A stretch of DNA of 64,000 bases, from assembly GCF_002729955.1 (NCBI RefSeq), contig NZ_PBYA01000054.1, forward strand, positions 1 to 64,000, given 5' to 3'. Below are positions 1 to 64,000 of the stretch, in pieces (positions within the stretch are counted from its first letter, which is position 1; each line of letters opens with the position of its first letter). This DNA comes from Salinisphaera sp. (GTDB taxonomy: Bacteria; Pseudomonadota; Gammaproteobacteria; Nevskiales; Salinisphaeraceae). A program made the position numbers and the translations under genes. The notes under the pieces are model-generated. The model was not told where the DNA came from. It searched no databases and was given only the letters and a program-made list of their open reading frames with translations.

Positions 1-30
1 CGCGTAACCCGGGCGTCTTTTCCTTTGCTT

Positions 31-206
31 CCTTTCGTTTGGACGAGCAAACGAAAGGGAGTCGCACAGCAGTGCGAAACCGAGGGAATGAACGACGTGC
101 GGCCCGAATCGTTCGCTGTCTGAATCAACTGCCCGGGTGAATTTTTACTTGGGGTTTCGCGCTGCAGCGCGAGGTACTTCTCTTTGCTTGTCCAAAGAGA
201 AGTACC
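31..206. repeat. Inverted pair of composite hairpin repeats
   Basis: Two copies of a composite repeat face each other. Copy one has an 11-bp perfect stem (31-41 with 48-58) around a 6-nt loop GACGAG, followed by a 6-bp hairpin at 62-77. Copy two is the mirror image: a 16-bp perfect palindrome at 157-172, then a 14-bp perfect stem (173-186 with 193-206) around the 6-nt loop CTTGTC. The outer flanks of both copies share a GTCTTTTC-type stretch in opposite orientation. No gene is seen here. I read it as a dispersed intergenic repeat family; its identity is unknown to me. Confidence 0.75.
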
Positions 207-232
207 CAAGAGAAAAGACACCCTGTCTTGCG

Positions 233-402
233 CCGATGCTGCGCATCGGTTCCCTGCCATCACGAACCGCGAGCGGGACGGCCGGAAACTCGCTAACGCT
301 CTAACATCCGGCCGTCCCTGGGCCATCAACAAGGCCGCTCACGATTGTGCTGCTCGGCGCTACGCCCAAGGGACCCAAATACAGCCAAGCTCGCTAACGC
401 TC
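233..402. repeat. Further intergenic hairpins and a short direct repeat
   Basis: The stretch downstream of the DUF815 gene holds a 7-bp hairpin (233-239 with 243-249), a perfect 12-bp stem (275-286 with 307-318) with a 20-nt loop, and a 13-bp direct repeat CTCGCTAACGCTC at 289-301 and 390-402. Short open frames exist but none has recognisable protein sequence. The 12-bp stem may help end the minus-strand DUF815 transcript, although no T-run follows it. Confidence 0.6.
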
Positions 403-422
403 GCTCAAGGTCGCGTCTTTGG

Positions 423-1316
423 TTAATCGCCCGCCTGCGCCAAGGACTGTCGCCCCGCCCAATCGCGGGCGAACTGCTCGGCGGTACGCCCGCTACGGGT
501 GCCACGCGCCAGGGCCCATTGCAGGGCCGCGCGTTCCCAGGGCGCGTCGACACCGATTTCGGCATCGATGCCGTGCGCGGCCAGGTGCTTGGCCGCGATC
601 GCCAGATAATTCGCCTGATCGAACGGATAGAACGATAGCCACAGGCCGAAGCGTTCCGACAGGGAAATTTTCTCTTCGACCGCTTCGCCGTGATGAATCT
701 CGCCGTCGACGTGCTGGGCGGCCTGATTCTCGGACTGGAACTCGGGCAGCAGATGACGCCGGTTCGACGTGGCATAGATCAGCACGTTATCCGGCGCGGC
801 CGCGAGCGAACCGTCGAGCACGGCCTTGAGCGCCTTGTAGCTGCCATCGCCGGCCTCGAACGACAGATCATCGGAAAAGACAATGAATTTCTCCGGCCGA
901 TCGGCCAGCGTGGCCACCAGATCGGGCAGGTCGACCAGACGGTGGGCCGGCACCTCGACGATACGCAGCCCGTCATCGACGAAGGCGGGCAGCAATGCCT
1001 TGACCAGCGACGACTTGCCCGAACCGCGCGAGCCCCAGAGCAGGGCGTTGTTGGCCGGCAGCGCGGCCACGAACTGGCGGGTGTTGGCGAGCAGGCGCTG
1101 TTTCTGGGTTTCGATGCCGTGCAGGCGCTCCAGCGGCAGGGCCTGCGGAGCGTCGATAGCCTGCAGGCGACCATCGTCACGCCAGCGAAACGCGCTCGCC
1201 GTCCAGTCGATATCGGCACCGACAGCACGGCGCGCATCGGCAAGCCGCGCTTCCTGAATATCGGCAATACGTTCGAGCTGGGCCGCGATTCGGCCGAGGG
1301 TATCTGTATCTGGCAT
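423..1316 (-). CDS. DUF815 family P-loop ATPase
   Basis: The 297-residue protein is a predicted AAA-like ATPase of the DUF815 family, whose cellular role is not established. A P-loop (GSRGSGKS, residues 95-102) is followed by a Walker B-like segment FIVFSDD (144-150). A typical DUF815 segment with an ATSNRRHL-type sensor region lies near residue 185, and a WLSFYPF motif follows at about 235. The N-terminal 70 residues form the usual helical region before the ATPase core. The ATG at 1316 gives the usual family length. The gene stands alone: it ends in the repeat-rich stretch at the window start, and the decayed end of the CRISPR array begins about 90 bp upstream of it. There is no sign that it belongs to the CRISPR system. 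Confidence 0.85.
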   Translation of the reverse strand: MPDTDTLGRIAAQLERIADIQEARLADARRAVGADIDWTASAFRWRDDGRLQAIDAPQALPLERLHGIETQKQRLLANTRQFVAALPANNALLWGSRGSGKSSLVKALLPAFVDDGLRIVEVPAHRLVDLPDLVATLADRPEKFIVFSDDLSFEAGDGSYKALKAVLDGSLAAAPDNVLIYATSNRRHLLPEFQSENQAAQHVDGEIHHGEAVEEKISLSERFGLWLSFYPFDQANYLAIAAKHLAAHGIDAEIGVDAPWERAALQWALARGTRSGRTAEQFARDWAGRQSLAQAGD

Positions 1317-1405
1317 GCGCTGCAGTCTATGGCAGGCGTAGGATTTCGTGAAGCGTGGAGATTAAAGTGATGCGACAAAGTTCATTGGCTCGCAGGGGGT
1401 AATGT

Positions 1406-1436
1406 GCTTCTATCGCGCGGGCTGCGGCCCCGCGTC
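1406..1436 (-). repeat. Fossil CRISPR repeat beyond the array end
   Basis: This 31-nt stretch still aligns with the array repeat: it begins GCTTCTATC, keeps the GCGCGGG core and ends CCCCGCGTC, with several substitutions and about three deleted bases. A spacer-like 27-nt gap (1437-1463) separates it from the first clear repeat. It is best read as the oldest, decayed repeat of the array; the similarity is by eye and short, so this is not certain. Confidence 0.55.
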
Positions 1437-1463
1437 TAATATGACCCGGGCAGACACGATCTG

Positions 1464-4400
1464 ATTTCTATCCGCGCGGCCCAAGCGGGGCCGCGACAAC
1501 TCAACCACAAACGTTCCGCGCTCGAAATTATTGTTTCTATCCCAGCGGCCCGCATGGGCCGCGACTCGCACGCCTGCTGCCGTGGCTCGCGTGTTCGCTG
1601 TTTCTATCCGCGCGCCCCGCGCGGGGATGCGACTCCGCAGCCACAGCTCGCCCGACTCCGGCCGATATTCGTTTCTATCCGCGCGGCCCGCGTGGAGCCG
1701 CGACCAACGTTGCCGAAAGGAGCAGTTCGGCGTGACGATGTTTCTATCCGCGCGGGGCCGCGACTTGAGCCATCAGCCAGAGGCGCCGGCCGGGATTGCC
1801 GTTTCTATCCGCGCGGCCCGCCCGGGGCCGCGACTCGCCGTATCGGTCCAGGGCATGATGATAGTCTGGTTTCTATCCGCGCGGCCCGCGCGGGGCCGCG
1901 ACCTGTCCGGCACCGAGCTGCTGATGGCGCTGATCAAGTTTCTATCCGCGCGGCCCGCGCGGCCCGCGCGGGGCCGCGACGCGTCTCGCCGGGGCGAATC
2001 ATTTTCCCGCCGATGTTTCTATCCGCGCGGCCCGCGACAAGTCGACGGCAACATCAACGGCCGCGCGATGATGTTTCTATCCGCGCGGCCCGCGCGGGGC
2101 CGCGACAAATCGACCGGAGCAGTGAACGCAGGATGAGCGCGTTTCTATCCGCGCGGCCCGCGCGGGGCCGCGACCTTCGCCGATACCGGCCTGGGCAAGA
2201 CAATCATGGTTTCTATCCGCGCGGCCCGCGCGGGGCCGCGACCTTCGTGGCTCTCAGCATGTCGGCAATCAGATACTCGTTTCTATCCGCGCGGCCCGCG
2301 CGGGGCCGCGACCTGACCAAAGTTTGCACGAAGGCGCAGGAGCAGGTGTTTCTATCCGCGCGGCCCGCGCGGGGCCGCGACTCTGCTCATCTTCCATCCG
2401 GCGCAGCCACTGCATGTTTCTATCCGCGCGGCCCGCGCGGGGCCGCGACCACGCAGGCGCGACCGCTGGACGTGCTCGCCCATGTTTCTATCCGCGCGGC
2501 CCGCGCGGGGCCGCGACGCCGCAGACGATCCCGGTCGATGCGTCACAGCTGGTTTCTATCCGCGCGGCCCGCGCGGGGCCGCGACCCAGGGCCAGCTGGC
2601 GGTACGCCGCGCCCAACTCGCGTTTCTATCCGCGCGGCCCGCGCGGGGCCGCGACTACGGTTTGCTGAGTGCCGTCGCTTGTGGTCACTTGTTTCTATCC
2701 GCGCGGCCCGCGCGGGGCCGCGACTCGGCGTTGCCGGCGGCTGCCACCGGATCATCGTGTTTCTATCCGCGCGGCCCGCGCGGGGCCGCGACCTGAGCAT
2801 GCTGTAAAGAAATTCTATGAGCTTCATGCGTTTCTATCCGCGCGGCCCGCGCGGGGCCGCGACCACGAGCACAGCGGCCCCGATGGCGAGCCGATTGTTT
2901 CTATCCGCGCGGCCCGCGCGGGGCCGCGACGCCGGTCGAGCCGGTGCAGCGTGCGCCAGAACTGGTTTCTATCCGCGCGGCCCGCGCGGGGCCGCGAGTT
3001 CAGCCACGTGAATGACGCGGCTATGGTGGACGGTGTTTCTATCCGCGCGGCCCGCGCGGGGCCGCGACGTTTCGTACAAAGGTGCTCGTTGACGAAGCGG
3101 AGTTTCTATCCGCGCGGCCCGCGCGGGGCCGCGACTTCGCTCGCAATCCCGGCGATTGGTGCCGCATTGTTTCTATCCGCGCGGCCCGCGCGGGGCCGCG
3201 ACACGACAAGGACCGGACAATCCAGGCGTCGCAGGTTCGTTTCTATCCGCGCGGCCCGCGCGGGGCCGCGACCATCATCGCCTACCGCGTTATCGAGCCT
3301 GCTAGCGTTTCTATCCGCGCGGCCCGCGCGGGGCCGCGACCATGCGTTGATCTCGGCCTGCGACAGCTTGCGCGGGTTTCTATCCGCGCGGCCCGCGCGG
3401 GGCCGCGACATGGCAGCGAGTACAAATGCTTCACCTCGCCCGAGTTTCTATCCGCGCGGCCCGCGCGGGGCCGCGACGCCTGTCGAGCCGCCCATTGACG
3501 AAGACGACGACGTTTCTATCCGCGCGGCCCGCGCGGGGCCGCGACCTGTCGTTCGACACGCAATGGTCGCCAGTTTACGAGTTTCTATCCGCGCGGCCCG
3601 CGCGGGGCCGCGACTGATCCTGTCGCATGTTGTCCTATTGCGTGGTGTTGTTTCTATCCGCGCGGCCCGCGCGGGGCCGCGACGCGTTTGCAGTGGGAGG
3701 CGAACGTCGGCTGCGAGGTTTCTATCCGCGCGGCCCGCGCGGGGCCGCGACAAATACACGCCAGTGGCGCCAGCCGTGCCTGCACCAGTTTCTATCCGCG
3801 CGGCCCGCGCGGGGCCGCGACGTGCCGCCTTCGGACTCAAAAATGGTCGTAAACGTTTCTATCCGCGCGGCCCGCGCGGGGCCGCGACGACATTCGATTA
3901 TTTCGATATCAGCCATTTGTAGTTTCTATCCGCGCGGCCCGCGCGGGGCCGCGACCCGTCTGCCAGTACGGACGTTGCCCGTAAAGCCGTTTCTATCCGC
4001 GCGGCCCGCGCGGGGCCGCGACCGTCGAACCAGTATTTGTGATACCGACCGCTAACGTTTCTATCCGCGCGGCCCGCGCGGGGCCGCGACGCCGAAAGGC
4101 GGCAAGCGACAAGTGCCGCAGGCGTTTCTATCCGCGCGGCCCGCGCGGGGCCGCGACGTGTAACGCCGTCCAGGCCAATCGCGCCATCAGAGGCGTTTCT
4201 ATCCGCGCGGCCCGCGCGGGGCCGCGACCGCCTAGCCTGAGCGGACCTGTGACGGACGAGAAGTTTCTATCCGCGCGGCCCGCGCGGGGCCGCGACTGGT
4301 CATGCTGATGGATCCTCTGCGCACAGGTCGTGTTTCTATCCGCGCGGCCCGCGCGGGGCCGCGACCCCGTTGCATCGCCTTTCGTACTGCAGGATCTCGT

Positions 4401-7400
4401 TTCTATCCGCGCGGCCCGCGCGGGGCCGCGACGCACCCGCTACCAGATCGACCTCGAGGGCAACCTGTTTCTATCCGCGCGGCCCGCGCGGGGCCGCGAC
4501 GAAGTTCTCGGCATTGAGTTCGGCCTTGCTGCCGTTTCTATCCGCGCGGCCCGCGCGGGGCCGCGACGGGGGCGGACCGAACAAAGGCCCGCGCCGGCCG
4601 CTGTTTCTATCCGCGCGGCCCGCGCGGGGCCGCGACGCGTGCGCGGCGCGCTCGATCTGGGCGACGAGGCGTTTCTATCCGCGCGGCCCGCGCGGGGCCG
4701 CGACCCGCGAGTCGCTGCAATGGCTCATCGACGACGGCGTTTCTATCCGCGCGGCCCGCGCGGGGCCGCGACACGCACGCAATCGAGGTCGAGCGCGCTT
4801 CGAAGTGGTTTCTATCCGCGCGGCCCGCGCGGGGCCGCGACGATCTGTTCGGCTTCGGCCTGGGTGATCTGTCGTGTTTCTATCCGCGCGGCCCGCGCGG
4901 GGCCGCGACCTTAACACAGCGATCGAGCAACCCATTAGGGCCAGAGTTTCTATCCGCGCGGCCCGCGCGGGGCCGCGACGGCGTAGCTCGTCGCGCTTGT
5001 CGCGCTTGACGGTGTTTCTATCCGCGCGGCCCGCGCGGGGCCGCGACTTGGTATAGCCCAGCGCCTTACCGATATCCGTGCTGGTTTCTATCCGCGCGGC
5101 CCGCGCGGGGCCGCGACCGGACTCGTCGGCGGCGCGAATTAGTGCGCGTGCGTTTCTATCCGCGCGGCCCGCGCGGGGCCGCGACTGTCCGTCGGCCCGA
5201 TGCGCGCGACCAGCGAGCACGTTTCTATCCGCGCGGCCCGCGCGGGGCCGCGACGCCAGGGCCGACACCGCCGCGGCGAGCTGGTCACGTTTCTATCCGC
5301 GCGGCCCGCGCGGGGCCGCGACCTTCGCCGCCCGCTGGCTGTTCTGCACCATCTCCAGTTTCTATCCGCGCGGCCCGCGCGGGGCCGCGACCGGATTGAT
5401 GCCGCGTAGCAGCAGCTCGAGCCTAGTTTCTATCCGCGCGGCCCGCGCGGGGCCGCGACTGCCTGCAGGGCGCGCGCTACATCGGCCTGGCGGAGTTTCT
5501 ATCCGCGCGGCCCGCGCGGGGCCGCGACACGAATATCACGACGAATACCGGCCGCTAATCGGGTTTCTATCCGCGCGGCCCGCGCGGGGCCGCGACCCGA
5601 TGAATACAGGGTGCGTTTCATTGGCGGGATGGGTTTCTATCCGCGCGGCCCGCGCGGGGCCGCGACCGCACGCTGCGCCGGCGGCGCGACGGCATCGTGC
5701 CGTTTCTATCCGCGCGGCCCGCGCGGGGCCGCGACGGGGGCCGGCGGCGGCGTTCATCGTGCGCACGCTGTTTCTATCCGCGCGGCCCGCGCGGGGCCGC
5801 GACCTGCGCGTCCTCTCGAGCCTCAACCAACATGTCGCGTTTCTATCCGCGCGGCCCGCGCGGGGCCGCGACTTTCATGGCCTCGGCCTGGGCGCGCAGG
5901 ATCACCAGTTTCTATCCGCGCGGCCCGCGCGGGGCCGCGACGCGTCACTACCCAGGAACTGGGCAAGATGCTGGAGTTTCTATCCGCGCGGCCCGCGCGG
6001 GGCCGCGACCTGACCGCGCTCGGCGCCTCAACTCTGCCGAGGGCGTTTCTATCCGCGCGGCCCGCGCGGGGCCGCGACAGGCGATGAGCACCGCCACGGC
6101 GATCAGCAGTAGGTTTCTATCCGCGCGGCCCGCGCGGGGCCGCGACCGCCTCGGTATCCATGTTGTCGCCCTCGAAGTCGTTTCTATCCGCGCGGCCCGC
6201 GCGGGGCCGCGACGGGCGCGGCTTCCTCGATCACGAAATTATCGACCGGGTTTCTATCCGCGCGGCCCGCGCGGGGCCGCGACCCCAGGCGCTACAGCTC
6301 TACGTCGACAGCCTCGAGTTTCTATCCGCGCGGCCCGCGCGGGGCCGCGACGTCCGGTAGTGGCCGCAGTCCCAGGCACCACCGGTGTTTCTATCCGCGC
6401 GGCCCGCGCGGGGCCGCGACGCATATCCCCGACGACCTCAAGGCCAAGGCCGAGTTTCTATCCGCGCGGCCCGCGCGGGGCCGCGACGCGATGCCGGACT
6501 CATGCGTACCGACACTGACGAGTTTCTATCCGCGCGGCCCGCGCGGGGCCGCGACGGCAGCGGCCCAGCCTCCAAGATTTGCGACAACGTTTCTATCCGC
6601 GCGGCCCGCGCGGGGCCGCGACGTTCTGTGCCATCGGTATTGCCCTTATTTAACGAGTTTCTATCCGCGCGGCCCGCGCGGGGCCGCGACCGAAGTGCGC
6701 AAGACGCCGCAGCTCATGGACGCGTTTCTATCCGCGCGGCCCGCGCGGGGCCGCGACGAGAGACAACGTATTCGGCAACTACCGCTTCAAAAAGTTTCTA
6801 TCCGCGCGGCCCGCGCGGGGCCGCGACGGAAAATATCGATCGGCAGTTTACTGACCGTTGGTTTCTATCCGCGCGGCCCGCGCGGGGCCGCGACCACAGC
6901 CCACCATTCGCGCGGCGTCATCGCCCAGTTTCTATCCGCGCGGCCCGCGCGGGGCCGCGACGGGGGTCGGGATCACCACATGCCACTTTCCATCGTGTTT
7001 CTATCCGCGCGGCCCGCGCGGGGCCGCGACCCGAGCCGGCGGCCGGCGGCGGCAGCGCTCGCATTGTTTCTATCCGCGCGGCCCGCGCGGGGCCGCGACG
7101 TGCGGTGCTGGGTGTGAACATCGGCCGTCGTTCGTTTCTATCCGCGCGGCCCGCGCGGGGCCGCGACTCGATTACGATTTCTGCCAGTGGCGTCACGCCA
7201 GGTTTCTATCCGCGCGGCCCGCGCGGGGCCGCGACACGGCATGATCTGCGACTTCGGCAAGCACAAGGGTGTTTCTATCCGCGCGGCCCGCGCGGGGCCG
7301 CGACCATCTTGACCTTGCGGCCGTTGAAATTGGCCTTGCGTTTCTATCCGCGCGGCCCGCGCGGGGCCGCGACTACGCGGCGATGATGGCAACGAGTTTC

Positions 7401-8876
7401 TGATGCTGTTTCTATCCGCGCGGCCCGCGCGGGGCCGCGACTATGCAGCCGTGTAGCCGGTGGTGATCTGGATGCGTTTCTATCCGCGCGGCCCGCGCGG
7501 GGCCGCGACTTCCGACCAACGCCGCGCCGCGGTCTTGGTTCGGTTTCTATCCGCGCGGCCCGCGCGGGGCCGCGACGCGATAACGGCACGCCGACAGTCG
7601 TCATTGCTGTTGTTTCTATCCGCGCGGCCCGCGCGGGGCCGCGACCATCAACGACTTTCGACCGCCCAAACCACCGTTTGTTTCTATCCGCGCGGCCCGC
7701 GCGGGGCCGCGACCTTGCGTGGCAGTTTCGGTCGCCAGCTCGGCACCGTTTCTATCCGCGCGGCCCGCGCGGGGCCGCGACGCTGAAAGAGCAGGCGCGC
7801 ATAGAGCAGCGCTCTTTGTTTCTATCCGCGCGGCCCGCGCGGGGCCGCGACACGAAAACCGGTATGACCGGATTCCCGATTACGTGTTTCTATCCGCGCG
7901 GCCCGGGCGGGGCCGCGACAATCCGCCACAGGCAATCGCGGCACCTTCGACCCGTTTCTATCCGCGCGGCCCGCGCGGGGCCGCGACGTTTCCGCGGCGA
8001 ATCGACCGACACCACCAGTGAGTTTCTATCCGCGCGGCCCGCGCGGGGCCGCGACATGGCCGCGATTCGACGTGGCTTGCCCCGATAAGGTTTCTATCCG
8101 CGCGGCCCGCGCGGGGCCGCGACGTGAGCACGTTATGCGCCTGGTGCGCCGGCGTGCCGTTTCTATCCGCGCGGCCCGCGCGGGGCCGCGACCTGATGGT
8201 CAAGAATAACGAGCAGCTGGACGCCGAAGTTTCTATCCGCGCGGCCCGCGCGGGGCCGCGACTGGCCCTGATGGCCTGTGCTGGTCAGCCGCCGGCGTTT
8301 CTATCCGCGCGGCCCGCGCGGGGCCGCGACAGCCCATCGCCATCGATATGATCAATTTCTAACGTTTCTATCCGCGCGGCCCGCGCGGGGCCGCGACGGC
8401 CAACGCCGTGCCGGATTACGAGACGATCAACGTTTCTATCCGCGCGGCCCGCGCGGGGCCGCGACTGGCGCGAATCGAGAGCAATAACCGGCCGTATGTG
8501 TTTCTATCCGCGCGGCCCGCGCGGGGCCGCGACGATTATGATTGGTCGACTATTCCGCCGATAGAGCAAGTTTCTATCCGCGCGGCCCGCGCGGGGCCGC
8601 GACAGCACACCGCGCGGGTTGCTCACATCACTGGGCATGTTTCTATCCGCGCGGCCCGCGCGGGGCCGCGACGGTACGCGCCGAGTGGAATCGGGCTTTT
8701 CTTAACGTTTCTATCCGCGCGGCCCGCGCGGGGCCGCGACCACACCGCGCGGGTTGCTCACATCACTGGGCATGTTTCTATCCGCGCGGCCCGCGCGGGG
8801 CCGCGACGTTGCTGCGGGCGGTGGAGCGATAGCCATGGACTGGTTTCTATCCGCGCGGCCCGCGCGGGGCCGCGAC
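1464..8876 (-). CRISPR. Type I-C CRISPR array, 109 repeats / 108 spacers
   Basis: By direct count there are 109 repeats of 34 bp starting at 1464, 1533, 1600 and so on to 8843, with spacers mostly 33-37 bp (period 67-71). On the minus strand the repeat starts GTCGCGGCCCC and ends GGATAGAAAC, the type I-C pattern, so the array is transcribed leftwards from the cas2-side leader. Repeats from 2073 onwards are essentially identical; exceptions are 2965 (outermost base changed) and 7886 (one loop base changed). Repeats at the far end (1464-2038) are degenerate and vary in length: 33 bp at 1533, 25 bp at 1740, 43 bp at 1938, 24 bp at 2015. Two spacers (8604-8638 and 8741-8773) are near-duplicates. 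The repeat RNA can form an 8-bp stem with a 5-nt loop and leaves an 11-nt 3-prime tail. Confidence 0.98.
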
Positions 8877-8957
8877 TCGGTCCGTCCAATCGACTGTTTC
8901 TAATACGTTAGAACCTGCCTTGGTGCGAACCGCGGCGATATTGAACGAATTTCGCCG

Positions 8958-8982
8958 GTTATGCGACAGCTGGTCGCATAAC
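8958..8982 (-). other. Inverted repeat in CRISPR leader
   Basis: A perfect 10-bp inverted repeat (GTTATGCGAC at 8958-8967, GTCGCATAAC at 8973-8982) surrounds a 5-nt centre. It is flanked on both sides by AACGAATT (8944-8951 and 8980-8987, the second overlapping the arm). It lies between boxA and the first repeat, so it could act as an RNA hairpin in the precursor, or as a protein-binding site for transcription or adaptation. No T-run follows, so it is not a terminator. Confidence 0.7.
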
Positions 8983-8997
8983 GAATTGTTTTCCAGC

Positions 8998-9010
8998 TTG
9001 TTAAAGATCG
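8998..9010 (-). promoter_or_regulatory. boxA-like Nus antitermination motif in CRISPR leader
   Basis: Read on the minus strand the sequence is CGATCTTTAACAA, matching 11 of 13 positions of the ribosomal-operon boxA consensus TGCTCTTTAACAA. It lies about 120 nt upstream of the first repeat and in the sense of array transcription. BoxA-dependent antitermination of CRISPR arrays by Nus factors is known in Salmonella. A 7.4-kb untranslated transcript with strong hairpins would be exposed to Rho, so the element fits. Function here is inferred from sequence only. Confidence 0.7.
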
Positions 9011-9070
9011 GCGAACCTGCCGGGGTTACTGGGTACGCTTGGGGTTCGCGCGCACGATTCAGGTGCAGGA

Positions 9071-9361
9071 TCAGAGGATGAGGGGCGCGTTAAGATCGCG
9101 TACCGGTTTGGCGCCGACATGTTCGACACGGCGCTGCCATTCGCGCCCCAGGAAGTAGAAGCGCAGGCTGTCTGTCTCTTCGTCGATGATATCGCACAGA
9201 CGGCTTTTGAGTTTGACCCATTGATCGGGTTCGACTTCAATTTCGAACACTGAGTACTGTACGCGCTGGCCGTAATCCAGGCAGGCTTTGCCGACGCGGC
9301 GCAATCGCCGCGGGCCGTCGCTGCTGGTTACGGCGACGTCGTAGCTCACGAGTACCATCAT
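9071..9361 (-). CDS. cas2: CRISPR-associated endoribonuclease-fold protein Cas2
   Basis: Cas2 dimerises and, with Cas1, forms the integrase complex that inserts new spacers at the leader-proximal repeat. The 96-residue protein begins MMVLVSYDV with the conserved N-terminal Asp (D8) of the ferredoxin-like fold. It contains the I-C type stretch RVQYSVFE and a DSLRFYFLG strand. It is the last gene of the cas operon, 15 bp after cas1, and abuts the leader. Length is normal for the subtype I-C family. The active adaptation machinery agrees with the freshness of the leader-proximal array end. Confidence 0.97.
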   Translation of the reverse strand: MMVLVSYDVAVTSSDGPRRLRRVGKACLDYGQRVQYSVFEIEVEPDQWVKLKSRLCDIIDEETDSLRFYFLGREWQRRVEHVGAKPVRDLNAPLIL

Positions 9362-9376
9362 CTGAAGATTGCTCCT

Positions 9377-10417
9377 TTACCCGCGGATGAAGGGAGGGTA
9401 GGCGTCGAGGTCGCCGCGTAGGTGGCGTGCGAGCAACTGCGCCTGGATGCTGGGCACGAGTCCGAGCGGTACGCGCTCGTCTAGAAACGGATGGACGAGC
9501 TCTTCGCGTTTGCGTTCCTGGTAGGCCGTGAGCACGGTTTTACGTCCGTCTTCGGTGAGCAGCACTGCGCCGCTTTCCGCAACGGAGAAGTCGCGCGCCT
9601 TGAGCTGGCGCCGGTTGATCAGTGTAAGCACGAGACGGTCGGCAATCAGCGGACGAAACTCTTCGGCGAGATCGAGCGCCAGGCTGGGGCGGCCGGGCCG
9701 GTCGCGGTGCAGAAAGCCGACCGCCGTATCCAGGCCAGTCTGTTCAAGCGCGGAGCGACAGTCGTGTGTGAGTAGGGTGTAGACAAACGAGAGCGCGGCA
9801 TTCACTCGATCACGCGGCGGTCGCCGATTGCGCCCGGAAAATTCGAACGCGGGGTCGTCACGATTGATCAGCGCTGGAAAGCTGGCGAAGTAGCGCTGGG
9901 CAGCTTCGCCTTCGAACCCGCGCAACACATCCGCATCTTGAGCATCGAGTAGTTTGTTTCTGATGCGCTCAAGCGTGCGGATCGTTGTGTCGAGTGCCTT
10001 GCGCTGATTGTCGCTTAGCTGTTTGGCTCGATCGCGTCTTTGTCGGTGCGCGACCGCGCGCTGGTTATGAATCTTGCCGATCAACAGATTGCGGATGACG
10101 GGCACGCATGTGCTCGGGTCATCGGTTGCGCGGTACTGGGCGCGGCGCAACAGAACGTTACCGGAGACCGGACCTTCGACACGTGCCTGGAATCGGCCGT
10201 TCGGCGTGAAGTAGCTGATCGCGATGCCTTGTTCGCAGCAATACGCCATGAGCGGCGGGGAGACCAGCGTGCGCCCAAAACAGACCAGGGATTCGAGCAT
10301 ATGGGCGGGCAGGCGGCCGCGCTCTTTGCCTTCGATCATCATGACGATATTGGCGCCGTCCTTCTTGAGCCAGGCACCTTCGCTCGTTACGTAAAGCGTG
10401 TTGAGTAGCTTTCTCAT
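9377..10417 (-). CDS. cas1: CRISPR-associated integrase Cas1 (subtype I-C)
   Basis: Cas1 catalyses the two transesterifications that integrate prespacers. The protein has 346 residues, the usual I-C length. The N-terminal beta domain (MRKLLNTLYVTSEGAWL) is followed by the helical catalytic domain. The metal-binding triad can be placed at E169 (GFEGEAAQRYF), H237 (VGFLHRDRPGRPSL) and D249 (LALDLAEEFRP). The start ATG overlaps the cas4 stop by four bases (ATGA), indicating translational coupling. Nothing is truncated, so adaptation should be functional. Confidence 0.98.
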   Translation of the reverse strand: MRKLLNTLYVTSEGAWLKKDGANIVMMIEGKERGRLPAHMLESLVCFGRTLVSPPLMAYCCEQGIAISYFTPNGRFQARVEGPVSGNVLLRRAQYRATDDPSTCVPVIRNLLIGKIHNQRAVAHRQRRDRAKQLSDNQRKALDTTIRTLERIRNKLLDAQDADVLRGFEGEAAQRYFASFPALINRDDPAFEFSGRNRRPPRDRVNAALSFVYTLLTHDCRSALEQTGLDTAVGFLHRDRPGRPSLALDLAEEFRPLIADRLVLTLINRRQLKARDFSVAESGAVLLTEDGRKTVLTAYQERKREELVHPFLDERVPLGLVPSIQAQLLARHLRGDLDAYPPFIRG

Positions 10418-11049
10418 GGGCGCGGCGTTAGCTGCTCAGATAGCCAATGTGCAACGCTTTTATGCGCGGACATGGCCCGTGGCCGGCAATCGTCGATCAG
10501 CGAGCAGCGATCGCATTTTTTTGCGTCGTAGATCGCGCGGGGTGTTTTGCCTTGGGCAAGCAATTGGGCCGTTTCGTGGGCGGTGTTTTCGGTGAGCGTG
10601 CGTAGCGTGGAGTCGAAGACGATGTCCTTGCGGCGCTTGGTCTGGCCATAGAAAAGCGCGCCGTTTTCGATCGTGACACCGAGCATTTCTTCCAGACAGA
10701 GTGCCTGGGCGCACAACTGTACTTCGTCGGCGCGGTGGGCCTTGGGCCGACCGCGTTTGTACTCGATCGGTCGGACGATAGGCTGTTCGCTCGTGTCATC
10801 GAACTCGACGACATCGGCATAGCCGATCAGGCCCAATGTTTCGTGCGCCAGCGGCAACGCCATGGCGGTATGCACGCCGCGGCGTTGTTCGTGGCCGTAG
10901 CGATCCGCGCGCTCATGTAATAGCCGACCTTCGGCAGTATGACGGTTTTCCTGCCAGATGCGCTCGATATGGATGAGCGCGCACTGACGGTCACAGTACA
11001 GATAGTGCTGCAGCGCCGAGATCGGCACCGTGATGCCCGTTTCGCTCAT
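10414..11049 (-). CDS. cas4: CRISPR-associated exonuclease Cas4
   Basis: Cas4 is a RecB-like nuclease with an iron-sulfur cluster that trims prespacers and helps select those with a correct PAM and orientation. This 211-residue protein has cluster cysteines C19 and C23 near the N-terminus and C179, C182 and C188 near the C-terminus. The nuclease residues are D79 (GYADVV), E96 and K98 (PIEYKRG) and Q111 in the following QLCAQALCLEE helix. It sits between cas7c and cas1, the canonical I-C position, overlapping cas1 by four bases. Confidence 0.97.
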   Translation of the reverse strand: MSETGITVPISALQHYLYCDRQCALIHIERIWQENRHTAEGRLLHERADRYGHEQRRGVHTAMALPLAHETLGLIGYADVVEFDDTSEQPIVRPIEYKRGRPKAHRADEVQLCAQALCLEEMLGVTIENGALFYGQTKRRKDIVFDSTLRTLTENTAHETAQLLAQGKTPRAIYDAKKCDRCSLIDDCRPRAMSAHKSVAHWLSEQLTPRP

Positions 11050-11056
11050 GGCTCAA

Positions 11057-11922
11057 CTAGAGCATTTCCTCGACTGCAACGCCGTCGGGCAAATTATCGC
11101 GGTCGATGGTCACGGTGTAATCGGCATAGTGACGAGCCGGCGTATTGGCTTCGCCTTCGACACGACCGACGTGAACTCGGTCGAATAGCGTATGCGCCGG
11201 AGCGTTGCCCAGGGCATTGTCGTGCTTGAACACAATGAGTTTGCGTGCCGACATTTCGCCGCGCGCGGCCGAACGATCATGCTCGAACATGTTGATTAGC
11301 GCACGCCAGAGCAGGCTTAGGTCGTCGTCGGAAAACCCGGTACGCTCGGCCAGCTTGGCCGATACATAGCCATGCGCGCGATAGAGGCCATAGGGCACGA
11401 TATGTTTACGGCCCATGGTGCGTTCTTTCTCTAGATCCTTTTCATTCGTGACGGCCATCCGGGTGATCGACACCTCCATGGGCACGACCGGGTCGATGGA
11501 ATTGGCAAAGGCCATCTGAACTGGCCCGCGTACCTGGCCCGAGTTGACCTCGGTGGTCATGACGGCACCGAACGTCCGCACGTCGAAGAAATTGCCACAC
11601 ATCCAGGCGGTCAGTTCGCGTGCCTTGGCAACGTCCTTTGGGAGCTTCTTGGGTTCTGGCTTGATATCGAGTGCGTTGTAAGCCTTCTTGTGCTGGTCGT
11701 TGAGGACTGATTTTTCCTGCATGTAGATCGCGTAACCGGGCGTGTCCTCCTGTTCGAGTTCCACGTAGTTACGGATCTTGCGCTTGAGGCAGACGTCGGT
11801 GACCAGCCCCTGATTGGTTTCCGGATCCAGCCGCGGCATGTTGCCGGCGTCGGGGTCGCCGTTGGGGTTGCCGTTGGTTACGTCGAACAGCAGCACGAAT
11901 TCATAGCGGTTGGCGATGGCGG

Positions 11923-11926
<4 letters not shown>
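11057..11926 (-). CDS. cas7: Type I-C Cascade backbone protein Cas7c (Csd2)
   Basis: Cas7c polymerises along the crRNA to form the backbone of the I-C effector complex. The 289-residue protein starts with the RRM-like strand [19 protein letters not shown], the family signature, followed by the [10 protein letters not shown] loop. [11 protein letters not shown] and [18 protein letters not shown] in the middle are typical of Csd2. The ATG overlaps the cas8c stop by four bases; cas4 begins only 7 bp after its stop. No frameshift or missing segment is apparent. Confidence 0.97.
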
Positions 11927-16692
<4,766 letters not shown>

Positions 16693-16797
16693 GCCAGCCC
16701 CCTTATCGCCAACGCTCAGTTGCCACCGGAGCAGCCGAAGGCCGCGCAGAGAACCCGAAGCGCGGCAGCGCTTTGGGCGGTCAACTGCAGCGCCTCG

Positions 16798-17109
16798 TTA
16801 TGCTCTATTCCCATCGAATAAATACCGGCTGGTCTGCATGGCGCCATGAAAGACGCCTAATATGTCGATATCGCCATTGTGCTTGATCAAATAAACGATT
16901 CGATAGTGACCGTACAGCAGAATCCGAATATCTCGGTTTTCTACTCTTTCGTATCTATGCCCAATTTCTGGGTGCGATATCAGCACTTGCGCTCGTTCAT
17001 ATATCCCATTGACGACCGACGCTGCGGCCGATGGGTTATCTTGCGATATGTAGTCGTAGATATCACGTAGCCAAAGCCCGGCTTCGCGCGTCCAGTTTAT
17101 TGTTGCCAA
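16798..17109 (-). CDS. RelE/ParE-family toxin
   Basis: The 103-residue protein has the RelE/ParE fold pattern: an N-terminal helical hairpin with WLRDIYDYISQDNPSAA, then strands ending in RILLYGHYRIVYLIKHNGDIDILGVFHG, the usual C-terminal block of ParE-type toxins. Members either inhibit gyrase or cleave mRNA; which applies here cannot be told. It starts 13 bp inside the preceding antitoxin gene and ends 105 bp before cas3, on the same strand. Read-through from this pair into the cas operon is possible. Confidence 0.85.
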   Translation of the reverse strand: MATINWTREAGLWLRDIYDYISQDNPSAAASVVNGIYERAQVLISHPEIGHRYERVENRDIRILLYGHYRIVYLIKHNGDIDILGVFHGAMQTSRYLFDGNRA

Positions 17110-17282
17110 AACTTGATCCGATGCTGCATTTCATCGTTCGATATCGTTTTGCCGTCATCGGAATCGGCTATTCCCCGCTGCACCATCAACTCGAAAGCAA
17201 GCTCGCGTATCAGCTCTTCCTTAGAGGTATCGGCCGGTTGCGCTGCAAGGAATTGCTCTAGGTCTTCTTTAGCGGTGGCCAT
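17097..17282 (-). CDS. Putative cognate antitoxin of ParE-like toxin
   Basis: This 61-residue acidic-to-neutral protein precedes the toxin and overlaps it by 13 bp, the standard antitoxin-first order. The sequence has helical segments (KEELIRELAFELMVQRG) and a C-terminal region rich in charged residues, but no DNA-binding domain I can name. Its small size, position and coupling support antitoxin function; homology alone is weak. The immediate upstream region (17283-17326) should carry the promoter, before a MITE-like element. Confidence 0.7.
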   Translation of the reverse strand: MATAKEDLEQFLAAQPADTSKEELIRELAFELMVQRGIADSDDGKTISNDEMQHRIKFWQQ

Positions 17283-17326
17283 TGCACACTCCGGTATTGA
17301 ATCTCGACGAGCAGTTTAACTCCTAG

Positions 17327-17592
17327 GGCCTGTTGAGGTTTCATACGAGCGCCGCGTTGGTGTCCACAAATCGTGTCCTGCAAGGCGCGAGTCGAAGCAT
17401 CGTGGCGTGCCACGATCAAGACTCGCAACGCCGCAGGGCGCGATTTGCGGCCCAACCCTACGGGACAAGCGCTGTTTTGCGGCAATCCAGCGTTCTAGCA
17501 CGCTTGCGCAGAATCACTGCGCGGCGCGCGCTACGCCTCGTCTTGGCGCAAAACAGCGCTTGGCGCGGACTCGTATGAAACCTCAACAGGCC
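17327..17592. mobile_element. MITE-like palindromic element, 266 bp
   Basis: Perfect 23-bp terminal inverted repeats (17327-17349, starting GGCCTGTTGAGG, and 17570-17592) bound a 266-bp element without a credible gene. Inside are further inverted repeats: a perfect 15-bp pair (17466-17480 and 17548-17562, CAAGCGCTGTTTTGC), an 8-bp hairpin (17399-17406 with 17409-17416) nested in a 7-bp pair (17387-17393 with 17420-17426). The whole can fold into a branched structure. No clear target-site duplication is visible. It separates the antitoxin from the end of the alcohol dehydrogenase gene; the rest of that gap (17593-17719) shows nothing recognisable. Confidence 0.75.
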
Positions 17593-17719
17593 TTAGCAAC
17601 GGATAACATAACGCGTACTGATGGGGTGAAATTACGTGGCCGGGCCGGTTTTGTCGAAGCAGCGTCTAAATTAAAATCCGCGTCGCCGCTCGACCAGAGC
17701 CCGCGACCGCTGATCGGGC

Positions 17720-18901
17720 TCAAGGCTGCATGACCACCTTGATGCAGTTGTCGCGCCGGGCCTGGAACATGTCGTAGGCCTCGGGCGCCTCGTCCAGGCG
17801 CATGCGGTGGGTGATCACGAAGCTCGGGTCGATATCGCCGCGTTCGACATGATCCATCAACGGCTGCAGATAGTGCTGCACATGGGTCTGGCCGGTCTTG
17901 ATGGTGAGCGCCTTGTTCATCAGCGCACCCACCGGGATCTTGTCGGCAATGCCGCCATAAACGCCGGGAATGGATACCGTACCGGCCTTGCGACAAGCCA
18001 TGATCGCCTGGCGCAGCACGATCGGGCGCGCGGTCTCCATCTGCAGGCTCTGCTTGACGTTGTCGTACCAGTATTCGAGGCCCACGCCATGGGCTTCCAG
18101 GCCGACCGCGTCCACGCAGATGTCGGGTCCGCGCCCGGCGGTCATGTCCCGCAGGGCTTCGACGATTTGCAGCGTATTGCCGACGTCGCGCGGATTGAGG
18201 GTTTCGGCGCCGTGTTGCCTGGCGGCCATGTCGAGGCGTTCGTTGACGGTATCGATCGCGATCACACGGCCCGCACCGAGCATTTTGGCGCTGGCGATCG
18301 CGAACTGGCCGACCGGCCCGCAGCCCCAGATGGCCACCGTGTCGCCCGGCTGCATATCGCACTGGGCGATGGCCTGATAGCCGGTGGGGAAGATGTCGGT
18401 CAGAAACAGCGCCTGTTCGTCGGACACCGATTCCGGCACGACCATCGGGCCGACATCGGCATAGGGCACGCGCACATACTCCGCCTGGCCGCCCGCATAG
18501 CCGCCGAGGATATGGGTATAGCCGAACAGCCCGGAAGGCGACTGGCCCCACATCTTTTCGGCCACCCCGGCGTTCGGGTTGGAGTTGTCGCACAGCGAGT
18601 GATAGCCGCTGTCGCAGAAGAAACACTGGCCGCAGGCGATCGTGAACGGCACGACCACACGATTGCCGACGGTCAGGTTGGTGACCGCCGAGCCGAGTTC
18701 GACGACTTCGCCCATGAACTCGTGGCCGACGATATCGCCGGACTGCATGCCGGGCATGAAGCCGCCGTAGAGATGCAGATCGGAACCGCAGATGGCGGTC
18801 GAGGTCACCTTGATGATGGCGTCGCGCGGATTGAGAATCTGCGGGTCGGCCACGTTGTCGACGCGCATGTCCTGCGCGCCATGCCAGCATACGGCTTTCA
18901 T
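17720..18901 (-). CDS. Zinc-dependent alcohol dehydrogenase (MDR superfamily)
   Basis: This 393-residue medium-chain dehydrogenase/reductase should oxidise an alcohol or aldehyde adduct with NAD(P). Catalytic zinc ligands are C38 ([12 protein letters not shown]) and H60-E61 (GHEF). The structural zinc lobe has C90, C93, C96 and C104 ([11 protein letters not shown]). A Rossmann GxGxxG-type motif, WGCGPVGQ, follows near residue 190. The sequence resembles the formaldehyde-dehydrogenase-like subgroup, but substrate cannot be assigned. The ATG at 18901 overlaps the stop of the upstream SRPBCC gene by four bases, so the two are co-translated. Confidence 0.9.
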
Positions 18902-19653
18902 CGGATGACTCCTTCGTGCGGCGTGGTGTGAATGGCCGCGGTCGGTACTTCGCCGGCCTCCATCACCTGTTTGAAATGTCGCAGATCCTCGCGCACCGCT
19001 TCGCGCGACAGGGCGTTGACGAAACCCAGCGGGGCGGCGGCCAGCAGGCCGTGCGGCAGCTCGTAGCGCAGCTTGAGTTCGACCTGGGTGCCGCGCCCGC
19101 CGGGCGCCGGGACGAACCGGATCTCGCCGGTCTGGGGTACGTCCGAGCCTTCGATGCTGCGCCAGGCGATCCGTTCGCCGGGTACGTCCTCGACGATTTC
19201 GGCCTCCCATTCGTAGGTGCCGCCCAGGGGTGTTTCGGCGTGCCAGCGCGAGCGGTCATCAGCAAGTATCTCGACCGCTGTAATCGAGGTCATGATCGCG
19301 GGCAGGCGCGTGAAATCGCGCCAGAAGTCGTATAGTTGTTCGCTCGGGCGGGCGATGGTGACGGCCGCCGAGAGTTCGAGCGGGCCGGCTCGATGGCCGG
19401 TCAGCGTGCGTTCGGCGCCTTGCATGAGCGAGCGTCCGGTGCCCTTGAGCCCGCGCCCGGTCGAGGCGCGATAGGCCAGATAGCCGCTGAACGCGCCCAG
19501 CGCCAGGCCGGAGAGGCCGCCGCGACGCATACCCACCATGAGCGAACCCACGCTTGCGGCCAGCGCTAGCGCGCGCTGTTTTTCGCGCTCTCTAGCGCTG
19601 TCCAGGTCTGAATCGTCGTTGCCGCGATAGTCGATCGGCCGGTGTGAGGTCAT
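18898..19653 (-). CDS. SRPBCC (START/polyketide cyclase-like) family protein
   Basis: The 251-residue protein has an N-terminal glycine-rich hydrophobic stretch (about residues 28-62, [19 protein letters not shown]) followed by an SRPBCC lipid/ligand-binding domain from about residue 92 ([20 protein letters not shown]) to 225. The pattern [16 protein letters not shown], then [19 protein letters not shown], is typical of the cyclase/dehydrase group. It is the first gene of a two-gene operon with the zinc alcohol dehydrogenase, coupled by ATGA. Such pairs recur in proteobacteria, but the shared function is not established to my knowledge. Confidence 0.85.
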
Positions 19654-19884
19654 GCGCGCGCTCCATGCGATTGGCGAGCCTCAATGTAGCGCGCCGCGCG
19701 TGAGAACGCGTCGGTGGAAGTCCTGACATGATTTCGGCGTGGCCGGGGTTACACTCGGCTAGGGTTCGACTGGCTCACGCGTCGGTCGAATCACTCGAAT
19801 ACGGGCGGTCACGGCTTGCCGGGCGCTGGCTGGCGGGTGGGCCCGCCGATTTTGCAATGGCTCTGTAGAGCTCTGGGAGAGGTT

Positions 19885-20094
19885 ATGGATACGGGACTCG
19901 AACGCCGCAACGGCCGGCCGCTGACTGCATCGCGTGTCGTGGATGAAGTCTGTCGGCATCCGGTGATTACCGGCGCGGCTGTTGTGGGTACGGCGGTCGT
20001 ACTCGGCGCGCTGCTGCACTATGGTCCGGCGCCGCGCAGACGGCGCTCGCTTTTCGACCGGGTTCGCGCCTCGCTGCGCTCGCTGTTCGACTGA
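19885..20094 (+). CDS. Small predicted membrane protein, unknown
   Basis: A 69-residue protein with one probable transmembrane segment (about residues 29-46, TGAAVVGTAVVLGALLHY) and a basic C-terminus (RRRRSLFDRVRASLRSLFD) that looks amphipathic. I chose the ATG at 19885 because a good ribosome-binding site, GGGAGAGG, lies just upstream; a longer frame from 19816 lacks one. It is divergent from the SRPBCC gene and followed by a terminator at 20137. I do not recognise a family. Confidence 0.7.
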   Translation: MDTGLERRNGRPLTASRVVDEVCRHPVITGAAVVGTAVVLGALLHYGPAPRRRRSLFDRVRASLRSLFD

Positions 20095-20136
20095 CTGACG
20101 CGATCCGCTCGTGCTGTCCGGCTGAAGCCGAGAACG

Positions 20137-20172
20137 AAAAAGCCCCGGCCGAATAATCGACCGGGGCTTTTT
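20137..20172. terminator. Bidirectional intrinsic terminator
   Basis: A 12-bp stem (AAAAAGCCCCGG at 20137-20148 with CCGGGGCTTTTT at 20161-20172) gives an A-run before and a T-run after the GC stem on each strand. It serves the small plus-strand gene ending at 20094 and the minus-strand ettA ending at 20196. Confidence 0.9.
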
Positions 20173-20195
20173 CGTGCCGTTGAGGCAGTGGGCAA

Positions 20196-21857
<1,662 letters not shown>

Positions 21858-22100
21858 GGTTTCGCGGGCCTGTGTCAAAGGGTCGTCAGTGTAAGCCAAC
21901 ACGCGGTGCGACTGAATGCCGAATCAGCGCAATCGCGCGGGGATTATGTATCCGGGCAAATATCCTTATTCCGGATCAGTCTAAGAAAGCGTCTTTAAAA
22001 TAACGCAATCACGCTTATCATAAGCGCCATTCGTCGTCGCGCGCTGCGATGCGCCGCTCGTGGCGTGCGTCGCGCGAACCAATTCAAACGAGGTAGCAGC

Positions 22101-22730
22101 ATGCAAGTCGATGTCGCCAAAGCCAATGCCGAACTCGCCGGCAAGCATCCCAAGGAAATCGTCGAATGGGCGGTGGGCCTCGGTGGCAAGACCATCGTCA
22201 CCACCAACTTCGGCCCGGACGAGGCGGTGATCCTGCATCTGGCGACCCAGGTCCAGCCGGATATGGACGTAGTCTGGATCGATTCCGGCTATGCCACGCG
22301 CAAGACCTACCTGTTCGCCGAAAAGCTCATCGAAGACCTCAAGCTGAACATTCACGTGTTCAACCCGCTGTCCTCGGCGGCCCGTCGCGATGCGCTCATG
22401 GGCATTCCGGACGTGGACGATCCGCAGCACGAAGAGTTCACCCGTCAGGTCAAGCTGGAGCCGTTCGGTCGGGCCATGGAAGCGATGGCGCCGGACGTGT
22501 GGCTGACCGCCGTACGTCGCGACCAGACGGAATTCCGCAAGAACATGGATATCGTCTCCCAGGACAAGCCGGGCGGCGTGGTCAAGGTCGCGCCGGTGCT
22601 TGAATGGACCGCCGACGACATGGCGGCCTATCGCGAGAAGCACGGCCTGCCCAACGAAACCAACTACTACGATCCGACCAAGGTGCTGGGTAACCGCGAA
22701 TGCGGCCTGCATAACCGCTTTACGGCATAG
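22101..22730 (+). CDS. cysH: Phosphoadenosine phosphosulfate reductase CysH
   Basis: CysH reduces PAPS to sulfite with thioredoxin or glutaredoxin in assimilatory sulfate reduction. The 209-residue protein has the PP-loop-like N-terminal half with TTNFGPDEAVILHL and DVVWIDSGYATRKTY, and the catalytic cysteine near the C-terminus (C201 in RECGLHNRF). The cysteine pairs that bind the 4Fe-4S cluster of APS reductases are absent, favouring PAPS as substrate. The ATG at 22101 follows a GAGGT site. The gene stands alone with a terminator after it; other cys genes are not in the window. Confidence 0.92.
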   Translation: MQVDVAKANAELAGKHPKEIVEWAVGLGGKTIVTTNFGPDEAVILHLATQVQPDMDVVWIDSGYATRKTYLFAEKLIEDLKLNIHVFNPLSSAARRDALMGIPDVDDPQHEEFTRQVKLEPFGRAMEAMAPDVWLTAVRRDQTEFRKNMDIVSQDKPGGVVKVAPVLEWTADDMAAYREKHGLPNETNYYDPTKVLGNRECGLHNRFTA

Positions 22731-22775
22731 TCGGGTCTTTAAAGCGCCGCTGTACTAGCGGCGTACAACGAAAAA

Positions 22776-22806
22776 GGTCGCAGGCGTTTCGCCTGCGGCC
22801 TTTTTT
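22776..22806 (+). terminator. Intrinsic terminator after cysH
   Basis: A stem built on GCAGGCG / CGCCTGC with a 3-nt loop, extended by GG/CC pairs, is followed by TTTTTT (22801-22806). It lies 45 bp after the cysH stop in the plus orientation. Confidence 0.9.
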
Positions 22807-22902
22807 GTGCGCACTCGATCAGGGATACGAACCGGCACGTGTGTTGACGCGCCGATTCCGTCAGCTAATCCGTCTTTCGTGCGTCTACGCGTTTCGTCGC
22901 GT

Positions 22903-24588
22903 CCCAGGCTGTGTGAAAACGCGTGAGTTAGCGTACTTTTCCCCATCAGCTGCCTATGTCAGGCGCTAAGGGCTCCGCGTGGCGGCCACGGTTCAGAGTG
23001 ATCGCAACGCAGGCCTGTGACTTCATCATGCCCGGAGGCGCCTCAGGCCGCTTCGAAGGCGCCGTTTAAAGGGAACGAGCACGCTCAGGCAGCCATTGCC
23101 CGCATCAACGGCCCGATCCCGACGATTCGCATCACGCGTTTCAGATTGTAGGCCAGCACATGCAGACTCATTTCCGTTCGCACATGCGCGAGCGTGCGCA
23201 TCAGGAAGTGTGTTGAGCCCATCCAGTACTTGAGCGTGCCGAAGGGATGCTCGACCGTCTGTCGCCGTATCCGCATCAGATTCGGATCCTGATCCAGGCG
23301 TTGCTGCATGGTTTCGAGCACTGACTCGTGCTCCCATCGCTTGACGCGGCGTTGCGCCGCCGACGTGCACTGCGCCTTGATCGCACACGTCTCGCAGGCT
23401 GAGCTCCAGTAGCAATGGAGCGTCTGGCCTTTCTCCACCGTGGTAAAGCGCCAGACCAAGGTCTGATTGGCCGGGCAACGATAGGTGTCGCTATCGGGTT
23501 CGTAGATGAAGTCGCGCTTACCGAACCGGCCTTGGGCCTGGCTGTTAGAGGTCTGCGGCTTGGGCACGTGAACCTGGATGCCGGCCCTCTCGCAGGCCAC
23601 GATCTGTTCGCCGTTGAAGTAACCGCGGTCGGCGACCGCGGCCAGGGTATCGGTCTGCATGACTGAGCGGGCTCGATCCGCCATCGGCTGCAGCTGCGAG
23701 CGATCGTGGCCGACGTTGGTGACCTCGTGATCCACGATCAGATGGTGTTCGGCATCGACAGTCGATTGGACGTTGTAGCCCACCATCCCCGAGCCCTTGC
23801 CGCCCGTCGCTATGGAGCGTGCGTCTGGATCAGTCAATGAGATCTGTTGGTCGGGCGCTGCTGCTACGGCCTTCGCCATTGCCTGCATGCGCTGCATTTC
23901 CGATCGCAGCGTGTCGATCTTGTCTCGAAGTTTTGTTGCCCGGGCTTCGGTGGTATCACTCTGACGCTGACGGTCGGCGCTTTCGAGTTCTGACAGGTAG
24001 CGCGCGACACTGGCTTCGATCTGCTCGATGCGTCGCTTGACCTTGGCGCGGGTGAAATTGCGATCGCGGCTATTAACAGCTTTGAACTTGCTGCCGTCGA
24101 TGGCCACCAGCGCTTGCGAGAACAGGTCGAGACGACGGCACAGCATCACGAACTCGCGGCATACGCGTTGGATCGATGGGCCATTGTTACGGCGGAAGTC
24201 CGCGATTGTCTTGAAGTCGGGCGCCAGACGACCGGTCAACCACATGAGCTCTATGTTGCGTTGAGCCTCGCGTTCCAGTCGTCGGCTGGATTGCACACGG
24301 TTTAGGTACCCGTAGATATAGATCTTGAGCATCGTGGCAGGGTGATAGCCGGGCCGCCCGGTGACTTGGGCGACAACGCCTTCAAAGCCCAGATCGGTGA
24401 GGTCGAGGTTATCAACGAAGACATCAATCACTCGGACTGGATTGTCCTCGGTAACGTAGTCGTCGAGGCTTGCCGGCAGCAGAGCGCTCTGCGCGCGGTC
24501 ATCACCAGTCACGAAACGACTCATCAAGCACTCCGCCAATAGCCTGAGAGAAGTTTAGCCGGTGGGAGCGTTTTCACACAGCCTGGGC
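22903..24588 (-). mobile_element. Insertion sequence of the IS1182 type
   Basis: A 1,686-bp element is bounded by perfect 20-bp inverted repeats (22903-22922 and 24569-24588, outer end CCCAGGCTGTGTG) and carries one intact transposase gene. Flanking bases do not show an obvious target duplication, perhaps because it has decayed or the tip is a base or two off. It sits in the space between the cysH terminator and the mltF end and disrupts no gene I can see. Confidence 0.93.
23085..24524 (-). CDS. IS1182-family DDE transposase
   Basis: The 479-residue transposase starts with the InsH-like N-terminal region (residues about 12-110, GRPGYHPATMLKIYIYGY and FKTIADFRRNN). The DDE catalytic residues appear at D143 (AIDGSKFKAVN), D299 (AVADRGYFNG) and E425 (VEHPFGTLKYWMG). 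A cysteine cluster (C350, C377, C380, C386) typical of this family precedes the last acidic residue. ATG 24524 has GGAG seven bases upstream; an upstream in-frame TTG is less likely. The frame is uninterrupted, so the element may be active. Confidence 0.93.
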   Translation of the reverse strand: MSRFVTGDDRAQSALLPASLDDYVTEDNPVRVIDVFVDNLDLTDLGFEGVVAQVTGRPGYHPATMLKIYIYGYLNRVQSSRRLEREAQRNIELMWLTGRLAPDFKTIADFRRNNGPSIQRVCREFVMLCRRLDLFSQALVAIDGSKFKAVNSRDRNFTRAKVKRRIEQIEASVARYLSELESADRQRQSDTTEARATKLRDKIDTLRSEMQRMQAMAKAVAAAPDQQISLTDPDARSIATGGKGSGMVGYNVQSTVDAEHHLIVDHEVTNVGHDRSQLQPMADRARSVMQTDTLAAVADRGYFNGEQIVACERAGIQVHVPKPQTSNSQAQGRFGKRDFIYEPDSDTYRCPANQTLVWRFTTVEKGQTLHCYWSSACETCAIKAQCTSAAQRRVKRWEHESVLETMQQRLDQDPNLMRIRRQTVEHPFGTLKYWMGSTHFLMRTLAHVRTEMSLHVLAYNLKRVMRIVGIGPLMRAMAA

Positions 24589-24615
24589 CATTTGCGGACT
24601 GTCGTCTGCAAGCGA

Positions 24616-26094
24616 TCAGAACGCAGGCGAATCGATCGAGATCGTTTGCGTATTCTCGGCCTGCGCCTCGCTATTGGGCACGGTGGGTGACTTACCTTCA
24701 TCCAGTGCCGGCGGCTCCTGGGCGGTGCGGTTGTTGGTCATCCAGGTCAGGATGTCGAAATAGGCGCGAATATTGCCCACATAGGTTGCCGCCTCATGCC
24801 CGCGCGCATATCCATAGCGCGTATCCGAGATATAGCGTTCCTGGGTGAGCCAAGGCAGTGCATCGCGCAAATTCACCCACAGATTCGGGTCGCGACCGCG
24901 ATCCTCGAGCAGGCGGCGCGCATCCATGACATGCCCGTAGCCGATGTTGTAGGCAGCCAGGGCGAACCAGGTGCGATCCGGCTGCTGGATTTCATCGGGC
25001 ATGCGTTCGAGCATGCGAATGAAATAACGCGCGCCGCCGTCGATGCTCTGGGCGGGGTCGCGTCGATTGGTCACGTTCATGTCCGAGGCAGCGGCCTGGG
25101 TGAGCATCATGATGCCGCGTACGGTGGTGGGGCTGACCGCGTTCTTGTCCCAGTGTGATTCCTGATAGCCGATCGCGGCGAGCAGGCGCCAGTCCAGGCC
25201 GTATTCCTCGCCGGCGCGCTTGAAATAGTCTTCCCACAGGTGCAGGCGGTTATCGACCTGGCGGGCGAACTCGTGCCCGCCCACGAAACCGAGTCTCTTC
25301 ACGTGACCGAAGTAGCGGTCGCGCAGGATATGCAGCCGACCGTTGGCCTTGACCTGTTCGAGAAAGGCGATGGCCTCGTTGTAAAGTGTGTCGTCGTCGG
25401 CCATGTCGCCCTGATCGGGCATGGCCCAGGCGGTGTGCTGGCGTACGTCATCGAGGCTGAAGGCGACGCGCAGGTTGGGGTAGTAGCGCTGGTTCATGTC
25501 GACGATATCCTCGCTGGCGATCGTGGCGGTGAGATCGCCGGAGGCCACGCGGTCCATGAGCTCTTCGGTATTGGCCTGGTCGTCGACACTGAATTCGATG
25601 TCCGGGCGGTTCGCGCGCAGCCAGTCGGCAAAGGCGGTATGCGCGGGCAGTACGAGATCGCCGGACAGATCGGCCAGTTTCGTCGGTTTGTGCTTGTAGA
25701 CGCGGTAGACGACCTCCAGCGCGGCTTCGTCGTAAGGTGGGGTAAAGCGCACGCGCTTACGGCGCGCTTCGCTCACGGCCACGCCCACGCCGAGATGCGC
25801 ATGCCCCGAGGCCACGGCATCGATAACGGCCTGCTGATCGGGCATGACCACCATGTCGAAGCGCAGGCCGAGCGATTGCGCGAAGTCGCGGATCAGATCG
25901 TATTCGAAGCCGGTGGGCCCGTCGGCATCCAGATAGTAGGTGCTCGCGGAATTGACCGTGGCCACGCGCAGCGTGCCGAGGGTGTCGATCTGTTCGAGTA
26001 GCCCCGGGCGTTCGATGCAGGTCGCCAGCGCCAGCGTGAGCGCAGCGATGGTAATCAGCTGCAGAATGCGCAGCAATTCGCGCAATCCGGTCAT
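24616..26094 (-). CDS. mltF: Membrane-bound lytic murein transglycosylase F
   Basis: MltF cleaves the glycan strands of peptidoglycan to 1,6-anhydro ends. The 492-residue protein has an N-terminal hydrophobic export segment (about 8-26), a solute-binding-protein-like regulatory domain (about 38-265, with VATVNSASTYYLD and GFEYDLIRDFA), and a C-terminal SLT domain with catalytic E312 in AAIGYQESHWD. The downstream ALAAYNIGYGHV motif is typical. A cysteine at 26 follows LAT, so it is only an imperfect lipobox. Length and architecture are normal. Confidence 0.95.
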   Translation of the reverse strand: MTGLRELLRILQLITIAALTLALATCIERPGLLEQIDTLGTLRVATVNSASTYYLDADGPTGFEYDLIRDFAQSLGLRFDMVVMPDQQAVIDAVASGHAHLGVGVAVSEARRKRVRFTPPYDEAALEVVYRVYKHKPTKLADLSGDLVLPAHTAFADWLRANRPDIEFSVDDQANTEELMDRVASGDLTATIASEDIVDMNQRYYPNLRVAFSLDDVRQHTAWAMPDQGDMADDDTLYNEAIAFLEQVKANGRLHILRDRYFGHVKRLGFVGGHEFARQVDNRLHLWEDYFKRAGEEYGLDWRLLAAIGYQESHWDKNAVSPTTVRGIMMLTQAAASDMNVTNRRDPAQSIDGGARYFIRMLERMPDEIQQPDRTWFALAAYNIGYGHVMDARRLLEDRGRDPNLWVNLRDALPWLTQERYISDTRYGYARGHEAATYVGNIRAYFDILTWMTNNRTAQEPPALDEGKSPTVPNSEAQAENTQTISIDSPAF

Positions 26095-26177
26095 TGCGCG
26101 GGGCAGGGCAAACGGCGTCGAAACGCGCTTCGGACGGGTGTCATGGTCATGGCATCAGGCTATCTTGCACGCAAGTG

Positions 26178-26206
26178 TTGGGAAAGCCGTCGTTATCCTT
26201 TAACAT
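26178..26206 (+). promoter_or_regulatory. Probable promoter of tRNA-Ser
   Basis: TTGGGA (26178-26183) and TAACAT (26201-26206) are separated by exactly 17 bp, a plausible sigma-70 pair in an otherwise gene-free gap. It would give a roughly 65-nt 5-prime leader before the tRNA. Confidence 0.45.
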
Positions 26207-26276
26207 ACGCGACTTCGCAATAAGCCGGCAGCGAGCGTAGCCCGCAAAAGCGCCGCCAGGCTGAACGAGTTTTACA

Positions 26277-26368
26277 GGAGAGGTACCGAAGCGGTCATAA
26301 CGGCACCGACTCGAAATCGGTTGGGGGCTAACCGCCCCACGTGGGTTCGAATCCCACCCTCTCCGCCA
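26277..26368 (+). tRNA. tRNA-Ser(CGA)
   Basis: The acceptor stem GGAGAGG pairs with CCTCTCC (26358-26364), followed by G and an encoded CCA. The anticodon loop CTCGAAA gives anticodon CGA, reading UCG. A long variable arm (TGGGGGC with GCCCCA) and the GTTCGAATC T-loop confirm a class II serine tRNA. No integrase gene or duplicated 3-prime end is nearby, so it does not look like an occupied attachment site. Confidence 0.98.
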
Positions 26369-26398
26369 TCTTTTTGACCCCCTGGACCCGGCCCTGCC

Positions 26399-26776
26399 AT
26401 GTCGTCAGCAGACTCCAAGCAGCGTCTCTACCGCGTGGCCTTCTTCAACCAGGGTGAAGTCTACGAAGTATTCGCGCGCTCCGTATCCCAGGGCGCGCTG
26501 TTCGGTTTCGTCGAAATAGAGAAACTGGTCTTCGGCGAGCGCTCCTCCGTCGTCATCGACCCGGCCGAGGAAAAGCTCGCCAACGAGTTCGCCGATGTCG
26601 AGCGCTCGTATATTCCCATGCATTCGGTGATTCGTATCGACGAAGTGACCCGTCGCGGCACCGCCCGGGTCACGCCGGCCGATAGCGATGCCAAGGTGCG
26701 CCCCTTCCCGGTCTACACGCGCCAGACGCCCTCGGGTAACAACCCCGGCCCCGGTGGAAGCCGGGGCGGCAGCTAG
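26399..26776 (+). CDS. DUF1820 family protein
   Basis: A 125-residue protein matching the DUF1820 family of gammaproteobacteria by its opening YRVAFFNQGEVYEVFARSV and the following LFGFVEIEKLVFGE, with VDPAEEKLANEF and YIPMHSVIRIDEV. Function is unknown. The C-terminal 25 residues are glycine- and serine-rich and probably disordered. It begins 30 bp after the tRNA-Ser and is likely transcribed with or just after it; no strong ribosome-binding site is visible. Confidence 0.88.
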   Translation: MSSADSKQRLYRVAFFNQGEVYEVFARSVSQGALFGFVEIEKLVFGERSSVVIDPAEEKLANEFADVERSYIPMHSVIRIDEVTRRGTARVTPADSDAKVRPFPVYTRQTPSGNNPGPGGSRGGS

Positions 26777-26819
26777 TGCGCGCGGTCTTCGAGCGCGCAT
26801 GAGTCGGACCGCGGGAAGC

Positions 26820-27587
26820 ATGCGTTTCGCGCTGCTGGGCAGCGGCAGCAAGGGCAATGCGCTGGTGGTCGAATATGCCGACACGCGTTTGCTGGTCGAC
26901 TGCGGCTTTTCCGCCCGCGAAATGGAGCGCCGCCTGGCCCGCCTGGAACTCACACCGGCGGATATCGATGCGCTGGTGATCACCCACGAGCACGACGACC
27001 ATTGGCGCGGCGTGTCGCGTTTTTCGCGCCGACACGAGATTCCCGTGTGGCTCACGCCCGGCACTCAGGCCGCCAAGGCCACCGACGCGCTCGCCGCCAC
27101 CGAGCTGTATTCCCCGCACGAGCCGTTCGCGATCGGCGATCTCGAGCTGTTTCCCTATCCGGTGCCCCACGATGCGCGCGAACCCGCGCAGCTGATCGTG
27201 GGCAACGGCGACAAGCGTCTGGGCATTCTTTCCGACAGCGGCTATGCGACCCCGCACGTGCGCGAGATGGTCGATGCCTGCGACGCGCTGGTGCTCGAAT
27301 GCAATCACGACCCCGAGATGCTGGCCACGGGCCCGTATCCGGCGTCGCTCAAACGACGGGTGGCCGGCAAGCTCGGCCACCTGAGCAATCAACAGGCCGC
27401 CGAGCTGTTGACGCAAATCGATGCCACGAGCCTGCAGCAGCTGGTGGTGGCGCATATCAGTGAATCCAACAATCGCCCGGAGCTGGCCCAGGCCGCGCTT
27501 GCACAAGCGCTGTCGACCACGGCCGACTGGGTGCATGTGGCCAATCAAAGCGAGGGTCTGTCGTGGCGCAGTCTGGTCAATCGGTAG
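26820..27587 (+). CDS. Metallo-beta-lactamase fold hydrolase (YycJ/WalJ-like)
   Basis: The 255-residue protein has the fold signature THEHDDHWRG (HxHxDH, around residue 55), the SGSKGNALVVEYADTRLLVDCG N-terminus, and further metal ligands in YPVPHDA, SDSGYA and the C-terminal VAHISESNN. It resembles the YycJ/WalJ group of predicted 5-prime exonuclease-like hydrolases. The ATG at 26820 has GGGAAG upstream; another in-frame ATG at 26799 is possible. Its end overlaps the purL start by 25 bp. Confidence 0.85.
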   Translation: MRFALLGSGSKGNALVVEYADTRLLVDCGFSAREMERRLARLELTPADIDALVITHEHDDHWRGVSRFSRRHEIPVWLTPGTQAAKATDALAATELYSPHEPFAIGDLELFPYPVPHDAREPAQLIVGNGDKRLGILSDSGYATPHVREMVDACDALVLECNHDPEMLATGPYPASLKRRVAGKLGHLSNQQAAELLTQIDATSLQQLVVAHISESNNRPELAQAALAQALSTTADWVHVANQSEGLSWRSLVNR

Positions 27588-30500
27588 GCGAACACGAAGT
27601 CGCAGCCGTTGAAGTCATCGTCGGCGCGCCGGCGCTGGCAGAATTCGAACTCGAACGCCTGCGCGGCGGTCTGGCCGGCGCTGGCATCGACGTGGCCAGC
27701 CTCGTGGCCCGCGAAGTCTTCGTTGCCGCCTGCAACCGCGCGCCGAGCGACGACGATCGCGCGCGCCTGCAGGCATTGCTCGGCGTCGAGGCCAACGATG
27801 ACGTGCCCGAGGGTGTCATCGCGATTCCGCGCCTGGGCACGGTTTCGCCCTGGTCGACCAAGGCCGAGGACATCGCCCGCAACAGCGGCCTCGACGCGCT
27901 GTCGCGCCTCGAACGCGGCGTGGTGTTCTCCTTCGGCAGCACGCCCGATTTCGAAGCGCTGGCCCAGAGCGGCGTGCTGCACGACCCGATGACGCAATCG
28001 CTGCTCCCCAACGCTGAACGTCTGCCGCGGCTGTTCGACACGCTGGCCCGGCGCGGGCTGCGCCGCGTGCCGCTGGCCGATCAGGGCGTGACCGCGCTGC
28101 AGACCGCCAATCGCGACTGGGGCCTGGCGCTGGCCGACGAGGAAATCGAATACCTCGCCCAACAGTATCGCGCGCTCGATCGCGACCCCACCGACGTCGA
28201 GCTGATGATGTTCGGCCAGATCAACTCCGAGCACTGCCGACACAAGATATTCAACGCCGAATTCACCATCGACGGCGAAACCCGCGCCAAGTCGCTGTTC
28301 GACATGATCCGCGATTCGCATCGCGCGGCCCCGCAGGGCGTGCTCTCGGCCTATCGCGACAACGCGGCGGTTGTCGAAGGGCATGTCGCCACACGTCAGC
28401 TGGTGGGCACGGATCGCGTCTATCGCCTGCACGAAGAACCCGTGCACCTGCTCATGAAGGTGGAAACGCATAACCACCCGACCGCGATCGCCCCGAACCC
28501 GGGTGCAGCCACGGGCGCGGGCGGCGAGATTCGCGACGAAGCCGCGACCGGGCGCGGCGGCAAGCCCAAGGCCGGGCTCACCGGTTTTTCGGTCTCCGAT
28601 CTGCGTCTGCCGGGCGATATCCAGCCCTGGGAAACCGACGACGCCCGCCCGGCCACGATCGCCACGCCCCTGGAGATCATGCGCGACGCCCCGATCGGCG
28701 CGGCGCGCTACAACAACGAATTCGGCCGGCCGGCGCTGGGCGGCTATTTCCGCAGCTTCCAGTACGAATCCGACGCCACGGGCGTACGCGGCTATCACAA
28801 GCCCATCATGATCGCCGGCGGCATGGGCAACGTCCGCCCCGACGACGTGGAAAAACATGCCGTACCGGTCGATGCCGCACTGATCGTGCTGGGCGGCCCG
28901 GCCATGCTTATCGGCCTGGGCGGCGGGGCGGCTTCATCCATGGCCAGCGGCACCTCGTCGGCCGAGCTGGATTTTGCCTCCGTGCAGCGCGCCAATCCGG
29001 AAATGGAGCGCCGCTGTCAGGAAGTGGTCGAAGGCTGTATCGCACTCGGTGCAGCCAACCCCATCGCCTCCATTCACGACGTGGGCGCGGGCGGGCTGTC
29101 CAATGCGTTGCCCGAGATCATCGATGCCGACGATCGCGGCGGGCGTATTCGCCTGCGCGACGTGGACGCGGCCGACGTGAGCCTTTCGCCGATGGAAATC
29201 TGGTGCAACGAATCGCAGGAGCGCTACGTGCTGGCGATCGCGGCCGACCAGCTCGATGCGTTCGAAGCGCTCTGTGCCCGCGAGCGTTGCCCCTATGCCG
29301 TGGTCGGCACCGCCACCGCCGAGCCCCAGCTGACCGTCGAAGACGAAGAAGCCGACCGCGATGATGCGCGCTATCCGGTGGACATGCCCATGGGCGTGCT
29401 GCTCGGGCGCACGCCGCAGATGCAGCGCGACGTTGCGCACCAGAATCTCGATCTGGCGGCCTGGGATCATAGCGGGATTGATGTTGCCGAGGCCGTCGAG
29501 CGCGTGCTGCGCGTGCCGAGCGTGGCCAGCAAGGCGTTTCTGATCACCATTGGCGATCGCAGCGTGGGCGGCATGACTGCCCGCGACCAGATGGTTGGGC
29601 CCTGGCAGGTGCCGGTCGCTGATGTAGCCGTGACCACCACGGGCTTTACCGGCGACACCGGCGAAGCCATGGCCATGGGTGAGCGCACGCCGCTGGCCCT
29701 GATCGATGCCCCGGCTTCGGGTCGTATGGCCGTGGCCGAAGCGGTGACGAATATCGCCGCGGCGCGTATCGACAAGCTCACCGATATCCGCCTCTCGGCC
29801 AACTGGATGGCGGCCTGCGGCGAGCCGGGCGAAGACGCCCGGCTATACGACACCGTGCAGGCGGTCGGCGAACAGCTCTGCAGCGAACTGGGCCTGGCGA
29901 TTCCGGTGGGTAAGGATTCGCTGTCCATGCGCAGCGTCTGGCGCGACGACGACGGCAACGAACGCCGCATGAGCGCGCCGCTGTCGCTGATCGTATCGGC
30001 CTTCGCGCCGGTGGGCGCGGCCCGTGCGACGCTCACGCCGCAGCTCGTGGCGCCGAGCGAAGCCAGGACCGCGCTGGTGCTCGCCGATCTGGGCAACGGT
30101 AAGAACCGCCTCGGCGGCTCGGCCTTCGCCCAGGCGTATGGTGCGCTCGGCAACATCGCCCCCGATCTGGACCAGCCCAAGCAGCTGCGCCAGTTCTTTG
30201 GCGTCATCCAGCGCCTGGCGAGCGAGAACCGCATCAAGGCCTACCACGACCGCAGCGACGGCGGGCTGCTGGCCTGTGTTGCCGAAATGGTGTTCGCCGG
30301 CCGCGTCGGCGCGGATATCGCCCTCGACGATCTCGGCGACGATGCGCTGGCAGCTCTGTTCAACGAGGAACTGGGTGCCGTGCTCCAGGTGGGGGCGGAC
30401 GATGCCTCGGTCGTGGTCGGCGAGCTGCGCGCTGCCGGTTTGACCGCGCATGCGATCGGCACGGTCACCGCCGAGCCGGGCCTGGTCGTACGTCATGCAG

Positions 30501-31474
30501 GCCAGACGATTTACAAGAACACGCGCGCCGCGCTCGAACGCAGCTGGGCCGCGACCAGTCATGCCATGGCCCGACTGCGCGACGACCCGGCCAGCGCCGA
30601 CGAGGCCTTTGAGGCCCTGCTCGACGACGCCGATCCGGGCCTGGCCGCCGAGCCCGCGTTCGACTTGAGCGACGACGTGGCCGCGCCGTTCGTGAATACC
30701 ACGCGTCCGCGGGTCGCCATCCTGCGCGAGCAGGGCGTGAACGGCCATAACGAAATGGCCTGGGCGTTCTCGCGGGCCGGCTTCGAGGCCGTCGACGTGC
30801 ATATGAGCGAGATCGCGGCCGGTCGCGATCTGTCGGATATGCAGGGACTGGCCGCCTGTGGCGGTTTCTCCTATGGCGACGTGCTCGGCGCCGGTCAGGG
30901 CTGGGCGAAATCGATCCTGTTCAATGCCGGTGCGCGTGCGGCCTTTGCCGATTTCTTCGAGCGGGAGGAAACCTTCACGCTCGGCGTGTGCAACGGCTGC
31001 CAGATGCTGGCCGCACTGGCCGAGATCATCCCCGGCACCGATCACTGGCCGCGTTTCGTGGCCAACGCCTCGCGCCAGTTCGAAGGGCGGACCAGCAGCG
31101 TGGAAATCCTCGAATCCAAGGCTGTGCTGCTCGACGGCATGGCCGGCACGCGCGTGCCGATCGCGGTGGCCCACGGCGAAGGCCGGGCCGAATTCGCCGA
31201 TGCCAACGATCTGGACATGCTCGCGGCCAACGGTCAGGTAGGCATGCGCTATGTCGACGGGCGCGGCGCGCCAGCAACGCGCTACCCGGCCAACCCCAAC
31301 GGCTCGCCCGGCGGCGTGACCGGCCTGTGCAATGCCGACGGGCGTGTGTTCATCACCATGCCGCATCCCGAACGCGTGACCCGCAGCGTGAACCTGTCCT
31401 GGGCGCCGAAGGGCTGGGGCGAGCTCAGCCCCTGGGCACGGCTGTTCGGCAACGCCCGGCGTTTCGTCGGCTAG
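27563..31474 (+). CDS. purL: Phosphoribosylformylglycinamidine synthase
   Basis: PurL converts FGAR and glutamine to FGAM, the fourth step of purine synthesis. The 1,303-residue protein is the single-chain proteobacterial form: an N-terminal PurS-like part, the linker and two AIR-synthase-like halves (MFGQINSEHCRHKIFNA near residue 213; ATGAGGEIRDE near 315; SIHDVGAGGLSNALPE near 505), and a C-terminal glutamine amidotransferase with nucleophile in GVCNGCQML and HPE near the end. The start is GTG 27563, with a GAGGG site, inside the 3-prime end of the preceding gene, implying coupled translation. Confidence 0.97.
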   Translation: MAQSGQSVGEHEVAAVEVIVGAPALAEFELERLRGGLAGAGIDVASLVAREVFVAACNRAPSDDDRARLQALLGVEANDDVPEGVIAIPRLGTVSPWSTKAEDIARNSGLDALSRLERGVVFSFGSTPDFEALAQSGVLHDPMTQSLLPNAERLPRLFDTLARRGLRRVPLADQGVTALQTANRDWGLALADEEIEYLAQQYRALDRDPTDVELMMFGQINSEHCRHKIFNAEFTIDGETRAKSLFDMIRDSHRAAPQGVLSAYRDNAAVVEGHVATRQLVGTDRVYRLHEEPVHLLMKVETHNHPTAIAPNPGAATGAGGEIRDEAATGRGGKPKAGLTGFSVSDLRLPGDIQPWETDDARPATIATPLEIMRDAPIGAARYNNEFGRPALGGYFRSFQYESDATGVRGYHKPIMIAGGMGNVRPDDVEKHAVPVDAALIVLGGPAMLIGLGGGAASSMASGTSSAELDFASVQRANPEMERRCQEVVEGCIALGAANPIASIHDVGAGGLSNALPEIIDADDRGGRIRLRDVDAADVSLSPMEIWCNESQERYVLAIAADQLDAFEALCARERCPYAVVGTATAEPQLTVEDEEADRDDARYPVDMPMGVLLGRTPQMQRDVAHQNLDLAAWDHSGIDVAEAVERVLRVPSVASKAFLITIGDRSVGGMTARDQMVGPWQVPVADVAVTTTGFTGDTGEAMAMGERTPLALIDAPASGRMAVAEAVTNIAAARIDKLTDIRLSANWMAACGEPGEDARLYDTVQAVGEQLCSELGLAIPVGKDSLSMRSVWRDDDGNERRMSAPLSLIVSAFAPVGAARATLTPQLVAPSEARTALVLADLGNGKNRLGGSAFAQAYGALGNIAPDLDQPKQLRQFFGVIQRLASENRIKAYHDRSDGGLLACVAEMVFAGRVGADIALDDLGDDALAALFNEELGAVLQVGADDASVVVGELRAAGLTAHAIGTVTAEPGLVVRHAGQTIYKNTRAALERSWAATSHAMARLRDDPASADEAFEALLDDADPGLAAEPAFDLSDDVAAPFVNTTRPRVAILREQGVNGHNEMAWAFSRAGFEAVDVHMSEIAAGRDLSDMQGLAACGGFSYGDVLGAGQGWAKSILFNAGARAAFADFFEREETFTLGVCNGCQMLAALAEIIPGTDHWPRFVANASRQFEGRTSSVEILESKAVLLDGMAGTRVPIAVAHGEGRAEFADANDLDMLAANGQVGMRYVDGRGAPATRYPANPNGSPGGVTGLCNADGRVFITMPHPERVTRSVNLSWAPKGWGELSPWARLFGNARRFVG

Positions 31475-31479
31475 GCGGC

Positions 31480-31917
31480 ATGGCGCCCGAAGCGCAGCTG
31501 TCGTTGCGTGCCTTTCGACGCAGCGACACGGATGCGCTGGTGGCCCTGTGGCAGGTGTGCGGGCTGACACGGCCCTGGAACGACCCGTATCGCGATATCG
31601 AGCGCAAACTGGCCGTCGATCCTGAGCTACTCGTTGTCGGCGAGCGCGGCGACGAAATCGTGGCCAGCATCATGATCGGCTATGAAGGCCATCGTGGCTG
31701 GATCAACTATCTGTCGGTCGCGCCGGGCTGCCAGCGCCAGGGCATCGGGCGCCGGCTCATGGCGCACGCCGAAGAGGCGTTGCGCGAGCGCGGCTGCCCG
31801 AAAATCAACCTCATGATCCGCGACGGCAATACCCAGGCGATGGCGTTCTATCGTCGCCTGGGTTATGTCGAAGATGCCGCGACTGCGCTCGGTAAACGCC
31901 TCGAAGCCGACGGTTAG
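31480..31917 (+). CDS. ypeA: GNAT family acetyltransferase YpeA-like
   Basis: A 145-residue GCN5-related acetyltransferase. The segment LTRPWNDPYRDIERKL (residues 29-44) is characteristic of the YpeA group, and the acetyl-CoA binding motif is RQGIGRRLM (86-94), followed by CPKINLMI and AMAFYRRLGY. Substrate is unknown. It begins 5 bp after purL and is presumably co-transcribed. Its stop codon overlaps the stop of the converging acyl-CoA synthetase gene by three bases. Confidence 0.88.
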   Translation: MAPEAQLSLRAFRRSDTDALVALWQVCGLTRPWNDPYRDIERKLAVDPELLVVGERGDEIVASIMIGYEGHRGWINYLSVAPGCQRQGIGRRLMAHAEEALRERGCPKINLMIRDGNTQAMAFYRRLGYVEDAATALGKRLEADG

Positions 31918-33473
31918 GCGTTTTCGCTGTAGATCCGCCGCAAGTCCTTGCGCGACACCTTGCCGATCGCGTTGCGCGGCACCGCATCCACCACCCGGGT
32001 ATCGCTCAGACGCTGGAACTTGCCCAGCCGGGCGTTGGCCCAGGCCTGGATCGTTTCCGCGTCGATATCCGCGCCCGGGGCGAGGGTCACAAAGGCCACG
32101 GGCGTTTCGCCCCACTGTGCGCTGTCCACGCCGAATACGGCCACGTCGGCCAGGGCCTCGTGTTCGCGCAGCACGGCCTCGATATCGCTGGGAAAGATAT
32201 TGAAGCCGCCGGAGATGATGGTTTCCTTGGCGCGGCCGACGATATTCAGGAACCCATCCTCGTCGAAATAACCGATATCGCCGGTCCGAATGAAGCGAGC
32301 ACCGGTATCGGGCTCGTACCATTCGGTCGCCCGGGTACGCTCGGCGTCGCCGTGATAGCCGCGCATGATGAAGCCGGAATGGCCGACGATTTCGCCCACG
32401 CGGCTGCGCTCGATCTCGATGCCGTCTTCGTCAATGATGCGCAGCTCGTGGCCCGGCATGGGCTGGCCTACGGTATGCAGCTTGTCCGGATGCTCGTGGG
32501 CGACCAGCATGCAGCTGCCGCCGCCTTCGGTCATGCCATAGAACTCCAGCAGCCCGCCCGGCCAGCGCTCGAGCACTTCGGCCTTCACGTCGGCGCCGAA
32601 CGGCGAGCTGGTACAGCATTTGATCTGAAAGCTCGACAGATCGGTATGGTCGAAGTCGGGATGATCGAGCAGGCGCCGGTACTGCACGGGCACGAGCATG
32701 GCATGGGTGACATGGTGCTGTTCGGCCAGCGCCAGAAAACGCCCGGCATCGAACTTGGGCATGAGCACCAGCGTGCCGCCGGCGGCCAGTGCGGGCATGA
32801 AGCTCACCAGCGTCGTATTCGAATACAGCGGCGTGGAGACCAGCGTGACCGAGCTTTCGTCGTAGAGCTTGACCACGCCGCCCGCGATCTGCGGCCAGCG
32901 CAGGCGGTTGGTATGTACGATGCCCTTGGGCGCGCCGGTGGTGCCGGAGGAATAGATGATGTTGAAGATCGTGTCCGGGTCGGGCTCGACCGGCTCGGGT
33001 GTCGTGTTCGTATCGGCGAGCCAGTCGTCGATCGGGGTATAGGGCCCATCGTCATTGATGCCGACCGGGCGAATCGCCGAACGCGCGGCGAGCGCCTCCT
33101 GCGCGTTGCGGCCGTAGGCGTCGACAAAGGCGAAGGTCGCGCCGCTGTTGTCGAGCATCAGCCCCAGGGCCTCGGCGGTGCTCGAGGGCGCCAGCGGCGC
33201 GAAAGAGCCGCCGGCACGCAGCGCGGCAAGCATGGCCACCACGTAGTCGATCGAGTTGGCAGCACAGATCGCGACGACATCGCCCGGGCTGAAACCGTCG
33301 CGTTGAAGGGCGGCGACGGCGCGGTCGATACGGCGATCCAGCGCCTGGTAGGTCACGGCGCTATCGGCGTCGATGAGTGCCGTGGCGTCGGGCCGGCTTA
33401 CGGCGTGTTCATGCACGCGTCCGGGCAGAGTGCCGAATTCGGCGATGGTGGCGGCTGGCGCGTAGCTGGCCAT
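31914..33473 (-). CDS. Class I adenylate-forming acyl-CoA synthetase
   Basis: The 519-residue enzyme activates a carboxylic acid as acyl-AMP and probably transfers it to CoA. The P-loop-like A3 motif is IYSSGTTGAPKGIVHTN (about residue 172); A5 is YGMTEGGGS (about 317); A7-A8 follow with TGDIGYFDEDGFLNIVGR. The catalytic lysine near the C-terminus lies in NAIGKVSRKDL (A10). Substrate, whether fatty, aromatic or dicarboxylic, cannot be deduced. A strong GGAGGAG site precedes the ATG. It stands alone on the minus strand. Confidence 0.9.
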   Translation of the reverse strand: MASYAPAATIAEFGTLPGRVHEHAVSRPDATALIDADSAVTYQALDRRIDRAVAALQRDGFSPGDVVAICAANSIDYVVAMLAALRAGGSFAPLAPSSTAEALGLMLDNSGATFAFVDAYGRNAQEALAARSAIRPVGINDDGPYTPIDDWLADTNTTPEPVEPDPDTIFNIIYSSGTTGAPKGIVHTNRLRWPQIAGGVVKLYDESSVTLVSTPLYSNTTLVSFMPALAAGGTLVLMPKFDAGRFLALAEQHHVTHAMLVPVQYRRLLDHPDFDHTDLSSFQIKCCTSSPFGADVKAEVLERWPGGLLEFYGMTEGGGSCMLVAHEHPDKLHTVGQPMPGHELRIIDEDGIEIERSRVGEIVGHSGFIMRGYHGDAERTRATEWYEPDTGARFIRTGDIGYFDEDGFLNIVGRAKETIISGGFNIFPSDIEAVLREHEALADVAVFGVDSAQWGETPVAFVTLAPGADIDAETIQAWANARLGKFQRLSDTRVVDAVPRNAIGKVSRKDLRRIYSENA

Positions 33474-34022
33474 GGAAGCTCCTCCTGCAAGACCGGTCGC
33501 TGAGCGCCGGCGGATTCATTTGTTCTGTCAGGGAATTGCTGCACCGCCGGCCGTGGTCGCGCCGGCGCCTAGGGGGTTCGGCCTCAAATACTTCGCGACT
33601 GTGTTGCCGAGTTGACCTGCCCGTGGAGCAGGCGCTGCGTTCGCAGGCCGTGTCCCAACGGATTTGAGGACTCGAACGCGGCCGGTAAGAGGTCAGGCAG
33701 AGATTCCCGAGCCAGTCTTGCACGCTGGCCAAGCGACCGCAATGAAGGTGAAACGGTGTTTCGTCTTTGCGTGGTGCGTCCGATTTTCACGGACCGGGCA
33801 TAGGGCGACCCCGGATGGGGCGCGAAGGCATGACCTTTGGCTTTGCCGCGCCAGCCCGCGCGATCCGTCGAACGTGGTGAAGCAGAACATGGGCTCGCGT
33901 ATGCGCAGCGAAAAGAGGCTTCAGCGGGCTGAGGTCCTGCCGGGTTGCGCGACCCGTGGCGGGCGTATGACGCCGGCGCGTTCGCGTTGACAATGACCAC
34001 GAGCGGGCCCGTTCCTGTTAAA
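33474..34022. other. Intergenic stretch without a supported gene
   Basis: About 550 bp between the acyl-CoA synthetase start and the mla terminator. Several short open frames exist on both strands (for example 33664-33990 plus and 33584-34000 minus), but none has a good ribosome-binding site or a recognisable domain, and both strands are equally open, as expected from GC-rich DNA. No tRNA, riboswitch or standard RNA gene is recognisable. It may be a decayed element or an unrecognised RNA. Confidence 0.5.
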
Positions 34023-34053
34023 AAGAAAAGGCCGCGCAGGGCGGCCTTTTCTT
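34023..34053 (-). terminator. Intrinsic terminator of the mla operon
   Basis: A 13-bp perfect stem (34023-34035 with 34041-34053) with a 5-nt loop has the A/T-rich outer part AAGAAAAG / CTTTTCTT and continues into TTTTTAAC on the minus strand. It lies 22 bp beyond the mlaB stop and could also work on the plus strand. Confidence 0.9.
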
Positions 34054-34074
34054 ACAGCGTTTGCTGGCTCGTTG

Positions 34075-34380
34075 CTACGCCTTGGCCGGTCGGCGCAGGC
34101 GAATTACGTCGTTGAGGGCACAGAAATCGATGATTGCCCGCATTTGAGCCGGCGCATTGATGAAGCTCAGCGAGGCGTGGTTGGCATGGGCGTCGCGTAC
34201 CCATTCCAGCAGCAGGGCCACGCCGGCGCTGTCGACGCGCTCGACACCGGACAGATCGATCACCGTTTCTTCGCCATGCACGAACCAGTTTTCCGATTCG
34301 CGCAGACGCCGGGGTACGGTTTCCGCGTCCAGCTCACCGGTGAGCTGGACATGGTCGGTGTGAGTATCCTGATCGGTCAT
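34075..34380 (-). CDS. mlaB: MlaB-like STAS domain protein
   Basis: A 101-residue STAS protein, last gene of the mlaFEDCB operon. MlaB binds the MlaF ATPase in the inner-membrane Mla complex. The conserved DLSGVERVDSAGVALLLEWV (residues about 53-72) contains the STAS serine-loop. The ATG at 34380 lies 20 bp after the mlaC stop. Length and position fit MlaB, although STAS domains are low in sequence identity. Confidence 0.85.
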   Translation of the reverse strand: MTDQDTHTDHVQLTGELDAETVPRRLRESENWFVHGEETVIDLSGVERVDSAGVALLLEWVRDAHANHASLSFINAPAQMRAIIDFCALNDVIRLRRPAKA

Positions 34381-34400
34381 GTCGAGCGCGCCGTCCGGGA

Positions 34401-35018
34401 CTAGCTGCCGGTGTTGTAGCGCGATTCCATGCGCTCGATGAGCTGTTCGAGACCGCCGTTGCGAATCTGGGAATTGAACTGGCCACGGTAGTTGGTCACG
34501 AACGACAGATTGCCGACGCTGCCGTCGTAGATCTTCCATTCGCCATCGACCGTATGCAGCTGGAAGGTCACCGGCGTCTTCTGGCCGTCGTCGGTGGTCA
34601 CGATCGCACGGAAGGTGACGTCATCCGCGCCTTCGGCGGCACGCACCGGCTGGTATTCGATTTCCTGGCTGTCGTCGAAGCTCAGCAGACCGTTGCCGTA
34701 GGTACGAATCAGCATGTTCTTGAACGCGGTCTGGAAGCGATCGCGCTGCTCGGGCGTGGCGGTGCGCCAGGCGCGGCCGAGCACCAGCTGCGACATATAG
34801 GGCAGATCGACCAGGGGTACGAGTTCCTGATCGATGAGCTGGTAGAGTTCCTGCGGGTTCTTGCGCAGTTCGTCGCGCCGGCCTTCCATCTTGGAAAGCA
34901 CCGACTGCACCGTTTCACGGGCGAGCTGGTCGGGCGGCGTGGGGGCAGCAAGAGCCAGCGCCGGCAGGAGCAGGGCCAGGGCGAAAGCAGTAATCAAAGA
35001 GCGCTTCATGCGTAACAT
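34401..35018 (-). CDS. mlaC: Periplasmic phospholipid carrier MlaC
   Basis: MlaC ferries phospholipids between the outer-membrane MlaA complex and the inner-membrane MlaFEDB complex. The 205-residue precursor has a signal peptide (about 1-24, ending ALALAA) and the Tgt2/MlaC domain with LVDLPYMSQLVLGRAWRTAT and SVGNLSFVTNYRGQFNSQI. I chose the ATG at 35018 because GAGG lies seven bases upstream; an ATG three codons later is possible. A 114-bp gap separates it from mlaD. Confidence 0.93.
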   Translation of the reverse strand: MLRMKRSLITAFALALLLPALALAAPTPPDQLARETVQSVLSKMEGRRDELRKNPQELYQLIDQELVPLVDLPYMSQLVLGRAWRTATPEQRDRFQTAFKNMLIRTYGNGLLSFDDSQEIEYQPVRAAEGADDVTFRAIVTTDDGQKTPVTFQLHTVDGEWKIYDGSVGNLSFVTNYRGQFNSQIRNGGLEQLIERMESRYNTGS

Positions 35019-35132
35019 CGCGAATCCTCGCAGGGTTGTTCGACAAGAGTGTGCGAATGGCGTCGAGTATCGCCGACGGCGATGAATCGAATCTGAATTG
35101 ATTGTGGGCAAGCGATATGGCCCGCCTGCCCG

Positions 35133-35660
35133 CTACGGCGCGGGCAGTGCGTTATCGCCGCCACCGCCGCCGCTTGAGCCGCCGCCGTTGCCGGAACTGC
35201 TGTCGCCCGACCCCATGCTGGTCATGAACTGGCCGATGAGGTTCTCCAGCACCACCGCGCCCTGGGTGATGATGAATTCGTCGCCGTCCTGCATGTTGTC
35301 CAGCGAACCACCGGGGCCGATGCCCACATACTGTTCGCCGAGCAGGCCGGAGGTCAGTACCGATGCGTCCGAGTCTTTCGGCAGCTTGTACTTGCTGCCG
35401 ATACGCAGGCGCGCTTCGGCGCGATAGGTATTCTGATTGAGGCTGATATCGGCGACGCGGCCCACGCGTACCCCGGCCAGGTTGACCGGCGCGCCGACCT
35501 TGAGGCCGCCAATATTGTCGAAGGCGGCAACCACGGTATAGCCGCCGTCCACGTCGCTGGTATCGGCGAGGTTGCTCACCCGCATGGTGAGAATGAAGAT
35601 CGCCGCGATACCGAGGCAGACGAAGAAACCGACCAAAAGCTCTACTGCACGAGACTGCAT
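35133..35660 (-). CDS. mlaD: Phospholipid ABC transporter substrate-binding protein MlaD
   Basis: MlaD forms a hexameric ring of MCE domains in the periplasm, anchored by one N-terminal helix (residues about 7-25). The single MCE domain covers about 38-116, with GLKVGAPVNLAGVRVGRV and LTSGLLGEQYVGIGPGG. The 175-residue protein ends in a glycine/serine-rich tail (about 150-171), a low-complexity extension not needed for the fold. It follows mlaE by 9 bp. Confidence 0.95.
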   Translation of the reverse strand: MQSRAVELLVGFFVCLGIAAIFILTMRVSNLADTSDVDGGYTVVAAFDNIGGLKVGAPVNLAGVRVGRVADISLNQNTYRAEARLRIGSKYKLPKDSDASVLTSGLLGEQYVGIGPGGSLDNMQDGDEFIITQGAVVLENLIGQFMTSMGSGDSSSGNGGGSSGGGGGDNALPAP

Positions 35661-35669
35661 AGACGAACC

Positions 35670-36455
35670 CTAGTTACTGCCGAAAAGCACGGCAGTCAGC
35701 ATGAGATTGGCGCCGAGGATCGCCAGGGATGCGAGTACGACCGTGTTCGTGGTCGCGCGCGATACGCCCTCGGATGTCGGCGGCGCATGATAGCCCTGAT
35801 AAACGGCGACCCAGGTGATGATGGCACCGAATACGCCGCTTTTCAGGAAGATGTTGACGATGTCCTGGCCGAAGTCGACGTTGCTCTGAATGCCCGACCA
35901 ATAGGAACCGGCATCGACGCCAAGCATGTCCACGCCGACGAAATAGCCGCCGCCCGCGCCGATGGCCATCACGCAGAATATCGAGGTCAGCAGCGGCAGG
36001 GCGATCACGCCGGCCAGGAAACGCGGCGCGACGATACGCTTGATCGGGTCAACCGCCATCATCTCCATGCCGGATAGCTGATCGGTCGCCTTCATCAGGC
36101 CGATTTCGGCGGCGAGCGCACTGCCGGCACGCCCGGCGAACAACAGCCCGGTGACCACCGGCCCGAGTTCGCGTACGACCACCAGCGCAACCGACGTGCC
36201 CAGCGCCTCGGTGGCGCCGAAACCCACCAGCAGGCGGTAACCGGATAGTGCCAGCACCATGCCCACGAAAATACCGGCCACGACCACGATCACCAGCGAC
36301 AGCACGCCCACCGAATAGATCTGTTCGATGAGCAGGCGTGGCTTGAGCACCAGCGACGGCAGGCTCATGAGAATACGCAGCAGAAACAGCGCGCTGCGCC
36401 CCATATCGGCAAGCCACGACGTGGCCGTGTTGAAACCGCGTTGCAGCGTAGTCAT
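35670..36455 (-). CDS. mlaE: Phospholipid ABC transporter permease MlaE
   Basis: The 261-residue permease has five or so membrane helices and the MlaE signature ELGPVVTGLLFAGRAGSALAAEIG followed by the coupling-helix region QLSGMEMMAVDPIKRIVAPR. It forms the inner-membrane channel of the Mla system with MlaF, MlaD and MlaB. The ATG at 36455 overlaps the mlaF stop by one base (TGATG), which defines the start; a longer open frame upstream lies inside mlaF. Confidence 0.96.
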   Translation of the reverse strand: MTTLQRGFNTATSWLADMGRSALFLLRILMSLPSLVLKPRLLIEQIYSVGVLSLVIVVVAGIFVGMVLALSGYRLLVGFGATEALGTSVALVVVRELGPVVTGLLFAGRAGSALAAEIGLMKATDQLSGMEMMAVDPIKRIVAPRFLAGVIALPLLTSIFCVMAIGAGGGYFVGVDMLGVDAGSYWSGIQSNVDFGQDIVNIFLKSGVFGAIITWVAVYQGYHAPPTSEGVSRATTNTVVLASLAILGANLMLTAVLFGSN

Positions 36456-37300
36456 CAGCGGTTGACCTCGAGCAGGTCGTTGGCGTACGGCTCGCTGGCC
36501 TGATAATGGAAGGGCACCGGGCCATCCGCCTCGGCATGAATGAATTGCTGGACCCACTTGGAGCGGGAATCACGAATCTGCTGCGGCGTACCGTGGTCGA
36601 TGACCGTGCCATCGGAGATCACGTACACATAGTCGGCGATGCCGAGCGTTTCCTTCACGTCGTGGCTGACCACGATGGAGGTCAGGCCCAGCACATCGTT
36701 GAGCCGCCGGATCAGGCGCAGCAGTACACCCATCGAGATCGGATCCTGTCCGGCGAAGGGCTCGTCGTACATGATCATTTCCGGATCCAGGGCGATCGCG
36801 CGGGCCAGGGCCACGCGCCGTGCCATGCCACCGGAAAGCTGGGCCGGGTAGAGCGCGCGCGCGCCCCGCAGCCCGACGGCTTCGAGCTTCATGAGCACGA
36901 TGTCGCGAATCAGTCGTTCGGGCAGCTTGGTGTGCTCGCGCAGCGGAAAGGCGACGTTATCGAATACCGACAGGTCGGTGAGCAGTGCGCCGGACTGAAA
37001 CAGCATGCCCATGCGCTTGCGCTGATCGAAAAGTTCGTTCTGCGACAGATTCGCCACGTGGCGGCCGTCGAAATAGACCTTGCCGGAGGCCGGCCGCCAC
37101 TGGCCGCTGATCAAGCGCAGCAGCGTCGTCTTGCCGGTGCCGCTGGGGCCCATGATCGCGGTAATGCGGCCGCGCGCAATATCCAGATCCACGGATTCGT
37201 AGATCACGCGTCGGCCGATGGTGAAGTGCACGCCGCGCACTTCGACCAGATTGTCGGGTACGTCGTCCCGATCGTCAGCCATATGGGTTTCTGGATTCAT
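36455..37300 (-). CDS. mlaF: Phospholipid ABC transporter ATPase MlaF
   Basis: The 281-residue ATPase powers Mla transport. Walker A is GPSGTGKTT (about residue 52), the signature is LSGGMARRVALARA (about 154), and Walker B MIMYDEPFAGQDPIS is followed by the H-loop VVSHDVKETL. It is the first gene of mlaFEDCB and begins 33 bp downstream of lipB on the same strand, so the operon might continue from the lipB side. Confidence 0.96.
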   Translation of the reverse strand: MNPETHMADDRDDVPDNLVEVRGVHFTIGRRVIYESVDLDIARGRITAIMGPSGTGKTTLLRLISGQWRPASGKVYFDGRHVANLSQNELFDQRKRMGMLFQSGALLTDLSVFDNVAFPLREHTKLPERLIRDIVLMKLEAVGLRGARALYPAQLSGGMARRVALARAIALDPEMIMYDEPFAGQDPISMGVLLRLIRRLNDVLGLTSIVVSHDVKETLGIADYVYVISDGTVIDHGTPQQIRDSRSKWVQQFIHAEADGPVPFHYQASEPYANDLLEVNR

Positions 37301-37333
37301 TGAGCTTTACACACTTAACTTGCGCGCAGCCTA

Positions 37334-37990
37334 TCAGATCGGCACGGCCCCGAGATGTTCCGCGGCACGAACATTTAACGTGCGGCATAGCTGTGTGCTC
37401 AGGTCATCCGCCACGACGTCGAGCGAGGTCGGCCCGCCCAGGTCGGACACCTGGGTCATGGCCAGGCCGTGATAGCCGCAGGGATCGATCCGCGAGAAGG
37501 GTTCGAGATCCATGTCGACGTTCAACGCCAGGCCGTGATAGCTCGTGCCCTGGCGTACGCGCAGGCCGATCGAGCCGATCTTGGCGTCGCCCACATAGAC
37601 GCCGGGCGCGTCGGCTTTGGCGAACGCGTCGATATCGTAGCCGGCCAGGGTGGCGACCATGGCCTGTTCAAGCGCGGTGACGAGGCTGCGGATGCCGATG
37701 CCCAGCCGGCGCAGATCCACCATCACATAGGCCATGATCTGGCCGGGGCCGTGATAAGTGACCTGGCCGCCGCGATCGATCGGCACCACGGGTATGTCGC
37801 GCGGTGCGAGCACGTGCTCGGCGCGACCGTTCTTGCCCTGGGTGAATACCGGGGCATGATTGAGCAGCCACAGGGCGTCATGGGTGTCGTCGTCCCGTGT
37901 TTCGGCGAAATCCTGCATCGCCCGCCATACGGGCTCGTAGGGCTGGGGTGCCCAGCCGAAACGGGTGATCTCGATCAACGGGGCGGACAT
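37334..37990 (-). CDS. lipB: Octanoyl-[acyl carrier protein] transferase LipB
   Basis: LipB moves octanoate from ACP to lipoyl domains, the first step of protein lipoylation. The 218-residue enzyme has the [12 protein letters not shown] motif (73-84), catalytic lysine K137 ([11 protein letters not shown]) and catalytic cysteine C171 ([12 protein letters not shown]). The partner lipA is not in the window, but the DUF493 gene directly upstream is its usual neighbour. Confidence 0.97.
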
Positions 37991-37991
37991 G

Positions 37992-38258
37992 CTAGAGCGC
38001 CATCAGCACAGCGCTGTCATCGCTCAGGTCGCCGTAGATTGCGTCCAGCTGGGCCTGGCTACGGGCGGTGATATTGGCGGTGACGGCGAGGTACTTGCCG
38101 CCACGGCTATCGCGCGCGCTCACCGCGCTGCGCTCGAGCTCGGGCGCATGCTGTTTGATCAGCGCATAGATATGTTCTTCGAAATCGCCGGCATGCTTGC
38201 CGAATGCCTTGATCGGAAATTCGCAGGGGAATTCGAGTAGGGTTTCTTGCTCAGTCAT
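37992..38258 (-). CDS. ybeD: DUF493 family protein YbeD
   Basis: An 88-residue protein of the DUF493 family with an ACT-like ferredoxin fold: [15 protein letters not shown] at the start, then [23 protein letters not shown] and a hydrophobic end. It sits directly before lipB, one base apart, the conserved ybeD-lipB arrangement, and overlaps the end of the aminotransferase gene by 8 bp. A regulatory role is often suggested, but its molecular function is unsettled. Confidence 0.93.
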
Positions 38259-39099
38259 GGGTCATAGCTTGCAGCGCGGCCCGCATGCGCGTCCAGAGCG
38301 GGCCCGGTTCGCCGGTACCCACGGGCTGGCCGTCGAGTCGGGTGACCGGAAAGATTTCGCGCACCGAGGAGGTGATCCATATCTCGCTGGCGCGCTTCAG
38401 CTCGGCGGGCGACAGCGTTTCGACTTCGGCGTGCTCGATATGTTCGCGGGCGGCAAGTTCAAGCACCACCGCCCGCGTGATGCCGGGCAGAATGGTATCG
38501 CGCAGGGTGGGCGTGACCAGCCGGTCGTCGACCACTGCGAACATGTTGGAGGATGTGCCTTCCTGTACGCAGCCGTCGCGCACGAGCAGCGCTTCGCTGG
38601 CGCCCTGTGCGCGGGCCTCGTCGGCGGCCAGTACGTTGGCCAGCAACGAGGTCGATTTGATCGTGCAGTAGCGCCAGCGCGTGTCTTCATGCGTGACCGC
38701 GGCGATGCCGTTTTCCAGTACCGACGCATCCACCGGCATACGACTCTGGCAGAACGCCACCACGGTCGGTTCGACATCGTCGGGGATACGATGATCGCGC
38801 CGTGCCGGCGCGCCGCGGGTGACCTGGATATAAAGAGAAAGATCGCCCCCGCCGTTGGCCTCGATCAAGGTGGTGATGATGTCGTGCCAACGGCCGCGAT
38901 CATACGGGTCGGCGATACGCAACAGCTCGAGGCTGCGCGCGAGCCGATCCAGATGGGCCTCCAGGCGAAAGCCGCGCCCGGCATAGAAGGGCACCACTTC
39001 ATAGACGCTGTCGGCAAACAGAAAGCCGCGGTCGAGCACCGATACGCGGGCCTCGTCCAAGGGCAGGAATTCGCCGTTCACGTATGCCGTGTTCATCAA
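38251..39099 (-). CDS. dat: D-amino-acid transaminase (fold-type IV PLP enzyme)
   Basis: The 282-residue enzyme belongs to the branched-chain/D-amino-acid aminotransferase family. N-terminal AYVNGEFLPLDEARVSVLDRGFLFADSVYE is characteristic of D-alanine transaminases. The PLP lysine lies in CTIKSTSLLANV (about residue 148), and the phosphate-binding QEGTSSNMFAV follows. It probably makes D-glutamate or D-alanine for peptidoglycan, fitting its place between dacA and lipB. Substrate stereochemistry is inferred from the family only; aminodeoxychorismate lyase is a less likely alternative. Confidence 0.88.
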   Translation of the reverse strand: MMNTAYVNGEFLPLDEARVSVLDRGFLFADSVYEVVPFYAGRGFRLEAHLDRLARSLELLRIADPYDRGRWHDIITTLIEANGGGDLSLYIQVTRGAPARRDHRIPDDVEPTVVAFCQSRMPVDASVLENGIAAVTHEDTRWRYCTIKSTSLLANVLAADEARAQGASEALLVRDGCVQEGTSSNMFAVVDDRLVTPTLRDTILPGITRAVVLELAAREHIEHAEVETLSPAELKRASEIWITSSVREIFPVTRLDGQPVGTGEPGPLWTRMRAALQAMTHD

Positions 39100-39137
39100 T
39101 GCGCTCCCGACCGCTCAGGCCATTCGATACGACCGCA

Positions 39138-39175
39138 CGCCGGCTCGCGCGCATGGAAACAAGCGCGAGCCGGCG
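39138..39175. other. GC-rich hairpin between dacA and dat
   Basis: A perfect 13-bp stem (39138-39150, CGCCGGCTCGCGC, with 39163-39175) encloses a 12-nt loop, directly after the dacA stop. No T-run follows on the minus strand, so it is not a standard terminator; it may stabilise the mRNA end or mark a Rho-dependent site. Confidence 0.6.
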
Positions 39176-39182
39176 TTGCCGA

Positions 39183-40328
39183 TCATTCGAACATCATCAT
39201 CACTTCGTCGGTGAGCTGGCGGAAGATCCCGCCTTTTTCGATGTCCTTGCCGGCGAACAGCGGCACCTGGGCCAGCGTCTTCGTGTCGTATTTGATTTCC
39301 AGCGTGCCCAGACGCTCACCTTTCTTGATCGGCGCGAGCAGGGTGGAGGGCAGCTCGGCGTTGGTGGTCAGCGCATCGCGCTGGCCACGCGGGAAGGCCA
39401 CGTCCACCGCGCCCTTGGCGACCACGGGCAGCATGGTGTCATCGCCTTTCCAGACGCGTACTTCGGCGATCTGCTTGCCGGCGTCGAACAGATGGCCGCT
39501 TTCATAGAAGCGAAAGCCGTAGTTGAGCAGGGCCGCGGTCTGCGACTTGCGCGCATTGTTCGAATTGGTGCCGGTTACCACCGCGACCGTGCGCATGCCG
39601 TCCCGCTTGGCCGAGGCCGACAGGCAATAGCCGGCCGATTCGGTATGGCCGGTCTTGCCGCCGTCCACGCTTTCGTCGGACCACAGCAGCGAGTTGCGGT
39701 TGTACTGCTCGATACCGTTATAGGTGAACTTCTTCTCGCTGTAATACTTCTTGTAAAGTTCCGGGAAGTCGCGGATGACCGCGCTCAGCAGACGCGCGAT
39801 ATCGTGCGCCGACATGTAATGGTTTTCGTGCGGCCAGCCGCTGGCGTCCACGAAATGGCTGTTTTCCAGCCCCATCTCGCGCCCGTACTGGTTCATGTAA
39901 TCGGCGAACGTCGCCTCCGTACCGCCGACATACTCGGCCAGCGCGACGGTGGCATCGTTGCCCGATGCGGTGATCATGCCGTGGAGCAGGTCATCGACCG
40001 AGACCTGGGTGCCCACCTCGATGAACATCTTCGAGCCGCCCATGCGCCAGGCTTTTTCGCTGACCGTGACCTTGTCCTCCAGCGAGATGTTGCCTTTCTT
40101 GATCTCGTCGAAGACGACATAGGCCGTCATCAGCTTGGTGATGCTCGCGGGCTCGATGCGCTTTTCGGCGTTCTTGGCCGCCAGCACCTGCCCCGAGTTG
40201 AAGTCGACCAGGATGTAGCTGCGCGCATCGAGCGTCGGCGGTTCGGGGATCGGCAGCGGCTTGGCCAGCGCGCTGGCCGTGACCAGGAGAAGAAAAACGA
40301 GATAAAGCAGGCGTTTCGCGTGGCTCAT
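39183..40328 (-). CDS. dacA: D-alanyl-D-alanine carboxypeptidase (PBP5/6 type)
   Basis: DacA trims the terminal D-alanine from peptidoglycan stem peptides. The 381-residue precursor has a signal peptide (cleavage about ASALA-K), the active-site SITK (S62-K65), SGN (122-124) and KTG (225-227), and the C-terminal beta-rich PBP5 domain. It ends with an amphipathic helix, GIFRQLTDEVMMMF, that anchors it to the membrane. I used the ATG at 40328; an upstream in-frame TTG at 40352 is possible. Confidence 0.96.
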   Translation of the reverse strand: MSHAKRLLYLVFLLLVTASALAKPLPIPEPPTLDARSYILVDFNSGQVLAAKNAEKRIEPASITKLMTAYVVFDEIKKGNISLEDKVTVSEKAWRMGGSKMFIEVGTQVSVDDLLHGMITASGNDATVALAEYVGGTEATFADYMNQYGREMGLENSHFVDASGWPHENHYMSAHDIARLLSAVIRDFPELYKKYYSEKKFTYNGIEQYNRNSLLWSDESVDGGKTGHTESAGYCLSASAKRDGMRTVAVVTGTNSNNARKSQTAALLNYGFRFYESGHLFDAGKQIAEVRVWKGDDTMLPVVAKGAVDVAFPRGQRDALTTNAELPSTLLAPIKKGERLGTLEIKYDTKTLAQVPLFAGKDIEKGGIFRQLTDEVMMMFE

Positions 40329-40402
40329 CGACTTCGGCTCTTTGACGGACAAACAAGGACGGTTCCGAAGCGCGGCAGTTTAGCGCTTCGAGGCCATTCG
40401 GG

Positions 40403-41425
40403 CTAACGATCGACTTCCTGGGCGGAAAATCCCTGCTCGCGCAGAATCTGGCGGTTCAGGGCACGGCTGCGTTCATCCGGATAAGGCCCGAGTTGAACGC
40501 GATAGATCGGTGTGGCGCCGCCGGACTCAACCACGCGCACCTGCGCAAAACCTGCATTCTGCAGGCGCCGGTTCAGACGCTGTGCATTGGTCGGGTTGCC
40601 GAAGGCGCCGGTCTGCAGATAGAGCGTGCCCTCGCTGCGATTCGCCGTCGAGGCGCCGGCCGCGGAGGCATTCGTACGATTGGCGACCTGGACGGCCCGG
40701 CCGGGCGTATTCGCGGCCGGCGTTGCGCGGGCGGGCGCCGAGGCCGGCGCGCGCGCACTCGACGAGGCGGGCGGCTGATTGCGATACGGCGGCGTGGCGG
40801 CGGCGACCTGCCGGTCGCTCTGGGCCTCGCGCTGCTCTGCCTTCAGGGTGGCGGGCGTAACCGTTTCGATACGCACCGGCACGCTGCCATGGGCGACCAC
40901 GTCGAGCCGGCGAGCGGCCACATAGGACAGATCGATGATGCGGCCATCGTGGAACGGGCCACGATCGTTGACGCGCACGATCACCTGCTTGCCGTTGTCC
41001 AGATTGGTCACCCGCACATAGCTGGGTACCGGCAGGCGTTTGTGCGCCGCGGTCATCTTGAACATGTTGTAGGGCTCGCCGCTGGAGGTGCGCCGCCCAT
41101 GAAACTGCTTGCCATACCAGCTGGCGCGTCCGGTCTGGGTAAAGCCGGCCGCGCTGGGCAGTACGTAATAGGTCTTGCCGAGAGCTTCATAGCTGGCCGG
41201 GTTGCCATAGCGTGAAGGTGGCTCGTCGCGGGGCACGGCGTCCGGTATCGCGTCGATATCGATATTCTCGTCGTCCGGCGGGCCATCGTTCTGGTAGTAG
41301 CCGCCGCCCTTGCTCGCCTGTGGCGAGGGCGAACCGGCGCTCGAGCCGCCGCGCGGCTGGCTCGCGCAGCCGGCCACGACCAGGGCCAGAAAGGCCAGTC
41401 CCAGCGTTCGGCCTGTGCTGATCAT
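40403..41425 (-). CDS. rlpA: Septal-ring lytic transglycosylase RlpA family lipoprotein
   Basis: The 340-residue lipoprotein has the lipobox LVVAGC (C20), a double-psi beta-barrel domain (about 98-190, GRASWYGKQFHGRRTSSGE, NDRGPFHDGRIIDLS) and a C-terminal SPOR domain (about 262-338, LYLQTGAFGNPTNAQRL). The linker (200-260) is alanine/proline-rich. RlpA proteins bind or cleave peptide-free glycan at the septum. The ATG overlaps the mltB stop by four bases. Confidence 0.95.
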   Translation of the reverse strand: MISTGRTLGLAFLALVVAGCASQPRGGSSAGSPSPQASKGGGYYQNDGPPDDENIDIDAIPDAVPRDEPPSRYGNPASYEALGKTYYVLPSAAGFTQTGRASWYGKQFHGRRTSSGEPYNMFKMTAAHKRLPVPSYVRVTNLDNGKQVIVRVNDRGPFHDGRIIDLSYVAARRLDVVAHGSVPVRIETVTPATLKAEQREAQSDRQVAAATPPYRNQPPASSSARAPASAPARATPAANTPGRAVQVANRTNASAAGASTANRSEGTLYLQTGAFGNPTNAQRLNRRLQNAGFAQVRVVESGGATPIYRVQLGPYPDERSRALNRQILREQGFSAQEVDR

Positions 41426-42441
41426 CGGTCCGTGTCGCCGCCAAGGGCGGCGTTCTGACGGGCGAAGGCGATTTCCTGGCCGAGCTGGTAGACGGCCATG
41501 GCATACAGCGGGCTGTGGTTGTAGGTGGTGATCACGAAGAAGTTGTTCAGCCCCAGCCAGTACTCGGTGCCCTGTGCGCCTTCGAACTGCAGCAGGCCGA
41601 CCTGGGCATCATCGGCCGGCGGATCATCCACCCGCACGCCCAGCTGGTCGAGCGCGTCCCAGCGATAGGCGGGTTTGCGCTTGCTGCGTTCGATCTTATC
41701 GAGGTTCTTGTCGCTGCCGATCCAGGCGGGCAAGGCCACCGATTCGTCGCGCGCCCAGCCGTGTTCGGCGAGGTAGTTGGCCACCGAGTAGATGATATCG
41801 GCCGGCTCTTCCCACAGATCGCGCTTGCCGTTGTCGTTGCCGTCCACGGCATAGGCGCGATAGCTCGAGGGCATGAACTGGGGCAGGCCCATGGCGCCGG
41901 CATAGGAGCCGATCTCGCGGTCACAGGCGAGGTCTTCCTCCACGCAGAGCACCACGAAGTTTTCCAGCTCCTTGATGAAATAGTCGGCACGTTCCGGGTA
42001 ATCGAAGCCGAGCGTGGCCAGGGCGTCGAGCACGCGATCACGGCCGAGAAAGGCGCCGTACTTTGTTTCCACGCCAATGATCGCGGCGATGATATTGGCT
42101 GGCACGCCGTACTTGGCGACCGCGCGGCCGAACAGTTCGCGGTGCTCTTCGATATAGGCCGCGCCCTTGCGCGCCCGTTCGGGCTGCAGAAAGATCGGCC
42201 GATAATCCGCCCAGGTCAGCGTGCGCTCGGCGGGTTTGCGCATGGTGGCCACGATCTTGGGCTGGTACTTGGCGTCTTCGAGCAGGGCGCGAGCCGCGTC
42301 GATATCCACACCGTCGGCTTTTTCCAGGCGTTCGAGCAGCGCCTTGCCTTCCGGGCGTTCGGCATAGTTGCCGGTCGCGGCCGTGGCGATCACGGGCGCG
42401 CTGGCCAGCGCCAGCACGAGCAGTAGAAGGGATCGTGTCAT
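41422..42441 (-). CDS. mltB: Membrane-bound lytic murein transglycosylase B
   Basis: The 339-residue exported enzyme cleaves peptidoglycan glycan strands. A signal peptide (about 1-21) is followed by the SLT-2 domain with catalytic E125 in AAIIGVETKYGAF, and by YAGAMGLPQFMPSSY, DLWEEPADIIYSVANYL and NNFFVITTYNHSPLYAMAVYQL, all diagnostic. No lipobox is visible, so it may be soluble rather than lipid-anchored. It is coupled to rodA and rlpA by ATGA overlaps on both sides. Confidence 0.96.
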   Translation of the reverse strand: MTRSLLLLVLALASAPVIATAATGNYAERPEGKALLERLEKADGVDIDAARALLEDAKYQPKIVATMRKPAERTLTWADYRPIFLQPERARKGAAYIEEHRELFGRAVAKYGVPANIIAAIIGVETKYGAFLGRDRVLDALATLGFDYPERADYFIKELENFVVLCVEEDLACDREIGSYAGAMGLPQFMPSSYRAYAVDGNDNGKRDLWEEPADIIYSVANYLAEHGWARDESVALPAWIGSDKNLDKIERSKRKPAYRWDALDQLGVRVDDPPADDAQVGLLQFEGAQGTEYWLGLNNFFVITTYNHSPLYAMAVYQLGQEIAFARQNAALGGDTDR

Positions 42442-43556
42442 GTGGCGAGCAGTTTCCGATGGGTATGAATGGACATGAGAATGCCGAACGAGGCCAGCAG
42501 GATCACCATGGAGGTGCCGCCATAGCTGATCAGCGGTAACGGCACGCCGACGACGGGCAGCAGCCCGGCGACCATGCCGATGTTGACGAAGACGTAGATG
42601 AAAAACGTCAGGCTCAGGCTGCCCGCCGCCAGACGCTGGAAGGTGTCCTGGCTCTTGAGCGCGATATACAGCCCGCGGGCGACGATGAAGCAGTACAGCC
42701 CCAGCAGCGCCATCACCCCGAACAGACCCGTTTCCTCGGCGAATACCGCGAACACGAAGTCGGTATCCGACTCCGGCAGGAAGTTCAGGTGGGCCTGGCT
42801 GCCGTTGAGCCAACCCTTGCCGAACAGCCCGCCCGAGCCGATGGCGATCTTGGACTGCGAGATATGATAGCCGGCGCCCGTGGGGTCGCGTGCCGGGTTT
42901 AAAAACGTGAGCACGCGTTCCTGCTGGTAGTCGTGCATGTTGTACCAGAGCAGCGGCGCGGTCGCGGCGGCCACCAGCACCAGCAGCAGGATGATGCGCC
43001 AGCGCAGCCCGGCAAAGTACAGCGCAAAGCTGCCCGCCGCGGCGATGAGCAACGCCGTACCCAGATCCGGCTGGTCGGCCACGAGCAGCACCGGAACCGC
43101 TACCAGCAGCGCGGCCACGCCGACGTCCTTCAGGTTGGGGGGCAGGCTGCGGTCACGAAAATAGGCGGCCACGGTCAAGGGCGCGGCCAGCTTCATCAGC
43201 TCGGAGGGCTGAAAGCGCACCACGCCCAGGTCCAGCCAGCGGCGTGCGCCCATGGCGGTATCGCCCAGCAGCACCACGAGTACGAGTAGAAAGACGCCGA
43301 AGCCGAACACCCAGGGCGCGGCAACCCGAAACCACTCGGGCGGTATCTGGGCGACCACCAGCATGCCGAGCAGGCCGATGCCCAGACGGATCGCCTGGTT
43401 GATGACCACGGCGGTGGACTGGCCCGAGGCGCTGTAGAGAACGAACAGCCCCAGCGCGGCACAGCAGGCCAGCGCTACGAGCAGCTGCAGGTCGATGCGC
43501 CAGTAGACCAGCCATTCCGACAGCGTCGACGGCGCATTGGTGGCGTTGGCGCTCAT
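42438..43556 (-). CDS. rodA: Rod shape-determining glycosyltransferase RodA
   Basis: RodA is the SEDS-family peptidoglycan polymerase of the elongasome, working with PBP2. The 372-residue protein has about ten membrane helices, the family motifs QPSELMKLA, ADQPDLGTALL, LPESDTDFVFAVFAEE and PLISYGGTSM. The key aspartate of SEDS proteins lies in the SDTDF region. It overlaps mrdA and mltB by four bases each. Confidence 0.96.
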   Translation of the reverse strand: MSANATNAPSTLSEWLVYWRIDLQLLVALACCAALGLFVLYSASGQSTAVVINQAIRLGIGLLGMLVVAQIPPEWFRVAAPWVFGFGVFLLVLVVLLGDTAMGARRWLDLGVVRFQPSELMKLAAPLTVAAYFRDRSLPPNLKDVGVAALLVAVPVLLVADQPDLGTALLIAAAGSFALYFAGLRWRIILLLVLVAAATAPLLWYNMHDYQQERVLTFLNPARDPTGAGYHISQSKIAIGSGGLFGKGWLNGSQAHLNFLPESDTDFVFAVFAEETGLFGVMALLGLYCFIVARGLYIALKSQDTFQRLAAGSLSLTFFIYVFVNIGMVAGLLPVVGVPLPLISYGGTSMVILLASFGILMSIHTHRKLLAT

Positions 43557-45436
43557 CGGCCCGCTCCGGCCGATGCCTGCAGTACCGGCGGCTGACTGCG
43601 GAATGCGTCGATCACCTTGCGGGCCACCGGCCCGGCGACGCTGGAGCCGCCGCCGCCGTGTTCGACGAGTACCGCCACCGCGATTTCGGGATCGTCGATG
43701 GGGGCAAAGGCAATGAACAGCGCGTGGTCACGAAACTGGTGTTCGACGTCCTCGATATCGGGCGCGGCCTGGTTCTGGGTCAGCTTGGTCACCTGGGCGG
43801 AACCGGACTTGCCGGCGATCGTATAGTCCAGGTTCTGGCCCACGTAGTAGTGCGCGGTACCGCGGGGGTTGGTGATGACCTGTTCCATGCCGCTGATGAT
43901 CACGCCCCAGTGCGAGGCGTCTTCCAGCTGGATCGGCCGCAGGGCCGTGGGCTTGGTCTGGTGCATGGTGCCGTCGAGCGGATCGCGCCAGCCGCCGAGC
44001 ACGTGCGGTTTGTAGCCTTCGCCGCGTTCGGCGATACGGCTGGTCATCTGTGCGAGCTGCAGCGGCGTCGTCGTCATGAAGCCCTGGCCGATGATCGTAT
44101 TGAGCGTTTCGCCGGGGAACCACGGCTGATTGCGGGTGCCGTTCTTCCAGGCGCGAGACGGCATGATGCCGGAATTCTCCCGGGGCAGGTCGATCCCGGT
44201 GCGCGATCCGAGGCCGAACATGGCGCCGTAGCGATGAATATTGTCGATGCCCAGCTTGAGCCCGAGCTTGTAGAAATACACGTCCGAGGAGCGATAGATC
44301 GCCTCGGGCATGTCCACCCAGCCGTGGCCTGAGCGTTTCCAGTCGCGATAGCGATGATTGCTGCCCGGCAGGGTGATGAAGCCGGGGCACCACACCTGCT
44401 TGTCGGCGGCGATCTGGTCGGTTTCGAGCCCGGCCAGCGCCATCACCGGCTTGACCGTCGAACCCGGCGGGTACTGGCCCTGCAGCGCGCGGTTGAACAG
44501 CGGTTTGTGCGGGTCGGATATCAGCTGCTGGTAGTTCACATGGCTGATCCCGTCCACGAACAGGTCCGGGTCGTAGCTGGGCTTGGACACCAGGGCCAGC
44601 AGCCCGCCCGTTTTCGGGTTCATGGCCACCACCGCGCCGTCCTGATCGCCGAGGGCGTCGTATGCGGCCCGCTGCAGGCGCGCGTCGATGGTCAGGAACA
44701 GGCTTTCGCCGGCCACCGGGCGATTCATTTCCAGTTCGCGCAGCGCACGACCGCTGGCGTTGGTTTCGACCACCCGCGAGCCCGGCTCGCCGTGCAGGCG
44801 CGATTCGTAGCTGTACTCGACGCCCGACTTGCCGATGTGGTTCGAACCGCGATAGCGCTTTTCATCCACGCGCCGCAGGTCTTCCACGGTGATGCCGCCG
44901 ACATAACCCACGAGATGGGCCGAGACATCGCCCAGCGGATAGTGGCGGGTCAGGCCGGCGCGCACCTCCACACCGGGGAAGCTGCCGCGGTTGACTTCAA
45001 AGCGGGCTACCTCGCGCTGGCTGAGGTTCAGCCGTATGGGCACGCCGCGAAAGCGCGGTGTCTTGGCCATGCGATCGCGAAAGCGCTGTCGGTCGGCATC
45101 GCGTATTTCCACGATGCGCGACAGACGATCCAGGGTGGCGTCCACGTTCTCGACCTGCTCGGGCACGATCTCGAGACGGTAGGCGGGCAGATTGTCGGCC
45201 AGCACCACGCCGTTGCGGTCGTAGATCAGCCCGCGTACCGGCGGCATGACCTGTACCCGCATGCGGTTGTCCTGCGAACGGGTTTCGTAATAGCCGTAGC
45301 GCAGCACCTGCAGAAAACCCACGCGAAAGAGCAGCACGCCCACGAGCACCATGATCACCGCGCCCGCCACCGCGGTGCGCAGCAAAAACATGCGCCGCTC
45401 GGCCGCATGGTTTTTGATCGCGTTATCGGAGACCAT
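43553..45436 (-). CDS. mrdA: Peptidoglycan D,D-transpeptidase MrdA (PBP2)
   Basis: PBP2 cross-links peptidoglycan during elongation. The 627-residue protein has one N-terminal membrane helix (about 17-40), a pedestal/dimerisation region with PPVRGLIYDRNG (65-76), and the transpeptidase domain: STVK (S326-K329), SSD (about 394) and KSG near residue 547. I chose ATG 45436; a TTG nine codons upstream is less likely. It starts a block coupled to rodA-mltB-rlpA. The 173-bp gap to mreD could hold a promoter. Confidence 0.96.
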   Translation of the reverse strand: MVSDNAIKNHAAERRMFLLRTAVAGAVIMVLVGVLLFRVGFLQVLRYGYYETRSQDNRMRVQVMPPVRGLIYDRNGVVLADNLPAYRLEIVPEQVENVDATLDRLSRIVEIRDADRQRFRDRMAKTPRFRGVPIRLNLSQREVARFEVNRGSFPGVEVRAGLTRHYPLGDVSAHLVGYVGGITVEDLRRVDEKRYRGSNHIGKSGVEYSYESRLHGEPGSRVVETNASGRALRELEMNRPVAGESLFLTIDARLQRAAYDALGDQDGAVVAMNPKTGGLLALVSKPSYDPDLFVDGISHVNYQQLISDPHKPLFNRALQGQYPPGSTVKPVMALAGLETDQIAADKQVWCPGFITLPGSNHRYRDWKRSGHGWVDMPEAIYRSSDVYFYKLGLKLGIDNIHRYGAMFGLGSRTGIDLPRENSGIMPSRAWKNGTRNQPWFPGETLNTIIGQGFMTTTPLQLAQMTSRIAERGEGYKPHVLGGWRDPLDGTMHQTKPTALRPIQLEDASHWGVIISGMEQVITNPRGTAHYYVGQNLDYTIAGKSGSAQVTKLTQNQAAPDIEDVEHQFRDHALFIAFAPIDDPEIAVAVLVEHGGGGSSVAGPVARKVIDAFRSQPPVLQASAGAGR

Positions 45437-45609
45437 GCGGCGTTGAAAACTCCCGTGCCCCAAGGGCCTGCATTAATCTATTGAAGTATGACCTGAATCG
45501 TCGCATTGCGTGCGAACGGATGCAGCGCCGCGACGCAGCGCAGGATCGCGCCCAGCGGATTCGACCGTGGACCCCGGCAGCGATCACGAACCTTTTTGAA
45601 TTCCCTCGC

Positions 45610-46095
45610 CTATCCGACCTCTAATTCGGCGATGCGTTCCAGCAGCGATGCCCACACCGGCCAGACGAGCGTGGTCGTTGCCACCGGCAGCCAGCGCCAC
45701 CACTGATTGACTTCGGCCCCGGTCACGCCATCGATCCAGAACAGCACGAACTCATAGAGTAAGAACACCGGCAACAACAGCACGCTCTGCTGCCAGATCG
45801 GAAAACTCCACAGCAGCTCGCGCATGCGGATGACGGCATAGCCTGCCACGGCGAGCGCAAGCCCGTGTTCGCCCAGCGGCGTGCCGTAGATCACGTCGAT
45901 CAGAACGCCACAGGCCCAGGCTGCGAGCAGGCCAAACCGCCCCGGCTGCATCAAGACCCAGAACAGCACGGTCGCCGGGTACATGGCCGGGCGGATCGCC
46001 GACAGCGCGTCGGGCAGCGGCAGAATCGCCAGAAACAGCGCGCCGCCCAGCGTAGCCAGAATAAGCAGGCCGCTGACGCGGCGCTCGGTAATCAT
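45610..46095 (-). CDS. mreD: Rod shape-determining protein MreD
   Basis: A 161-residue inner-membrane protein with about five helices, part of the MreBCD elongation complex. The motifs GRFGLLAAWACGVLIDVIYGTPLGEHGL and the aromatic C-terminus (WWRWLPVATTTLVWP) fit MreD. The start overlaps the mreC stop by four bases. MreD is poorly conserved, and assignment leans on position and topology. Confidence 0.92.
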   Translation of the reverse strand: MITERRVSGLLILATLGGALFLAILPLPDALSAIRPAMYPATVLFWVLMQPGRFGLLAAWACGVLIDVIYGTPLGEHGLALAVAGYAVIRMRELLWSFPIWQQSVLLLPVFLLYEFVLFWIDGVTGAEVNQWWRWLPVATTTLVWPVWASLLERIAELEVG

Positions 46096-47027
46096 GGAGC
46101 CGGGGTGTCGCCGTTCGCATTGCCGTTCGCATCGCCATTGGCCGGGCCGGCACTCTCGGCCTGAGCCTCGGCAACCGGGTCGCTCGTGTTATCGGTCCAC
46201 ACCAGCAGCACTTCCCGGCCGCGATTGAGGTGGGCCGTGGGGCTGGCCACCACTTCCAGAAACTCGTCGCCCGGCTGGTGGACCACGCTGGTGACCTCGG
46301 CCACCGGGTAGCCGGCGGGATAGCGCCCGCCCAGGCCCGACGTCACCAGCAGATCGCCCACCTGAATATCGGAATTGTTGGCCAGAAAAGGCAGCCGCAG
46401 CTCGTTCGACTTTCCGCTGCCCTGGGCAATCGTCTGCAGGCCGGTACGGTTGATCTCGACCGGAATGCCGTGATTGGCATCGGTAATCAGGATCGCGCGC
46501 GAACCCATGGGCGTGACGTCGGTGACCTGGCCCATGATGCCGTTGGCGTCGACCAGTGCCTGGCCAACGAACACGCCGTCGGTGGAACCCTTGTTGAGCT
46601 TGATGTAGTGGCGATACGGGTCGGGGCTCACCGACAGGATGCGCGCGATCAGCACGTTCTGGTCGAGCGAACTGGCCGAGGCGAGCAGGGCACGAATACG
46701 CTCGTTTTCTGCCTGCAGGGATGCCAGGCGCTGCAGGCGTGCCTGAAGCAAAAGCACTTTCTGTTCAAGCGCTTCGTTGTCGGCAATGAGCTGGCCGCGA
46801 TCGAAATAGCGGCCCATGTAGTGGGCCATCTCGCCCGGCAGTTCGGCGATCATCTGAATGGGCTGGGTCGCGACCGCCAGCGTGCTGCGGATCGGCTTGA
46901 GCGAAGTGCTCGCGTGATCGACCATCATCAGGATAATCGATATAACCACGATCGCGACGATCCGAAGGCCCGGCGTGATGCGTCGTCCCAGCAGCGATGA
47001 TTTGTCGTCCTCGGCGAGTCCGCGCAC
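46092..47027 (-). CDS. mreC: Cell shape-determining protein MreC
   Basis: MreC activates PBP2-RodA from the periplasm. The 311-residue protein has an N-terminal membrane helix (about 20-40), a coiled coil (about 78-118, LIADNEALEQKVLLLQARLQ), and the beta-barrel MreC domain with VGQALVDANGIMGQVTDV and LLVTSGLGGRYPAGYPVAEV. The last 30 residues are acidic and low in complexity, with NGDANGNANGD. It follows mreB by 107 bp. Confidence 0.95.
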   Translation of the reverse strand: MRGLAEDDKSSLLGRRITPGLRIVAIVVISIILMMVDHASTSLKPIRSTLAVATQPIQMIAELPGEMAHYMGRYFDRGQLIADNEALEQKVLLLQARLQRLASLQAENERIRALLASASSLDQNVLIARILSVSPDPYRHYIKLNKGSTDGVFVGQALVDANGIMGQVTDVTPMGSRAILITDANHGIPVEINRTGLQTIAQGSGKSNELRLPFLANNSDIQVGDLLVTSGLGGRYPAGYPVAEVTSVVHQPGDEFLEVVASPTAHLNRGREVLLVWTDNTSDPVAEAQAESAGPANGDANGNANGDTPAP

Positions 47028-47134
47028 TCAACGCCCCTGAAACCGTGGAATAAACCGTAATTATCGCGCCAGATTAGGCCGGCGCACGGACCTTCGCAAC
47101 TTTCATGCAGTTGCGAAGGCGACAGACCGCGGTC

Positions 47135-48301
<1,167 letters not shown>

Positions 48302-48329
48302 CTAGCAACGGGCTTGCGTAACGGCAACG

Positions 48330-48358
48330 CTGACGACGGCCGCCATGGCACTTATGCT
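48330..48358 (+). promoter_or_regulatory. Probable gatCAB promoter
   Basis: CTGACG (48330-48335) and TATGCT (48353-48358) are spaced by 17 bp, giving a plausible sigma-70 promoter with a 5-prime leader of about 60 nt before the gatC GTG start. Confidence 0.45.
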
Positions 48359-48426
48359 AGTTTTAGCCGCGCGCGGCGGCGCTGCGCTGTGTTTTTACGC
48401 CCCCTGTACTGGTTGGAAGAATTACT

Positions 48427-48714
48427 GTGAGTCTGAGCGAAGAGCAGGTTCGGAATGTGGCGCGTCTGGCCCGCCTGGGCCTCGATGACGACCAGATCGC
48501 CGAATATGCCGGCGAGTTGTCGAACATCCTCGACGTCGTGGCAAGCCTGGAACAGGCCGATACCACCGATGTGGAGCCCATGGCCCATCCGCTGGATCTG
48601 GCCGCGCGGCTGCGCGCCGACGAGGCGGTGGCGGTGCAATCGCGCGAGGATTTTCAGGCCATTGCGCCCGCGGTGGCCGAAGGCGTCTATCTCGTGCCGA
48701 AGGTGATCGAATGA
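48427..48714 (+). CDS. gatC: Asp/Glu-tRNA amidotransferase subunit C
   Basis: GatC stabilises the GatA-GatB complex that converts Glu-tRNA(Gln) and/or Asp-tRNA(Asn) to the amide forms. The 95-residue protein starts at GTG 48427 with GGAAG upstream and shows the family pattern [26 protein letters not shown] and [11 protein letters not shown]. Its stop overlaps the gatA ATG by four bases. The presence of GatCAB implies that the cell lacks GlnRS or AsnRS, or uses both routes. Confidence 0.96.
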
Positions 48715-50174
48715 GCGACGAGCGCAGTATCCGCCAGCTGGCGGGCGATCTGGCGGCGAAAAAGCTCAGCGCCGTCGAATTGACCGACCACTTTCTCAAG
48801 CGCATTGCCGCCCATGACGAGCGGCTCAATACGTTGATCAGCCACAGCGAGTCGACCGCGCGCGAACGCGCCGCGGCCATCGATGCCGGCACCGACGCCG
48901 GCACGCCGCTGGCCGGGGTGCCCATCGCGCACAAGGATATCTTCTGCACCCGCGGCGTACGCACCAGCTGTGGCTCGCGCATGCTCGACAACTTCGTTGC
49001 ACCTTATGATGCGACCGTGGTCGAGCGCCTGGCGGCGGCGGGTACGGTGTCGCTCGGCAAGACGAACATGGACGAATTCGCCATGGGTTCGTCCAACGAA
49101 ACGAGCTTCTACGGCGCGGTACGCAACCCCTGGCACACCGACTACGTGCCGGGCGGCTCCTCGGGCGGCTCGGCCGCGGCGGTGGCCGCCGGCCTGGTTC
49201 CCGCGGCCACGGGCAGCGATACCGGCGGCTCGATCCGCCAGCCGGCCGCCTTCTGCGGCGTGACCGGTATCAAACCGACCTACGGGCGTGTATCGCGCTA
49301 CGGCATGATCGCCTTTGCATCGAGCCTGGACCAGGGCGGCTGTTTTGCCCGCTCGGCCGAGGACTGTGCCGCGGTTCTACAGGCCATGGCCGGCTTCGAC
49401 GAGCGCGATTCCACCAGCGTCGAACGCGCGGTGCCCGACTACAGCGCGGCGCTTGACGCCCAGGGCGATGATTTCCTGAAGGGCATGAAGGTCGGCCTGC
49501 CGAAGGAATACTTCGCCGAAGGGCTGGACGACGCCAGCCGCCAGGTCATTAACGCCGCGATCGCCGAATTCGAGGCGCGCGGTGCCGAGATCGTCGAGAT
49601 CACGCTGCCGCATACCGATCTGGCGGTATCGACCTATTACGTGCTGGCACCGGCCGAGGCCTCCTCCAACCTGGCTCGGTTCGACGGCGTGCGCTATGGC
49701 TATCGCTGCGACAACCCGGTGGACCTGGAAGACCTGTATACCCGCTCGCGCGGCGAGGGCTTCGGCCGCGAAGTGCAGCGGCGCATCATGGTGGGCGCCT
49801 ATGTGCTGTCGGCCGGCTATTACGATGCCTACTATCTCAAGGCGCAGAAGACCCGCCGCCTGATCGCCCGCGACTTCAGCGATGCCTTCGACAAGGTGGA
49901 TCTGATTGCTGCGCCGGTCACCCAGGCGCCGGCCTTCAAACTGGGCGAAAAGCTCGACGACCCGGTATCGATGTATCTCAACGACGTCTACACGCTGCCG
50001 GCGAGTCTGGCCGGCCTGCCGGGCATGTCGGTGCCGGCCGGCTTTGTCGACGGTCTGCCCGTCGGCCTGCAGCTGCTCGCACCGTGGTTCGAGGAAAGCC
50101 GTCTGCTGGGGGCCGCGCATGCCTATCAGCAGTCCACCGATTGGCACAGCAAGCGTCCGGCAGGGTTCGAATAA
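48711..50174 (+). CDS. gatA: Asp/Glu-tRNA amidotransferase subunit A (amidase)
   Basis: GatA hydrolyses glutamine to supply ammonia. The 487-residue amidase carries the Ser-cisSer-Lys triad: K75 ([12 protein letters not shown]), S150 in PGGSSGGS and nucleophile S174 in [15 protein letters not shown]. The C-terminal [16 protein letters not shown] is typical. Stop and gatB start share one base (TAATG), so all three gat genes are coupled. Confidence 0.98.
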
Positions 50175-51625
50175 TGGCCTGGGAAACCGTCATCGGGCTG
50201 GAAGTGCATATCCAGCTCGCAACGCAGAGCAAGATCTTCTCCACGGCGCCGACCGCCTACGGGGCCGAGCCGAACACCCAGGCCAGTGCGGTGGATATCG
50301 CGCTGCCCGGGGTGCTGCCGGTGATCAACGGCCAGGTCATTCGTATGGCCACGCTGTTCGGCCTGGCCATCGATGCGGATATCGCGCCGAAATCGGTGTT
50401 CGCGCGCAAGCATTATTTCTATCCGGATCTACCCAAGGGCTATCAGATCAGCCAGTTCGAGCTGCCGATCGTGGCCGATGGTCACCTGGATATCGTGTTG
50501 CCGGATGGCACCGAAAAACGGGTGGGCATCACCCGGGCGCATCTTGAGGAAGACGCCGGCAAGTCACTGCACGAAGCGTTTGATCGCGATACCGGCATCG
50601 ATCTCAACCGGGCCGGCACGCCGCTGGTCGAATGTGTCTCCGAGCCGGATATGCGCAGCGCGGCCGAGGCGGTGGCCTATGCCCGCAAACTGCATGCGCT
50701 GGTTCAGTATCTGGGTATCTGCGACGGCAACATGCAGGAAGGCTCCTTCCGCGTGGACGCCAACGTCTCGGTACGCCCGGGCGGCTCGACGGAGTTCGGT
50801 ACCCGTACCGAAACCAAGAACGTGAACTCCTTCCGTTTTCTGGAAAAGGCGATCGAGTTCGAGGTCGAGCGCCAGATCGACGTGCTCGAATCGGGCGGCA
50901 CCATCGTGCAGGAAACCCGGCTCTACGATCCGGACGCCGACGAAACCCGCTCCATGCGCAGCAAGGAAGAAGCCCACGATTATCGCTACTTCCCGGACCC
51001 GGATCTGCTGCCCGTGGTCATCGACGAAGAGTTCGTCGCAGCCGCGCGCGCCGATCTGCCGGAGTTGCCGGACGCCAAGCGCGAGCGTTTCATGGCCGAA
51101 TACGCCCTGGGTCGCGAAGACGCCGCGGCACTGACCAATTCGCGCGCCCTGGCGAACTATTTCGAGGCCACGGTGGCCGCGGTCGGTGGCGACGCCGCCA
51201 CCCATGGCAAGCCGGCCGCGAACTGGATCATGGGTGATCTCTCCGGCGCGTTGAATCGCGAAGGGCTGACGATCGCCCAGTCGCCGGTCAGCGCCGAGCA
51301 GCTTGGCGGCCTGATTGCCCGCGTGGCGGATAACACCATCTCCGGCAAGATCGGCAAGGACGTGTTCGAAGCCCTGTTCAAGGGCGAAGGCGAGTCCGCC
51401 GACGCGATCATCGAAGCCAAGGGCCTGAAACAGATCACCGACAGCGGCGAAATCGAAGGGTTCGTGGATCAAGTCATCGCCGACAACCCGGATCAGGTCG
51501 AACAGTACCGCGAAGGCAAGACCAAGGTCATCGGCTTTCTCGTCGGCCAGGTCATGAAAGCCTCGAAAGGCAAGGCGAACCCGAAAGAAGTCAATCAGAT
51601 GATGGCGGCGAAGCTCGCCGAATAG
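50174..51625 (+). CDS. gatB: Asp/Glu-tRNA amidotransferase subunit B
   Basis: GatB binds tRNA, phosphorylates the misacylated glutamate or aspartate and transfers ammonia to it. The 483-residue protein begins [22 protein letters not shown] and includes [27 protein letters not shown] and [15 protein letters not shown] in the cradle domain, then the helical and YqeY-like C-terminal tail ending [21 protein letters not shown] hairpin follows the stop but has no T-run. Confidence 0.98.
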
Positions 51626-51765
51626 CGCGGCCGGCCGGTTTGTCGGCCGCAGATTTCGCAGGCTGGCTTTCCCGCTTGTCGGGAAGAGGGTCGTCTTGCG
51701 GGGCGCGAGGAACCACCGGCTATGTTCGTCTGTGGGTTCGCACTACGGTCGGTTTGCTTGTTTGT

Positions 51766-52358
51766 CCGCAGATCAACGCAGATCGACGCAGAAAAAATCA
51801 AAGGTTGGATCGGATTGCCAGGTACACCCGACCACTCGATGGCCTTGTCTTTCAATCTGCGTAATTCGCTTAGTCTGCGGATTGTCTTCGGGGAACACCG
51901 ACGCCGTTCTGTCCGGTGCCTGAAGGCGCGATAGCCTGTCGCGCGTGATCAACCGTCTTCATCTGTGTAGATCTGCGTCGATCTGCGGACAGTATTCCGC
52001 GGCAGCAGTTGTCGTGCGTTGCTTGCATTGCTGCGGGAAGTGTTTGTCTCGTCGGTCGCCTGGGTTGTTTGTCCGCAGAGCAACGCAGATACAAGTAATC
52101 ACATGCTTTTGGCGTGTTTGGACCGTTAGCTTGGCGCACTTGAGGGAATCCGCGTAATTCGCGAAGTCTGCGGTTTGTTTCATGAAGCGGGCGCTATTCT
52201 TCCGTATGACAGAAGGCGCGATCACTTTTCGCGCGATAAACCGTCTTTATCTATGTAGATCTGTGTAGATCTGCGGACAATATTCCGCGGCCGTAGATTT
52301 CCTGCGTTGCTCGTATTGCTGCGGAACGTGGTTGTCTCGTCGATCTGCGGACAAAAGA
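51766..52358. repeat. Diverged tandem intergenic repeat, two copies of about 295 bp
   Basis: The gatB-yjbQ gap contains two similar units in tandem, beginning at about 51766 and 52063 with TTGTTTGTCCGCAG. Shared blocks include a GCGTAATTCGC / AGTCTGCGG stretch, GAAGGCGCGAT (51922 and 52212), TGTAGATCTG with GATCTGCGGACA, TATTCCGCGG, and GTTGTCTCGTCG near the end. Identity between units is partial, with small indels. Many short ATCTGCG-type motifs recur in both orientations. No coding potential is apparent. It may be an untranslated RNA cluster or a dispersed intergenic repeat. Confidence 0.65.
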
Positions 52359-52412
52359 TGCCCCATGTGCAACGCCCTTGTAATCCCGGTGAAAGGCGCC
52401 ACGATTAAACGC

Positions 52413-52829
52413 ATGCAACGCACGCTTTCATTCCAGACGCCCGGCCGTTCGACACGGGATATCACCGAAGACGTCAACGCGGTGGTACGCGAGGCGGGCG
52501 TGGCGACCGGCGTATGCCATGTATTCATTCGGCACACGTCGGCGTCACTGATGATCTGCGAAAACGCCGATCCGGATGTGCGCGAAGACGTGGAACGCTG
52601 GATGGCCAAGGCCGTGACCGATGGCGACCCCATGTTCGTGCACGACATGGAAGGCCCCGACGACATGCCCGGCCATATTCGCAGCATTCTGACCGGCATG
52701 GATCTGACCGTGCCGATCACCGACGGCGCGCTCAACCTGGGCACCTGGCAGGGCATTTATCTCTACGAGCACCGCAGCGCGCCGCATAACCGCGAGGTGG
52801 TGGTGACGCTGCTGCCGGCGGCAGGGTAG
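52413..52829 (+). CDS. yjbQ: YjbQ family protein (UPF0047)
   Basis: A 138-residue protein of the YjbQ/UPF0047 family: MQRTLSFQTPGRSTRDITEDV at the start, then GVCHVFIRHTSASLMICENADPDV and the C-terminal GTWQGIYLYEHR. The conserved histidines (HTSAS and YEHR) suggest a metal or phosphate site; some members show thiamine phosphate synthase-like activity, but the role is not settled. I start at ATG 52413 by family; an upstream ATG at 52365 would add 16 residues. Confidence 0.9.
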   Translation: MQRTLSFQTPGRSTRDITEDVNAVVREAGVATGVCHVFIRHTSASLMICENADPDVREDVERWMAKAVTDGDPMFVHDMEGPDDMPGHIRSILTGMDLTVPITDGALNLGTWQGIYLYEHRSAPHNREVVVTLLPAAG

Positions 52830-52974
52830 AGCGCGAGCGCCAGGCGCAAGCAGCCGGCCGTGTCGGCTACGGCTCGCCGCGAGAACCACTTACCGGCCTG
52901 ACTATCTTCGACTTGTAGGTCGCTGCGCCCGCGAGCGGTTCCCCAGCTCAGGCAGTAACGCAACGGCCCCGCGT

Positions 52975-53514
52975 CTATTCGATCACGCCACAGTACATGC
53001 GTGCGCCGCCCTTGCCGTGGGCGTGGTTCGACGCCGCGTGGTGCTGGTAGCGGTCGGCGCCGGCGTGGATCATGATCGAGCGCCCGGCGAGATCGGCGAC
53101 GCGCAGGCGTGGCGCCAGAACCGGAATGGTCGCCGAACCGCCGGGCTCGACCGCGAGATTGGGCAGATCGCCGAGATGACCCTGACCGTAGGGGCCGCCA
53201 TGCCGGCCGGTATCGTATGGGTCGTAATGGCCGCCTGCAGCCGCCCCCATCGTCATGTCCCCGCGTTTCGATGCGGGGCCGCAGTCGGCATGGGTATGAA
53301 TATGGGCGCCGTGCAAGCTGGCCGCTTCGAGATCGTGAAGATCGGGCGTTACCAGCAGCCCGTGTTCAGTGTCGGAGAACGTTACGACGCCGACGAATGC
53401 GCTCGGCCCATCGTGGCTGAGGCGATGCACTTCGACTGTCTTGGCGCCGGCATCTGCGACCGCGCTCATTGTCAGTGCCAGTGATGCCGCGATGGCGAGG
53501 CGCCCGGCGTTCAC
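52975..53514 (-). CDS. sodC: Periplasmic Cu/Zn superoxide dismutase
   Basis: SodC dismutates superoxide in the periplasm. The 179-residue precursor starts at GTG 53514, whose GTGA overlaps the upstream stop. It has a signal peptide (about 2-22, IAASLALTMSAVADA). The copper ligands lie in HGAHIHTHADC, with AGGHYDPYDTGRHGGPYGQGHLGDLP supplying zinc and bridging histidines, and SIMIHAGADRYQHH the last copper ligand; the disulfide cysteines are in HADC and RMYCGVI. It is the third gene of an operon with a copper radical oxidase. Confidence 0.95.
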   Translation of the reverse strand: MNAGRLAIAASLALTMSAVADAGAKTVEVHRLSHDGPSAFVGVVTFSDTEHGLLVTPDLHDLEAASLHGAHIHTHADCGPASKRGDMTMGAAAGGHYDPYDTGRHGGPYGQGHLGDLPNLAVEPGGSATIPVLAPRLRVADLAGRSIMIHAGADRYQHHAASNHAHGKGGARMYCGVIE

Positions 53515-54530
53515 GGCGCTCGGGCGATCGGCGCCACCGGCTTCCATTCGGTGACGCCTTCGATCGCATCCTCGCGTTCGCCTATCGTCACCGGGATCGA
53601 CCAGCGCTTGATCACGTTGTCATTGTCATCGGACTCGACCTCACCGAGGTGGCCGATACGAGGATCGACCCAGCCATAGCGTGGCTGGCTCGAAACCTCG
53701 GCCCAACTCACGCCATTGCCCGCCTCGTAGCCGGGCGCGCCGGCAGGCGCGGCCTGCTGCCAGGTCGTGCTATGCCGGTTCACCGCCACGCCGCGCTCGT
53801 CGAAGCGCAGCATGGGCTCGGCGTCGGCGCCGTGCACCACCAGCGCCGCGTCGCCGGCATAGGACAGGAACAGCCCGGCACGCGCGCTGCCGTTCATGGC
53901 GCGCACCACAACGTTCGAGGCCAATGCGTTCGTCACACGGGCCTCCGGAATGCCGGTGGGTTCGGGCACGAACTGAAAACGGCCGCTGATGGCGCTGCGT
54001 GTATCGCCATATTGCACGGGGATGCGCCATTCGCCGACGTCGGCGCTCTTGCCTTCCCGGCGAACGGTGTCCGCTACGGCGACGGTGTCGGTGCGCAGAC
54101 GCAGATCGAACCAGCCCCAGTTCGCGGCCGGTTCGACCTCCTGCCAGTTCGGTGCCCGGGAGGCATCGGCAGAGAAGGTGCCCGGCGCCATGAGCGTATT
54201 GCTGCGGTGAAACGCCGCGGCGCCCAGGTCGGCTTCGACAACGCCGCCGCCGATGCGCAGAAACGCACGCCCGTTGTCATCCAATATCGTCAGCGGCCGC
54301 TCACCCGGATTGGCCACGAGCAGCTGCGGGGCGAGGGTACGACGCAGCTGTACCCGTACGCCCTCGAGCTCGGCCGGCAGCGGGTCGAGCACGGCACGCA
54401 CGGTGGCGTCGTCTTCGTTGCCGGAATGCCCGGCATGGCCGTGGGCCAGCGCGCTCGCGCCCAGAAGTATCAGGAGGGTAAAGTGCCGGCTCGTGGCAAC
54501 GAGCCGGCGTATGGATAGACGGCGCATCAT
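53511..54530 (-). CDS. Exported protein of two tandem modules, unknown function
   Basis: I do not recognise a family. The 339-residue protein has a signal peptide (about 1-29) followed by a mature N-terminus rich in histidine (HGHAGH, 30-35), a possible metal site. The rest consists of two copies of one module, about 69-190 and 219-333. Both have a beta-rich first half, then W-x-EV, a GW-x-D-x-R element (GWFDLR at 139-144, GWVDPR at 286-291), W-x-IPV (168-172 and 310-313) and an I-x-G turn. Four-base overlaps couple it to the copper oxidase gene before it and to sodC after it. A copper-handling or scaffold role for this operon is a guess. Confidence 0.8.
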   Translation of the reverse strand: MMRRLSIRRLVATSRHFTLLILLGASALAHGHAGHSGNEDDATVRAVLDPLPAELEGVRVQLRRTLAPQLLVANPGERPLTILDDNGRAFLRIGGGVVEADLGAAAFHRSNTLMAPGTFSADASRAPNWQEVEPAANWGWFDLRLRTDTVAVADTVRREGKSADVGEWRIPVQYGDTRSAISGRFQFVPEPTGIPEARVTNALASNVVVRAMNGSARAGLFLSYAGDAALVVHGADAEPMLRFDERGVAVNRHSTTWQQAAPAGAPGYEAGNGVSWAEVSSQPRYGWVDPRIGHLGEVESDDNDNVIKRWSIPVTIGEREDAIEGVTEWKPVAPIARAP

Positions 54531-57160
54531 TCGCCGTCTGCCTCGTTGTTGCCGGCGCTTTCGCCGAGATCCTCGGCAAGGCCCTTTCCGGCTTCGGGCA
54601 GGCTCGTGGCGGTATCGACGCCCACACCCGCGGCGCGCTTGCCGGCCTGGGTGAGTTCCTCTCCCACCGCGGGCGCGCCCTCGATCAACTCGCCCGGTGC
54701 CGGAATGATGCTGGTCACGCCCGACAGCAGATCGGTGATCGGCATGATCGGCGAGACGTCGTCTGCGGCCTGGCCGCTGCCCAGCAGGCCGTCGCCGGCT
54801 AACAGGCCGCCGACCAGCCCTTCGCTGTCATCGCCGTCGGCAACCGGGGTCGCCGGTTCGGGCTGATTGATCTCACCCTGACCGGCCGGGTTCGGGGCCA
54901 CGCCCACCGGCGTCGACACCGACGGTACGCGTTTGCCGTCGGCGGCTTCGAAGCTGGCGAACAGCATGTACTGGCCCGCGGGCAGTACCGCCGGATTGGC
55001 CGTCATCTGTACGGTGAGCGCGTTGCCACTACGCGAAACGATCGGCAGCACCACCGCGCGTTGATCGCCGTCGACCAGGTGCGTGGTGGCCGTACGGCGA
55101 ATGAGCATGACCTGATCCACGGCCAGGTTGCTCACCGTCATGGTGAAGGTGTCGCCGTTGGTTTCGAGGTCGGCGGGCGCGTTCTCGATCACGGGCCGGT
55201 CGCTGCGCATGGCGTAGGGCGGGGTATAGATCTCGAAGGAGGGGTCGCGGCTTTCGTAGTTGGCCAGGCCGATACTGTCGAGGTTGATGTTCGATGCGTA
55301 GGCCGTGTTGATCGGCGAATGGCCGCCGACGAGCACGCGCCCGTCGGGCATCAGCAACGCCGTGTTGTGGTAGGTACGCTTGCGATGCGCTCGCGTCATC
55401 ACCTGCCAGGTTTCGGTCTGCGGATCGAAGCGTTCGGCTTCGCGGATCGCGCCTTCCGCCCCGGGGACCACCACGCCGTCCCGATCGCCGCCGGAGAAGA
55501 TCATGACGCTGTCGTCAGGCATGATCACGGAATAGCTGTACCAGCGCGGCCGGCTCAGCGGTCCGGTCAGTCGCGAGGAATAGCGCATGTCGTCGCCGTT
55601 GACCTCGACCGTATCGATACGCGAGGACGACACCGGCAGGTAGCCGCCGGGGCTGCCCACGGTGACATAGGTGGGTACACCGCCGGCGGTCAGGAACTCG
55701 GCTTCGTGGTAGCCGCCGTTTTCGTCCGGGCGCAGCGGGAGCATGGCCGAGAAGGTCGAACCGCGCATGCCGGAGCCGATCGTACGTTCCAGCGTGCGGG
55801 CGTCGACCGGCGTATCGGCCAGTTGCTCGATTGCGGCCGCGGGATTGCTGACGGTCGTGCCCACCAGATCGCCAAGCAGGCTGGTGACCTGTTTGCCGTT
55901 CAGATTGGTCGGGTTGAGGGTGCTGGTCAGTTCCTTGAGTCCGATCTCATTGAACTTGAGCGGCAGCCCGGCATAGCCCAGATCGGTCCATTGCTGGGTG
56001 TCCGGATCGTAGGCGGCCACGATATTCCAAAGTGCCTGATCGTAGGCCTGGCCGAACGGATTGAATGCCTGGCCGCCGGCGTTGTAATAGACCTGGCCGT
56101 TCGGCAGCAGGTGCAGGCGCGGGAACAGCGGCAGCGAGCGCTGTGCGGCGTCGCCGTTCTCGCTCCAGCGCCCGGTATCCAGGTCGTAGGTTTCGGTTTG
56201 CGTGACGTTGCGCCCCGAGTTCAACGGCTGTTCCGGGTACACCGGCTTGAGCAGCTTGGTGACACCGCTGGCCACGAACACGTCACCGTCGGCGAGGGTC
56301 ACGAGGGTGGGGTACCAGCGCCCGAACGTCATGTCGCCGCTTTGCGTCCACGTATTGCTTTGCGGGTCGAAGATACGCGAGGACTTGAGCCCTTCGAGTT
56401 CGACCACGCCCACCGGCAGGCCGTCCACGCCGGGCTCGGTGTAGTAGTCGGTCCCGCCTACCGCCATCATGCTGCCATCGGCAAGGAATACCACGTCCGC
56501 GCAGAACAGGGCGCCGTCGTTCTTGGCGGTGTTGTCGGCGGTGGACAGAATGCCGTCGGGCACACCCGGCAGGCCGCGCGCGATGGTTTCGCTGTCGTTG
56601 CCCTTCGGGTTGGCGCCGCCGTCGATCGGGGAGGGTTTTTTCCACGACGGCGTGTCGCCTTCGCCCAGGCTGAGTACCCGCGACTGATCGTTGACGGTGA
56701 CCTCGCCGAACTCGGCCACGATCGACAGCTCCACGTTCTCGGTGCCTTCCAGGGCATTGAGATAGACGAAGCGGCCGTCGCCGAGATTGGCCACCGTGCC
56801 GGCCGCCGGCTTGCAGCTCAGCGTGCCGTCCTCGCGCGTCAGGCAGCGTTCGTCGGTTTCCACCGTTTTACCGTCGACCACGAGGGTGGGTTCGGCAAAG
56901 GGTTCGCTGAAACGACCGCCGATCTGCGGCGGCAGGTTGTTCGCCTCGGCGCCGCGTGGCGCGGCGGCGGGTCTGGCCGTAGACGCAGTGTCCGCGGATG
57001 CCGAAGCCGTATCGGTGGAGTCGCTCTGTGCGGGCGTATCCGGCTTACCGGCATTGAGCAGTTTGCCCAATACGCCGTCGTCGAGGGCAGCCAGCGCCGG
57101 GCTGGATGACAAACAGAAAGCCAGGGCGGCCGTCGTCGCCGCAGACAGGGTCGTGCGCAT
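54527..57160 (-). CDS. Secreted copper radical oxidase (galactose oxidase/GlxA-like)
   Basis: The 877-residue precursor has a signal peptide (about 1-25), a low-complexity linker (40-70), a seven-bladed kelch propeller and a C-terminal DUF1929 domain (about 650-755). All galactose-oxidase active-site residues have counterparts: C220 (ALFCADVVF) and Y283 (GRWYPT) for the Cys-Tyr radical cofactor, Y597 and H598 (RKRTYHNTALLMPDGRV), and H694 (RTATTHLVDGDQ). It should oxidise an alcohol or aldehyde with release of H2O2; the substrate is unknown. Residues 760-877 form an extra acidic, glycine-rich tail. A GGAGGA site precedes ATG 57160. It heads the operon with the two-module protein and sodC. Confidence 0.9.
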   Translation of the reverse strand: MRTTLSAATTAALAFCLSSSPALAALDDGVLGKLLNAGKPDTPAQSDSTDTASASADTASTARPAAAPRGAEANNLPPQIGGRFSEPFAEPTLVVDGKTVETDERCLTREDGTLSCKPAAGTVANLGDGRFVYLNALEGTENVELSIVAEFGEVTVNDQSRVLSLGEGDTPSWKKPSPIDGGANPKGNDSETIARGLPGVPDGILSTADNTAKNDGALFCADVVFLADGSMMAVGGTDYYTEPGVDGLPVGVVELEGLKSSRIFDPQSNTWTQSGDMTFGRWYPTLVTLADGDVFVASGVTKLLKPVYPEQPLNSGRNVTQTETYDLDTGRWSENGDAAQRSLPLFPRLHLLPNGQVYYNAGGQAFNPFGQAYDQALWNIVAAYDPDTQQWTDLGYAGLPLKFNEIGLKELTSTLNPTNLNGKQVTSLLGDLVGTTVSNPAAAIEQLADTPVDARTLERTIGSGMRGSTFSAMLPLRPDENGGYHEAEFLTAGGVPTYVTVGSPGGYLPVSSSRIDTVEVNGDDMRYSSRLTGPLSRPRWYSYSVIMPDDSVMIFSGGDRDGVVVPGAEGAIREAERFDPQTETWQVMTRAHRKRTYHNTALLMPDGRVLVGGHSPINTAYASNINLDSIGLANYESRDPSFEIYTPPYAMRSDRPVIENAPADLETNGDTFTMTVSNLAVDQVMLIRRTATTHLVDGDQRAVVLPIVSRSGNALTVQMTANPAVLPAGQYMLFASFEAADGKRVPSVSTPVGVAPNPAGQGEINQPEPATPVADGDDSEGLVGGLLAGDGLLGSGQAADDVSPIMPITDLLSGVTSIIPAPGELIEGAPAVGEELTQAGKRAAGVGVDTATSLPEAGKGLAEDLGESAGNNEADGE

Positions 57161-57247
57161 CGGGTTCTCCTCCGACAACTTCGAGGCATTTTTGTCGTTT
57201 TGCCCGAGTCGTTTTATTTGTGATCGGTCGGAAGCAACCGTTAGCAC

Positions 57248-57265
57248 GCGCCAATTAATTGGCGC
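57248..57265. promoter_or_regulatory. 18-bp palindrome upstream of the copper oxidase operon
   Basis: A perfect palindrome, GCGCCAATTAATTGGCGC, lies 88-105 bp before the start codon in the AT-rich 5-prime region of the operon. It looks like a dimeric repressor or activator site. No clear -10/-35 pair could be fixed beside it; a TTGACG lies further upstream (minus strand near 57337). Confidence 0.5.
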
Positions 57266-57434
57266 AAACACGAAATTCGCGTCGGAAAGCCGTCTGTCGC
57301 GGCACAAGGCTTTGACTACAGGGGGTTAGCCAGTCGTCAAATTTTTGGGAAAAATTACCCAGAGACGTTTCTAGCGCCCGATCGGCTCGATCCAGCGCAG
57401 TCGGGCCGGGGGTTGCGCCCGGCCCGCAGCGGCC

Positions 57435-59027
57435 CTAGTGATGAAAGTGGCGAATGCCGGTAAAGACCATGGCAATGCCGGCTTCATCGGCGGCGGCGAT
57501 CACTTCGTCGTCGCGAATCGAGCCGCCGGGCTGGATCACGGCCTTCACGCCGGCTTCGGCGGCGGCGTCCAGGCCGTCGCGGAAGGGGAAGAAGGCATCC
57601 GATGCCATCACCGACCCGGCCACTTCCAGCCCCGCATCGCGGGCCTTGATGCCGGCGATACGGGCTGAATCCACACGGCTCATCTGCCCCGCGCCCACGC
57701 CGATCGTGCGCCCGTCGCGGGCGTAGACGATGGCGTTGGATTTCACGTACTTGGCCACTCGCCAGGCAAACAGCAAGTCCTGTAGCTGGGTGCCGTCGGG
57801 CTGGGCCTTTGTGACCACATCGAGCTTGTCGCGGTCGAACAGCAGGGCATCGGCGTCCTGTACCAGCAGCCCGCCGGCGATCTGGCGCATGGCCAGCTTC
57901 GGCGTGTCGCCGGCCTTGAAGTCGCCGGTGGCGATCACGCGCAGATTCTTCTTCTTGGAGAAGGCCTCCAGCGCGGCGTCGTCGATACGCGGGGCGATGA
58001 TCACTTCCGCGAACTGGTTGGCCAGAATCTGGTTCGCCGTGTCTACATCCAGGGCCTCGTTGAAGGCGATGATGCCGCCAAAGGCCGAGGTGGGGTCGGT
58101 GGCGAAGGCGCGCTCGTAGGCGGTCTTCAGGTCGGGACCGACGGCTACACCACAGGGGTTGGCGTGCTTGACGATCACGCAGGCCGGGGCCTGGTCGAAG
58201 GCGCGTACGCAGGCCAGAGCCGCGTCGGAATCAGCCAGGTTGTTGTAGGACAGCGCCTTGCCCTGGCACACGCGGGCATCCACCAGGCTCGCGGCCACCG
58301 GGTTGGAGGCGGCGTAGAGGGCCGCCCGCTGGTGCGGGTTCTCGCCGTAGCGCAGATCCTGGCGCTTGGTATAGGTCGCCGCGAAGCGGGCCGGCAGCAC
58401 GTCTTCGGCTTCGCTGTCGGGCGTGCTCTCGTCGCCCTGCAGATAGTCGGCGATGGCTCGGTCGTAGCCGGCGGTATGGTTGAAGCCCTTGGCAGCCAGA
58501 CGACGGCGGGTGGCGGTCCGGGTGCCGCCATGGGCACTCAGATCATCCAGTACGGCGTCGTAGTCCGCAGCATCCACGACCAGGGTCACGAAGGCGTGGT
58601 TCTTGGCCGCGGCACGCAGCATGGCCGGGCCGCCGATATCGATCGTCTCGATGGCCTGATCGCGCGGGCAGTTCGGGTCGGCCACGGTCTGTTCGAAGGG
58701 GTAGAGATTGACCACCACCAGGTCGATGGGCGCGATGCCCTGTTCGGCCATCACCTCGTCGTCCTGACCGCGCCGGCCGAGAATGCCGCCATGGATCTTG
58801 GGGTGCAGCGTCTTCACGCGCCCGTCCATGATCTCCGGCGCGCCGGTGTGGGCGGCTACATCGACCACCTCAACGCCGGCTTCGCGCAGCACGCGGGCGG
58901 TACCGCCGGTCGAAAGGATTTCGACACCGTGCTCATCGGCCAGCGCCTTGGCAAAGGCGGCCACGCCGGTCTTGTCGGAAACGCTGATCAGGGCGCGGCG
59001 GATGGGGGCGTGTTCGGTTGCGGTCAC
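57435..59027 (-). CDS. purH: AICAR transformylase/IMP cyclohydrolase
   Basis: PurH performs the last two steps of IMP synthesis. The 530-residue protein has the N-terminal IMP cyclohydrolase domain ([37 protein letters not shown]) and the transformylase domain ([51 protein letters not shown]). The start is GTG 59027, with AAAGG seven bases upstream; an upstream TTG lies in the fis terminator and is rejected. A 9-bp GC hairpin (57402-57410 with 57418-57426) follows the stop. Confidence 0.97.
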
Positions 59028-59064
59028 GATAGCCTTTGTCCGTGAGACGGTTTGTATTGGGTTC

Positions 59065-59090
59065 AAATAAAAACACCCGCAATGCGGGTG
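59065..59090 (-). terminator. Intrinsic terminator after fis
   Basis: CACCCGC and GCGGGTG (59074-59080 and 59084-59090) form a 7-bp stem with a 3-nt loop. On the minus strand it is followed by TTTTTATTT. It lies 27 bp after the fis stop and separates fis from purH, which must then use its own promoter or read-through. Confidence 0.85.
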
Positions 59091-59117
59091 GTAGCGTTCT
59101 TGCCGTGATGCGACGGT

Positions 59118-59375
59118 CTAGCGGTCGAGGGCGTAGTTGCGCAGCTTCTTGCGCAGGGTGCCGCGGTTGATGCCCAGCATTTCCGCGGCCCGCGACTGGT
59201 TGCCCTGGCTGTAGTCGAGCACGCGCTCGAGCAGCGGCTTTTCGACCTGTTCGAGCACCATCTGGTACAGGTCGCGCGGCGGTGCGCAGCCGTTGAGCGA
59301 TTCGAAATAACGATCGAGACTGGCGCCGACATAATGACTGAGCGGCTTGGCAGCGTCGGAGTCGGTCTTCGGCAT
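59118..59375 (-). CDS. fis: DNA-binding protein Fis
   Basis: Fis is a nucleoid-associated regulator of stable RNA and growth-phase genes. The 85-residue protein ends with the conserved helix-turn-helix: LDYSQGNQSRAAEMLGINRGTLRKKLRNY, preceded by LYQMVLEQVEKPLLERVL of the dimer core. The usual neighbour dusB is absent; instead it follows prmA by 82 bp, as in pseudomonad-like gene order. ATG 59375 gives the usual length. Confidence 0.95.
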   Translation of the reverse strand: MPKTDSDAAKPLSHYVGASLDRYFESLNGCAPPRDLYQMVLEQVEKPLLERVLDYSQGNQSRAAEMLGINRGTLRKKLRNYALDR

Positions 59376-59457
59376 TCGAAACGGGCGCACTGGCGGGACA
59401 AGGCGCAAAACTATAACGGCATTTCCCGCCCAGAGAAAGACGACTTTCGGCTATTCG

Positions 59458-60351
59458 TTATCCAGCCCCGTGGCGCCAGCCGTTCAGGCGCACCCAGTCC
59501 TCTTCCACGGCCGGCTCGGCGAACTCGAATGCGCGATCGTAAGCGTTCTTCACATCCTCGATCTGGCGCGTGAGCAGTCCCGACAGCACCAGCGGCGCAC
59601 CGGGTGCGGCATGGGCGGTCAGCGTGGGGGCGAGGGCGATCAGGGGCTTGGCCAGAATGTTCGCCAGCACGATATCGAAGCAGCGTTCGCCGATGCCATC
59701 GAGCGCCGGGGTATGGATACGCTCGAGCACGCCGTTGCGTTCGGCGTTTTCCTGGGTCGCCCGGACGGCCTGGTCGTCGATATCCACGGCCGTGACCGAC
59801 GCCGCACCGAGGCGCGCTGCGGCCACCGCAAGAATGCCCGAGCCGCAGCCGTAGTCGAGCACATGCTTGCCGGCGAGATCGGCCTCGGCCAGCCACGCCA
59901 GGCACAGGGCCGTGGTCGGGTGGGTGCCGGTCCCAAAAGCCAGGCCGGGGTCCAGGCGCACGACGATGGCTTCATCATCGGCCTCGACCGGGGCGTTGTG
60001 GGGCGCGATCCACAGCCGTTCGCCAAAGCGGATCGGCGGATGCTGGGCCAGCCAGGCGCTGGCCCAGTCCTGGTTTTCCAGGCGATCCGTGCGAATGGTT
60101 GCCTCGTTGCCCAGCGCTTCGCGCAGAGCGGCTTCGATGGGCTCGGCACGGGTGCCGTCGGTGAACAGGCCGGTAATGCGCGAATCCACAAAGGCCGGCT
60201 GTTCGTTGGGCGTGTTTTCCACGGTGATGTCGTCGCCGGCATCGAGCACGGTCACCGCCTCGGCATCGAAGCTTTCGAACACCGCCTCGGCCAGCGACGC
60301 CCGCGGCGTTTCCACCGTGATCTGCAGCCATGCGACGGGGGCGTCAGCCAC
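59458..60351 (-). CDS. prmA: Ribosomal protein L11 methyltransferase
   Basis: PrmA trimethylates ribosomal protein L11. The 297-residue protein starts at GTG 60351 inside the accC end (8-bp overlap). It has the substrate-binding N-terminal domain and the SAM-binding domain with [39 protein letters not shown] and the NILAKPL catalytic motif. Length matches the family (about 293). Confidence 0.96.
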
Positions 60352-61699
60352 GGCCGCTTTCTTCCTTGAGCTTCTTTTCCAGCCAGTGGATCGATACGCC
60401 GCCGGCGATATGGGCCGGATCGTGGATGATGCGCTTGTGCAGGGCGATGTTGGTGTTGATGCCCTCCACGACCATCTCTGAGAGCGCCATATCCAGACGC
60501 GCGGCCGCGGCTTCGCGGGTATCGCCATGGGCGATGAGCTTGCCGATGAGCGAATCGTAATAGGGCGGAATGCTGTAGCCGGCATAGATATGTGAATCCA
60601 TGCGAATGCCCGGGCCGCCCGGCGCGTGGTAGGCCTGGATCTTGCCCGGCGATGGCACGAAGGTTTCGGCATGCTCGGCGTTGATACGACATTCGATGGC
60701 ATGCCCGCGAAGCTGGATATCTTCCTGCTTGTAACGCAGTTCGTGGCCGGCGGCGATACGCAGCTGCTCGGCGACCAGGTCGACGCCGGTGATCATCTCG
60801 GTCACCGGATGCTCGACCTGAATACGGGTGTTCATTTCGATGAAATGGAACTCGCCGTTCTCGTAAAGGAATTCGAACGTGCCGGCGCCGCGATAGCCGA
60901 TGCGCTTGCAGGCATCCACGCACAGCTTGCCGATATGGGCTCGCTCTTCGGGGGTGATGCCCGGCGCCGGCGCTTCTTCCACCACTTTCTGGTGGCGGCG
61001 CTGGGGTGAGCAGTCTCGCTCCCCCAGGTGGATGGCGTTGCCGTGGTTGTCGGCCAGCACCTGAACCTCGATATGCCGGGGCAGTTCGAGGTATTTCTCC
61101 ATGTAGACGGCCGGGTTGCCGAAAAAGCTCGCGGCTTCGCGGCGGGCCATGTCGATGGCGCCGGCCAGGGCCTTGGCCTCGTAGACCACATGCATGCCCC
61201 GCCCGCCGCCGCCGCCGGCCGCCTTGATGATCACCGGAAAGCCGATCTTCTGGGCCAGCTTGCGGTTGGCGGCGTCGTCGGCGGTGAGCGGCGCGCCGGA
61301 GCCGGGCACACAGGGCACGCCCGCGGCCTGCATTTCCTGAATGGCCGAGGTCTTGTCGCCCATCAGGCGGATGGTTTCCGCCCGCGGGCCGATGAAGGTG
61401 AAGCCGGACTGCTCCACGCTTTCCGCGAAATCCGCGTTTTCCGAGAGAAAGCCGTAGCCGGGATGAATCGCACTCGCGCCGGCCACTTCGGCCGTGCTCA
61501 TGAGCGCGGCCATGTTCAGATAGCTCTTGGCACTTTCTGCCGGGCCGATACACACGGCCTCTTCGGCGAGCAGCACATGCTTTTGTTCGCGGTCGGCGGT
61601 GGAATAGGCCGCGACCACGGGCACGTCGAGTTCGCGGCAGGCGCGCAGAATACGCAGCGCGATCTCGCCGCGATTGGCGATGAGGACTTTGCCTAACAT
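60344..61699 (-). CDS. accC: Biotin carboxylase subunit of acetyl-CoA carboxylase
   Basis: AccC carboxylates the biotin of AccB with bicarbonate and ATP, the first half-reaction of fatty acid synthesis. The 451-residue protein has the ATP-grasp domain with [14 protein letters not shown], the [14 protein letters not shown] motif and the catalytic [16 protein letters not shown] segment. It starts 10 bp after accB and overlaps prmA. Confidence 0.98.
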
Positions 61700-61709
61700 G
61701 GGCGCCCCC

Positions 61710-62171
61710 TTACTTGACGACGAACAGCGGCTGATCGAACTCGACCGGCTGGCCGTTTTCGACGAGCACGGCGCTGACTTCACCCGAAACTTCTGCCTCG
61801 ATCTGGTTGAGCATCTTCATGGCTTCGATGATGCACAGCGTATCGGTGGGCCCGATCTTGTCGCCCACGTCCACGAACGGCTTGGCGTCCGGCGCCGGTG
61901 CGCGATAGAAGGTGCCCACCATGGGCGAGCGCACGATATGGCCTTCCGGCGTATCGTCTTCTTCCTCGGCGCTGCCGGCTTCGCTGCCAGCGCTTGCCGC
62001 GATCGGCGCAGGGGCAGCCGGTGCCGCTGGCTGCGGCGGGGCGGCCGGCACGCTGCCCGGGGCCGGATAGCGGCCGATACGAACGGATTCTTCGCCTTCG
62101 GTGATCTCGAGTTCGGCGATGCCCGAATCCTCGACCAGCTCGATGAGCTTTTTCAGTTTGCGGATATCCAT
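61710..62171 (-). CDS. accB: Biotin carboxyl carrier protein of acetyl-CoA carboxylase
   Basis: AccB carries the biotin between AccC and the carboxyltransferase. The 153-residue protein has an N-terminal helical region ([20 protein letters not shown]), an alanine/proline-rich linker (about 36-70) and the biotinyl domain with the biotinylated lysine K119 in EAMKM and the preceding thumb region. It lies 7 bp after aroQ. Confidence 0.98.
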
Positions 62172-62178
62172 TGGGGTG

Positions 62179-62634
62179 CTATTTCTCCTCGGTGGCCTCG
62201 GCGGCGCGCGCCATCGCAGCATCCAGGGCCAGACTGTAGCCCTGCGCGCCAAAACCGGTGATGGTGCCGATCGCGATATCGGCGATATAGGAATGGTGGC
62301 GAAACGCTTCGCGTTGCGCGGTATTGGATAGATGGATTTCGATACAGGCCAGCTGGGTGCCCAGCAGCGCGTCGCGCAGAGCAATGCTCGTATGCGTGAA
62401 CGCACCGGGGTTGAACAGCACGCAGGCGACGTTTTCATCGCGGGCGGCATGGAGGCGATCAATCAGGTCGCCTTCGCTGTTGGACTGAAAACTGGCCAGG
62501 CTATGGCCGTGCTCGCTGGCGCGTGCTGCCAGGCGCTGCTCGATATCGGCGAGCGTGTCGTGGCCGTAGACCGCCGGCTCGCGGGTGCCGAGCAGGTTCA
62601 GGTTGGGTCCATTGAGCAGCAGAAAATGAGCCAC
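62179..62634 (-). CDS. aroQ: Type II 3-dehydroquinate dehydratase
   Basis: AroQ makes 3-dehydroshikimate in the shikimate pathway. The 151-residue protein starts [20 protein letters not shown], with the catalytic tyrosine in VYG, the [17 protein letters not shown] segment and the EIHLSN motif. It begins the aroQ-accB-accC-prmA block, an arrangement common in gammaproteobacteria. Confidence 0.97.
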
Positions 62635-62806
62635 GCAGGCCGTCCGTGTCTGGCGATGGCTGGAGTCTGCCCCAAGGAAATTGGCGTTACAACCGAAAAG
62701 AAAGTGTTTTCGCGACCGTTCGCTGCCGTATTGTCGGTAATTCGGCGACGTTCACCCCAGCCGGGCCGCATCGTTGCGGCTGTTTCGCGCCATTCGGGGC
62801 ACTGGC

Positions 62807-63352
62807 TCAGTCTTTGGTGGCAGATGCCCTTTTTTCGAGCAATGGCTGCACGATATCGGACAATCGCGCATGATCCAGCGCACCGGCAATACGGGCAACG
62901 ACTTTGCCATCCCGATCGACGATGGCCGTGAACGGCAGCACCCCGGCCGGCGCATCGGCGGCGGTATAGCGATCCTGGATGCGGGCGCCTTCGGTGGCAT
63001 CCGCCAGCACCGGATAGTTGATGTCGTAGCGCTCGGCGAATTCGCCCGCGGCGTCCGCTGTATCGACGGCAATACCCAGAATCTGAAGGCCCCGCTCGCC
63101 GTATTCGCGCTGGGCGTCGATAAGCATGGGCACTTCTTCGCGACAGGGTTTGCACCAGCTGGCCCAGAAGTTGAGCACCACCACCTGGCCGTCATAGTCG
63201 GCCATGGCATGCGGCTGGCCTTGCAGATCGGTGAGGCTGAAGTCGGCACGGTGCGGCGTGTCCTCGGCGCTGTACCCGTAGAGCAGCACGGCCGCGGCTG
63301 CCACGGCGACCAGCACGACCACGCCCAGAATATTGGCGGTGGGACGAGTCAT
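62807..63352 (-). CDS. TlpA-like thioredoxin-fold protein
   Basis: The 181-residue protein has one N-terminal membrane helix (about 8-26) and a periplasmic TlpA/ResA-like thioredoxin domain with the redox motif WCKPC (C67, C70). It presumably accepts electrons from DsbD, whose gene directly precedes it with an ATGA overlap, to reduce periplasmic or cytochrome-maturation substrates. The actual partner is unknown. Confidence 0.9.
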   Translation of the reverse strand: MTRPTANILGVVVLVAVAAAAVLLYGYSAEDTPHRADFSLTDLQGQPHAMADYDGQVVVLNFWASWCKPCREEVPMLIDAQREYGERGLQILGIAVDTADAAGEFAERYDINYPVLADATEGARIQDRYTAADAPAGVLPFTAIVDRDGKVVARIAGALDHARLSDIVQPLLEKRASATKD

Positions 63353-64000
63353 AGCGAGCGCTCCAGGCGGTTCAGACGATCGATGAAGCCGGCCGGGTCA
63401 ATGGTGCCGATAAGGCGCTGGTCGTCGGCTTCGCTGCCGTCGGGGCGATAGAACAGCACGGTGGGCGGGCCGAATACGTCCAGCTCGCGCATGAGCGCCC
63501 GGTCGGCGCCGTCGTAATCGGTCACGTCCACCTGCAGGGCGACCACGTTCGATAGCGCTTCGCGTACCTCGGGCTCCGCGAACAGGCCGTGTTCCATCTG
63601 TACGCACTCCACGCACCAGTCGGCATAGAAATCCACCACCGCGGCTCGGCCGTTTTCACGGGCGTTGGCGAGCGCGGCCTGAAGCTGGTCGAGATCGGCC
63701 ACGCGGGTGAAGGGGGAGCTCGTATCGTCTTGCGTTGGGCTGCCGGCAGCGGCTGGGCCCGTAGTCAGCGGCGCGAGGGGGTGCACGGCGGTCGCGTTTT
63801 TCGCGCCGGCCAGTACGCCCACCGTGGCCGCCCCGGCATAAATGAACAGCAGGAAGACCACGCCGCGCAGAACGGCACGCCCGGCACGCGCGGCCGGGTC
63901 CAGCGTGGACAGATAGCTGCCATAGGCCAGGGCCAGCAAACCCCAGCCGGCCTGGCTGACCGCGTTGGGCAGAATACGGGTGAGCAGCCAGAGGGCGACG
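63349..64000 (-). CDS. dsbD: Thiol:disulfide interchange protein DsbD, C-terminal part (cut by window end)
   Basis: The reading frame is open to position 64000, so only the C-terminal 216 or so residues are here. They include the end of the membrane domain (VALWLLTRILPNAVSQ and LRGVVFLLFIYAGA) and the periplasmic thioredoxin-like domain with DFYADWCVECVQME. DsbD passes electrons from cytoplasmic thioredoxin to periplasmic acceptors, probably including the adjacent TlpA-like protein. Confidence 0.92.
   Translation of the reverse strand, partial: VALWLLTRILPNAVSQAGWGLLALAYGSYLSTLDPAARAGRAVLRGVVFLLFIYAGAATVGVLAGAKNATAVHPLAPLTTGPAAAGSPTQDDTSSPFTRVADLDQLQAALANARENGRAAVVDFYADWCVECVQMEHGLFAEPEVREALSNVVALQVDVTDYDGADRALMRELDVFGPPTVLFYRPDGSEADDQRLIGTIDPAGFIDRLNRLERSL

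Follow-up and report, generated by a model that had tools for sequence, protein, structure and literature searches.

Three genes lie in tandem on the minus strand of the 64,000-nucleotide stretch of Salinisphaera sp. DNA analysed here (the window), and their order, with a 4-bp stop/start overlap at each junction as reported in a preliminary description of the sequence, was confirmed (Table 1). Signal-peptide-like N-termini were found on all three products, and the oxidase and the superoxide dismutase (SodC) are copper enzymes by homology. SodC is 179 aa long from its GTG start, and an alternative ATG at 53547 gives 190 aa. A promoter scan of the gap between purH and the oxidase gene found no match to the sigma-70 consensus, and Rfam identified a single tRNA in the window.

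Table 1. Genes and other features of the oxidase locus
Feature	Coordinates	Strand	Remarks
Copper radical oxidase gene	54527..57160	-	Predicted kelch propeller and early-set domain, GlxA-like active site; 877 aa
P2 gene	53511..54530	-	Exported two-module partner protein (predicted), 339 aa
SodC gene	52975..53514	-	Exported Cu,Zn superoxide dismutase; apparent local addition to operon
ATGA stop/start overlap, oxidase-P2	54527..54530	-	
GTGA stop/start overlap, P2-SodC	53511..53514	-	
purH	57435..59066	-	Left border of the site holding the module
yjbQ (UPF0047)	52332..52829	+	Right border of the site, convergent
274-bp gap, purH stop to oxidase start	57161..57434	-	Shine-Dalgarno-like GGAGGAGA

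The oxidase combines a kelch propeller with an early-set domain (Pfam GO-like_E_set, 54 bits, and kelch), and its structural model (pLDDT 61.8, with low confidence in both tails) matched GlxA in Foldseek with an E value of 2.9e-33 and a probability of 1.00. All of the galactose-oxidase cofactor residues were found to be kept, as had been claimed, namely the Cys-Tyr pair C220 and Y283, the axial Y597, and H598 and H694. These agree with GlxA wherever the compared alignment extends, and are identical in 33/33 clade members and in the 16/16 far relatives aligned. The arrangement of the site is not that of galactose oxidase, as the second-shell Trp, W282, adjoins Y283 as in GlxA and Fusarium aldehyde oxidase; in the alignment it falls opposite the Ala that replaces the Trp in the W288A mutant of GlxA (PDB 5lxz). 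The score against the GlxA equivalog model (NCBIfam NF052501) was 181.8 bits, below the curated cut-off of 800. Judged by its sequence, the window oxidase is an intact member of the copper radical oxidases and belongs to the GlxA/aldehyde-oxidase type.

SodC and the conserved gene pair

SodC scored 100.3 bits against the Sod_Cu profile (cut-off 28.9), and the Cu/Zn His/Asp ligand motifs and a Cys pair are present. It had been proposed to belong to the system, protecting or tuning the radical enzyme. The overlap with the P2 gene is consistent with this, and SodC likewise follows P2 in two further genomes, where P2 is 86% and 67% identical to that of the window. SodC was also found at the purH-yjbQ site in 5/7 oxidase-bearing genomes of the genus versus 1/7 without the oxidase (Fisher p 0.10). 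However, no match to the window SodC was obtained at E 1e-8 in two of the seven congeners with oxidase and P2 (one of them, G079, being only 81% complete), nor in the searched oxidase-P2 loci of Marinobacter, Alcanivorax, Moraxellaceae and actinobacteria. SodC is convergent to the oxidase rather than co-directional in two genomes (G074 and G082), and in G075, which has neither oxidase nor P2, it lies at the purH-yjbQ site on the strand of yjbQ. The six SodCs from the site form one clade that includes the G075 copy (support 97/95). Membership of SodC in the system is therefore improbable, and SodC looks like a local addition to the operon. The trio was rejected as a conserved three-part system, as SodC had no match in the oxidase-P2 loci searched outside the genus and is present without the oxidase; it is nearly, though not quite, unique to this strain, SodC lying within the operon in 3/14 genomes of the genus. 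SodC produces H2O2 and so cannot remove the product of the oxidase, and this role for it was also rejected.

The conserved unit is the pair of oxidase and P2, not the trio. In a genome scan, which used one motif and an uneven sample (L026 and L034 being from one genome), the oxidase adjoins P2 in 27/29 loci, with a spacing of -4 to +26 in 26/26 loci measured from hand-chosen start codons. At another locus, L113, ~1.4 kb that likely contains an opposite-strand gene separates the two. Of 85 genomes of the order, nine bear the oxidase, and P2 was adjacent in 9/9 of these. P2 was found in 5/388 Pseudomonadota genomes, comprising the window's own, three others with an adjacent oxidase, and one with an oxidase remnant fused to P2. 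Among Actinomycetes, P2 adjoins the oxidase in 11/14 genomes with the strong oxidase class, and a two-module P2 was found in 0 of the other 282 (Fisher 1e-17), leading to the rejection of chance adjacency. These pairs are on the same strand in 11/11 cases, with open frames that abut or overlap in 10, and either gene order occurs. Thus the link drawn earlier between an intact copper radical oxidase and an exported protein of unknown family held, and the neighbourhood survey that had been suggested found the pair to be conserved and the trio not widely so.

Exceptions were observed in both directions. Three genomes (G491, G585 and G615) encode a clade oxidase with no P2 match at E 1e-6, P2 stands without an oxidase in G069 (L033), and two Actinomycetes genomes (G450 and G524) carry an additional two-module copy that is not beside the oxidase; as the genome searches score few candidates per genome, the absences are not proofs. 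P2 was found in three plasmid records and not in the phage collection. The other neighbours of the pair differ among the five loci listed, from three gammaproteobacterial groups. The Pseudonocardia copies have two-component and cupredoxin-like genes adjacent.

The 33 oxidases of this type that were examined form one deep clade on a long branch (support 100) in a tree built by a quick method, which flags a meeting of long branches between the Pseudonocardia pair and the far rows. Its hand-picked rows were 29 linked loci and the window, three unlinked and 16 far sequences, and L012, L013, L018, L020, L022, L023, L026, L027, L032, L034, L035, L036 and L038, mostly near-copies or cut loci, were omitted. 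Pairwise identities of oxidase and P2 correlate (r 0.90, with 0/2000 Mantel shuffles as high), which indicates co-inheritance and not interaction, as the Mantel test ignores shared ancestry. A general copper-enzyme cassette, in which P2 would supply several periplasmic enzymes including SodC, would suit an operon with three apparently exported products, two of them copper enzymes. However, P2 tracks the oxidase over two phyla with or without SodC, and its identities mirror those of the oxidase, making such a cassette very unlikely. Among the literature matches listed, mostly not subscription papers, no title or opening of an abstract named the oxidase-P2 pair.

P2 and its single-module relatives

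P2 had no match above cut-off in Pfam or NCBIfam, the only hit being Peptidase_M11 at E 0.17, below cut-off, and three further P2s were likewise without a match. Profiles of the PCuAC and Sco copper chaperones (Pfam, NCBIfam) and of YcnI/DUF1775 and CopC (Pfam) were among those not matched. The structural model comprises two beta-sandwich modules, which are 23% identical by blastp (E 1e-6) and measure ~150 aa each rather than the 240-250 aa originally given. A search of the PDB with the P2 sequence gave one match (E 0.011) and a search with the P2 profile gave none, while of the 16 matches at E 1 or below (best 0.0038) obtained with a single-module profile, most paired short stretches with ribosomal protein L39, and the matches were taken as chance. 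No fold match was obtained at E 0.001 or below. The fold matches found (VIA) had Z scores of 4.7 or less, were generic and covered mainly the C-terminal module, which weakly resembles widespread beta-sandwich proteins, among them pilus chaperones, RbmA and glycan-binding proteins. CopC and YcnI were absent among the best 50 matches listed in each fold search, which excludes neither.

Although P2 had been called histidine-rich, there are 7 His in the predicted mature protein of 310 aa, three of them within the first six residues, and no Cys. The predicted mature N-terminus is His30 (codon at 54443). The model shows no order in the first 11 mature residues, the His among them, and no brace-like site is visible. 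The aligned P2s share invariant Trp, Arg and Gly residues in the fold, which has no invariant His, Cys or Met. The case for a classical histidine brace in P2 is weakened by the disorder of the modelled N-terminus and by the lack of a second conserved His.

The beta-sandwich modules, the invariant residues other than metal ligands and the generic fold likeness would all suit a structural partner, that is, a scaffold, anchor or substrate-binding subunit with no copper binding of its own, which would hold the oxidase at the envelope or present its substrate. The P2 of a Pseudonocardia locus (L011) has a membrane helix at its C-terminus, as judged by eye, and GlxA itself operates in a complex with CslA (PMC11022532). 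A structural partner is a real possibility, if appreciably short of an even one, as it leaves unexplained both the genes found beside the single-module relatives of P2 and a His shared by the two branches.

The P2 module is homologous to these relatives (hhalign 99.2%, E 1.7e-19), which are encoded with CopC-CopD nearby in 11/11 loci and YcnI in 10/11; the tally of Pfam neighbours covered 55 hand-picked genes at 10 loci (L123-L132), the single-module proteins themselves included. The members tested gave no hit above the cut-offs of either Pfam or NCBIfam. No match to CopC-CopD or YcnI was found in the DNA around 48 oxidase/P2 loci. A His directly follows the predicted signal-peptidase site in 27/30 oxidase-linked P2s and in 12/12 single-module relatives, where sites were predicted using simple regular expressions (Ala at -1, in one run also Gly) and those of L119, L113, L130, L132, L020, L023 and L024 were judged by eye. 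Three actinobacterial P2s (L110, L113 and L041) are without this His. Oxidase-linked P2 has not kept the two internal His residues (H108 and H110) of the CopC-linked relatives, and the invariant His of the single-module motif [WF]-H-D-[HQ]-R is Phe or Val in the window modules (WGWFDLR and YGWVDPR). Of the two roles first suggested for P2, copper delivery and anchoring, the copper role thus gains independent support from the neighbourhoods of the relatives and the His behind the signal peptide.

A possible role for P2 and comparison with known systems

It is about evenly balanced whether the locus is a two-gene module in which P2 supplies or holds copper for the oxidase and SodC is a resident of the site. 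The functional unit would then be a secreted copper radical oxidase, from a clade distinct from GlxA, together with P2 as an exported protein that is built of two beta-sandwich modules and belongs to an unnamed family associated with copper handling. The two proteins would be made from one transcript by coupled translation and exported, and the free N-terminal His of P2 may bind Cu(II) outside the cytoplasm. P2 may pass this Cu(II) to the folded apo-oxidase or keep it there, possibly in a complex, after which copper and O2 would form the Tyr-Cys cofactor and the mature oxidase would oxidise an aldehyde or alcohol, producing H2O2. SodC, resident at the same chromosomal site, would have been drawn into the operon in one Salinisphaera subclade. 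That P2 helps to load copper into the oxidase has, in our view, close to an even chance. More tentatively, P2 could be the founder of a family of dedicated copper-loading (cofactor-maturation) partners, derived by duplication from a module that assists CopC-CopD copper import in Actinomycetes and translationally coupled to the oxidase across Pseudomonadota and Actinomycetota.

Among the literature listed, the only maturation partners of a bacterial copper radical oxidase were those of GlxA in Streptomyces, in the available text of PMC4736821. With a second oxidase clade that spans phyla and keeps a fixed partner, cofactor loading could be tested directly by co-expressing the two proteins. If the proposal is true, it would also give a function to the family found beside CopC-CopD and YcnI, the tested members of which had no Pfam or NCBIfam hit above the cut-offs, and P2 could be co-expressed with bacterial oxidases used in biocatalysis.

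Nearly the whole sequence and the metal-ligand motifs of bacterial SodC (PDB 1z9p, 1eqw) match the window SodC, which differs in nothing notable save its place in the operon. YcnI (DUF1775) and CopC are exported Cu(II)-binding proteins with an N-terminal His, through which YcnI binds Cu(II) (PMC8424229). The predicted signal peptide of P2 likewise directly precedes a His, and the single-module relatives adjoin both; however, P2 has two modules, no Pfam match to either and no ordered His site in its model. A conserved His after signal-peptide cleavage, with metal binding shown, is also found in the signal-strapping metalloproteins DUF4198, DUF6702, Ang-1 and Ang-2 (PMC12537917). These are families other than P2, which is unnamed in the available text of that paper, where 'galactose oxidase' and 'copper radical oxidase' each occur 0 times.

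The fungal AA5 aldehyde and galactose oxidases (PDB 9n3u, 1gof) have the fold of the window oxidase. The Fusarium aldehyde oxidase FgrAldOx has the same consecutive Trp-Tyr (PMC13094651), whereas in galactose oxidase the stacking Trp is supplied by another loop. GlxA of Streptomyces lividans (PDB 4unm, 5lxz) shares the fold, the Cys-Tyr cofactor, the ligand residues and the Trp next to the Tyr. However, GlxA is coupled to CslA and the window oxidase is instead paired with P2. When copper is low, GlxA depends on Sco, ECuC and DtpA for its maturation, and the sco, ecuc and dtpA genes are located away from glxA in S. lividans (PMC4736821), whereas the P2 gene adjoins that of the window oxidase.

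Operon layout and character of the oxidase

The purH-yjbQ interval of the window is occupied by three genes on the minus strand, encoding a secreted copper radical oxidase, an exported two-module protein (P2) and SodC. Consecutive genes share stop/start overlaps, ATGA between the oxidase and P2 genes and GTGA between the P2 and SodC genes, and GGAGGAGA was found upstream of the first gene, that of the oxidase. The operon proposed in the preliminary description is real, and its coordinates and gene calls were borne out. Named members of the genus include Salinisphaera shabanensis and S. orenii.

Genes of the oxidase operon in the window
Feature	Coordinates	Strand
Oxidase, 877 aa	57160-54527	-
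P2, exported protein, 339 aa	54530-53511	-
SodC	53514-52975	-

Pfam analysis identified an early-set domain and kelch motifs in the oxidase. Its closest solved relatives by sequence were three entries for GlxA, the radical copper oxidase of Streptomyces lividans (best E 5.8e-35), and GlxA was also the closest fold match (E 2.9e-33). The predicted model behind this fold match, in which both tails are unordered, has modest confidence (pLDDT 61.8, pTM 0.69). Identity with GlxA itself was rejected, the score of 182 bits lying below the cut-off of 800. Residues C220, Y283, Y597, H598 and H694 are all present in the window oxidase, and in the aligned sets were kept in 33/33 members of the clade that holds the P2-linked oxidases and in 16/16 far relatives outside it. 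W282, immediately N-terminal of Y283, aligns with the position replaced by Ala in the W288A structure of GlxA (5lxz). Excerpts of PMC13094651 describe a consecutive Trp-Tyr in a Fusarium aldehyde oxidase, the same second-shell place filled by W288 in GlxA, and W290, from another chain segment, used instead in galactose oxidase. As W282 and Y283 are consecutive, as in aldehyde oxidase and GlxA, whereas the stacking Trp of galactose oxidase is not consecutive with its Tyr, GlxA/aldehyde-oxidase-like is a better name for the window oxidase than galactose oxidase.

The oxidase-P2 pair

The conserved unit is the oxidase-P2 pair. A scan for one P2 motif, with each of 84,980 species represented by a single genome, found 29 loci (28 genomes), from Salinisphaera, Marinobacter, Alcanivorax, Alloalcanivorax, a Moraxellaceae MAG, Pseudonocardia and Actinomycetospora, among others. 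An oxidase gene adjoins P2 in 27 of these loci, the exceptions being L026, which starts at a contig end, and L033. Among 85 genomes of the order, the oxidase was found in 9 and P2 in 10, and P2 lies beside the oxidase in all 9 oxidase genomes. The tenth P2, that of L033 (Salinisphaeraceae CPC72, G069), is alone between purH and yjbQ; this solitary P2 (coordinates 7905-8876) is also without His after the signal peptide.

In the class (369 genomes), P2 was present in three genomes, namely the window's own, G065 (with the oxidase) and G429. The last carries a single ORF (L079; coordinates 7492-8640, minus strand) in which an N-terminal oxidase segment runs straight into P2; this ORF is a remnant ('fossil') of the pair, as an internal deletion would leave. 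The oxidase search of the class gave seven further genomes with far relatives only, and P2 was listed for none of the seven. In the phylum (388 genomes), P2 was found in five, the window's own, the G429 remnant and three others, all three with an adjacent oxidase. In Marinobacter similis A3d10 (L027), both genes seem frameshifted, with frame changes between tblastn pieces, which hints at joint decay or sequence errors.

The class Actinomycetes, to which the Pseudonocardia genome with L040 belongs, was sampled with 296 genomes, of which 21 had a P2-family match and 59 an oxidase-family match, the latter splitting clearly into 14 strong (at least 186 bits) and 45 weak (at most 104 bits). Two-module P2 was found in 11 genomes, every one among the 14 with a strong oxidase. 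Three genomes have the strong oxidase without two-module P2, none has the reverse, and 282 have neither (Fisher p 1.1e-17). In all 11 genomes with both, the two genes are neighbours on the same strand. Their reading frames adjoin or overlap in 10/11; in L113, 1.4 kb with a likely opposite-strand gene separates them. Either P2 or the oxidase may come first, and a second two-module P2 copy is located elsewhere in 2/11 genomes (G450 and G524). No P2 was found near the oxidase in the oxidase-only genomes G491, G585 and G615. Where the oxidase is upstream of P2, the distance from oxidase stop to P2 start, with start codons chosen by hand, is -4 to +26 bp in 26/26 measured loci, Pseudonocardia included.

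Actinobacterial clusters in L011 (coordinates 10693-14523), L110 (6563-10679) and L041 (9511-11250) combine P2, or a paralogue of it, with genes for a polytopic membrane protein and a cupredoxin-like lipoprotein; in L041 these two come directly after the oxidase and P2. The proteins tested from these clusters had no Pfam match above cut-off.

In the oxidase tree, a long branch of 1.36 changes per column, with support 100, divides 30 P2-linked and three unlinked sequences from 16 far relatives. The pairwise identities among oxidases were correlated with those among P2s over 30 gene pairs (r 0.90; 0 of 2000 Mantel shuffles as high), as expected from co-inheritance. No description of the pair was found among the matches listed in the open-access literature.

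Distribution of SodC

SodC was grouped with the other two genes in the preliminary description, but it appears to be a local addition and is best left out of the core. Among 14 genomes of the genus, seven carry the oxidase and P2, and SodC is inside the operon in three of these (G000, G076 and G078). In G074 and G082 (L016 and L015), SodC is convergent, on the yjbQ strand, with a porin (about 9000-10380) between it and P2; the G074 porin matches OprB, the carbohydrate-selective type, in Pfam. No SodC was detected at E 1e-8 in the genomes of G079 and G084, which both have the oxidase and P2. As G075, which is without oxidase or P2, also carries SodC between purH and yjbQ, on the strand of yjbQ, and the six SodCs of the site form a single clade (97/95) apart from ten others of the order, SodC is a resident of this site, originally or later, independently of the oxidase. 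Its orientation there varies by subclade, and within the genus it is weakly associated with the oxidase (Fisher p 0.10). In Marinobacter, Alcanivorax, the Moraxellaceae MAG and Actinomycetes, a search of the oxidase-P2 loci (up to about 8 kb each side) gave no match to the window SodC, and none adjoins the pair in G056 or G065. The arrangement is stable in the three operon genomes, and a local benefit is therefore possible. The L015 record has the title Endozoicomonas sp. G2_2, but its purH-yjbQ-gatB locus resembles that of Salinisphaera, and this title may be wrong.

P2, its relatives and a possible role in copper supply

Neither Pfam nor NCBIfam gave a match to P2 above cut-off, and a PDB sequence search gave no convincing match. 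P2 is built from two related modules of ~150 aa each (23% identity, E 1e-6). A model of P2 in its predicted mature form (pLDDT 84.5) folds them as two beta-sandwiches and leaves the first 11 residues unordered. Fold searches with this model returned nothing at E 0.001 or below (Foldseek) or at Z 5 or above (VIA). In 30 aligned sequences, the near-invariant positions hold Trp, Gly, Arg, Asn, Gln or Phe; His, Cys and Met are not among them. Because the folded modules are without an invariant metal ligand, a role for P2 as a scaffold or substrate-binding partner is the chief alternative to copper supply. The predicted signal-peptidase site of the window P2, between ALA and HGHAGH, makes His30 the first mature residue, and this His is kept in 27/30 oxidase-linked P2s (not in L110, L113 and L041). 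A long His-rich C-terminal extension is present on P2 in G065 (L010; coordinates 997-1500, minus strand), and plasmid pHP-187 of Marinobacter adhaerens HP15 (L012; coordinates 5803-6363) encodes a one-module P2 of 186 aa after the oxidase.

The weaker Actinomycetes P2 matches were one-module proteins, most with apparent membrane helices C-terminal of the module (by eye); hhalign showed their homology to the P2 module (99.2%, E 1.7e-19). Seven tested had no Pfam match, and tested family members (L122-L132) had no NCBIfam match above cut-off. In the DNA fetched around 11 one-module loci (~6.5 kb on each flank, shorter where a contig ends), CopC-CopD were found at 11/11 and YcnI at 10/11, and Pfam identified 10 CopC, 10 CopD and 8 DUF1775 among 55 ORFs picked from ten loci. 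Neither CopC-CopD nor YcnI was matched at E 1e-6 at 48 oxidase/P2 loci, which include cut loci and five with one gene of the pair missing (L033, L121 and L175-L177). A His follows the signal-peptidase pattern in 12/12 one-module relatives; in ten aligned, H1 is invariant, as are one internal His, an Asp and an Arg, and the family carries a [WF]HD[HQ]R motif, the internal His of which is not kept in oxidase-linked P2.

The best-supported reading is that the oxidase and P2 would be made together and then exported, with P2 assisting the oxidase, most likely by bringing copper for cofactor formation. The copper role guessed for the middle protein in the preliminary description has become plausible from the survey evidence, though we infer the copper step, as well as an oxidase-P2 complex and the substrate. 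In YcnI, as described in an excerpt of PMC8424229, Cu(II) is bound via the N-terminal His and a Glu, with a Trp nearby; in most oxidase-linked P2s and in their one-module relatives, a His comes just after the signal-peptidase pattern. Excerpts of PMC4736821 report that GlxA maturation at low copper needs the separate partners Sco, ECuC and DtpA, that the glxA cluster adjoins sco in Frankia, and that oxidase genes co-occur with sco in Burkholderia.
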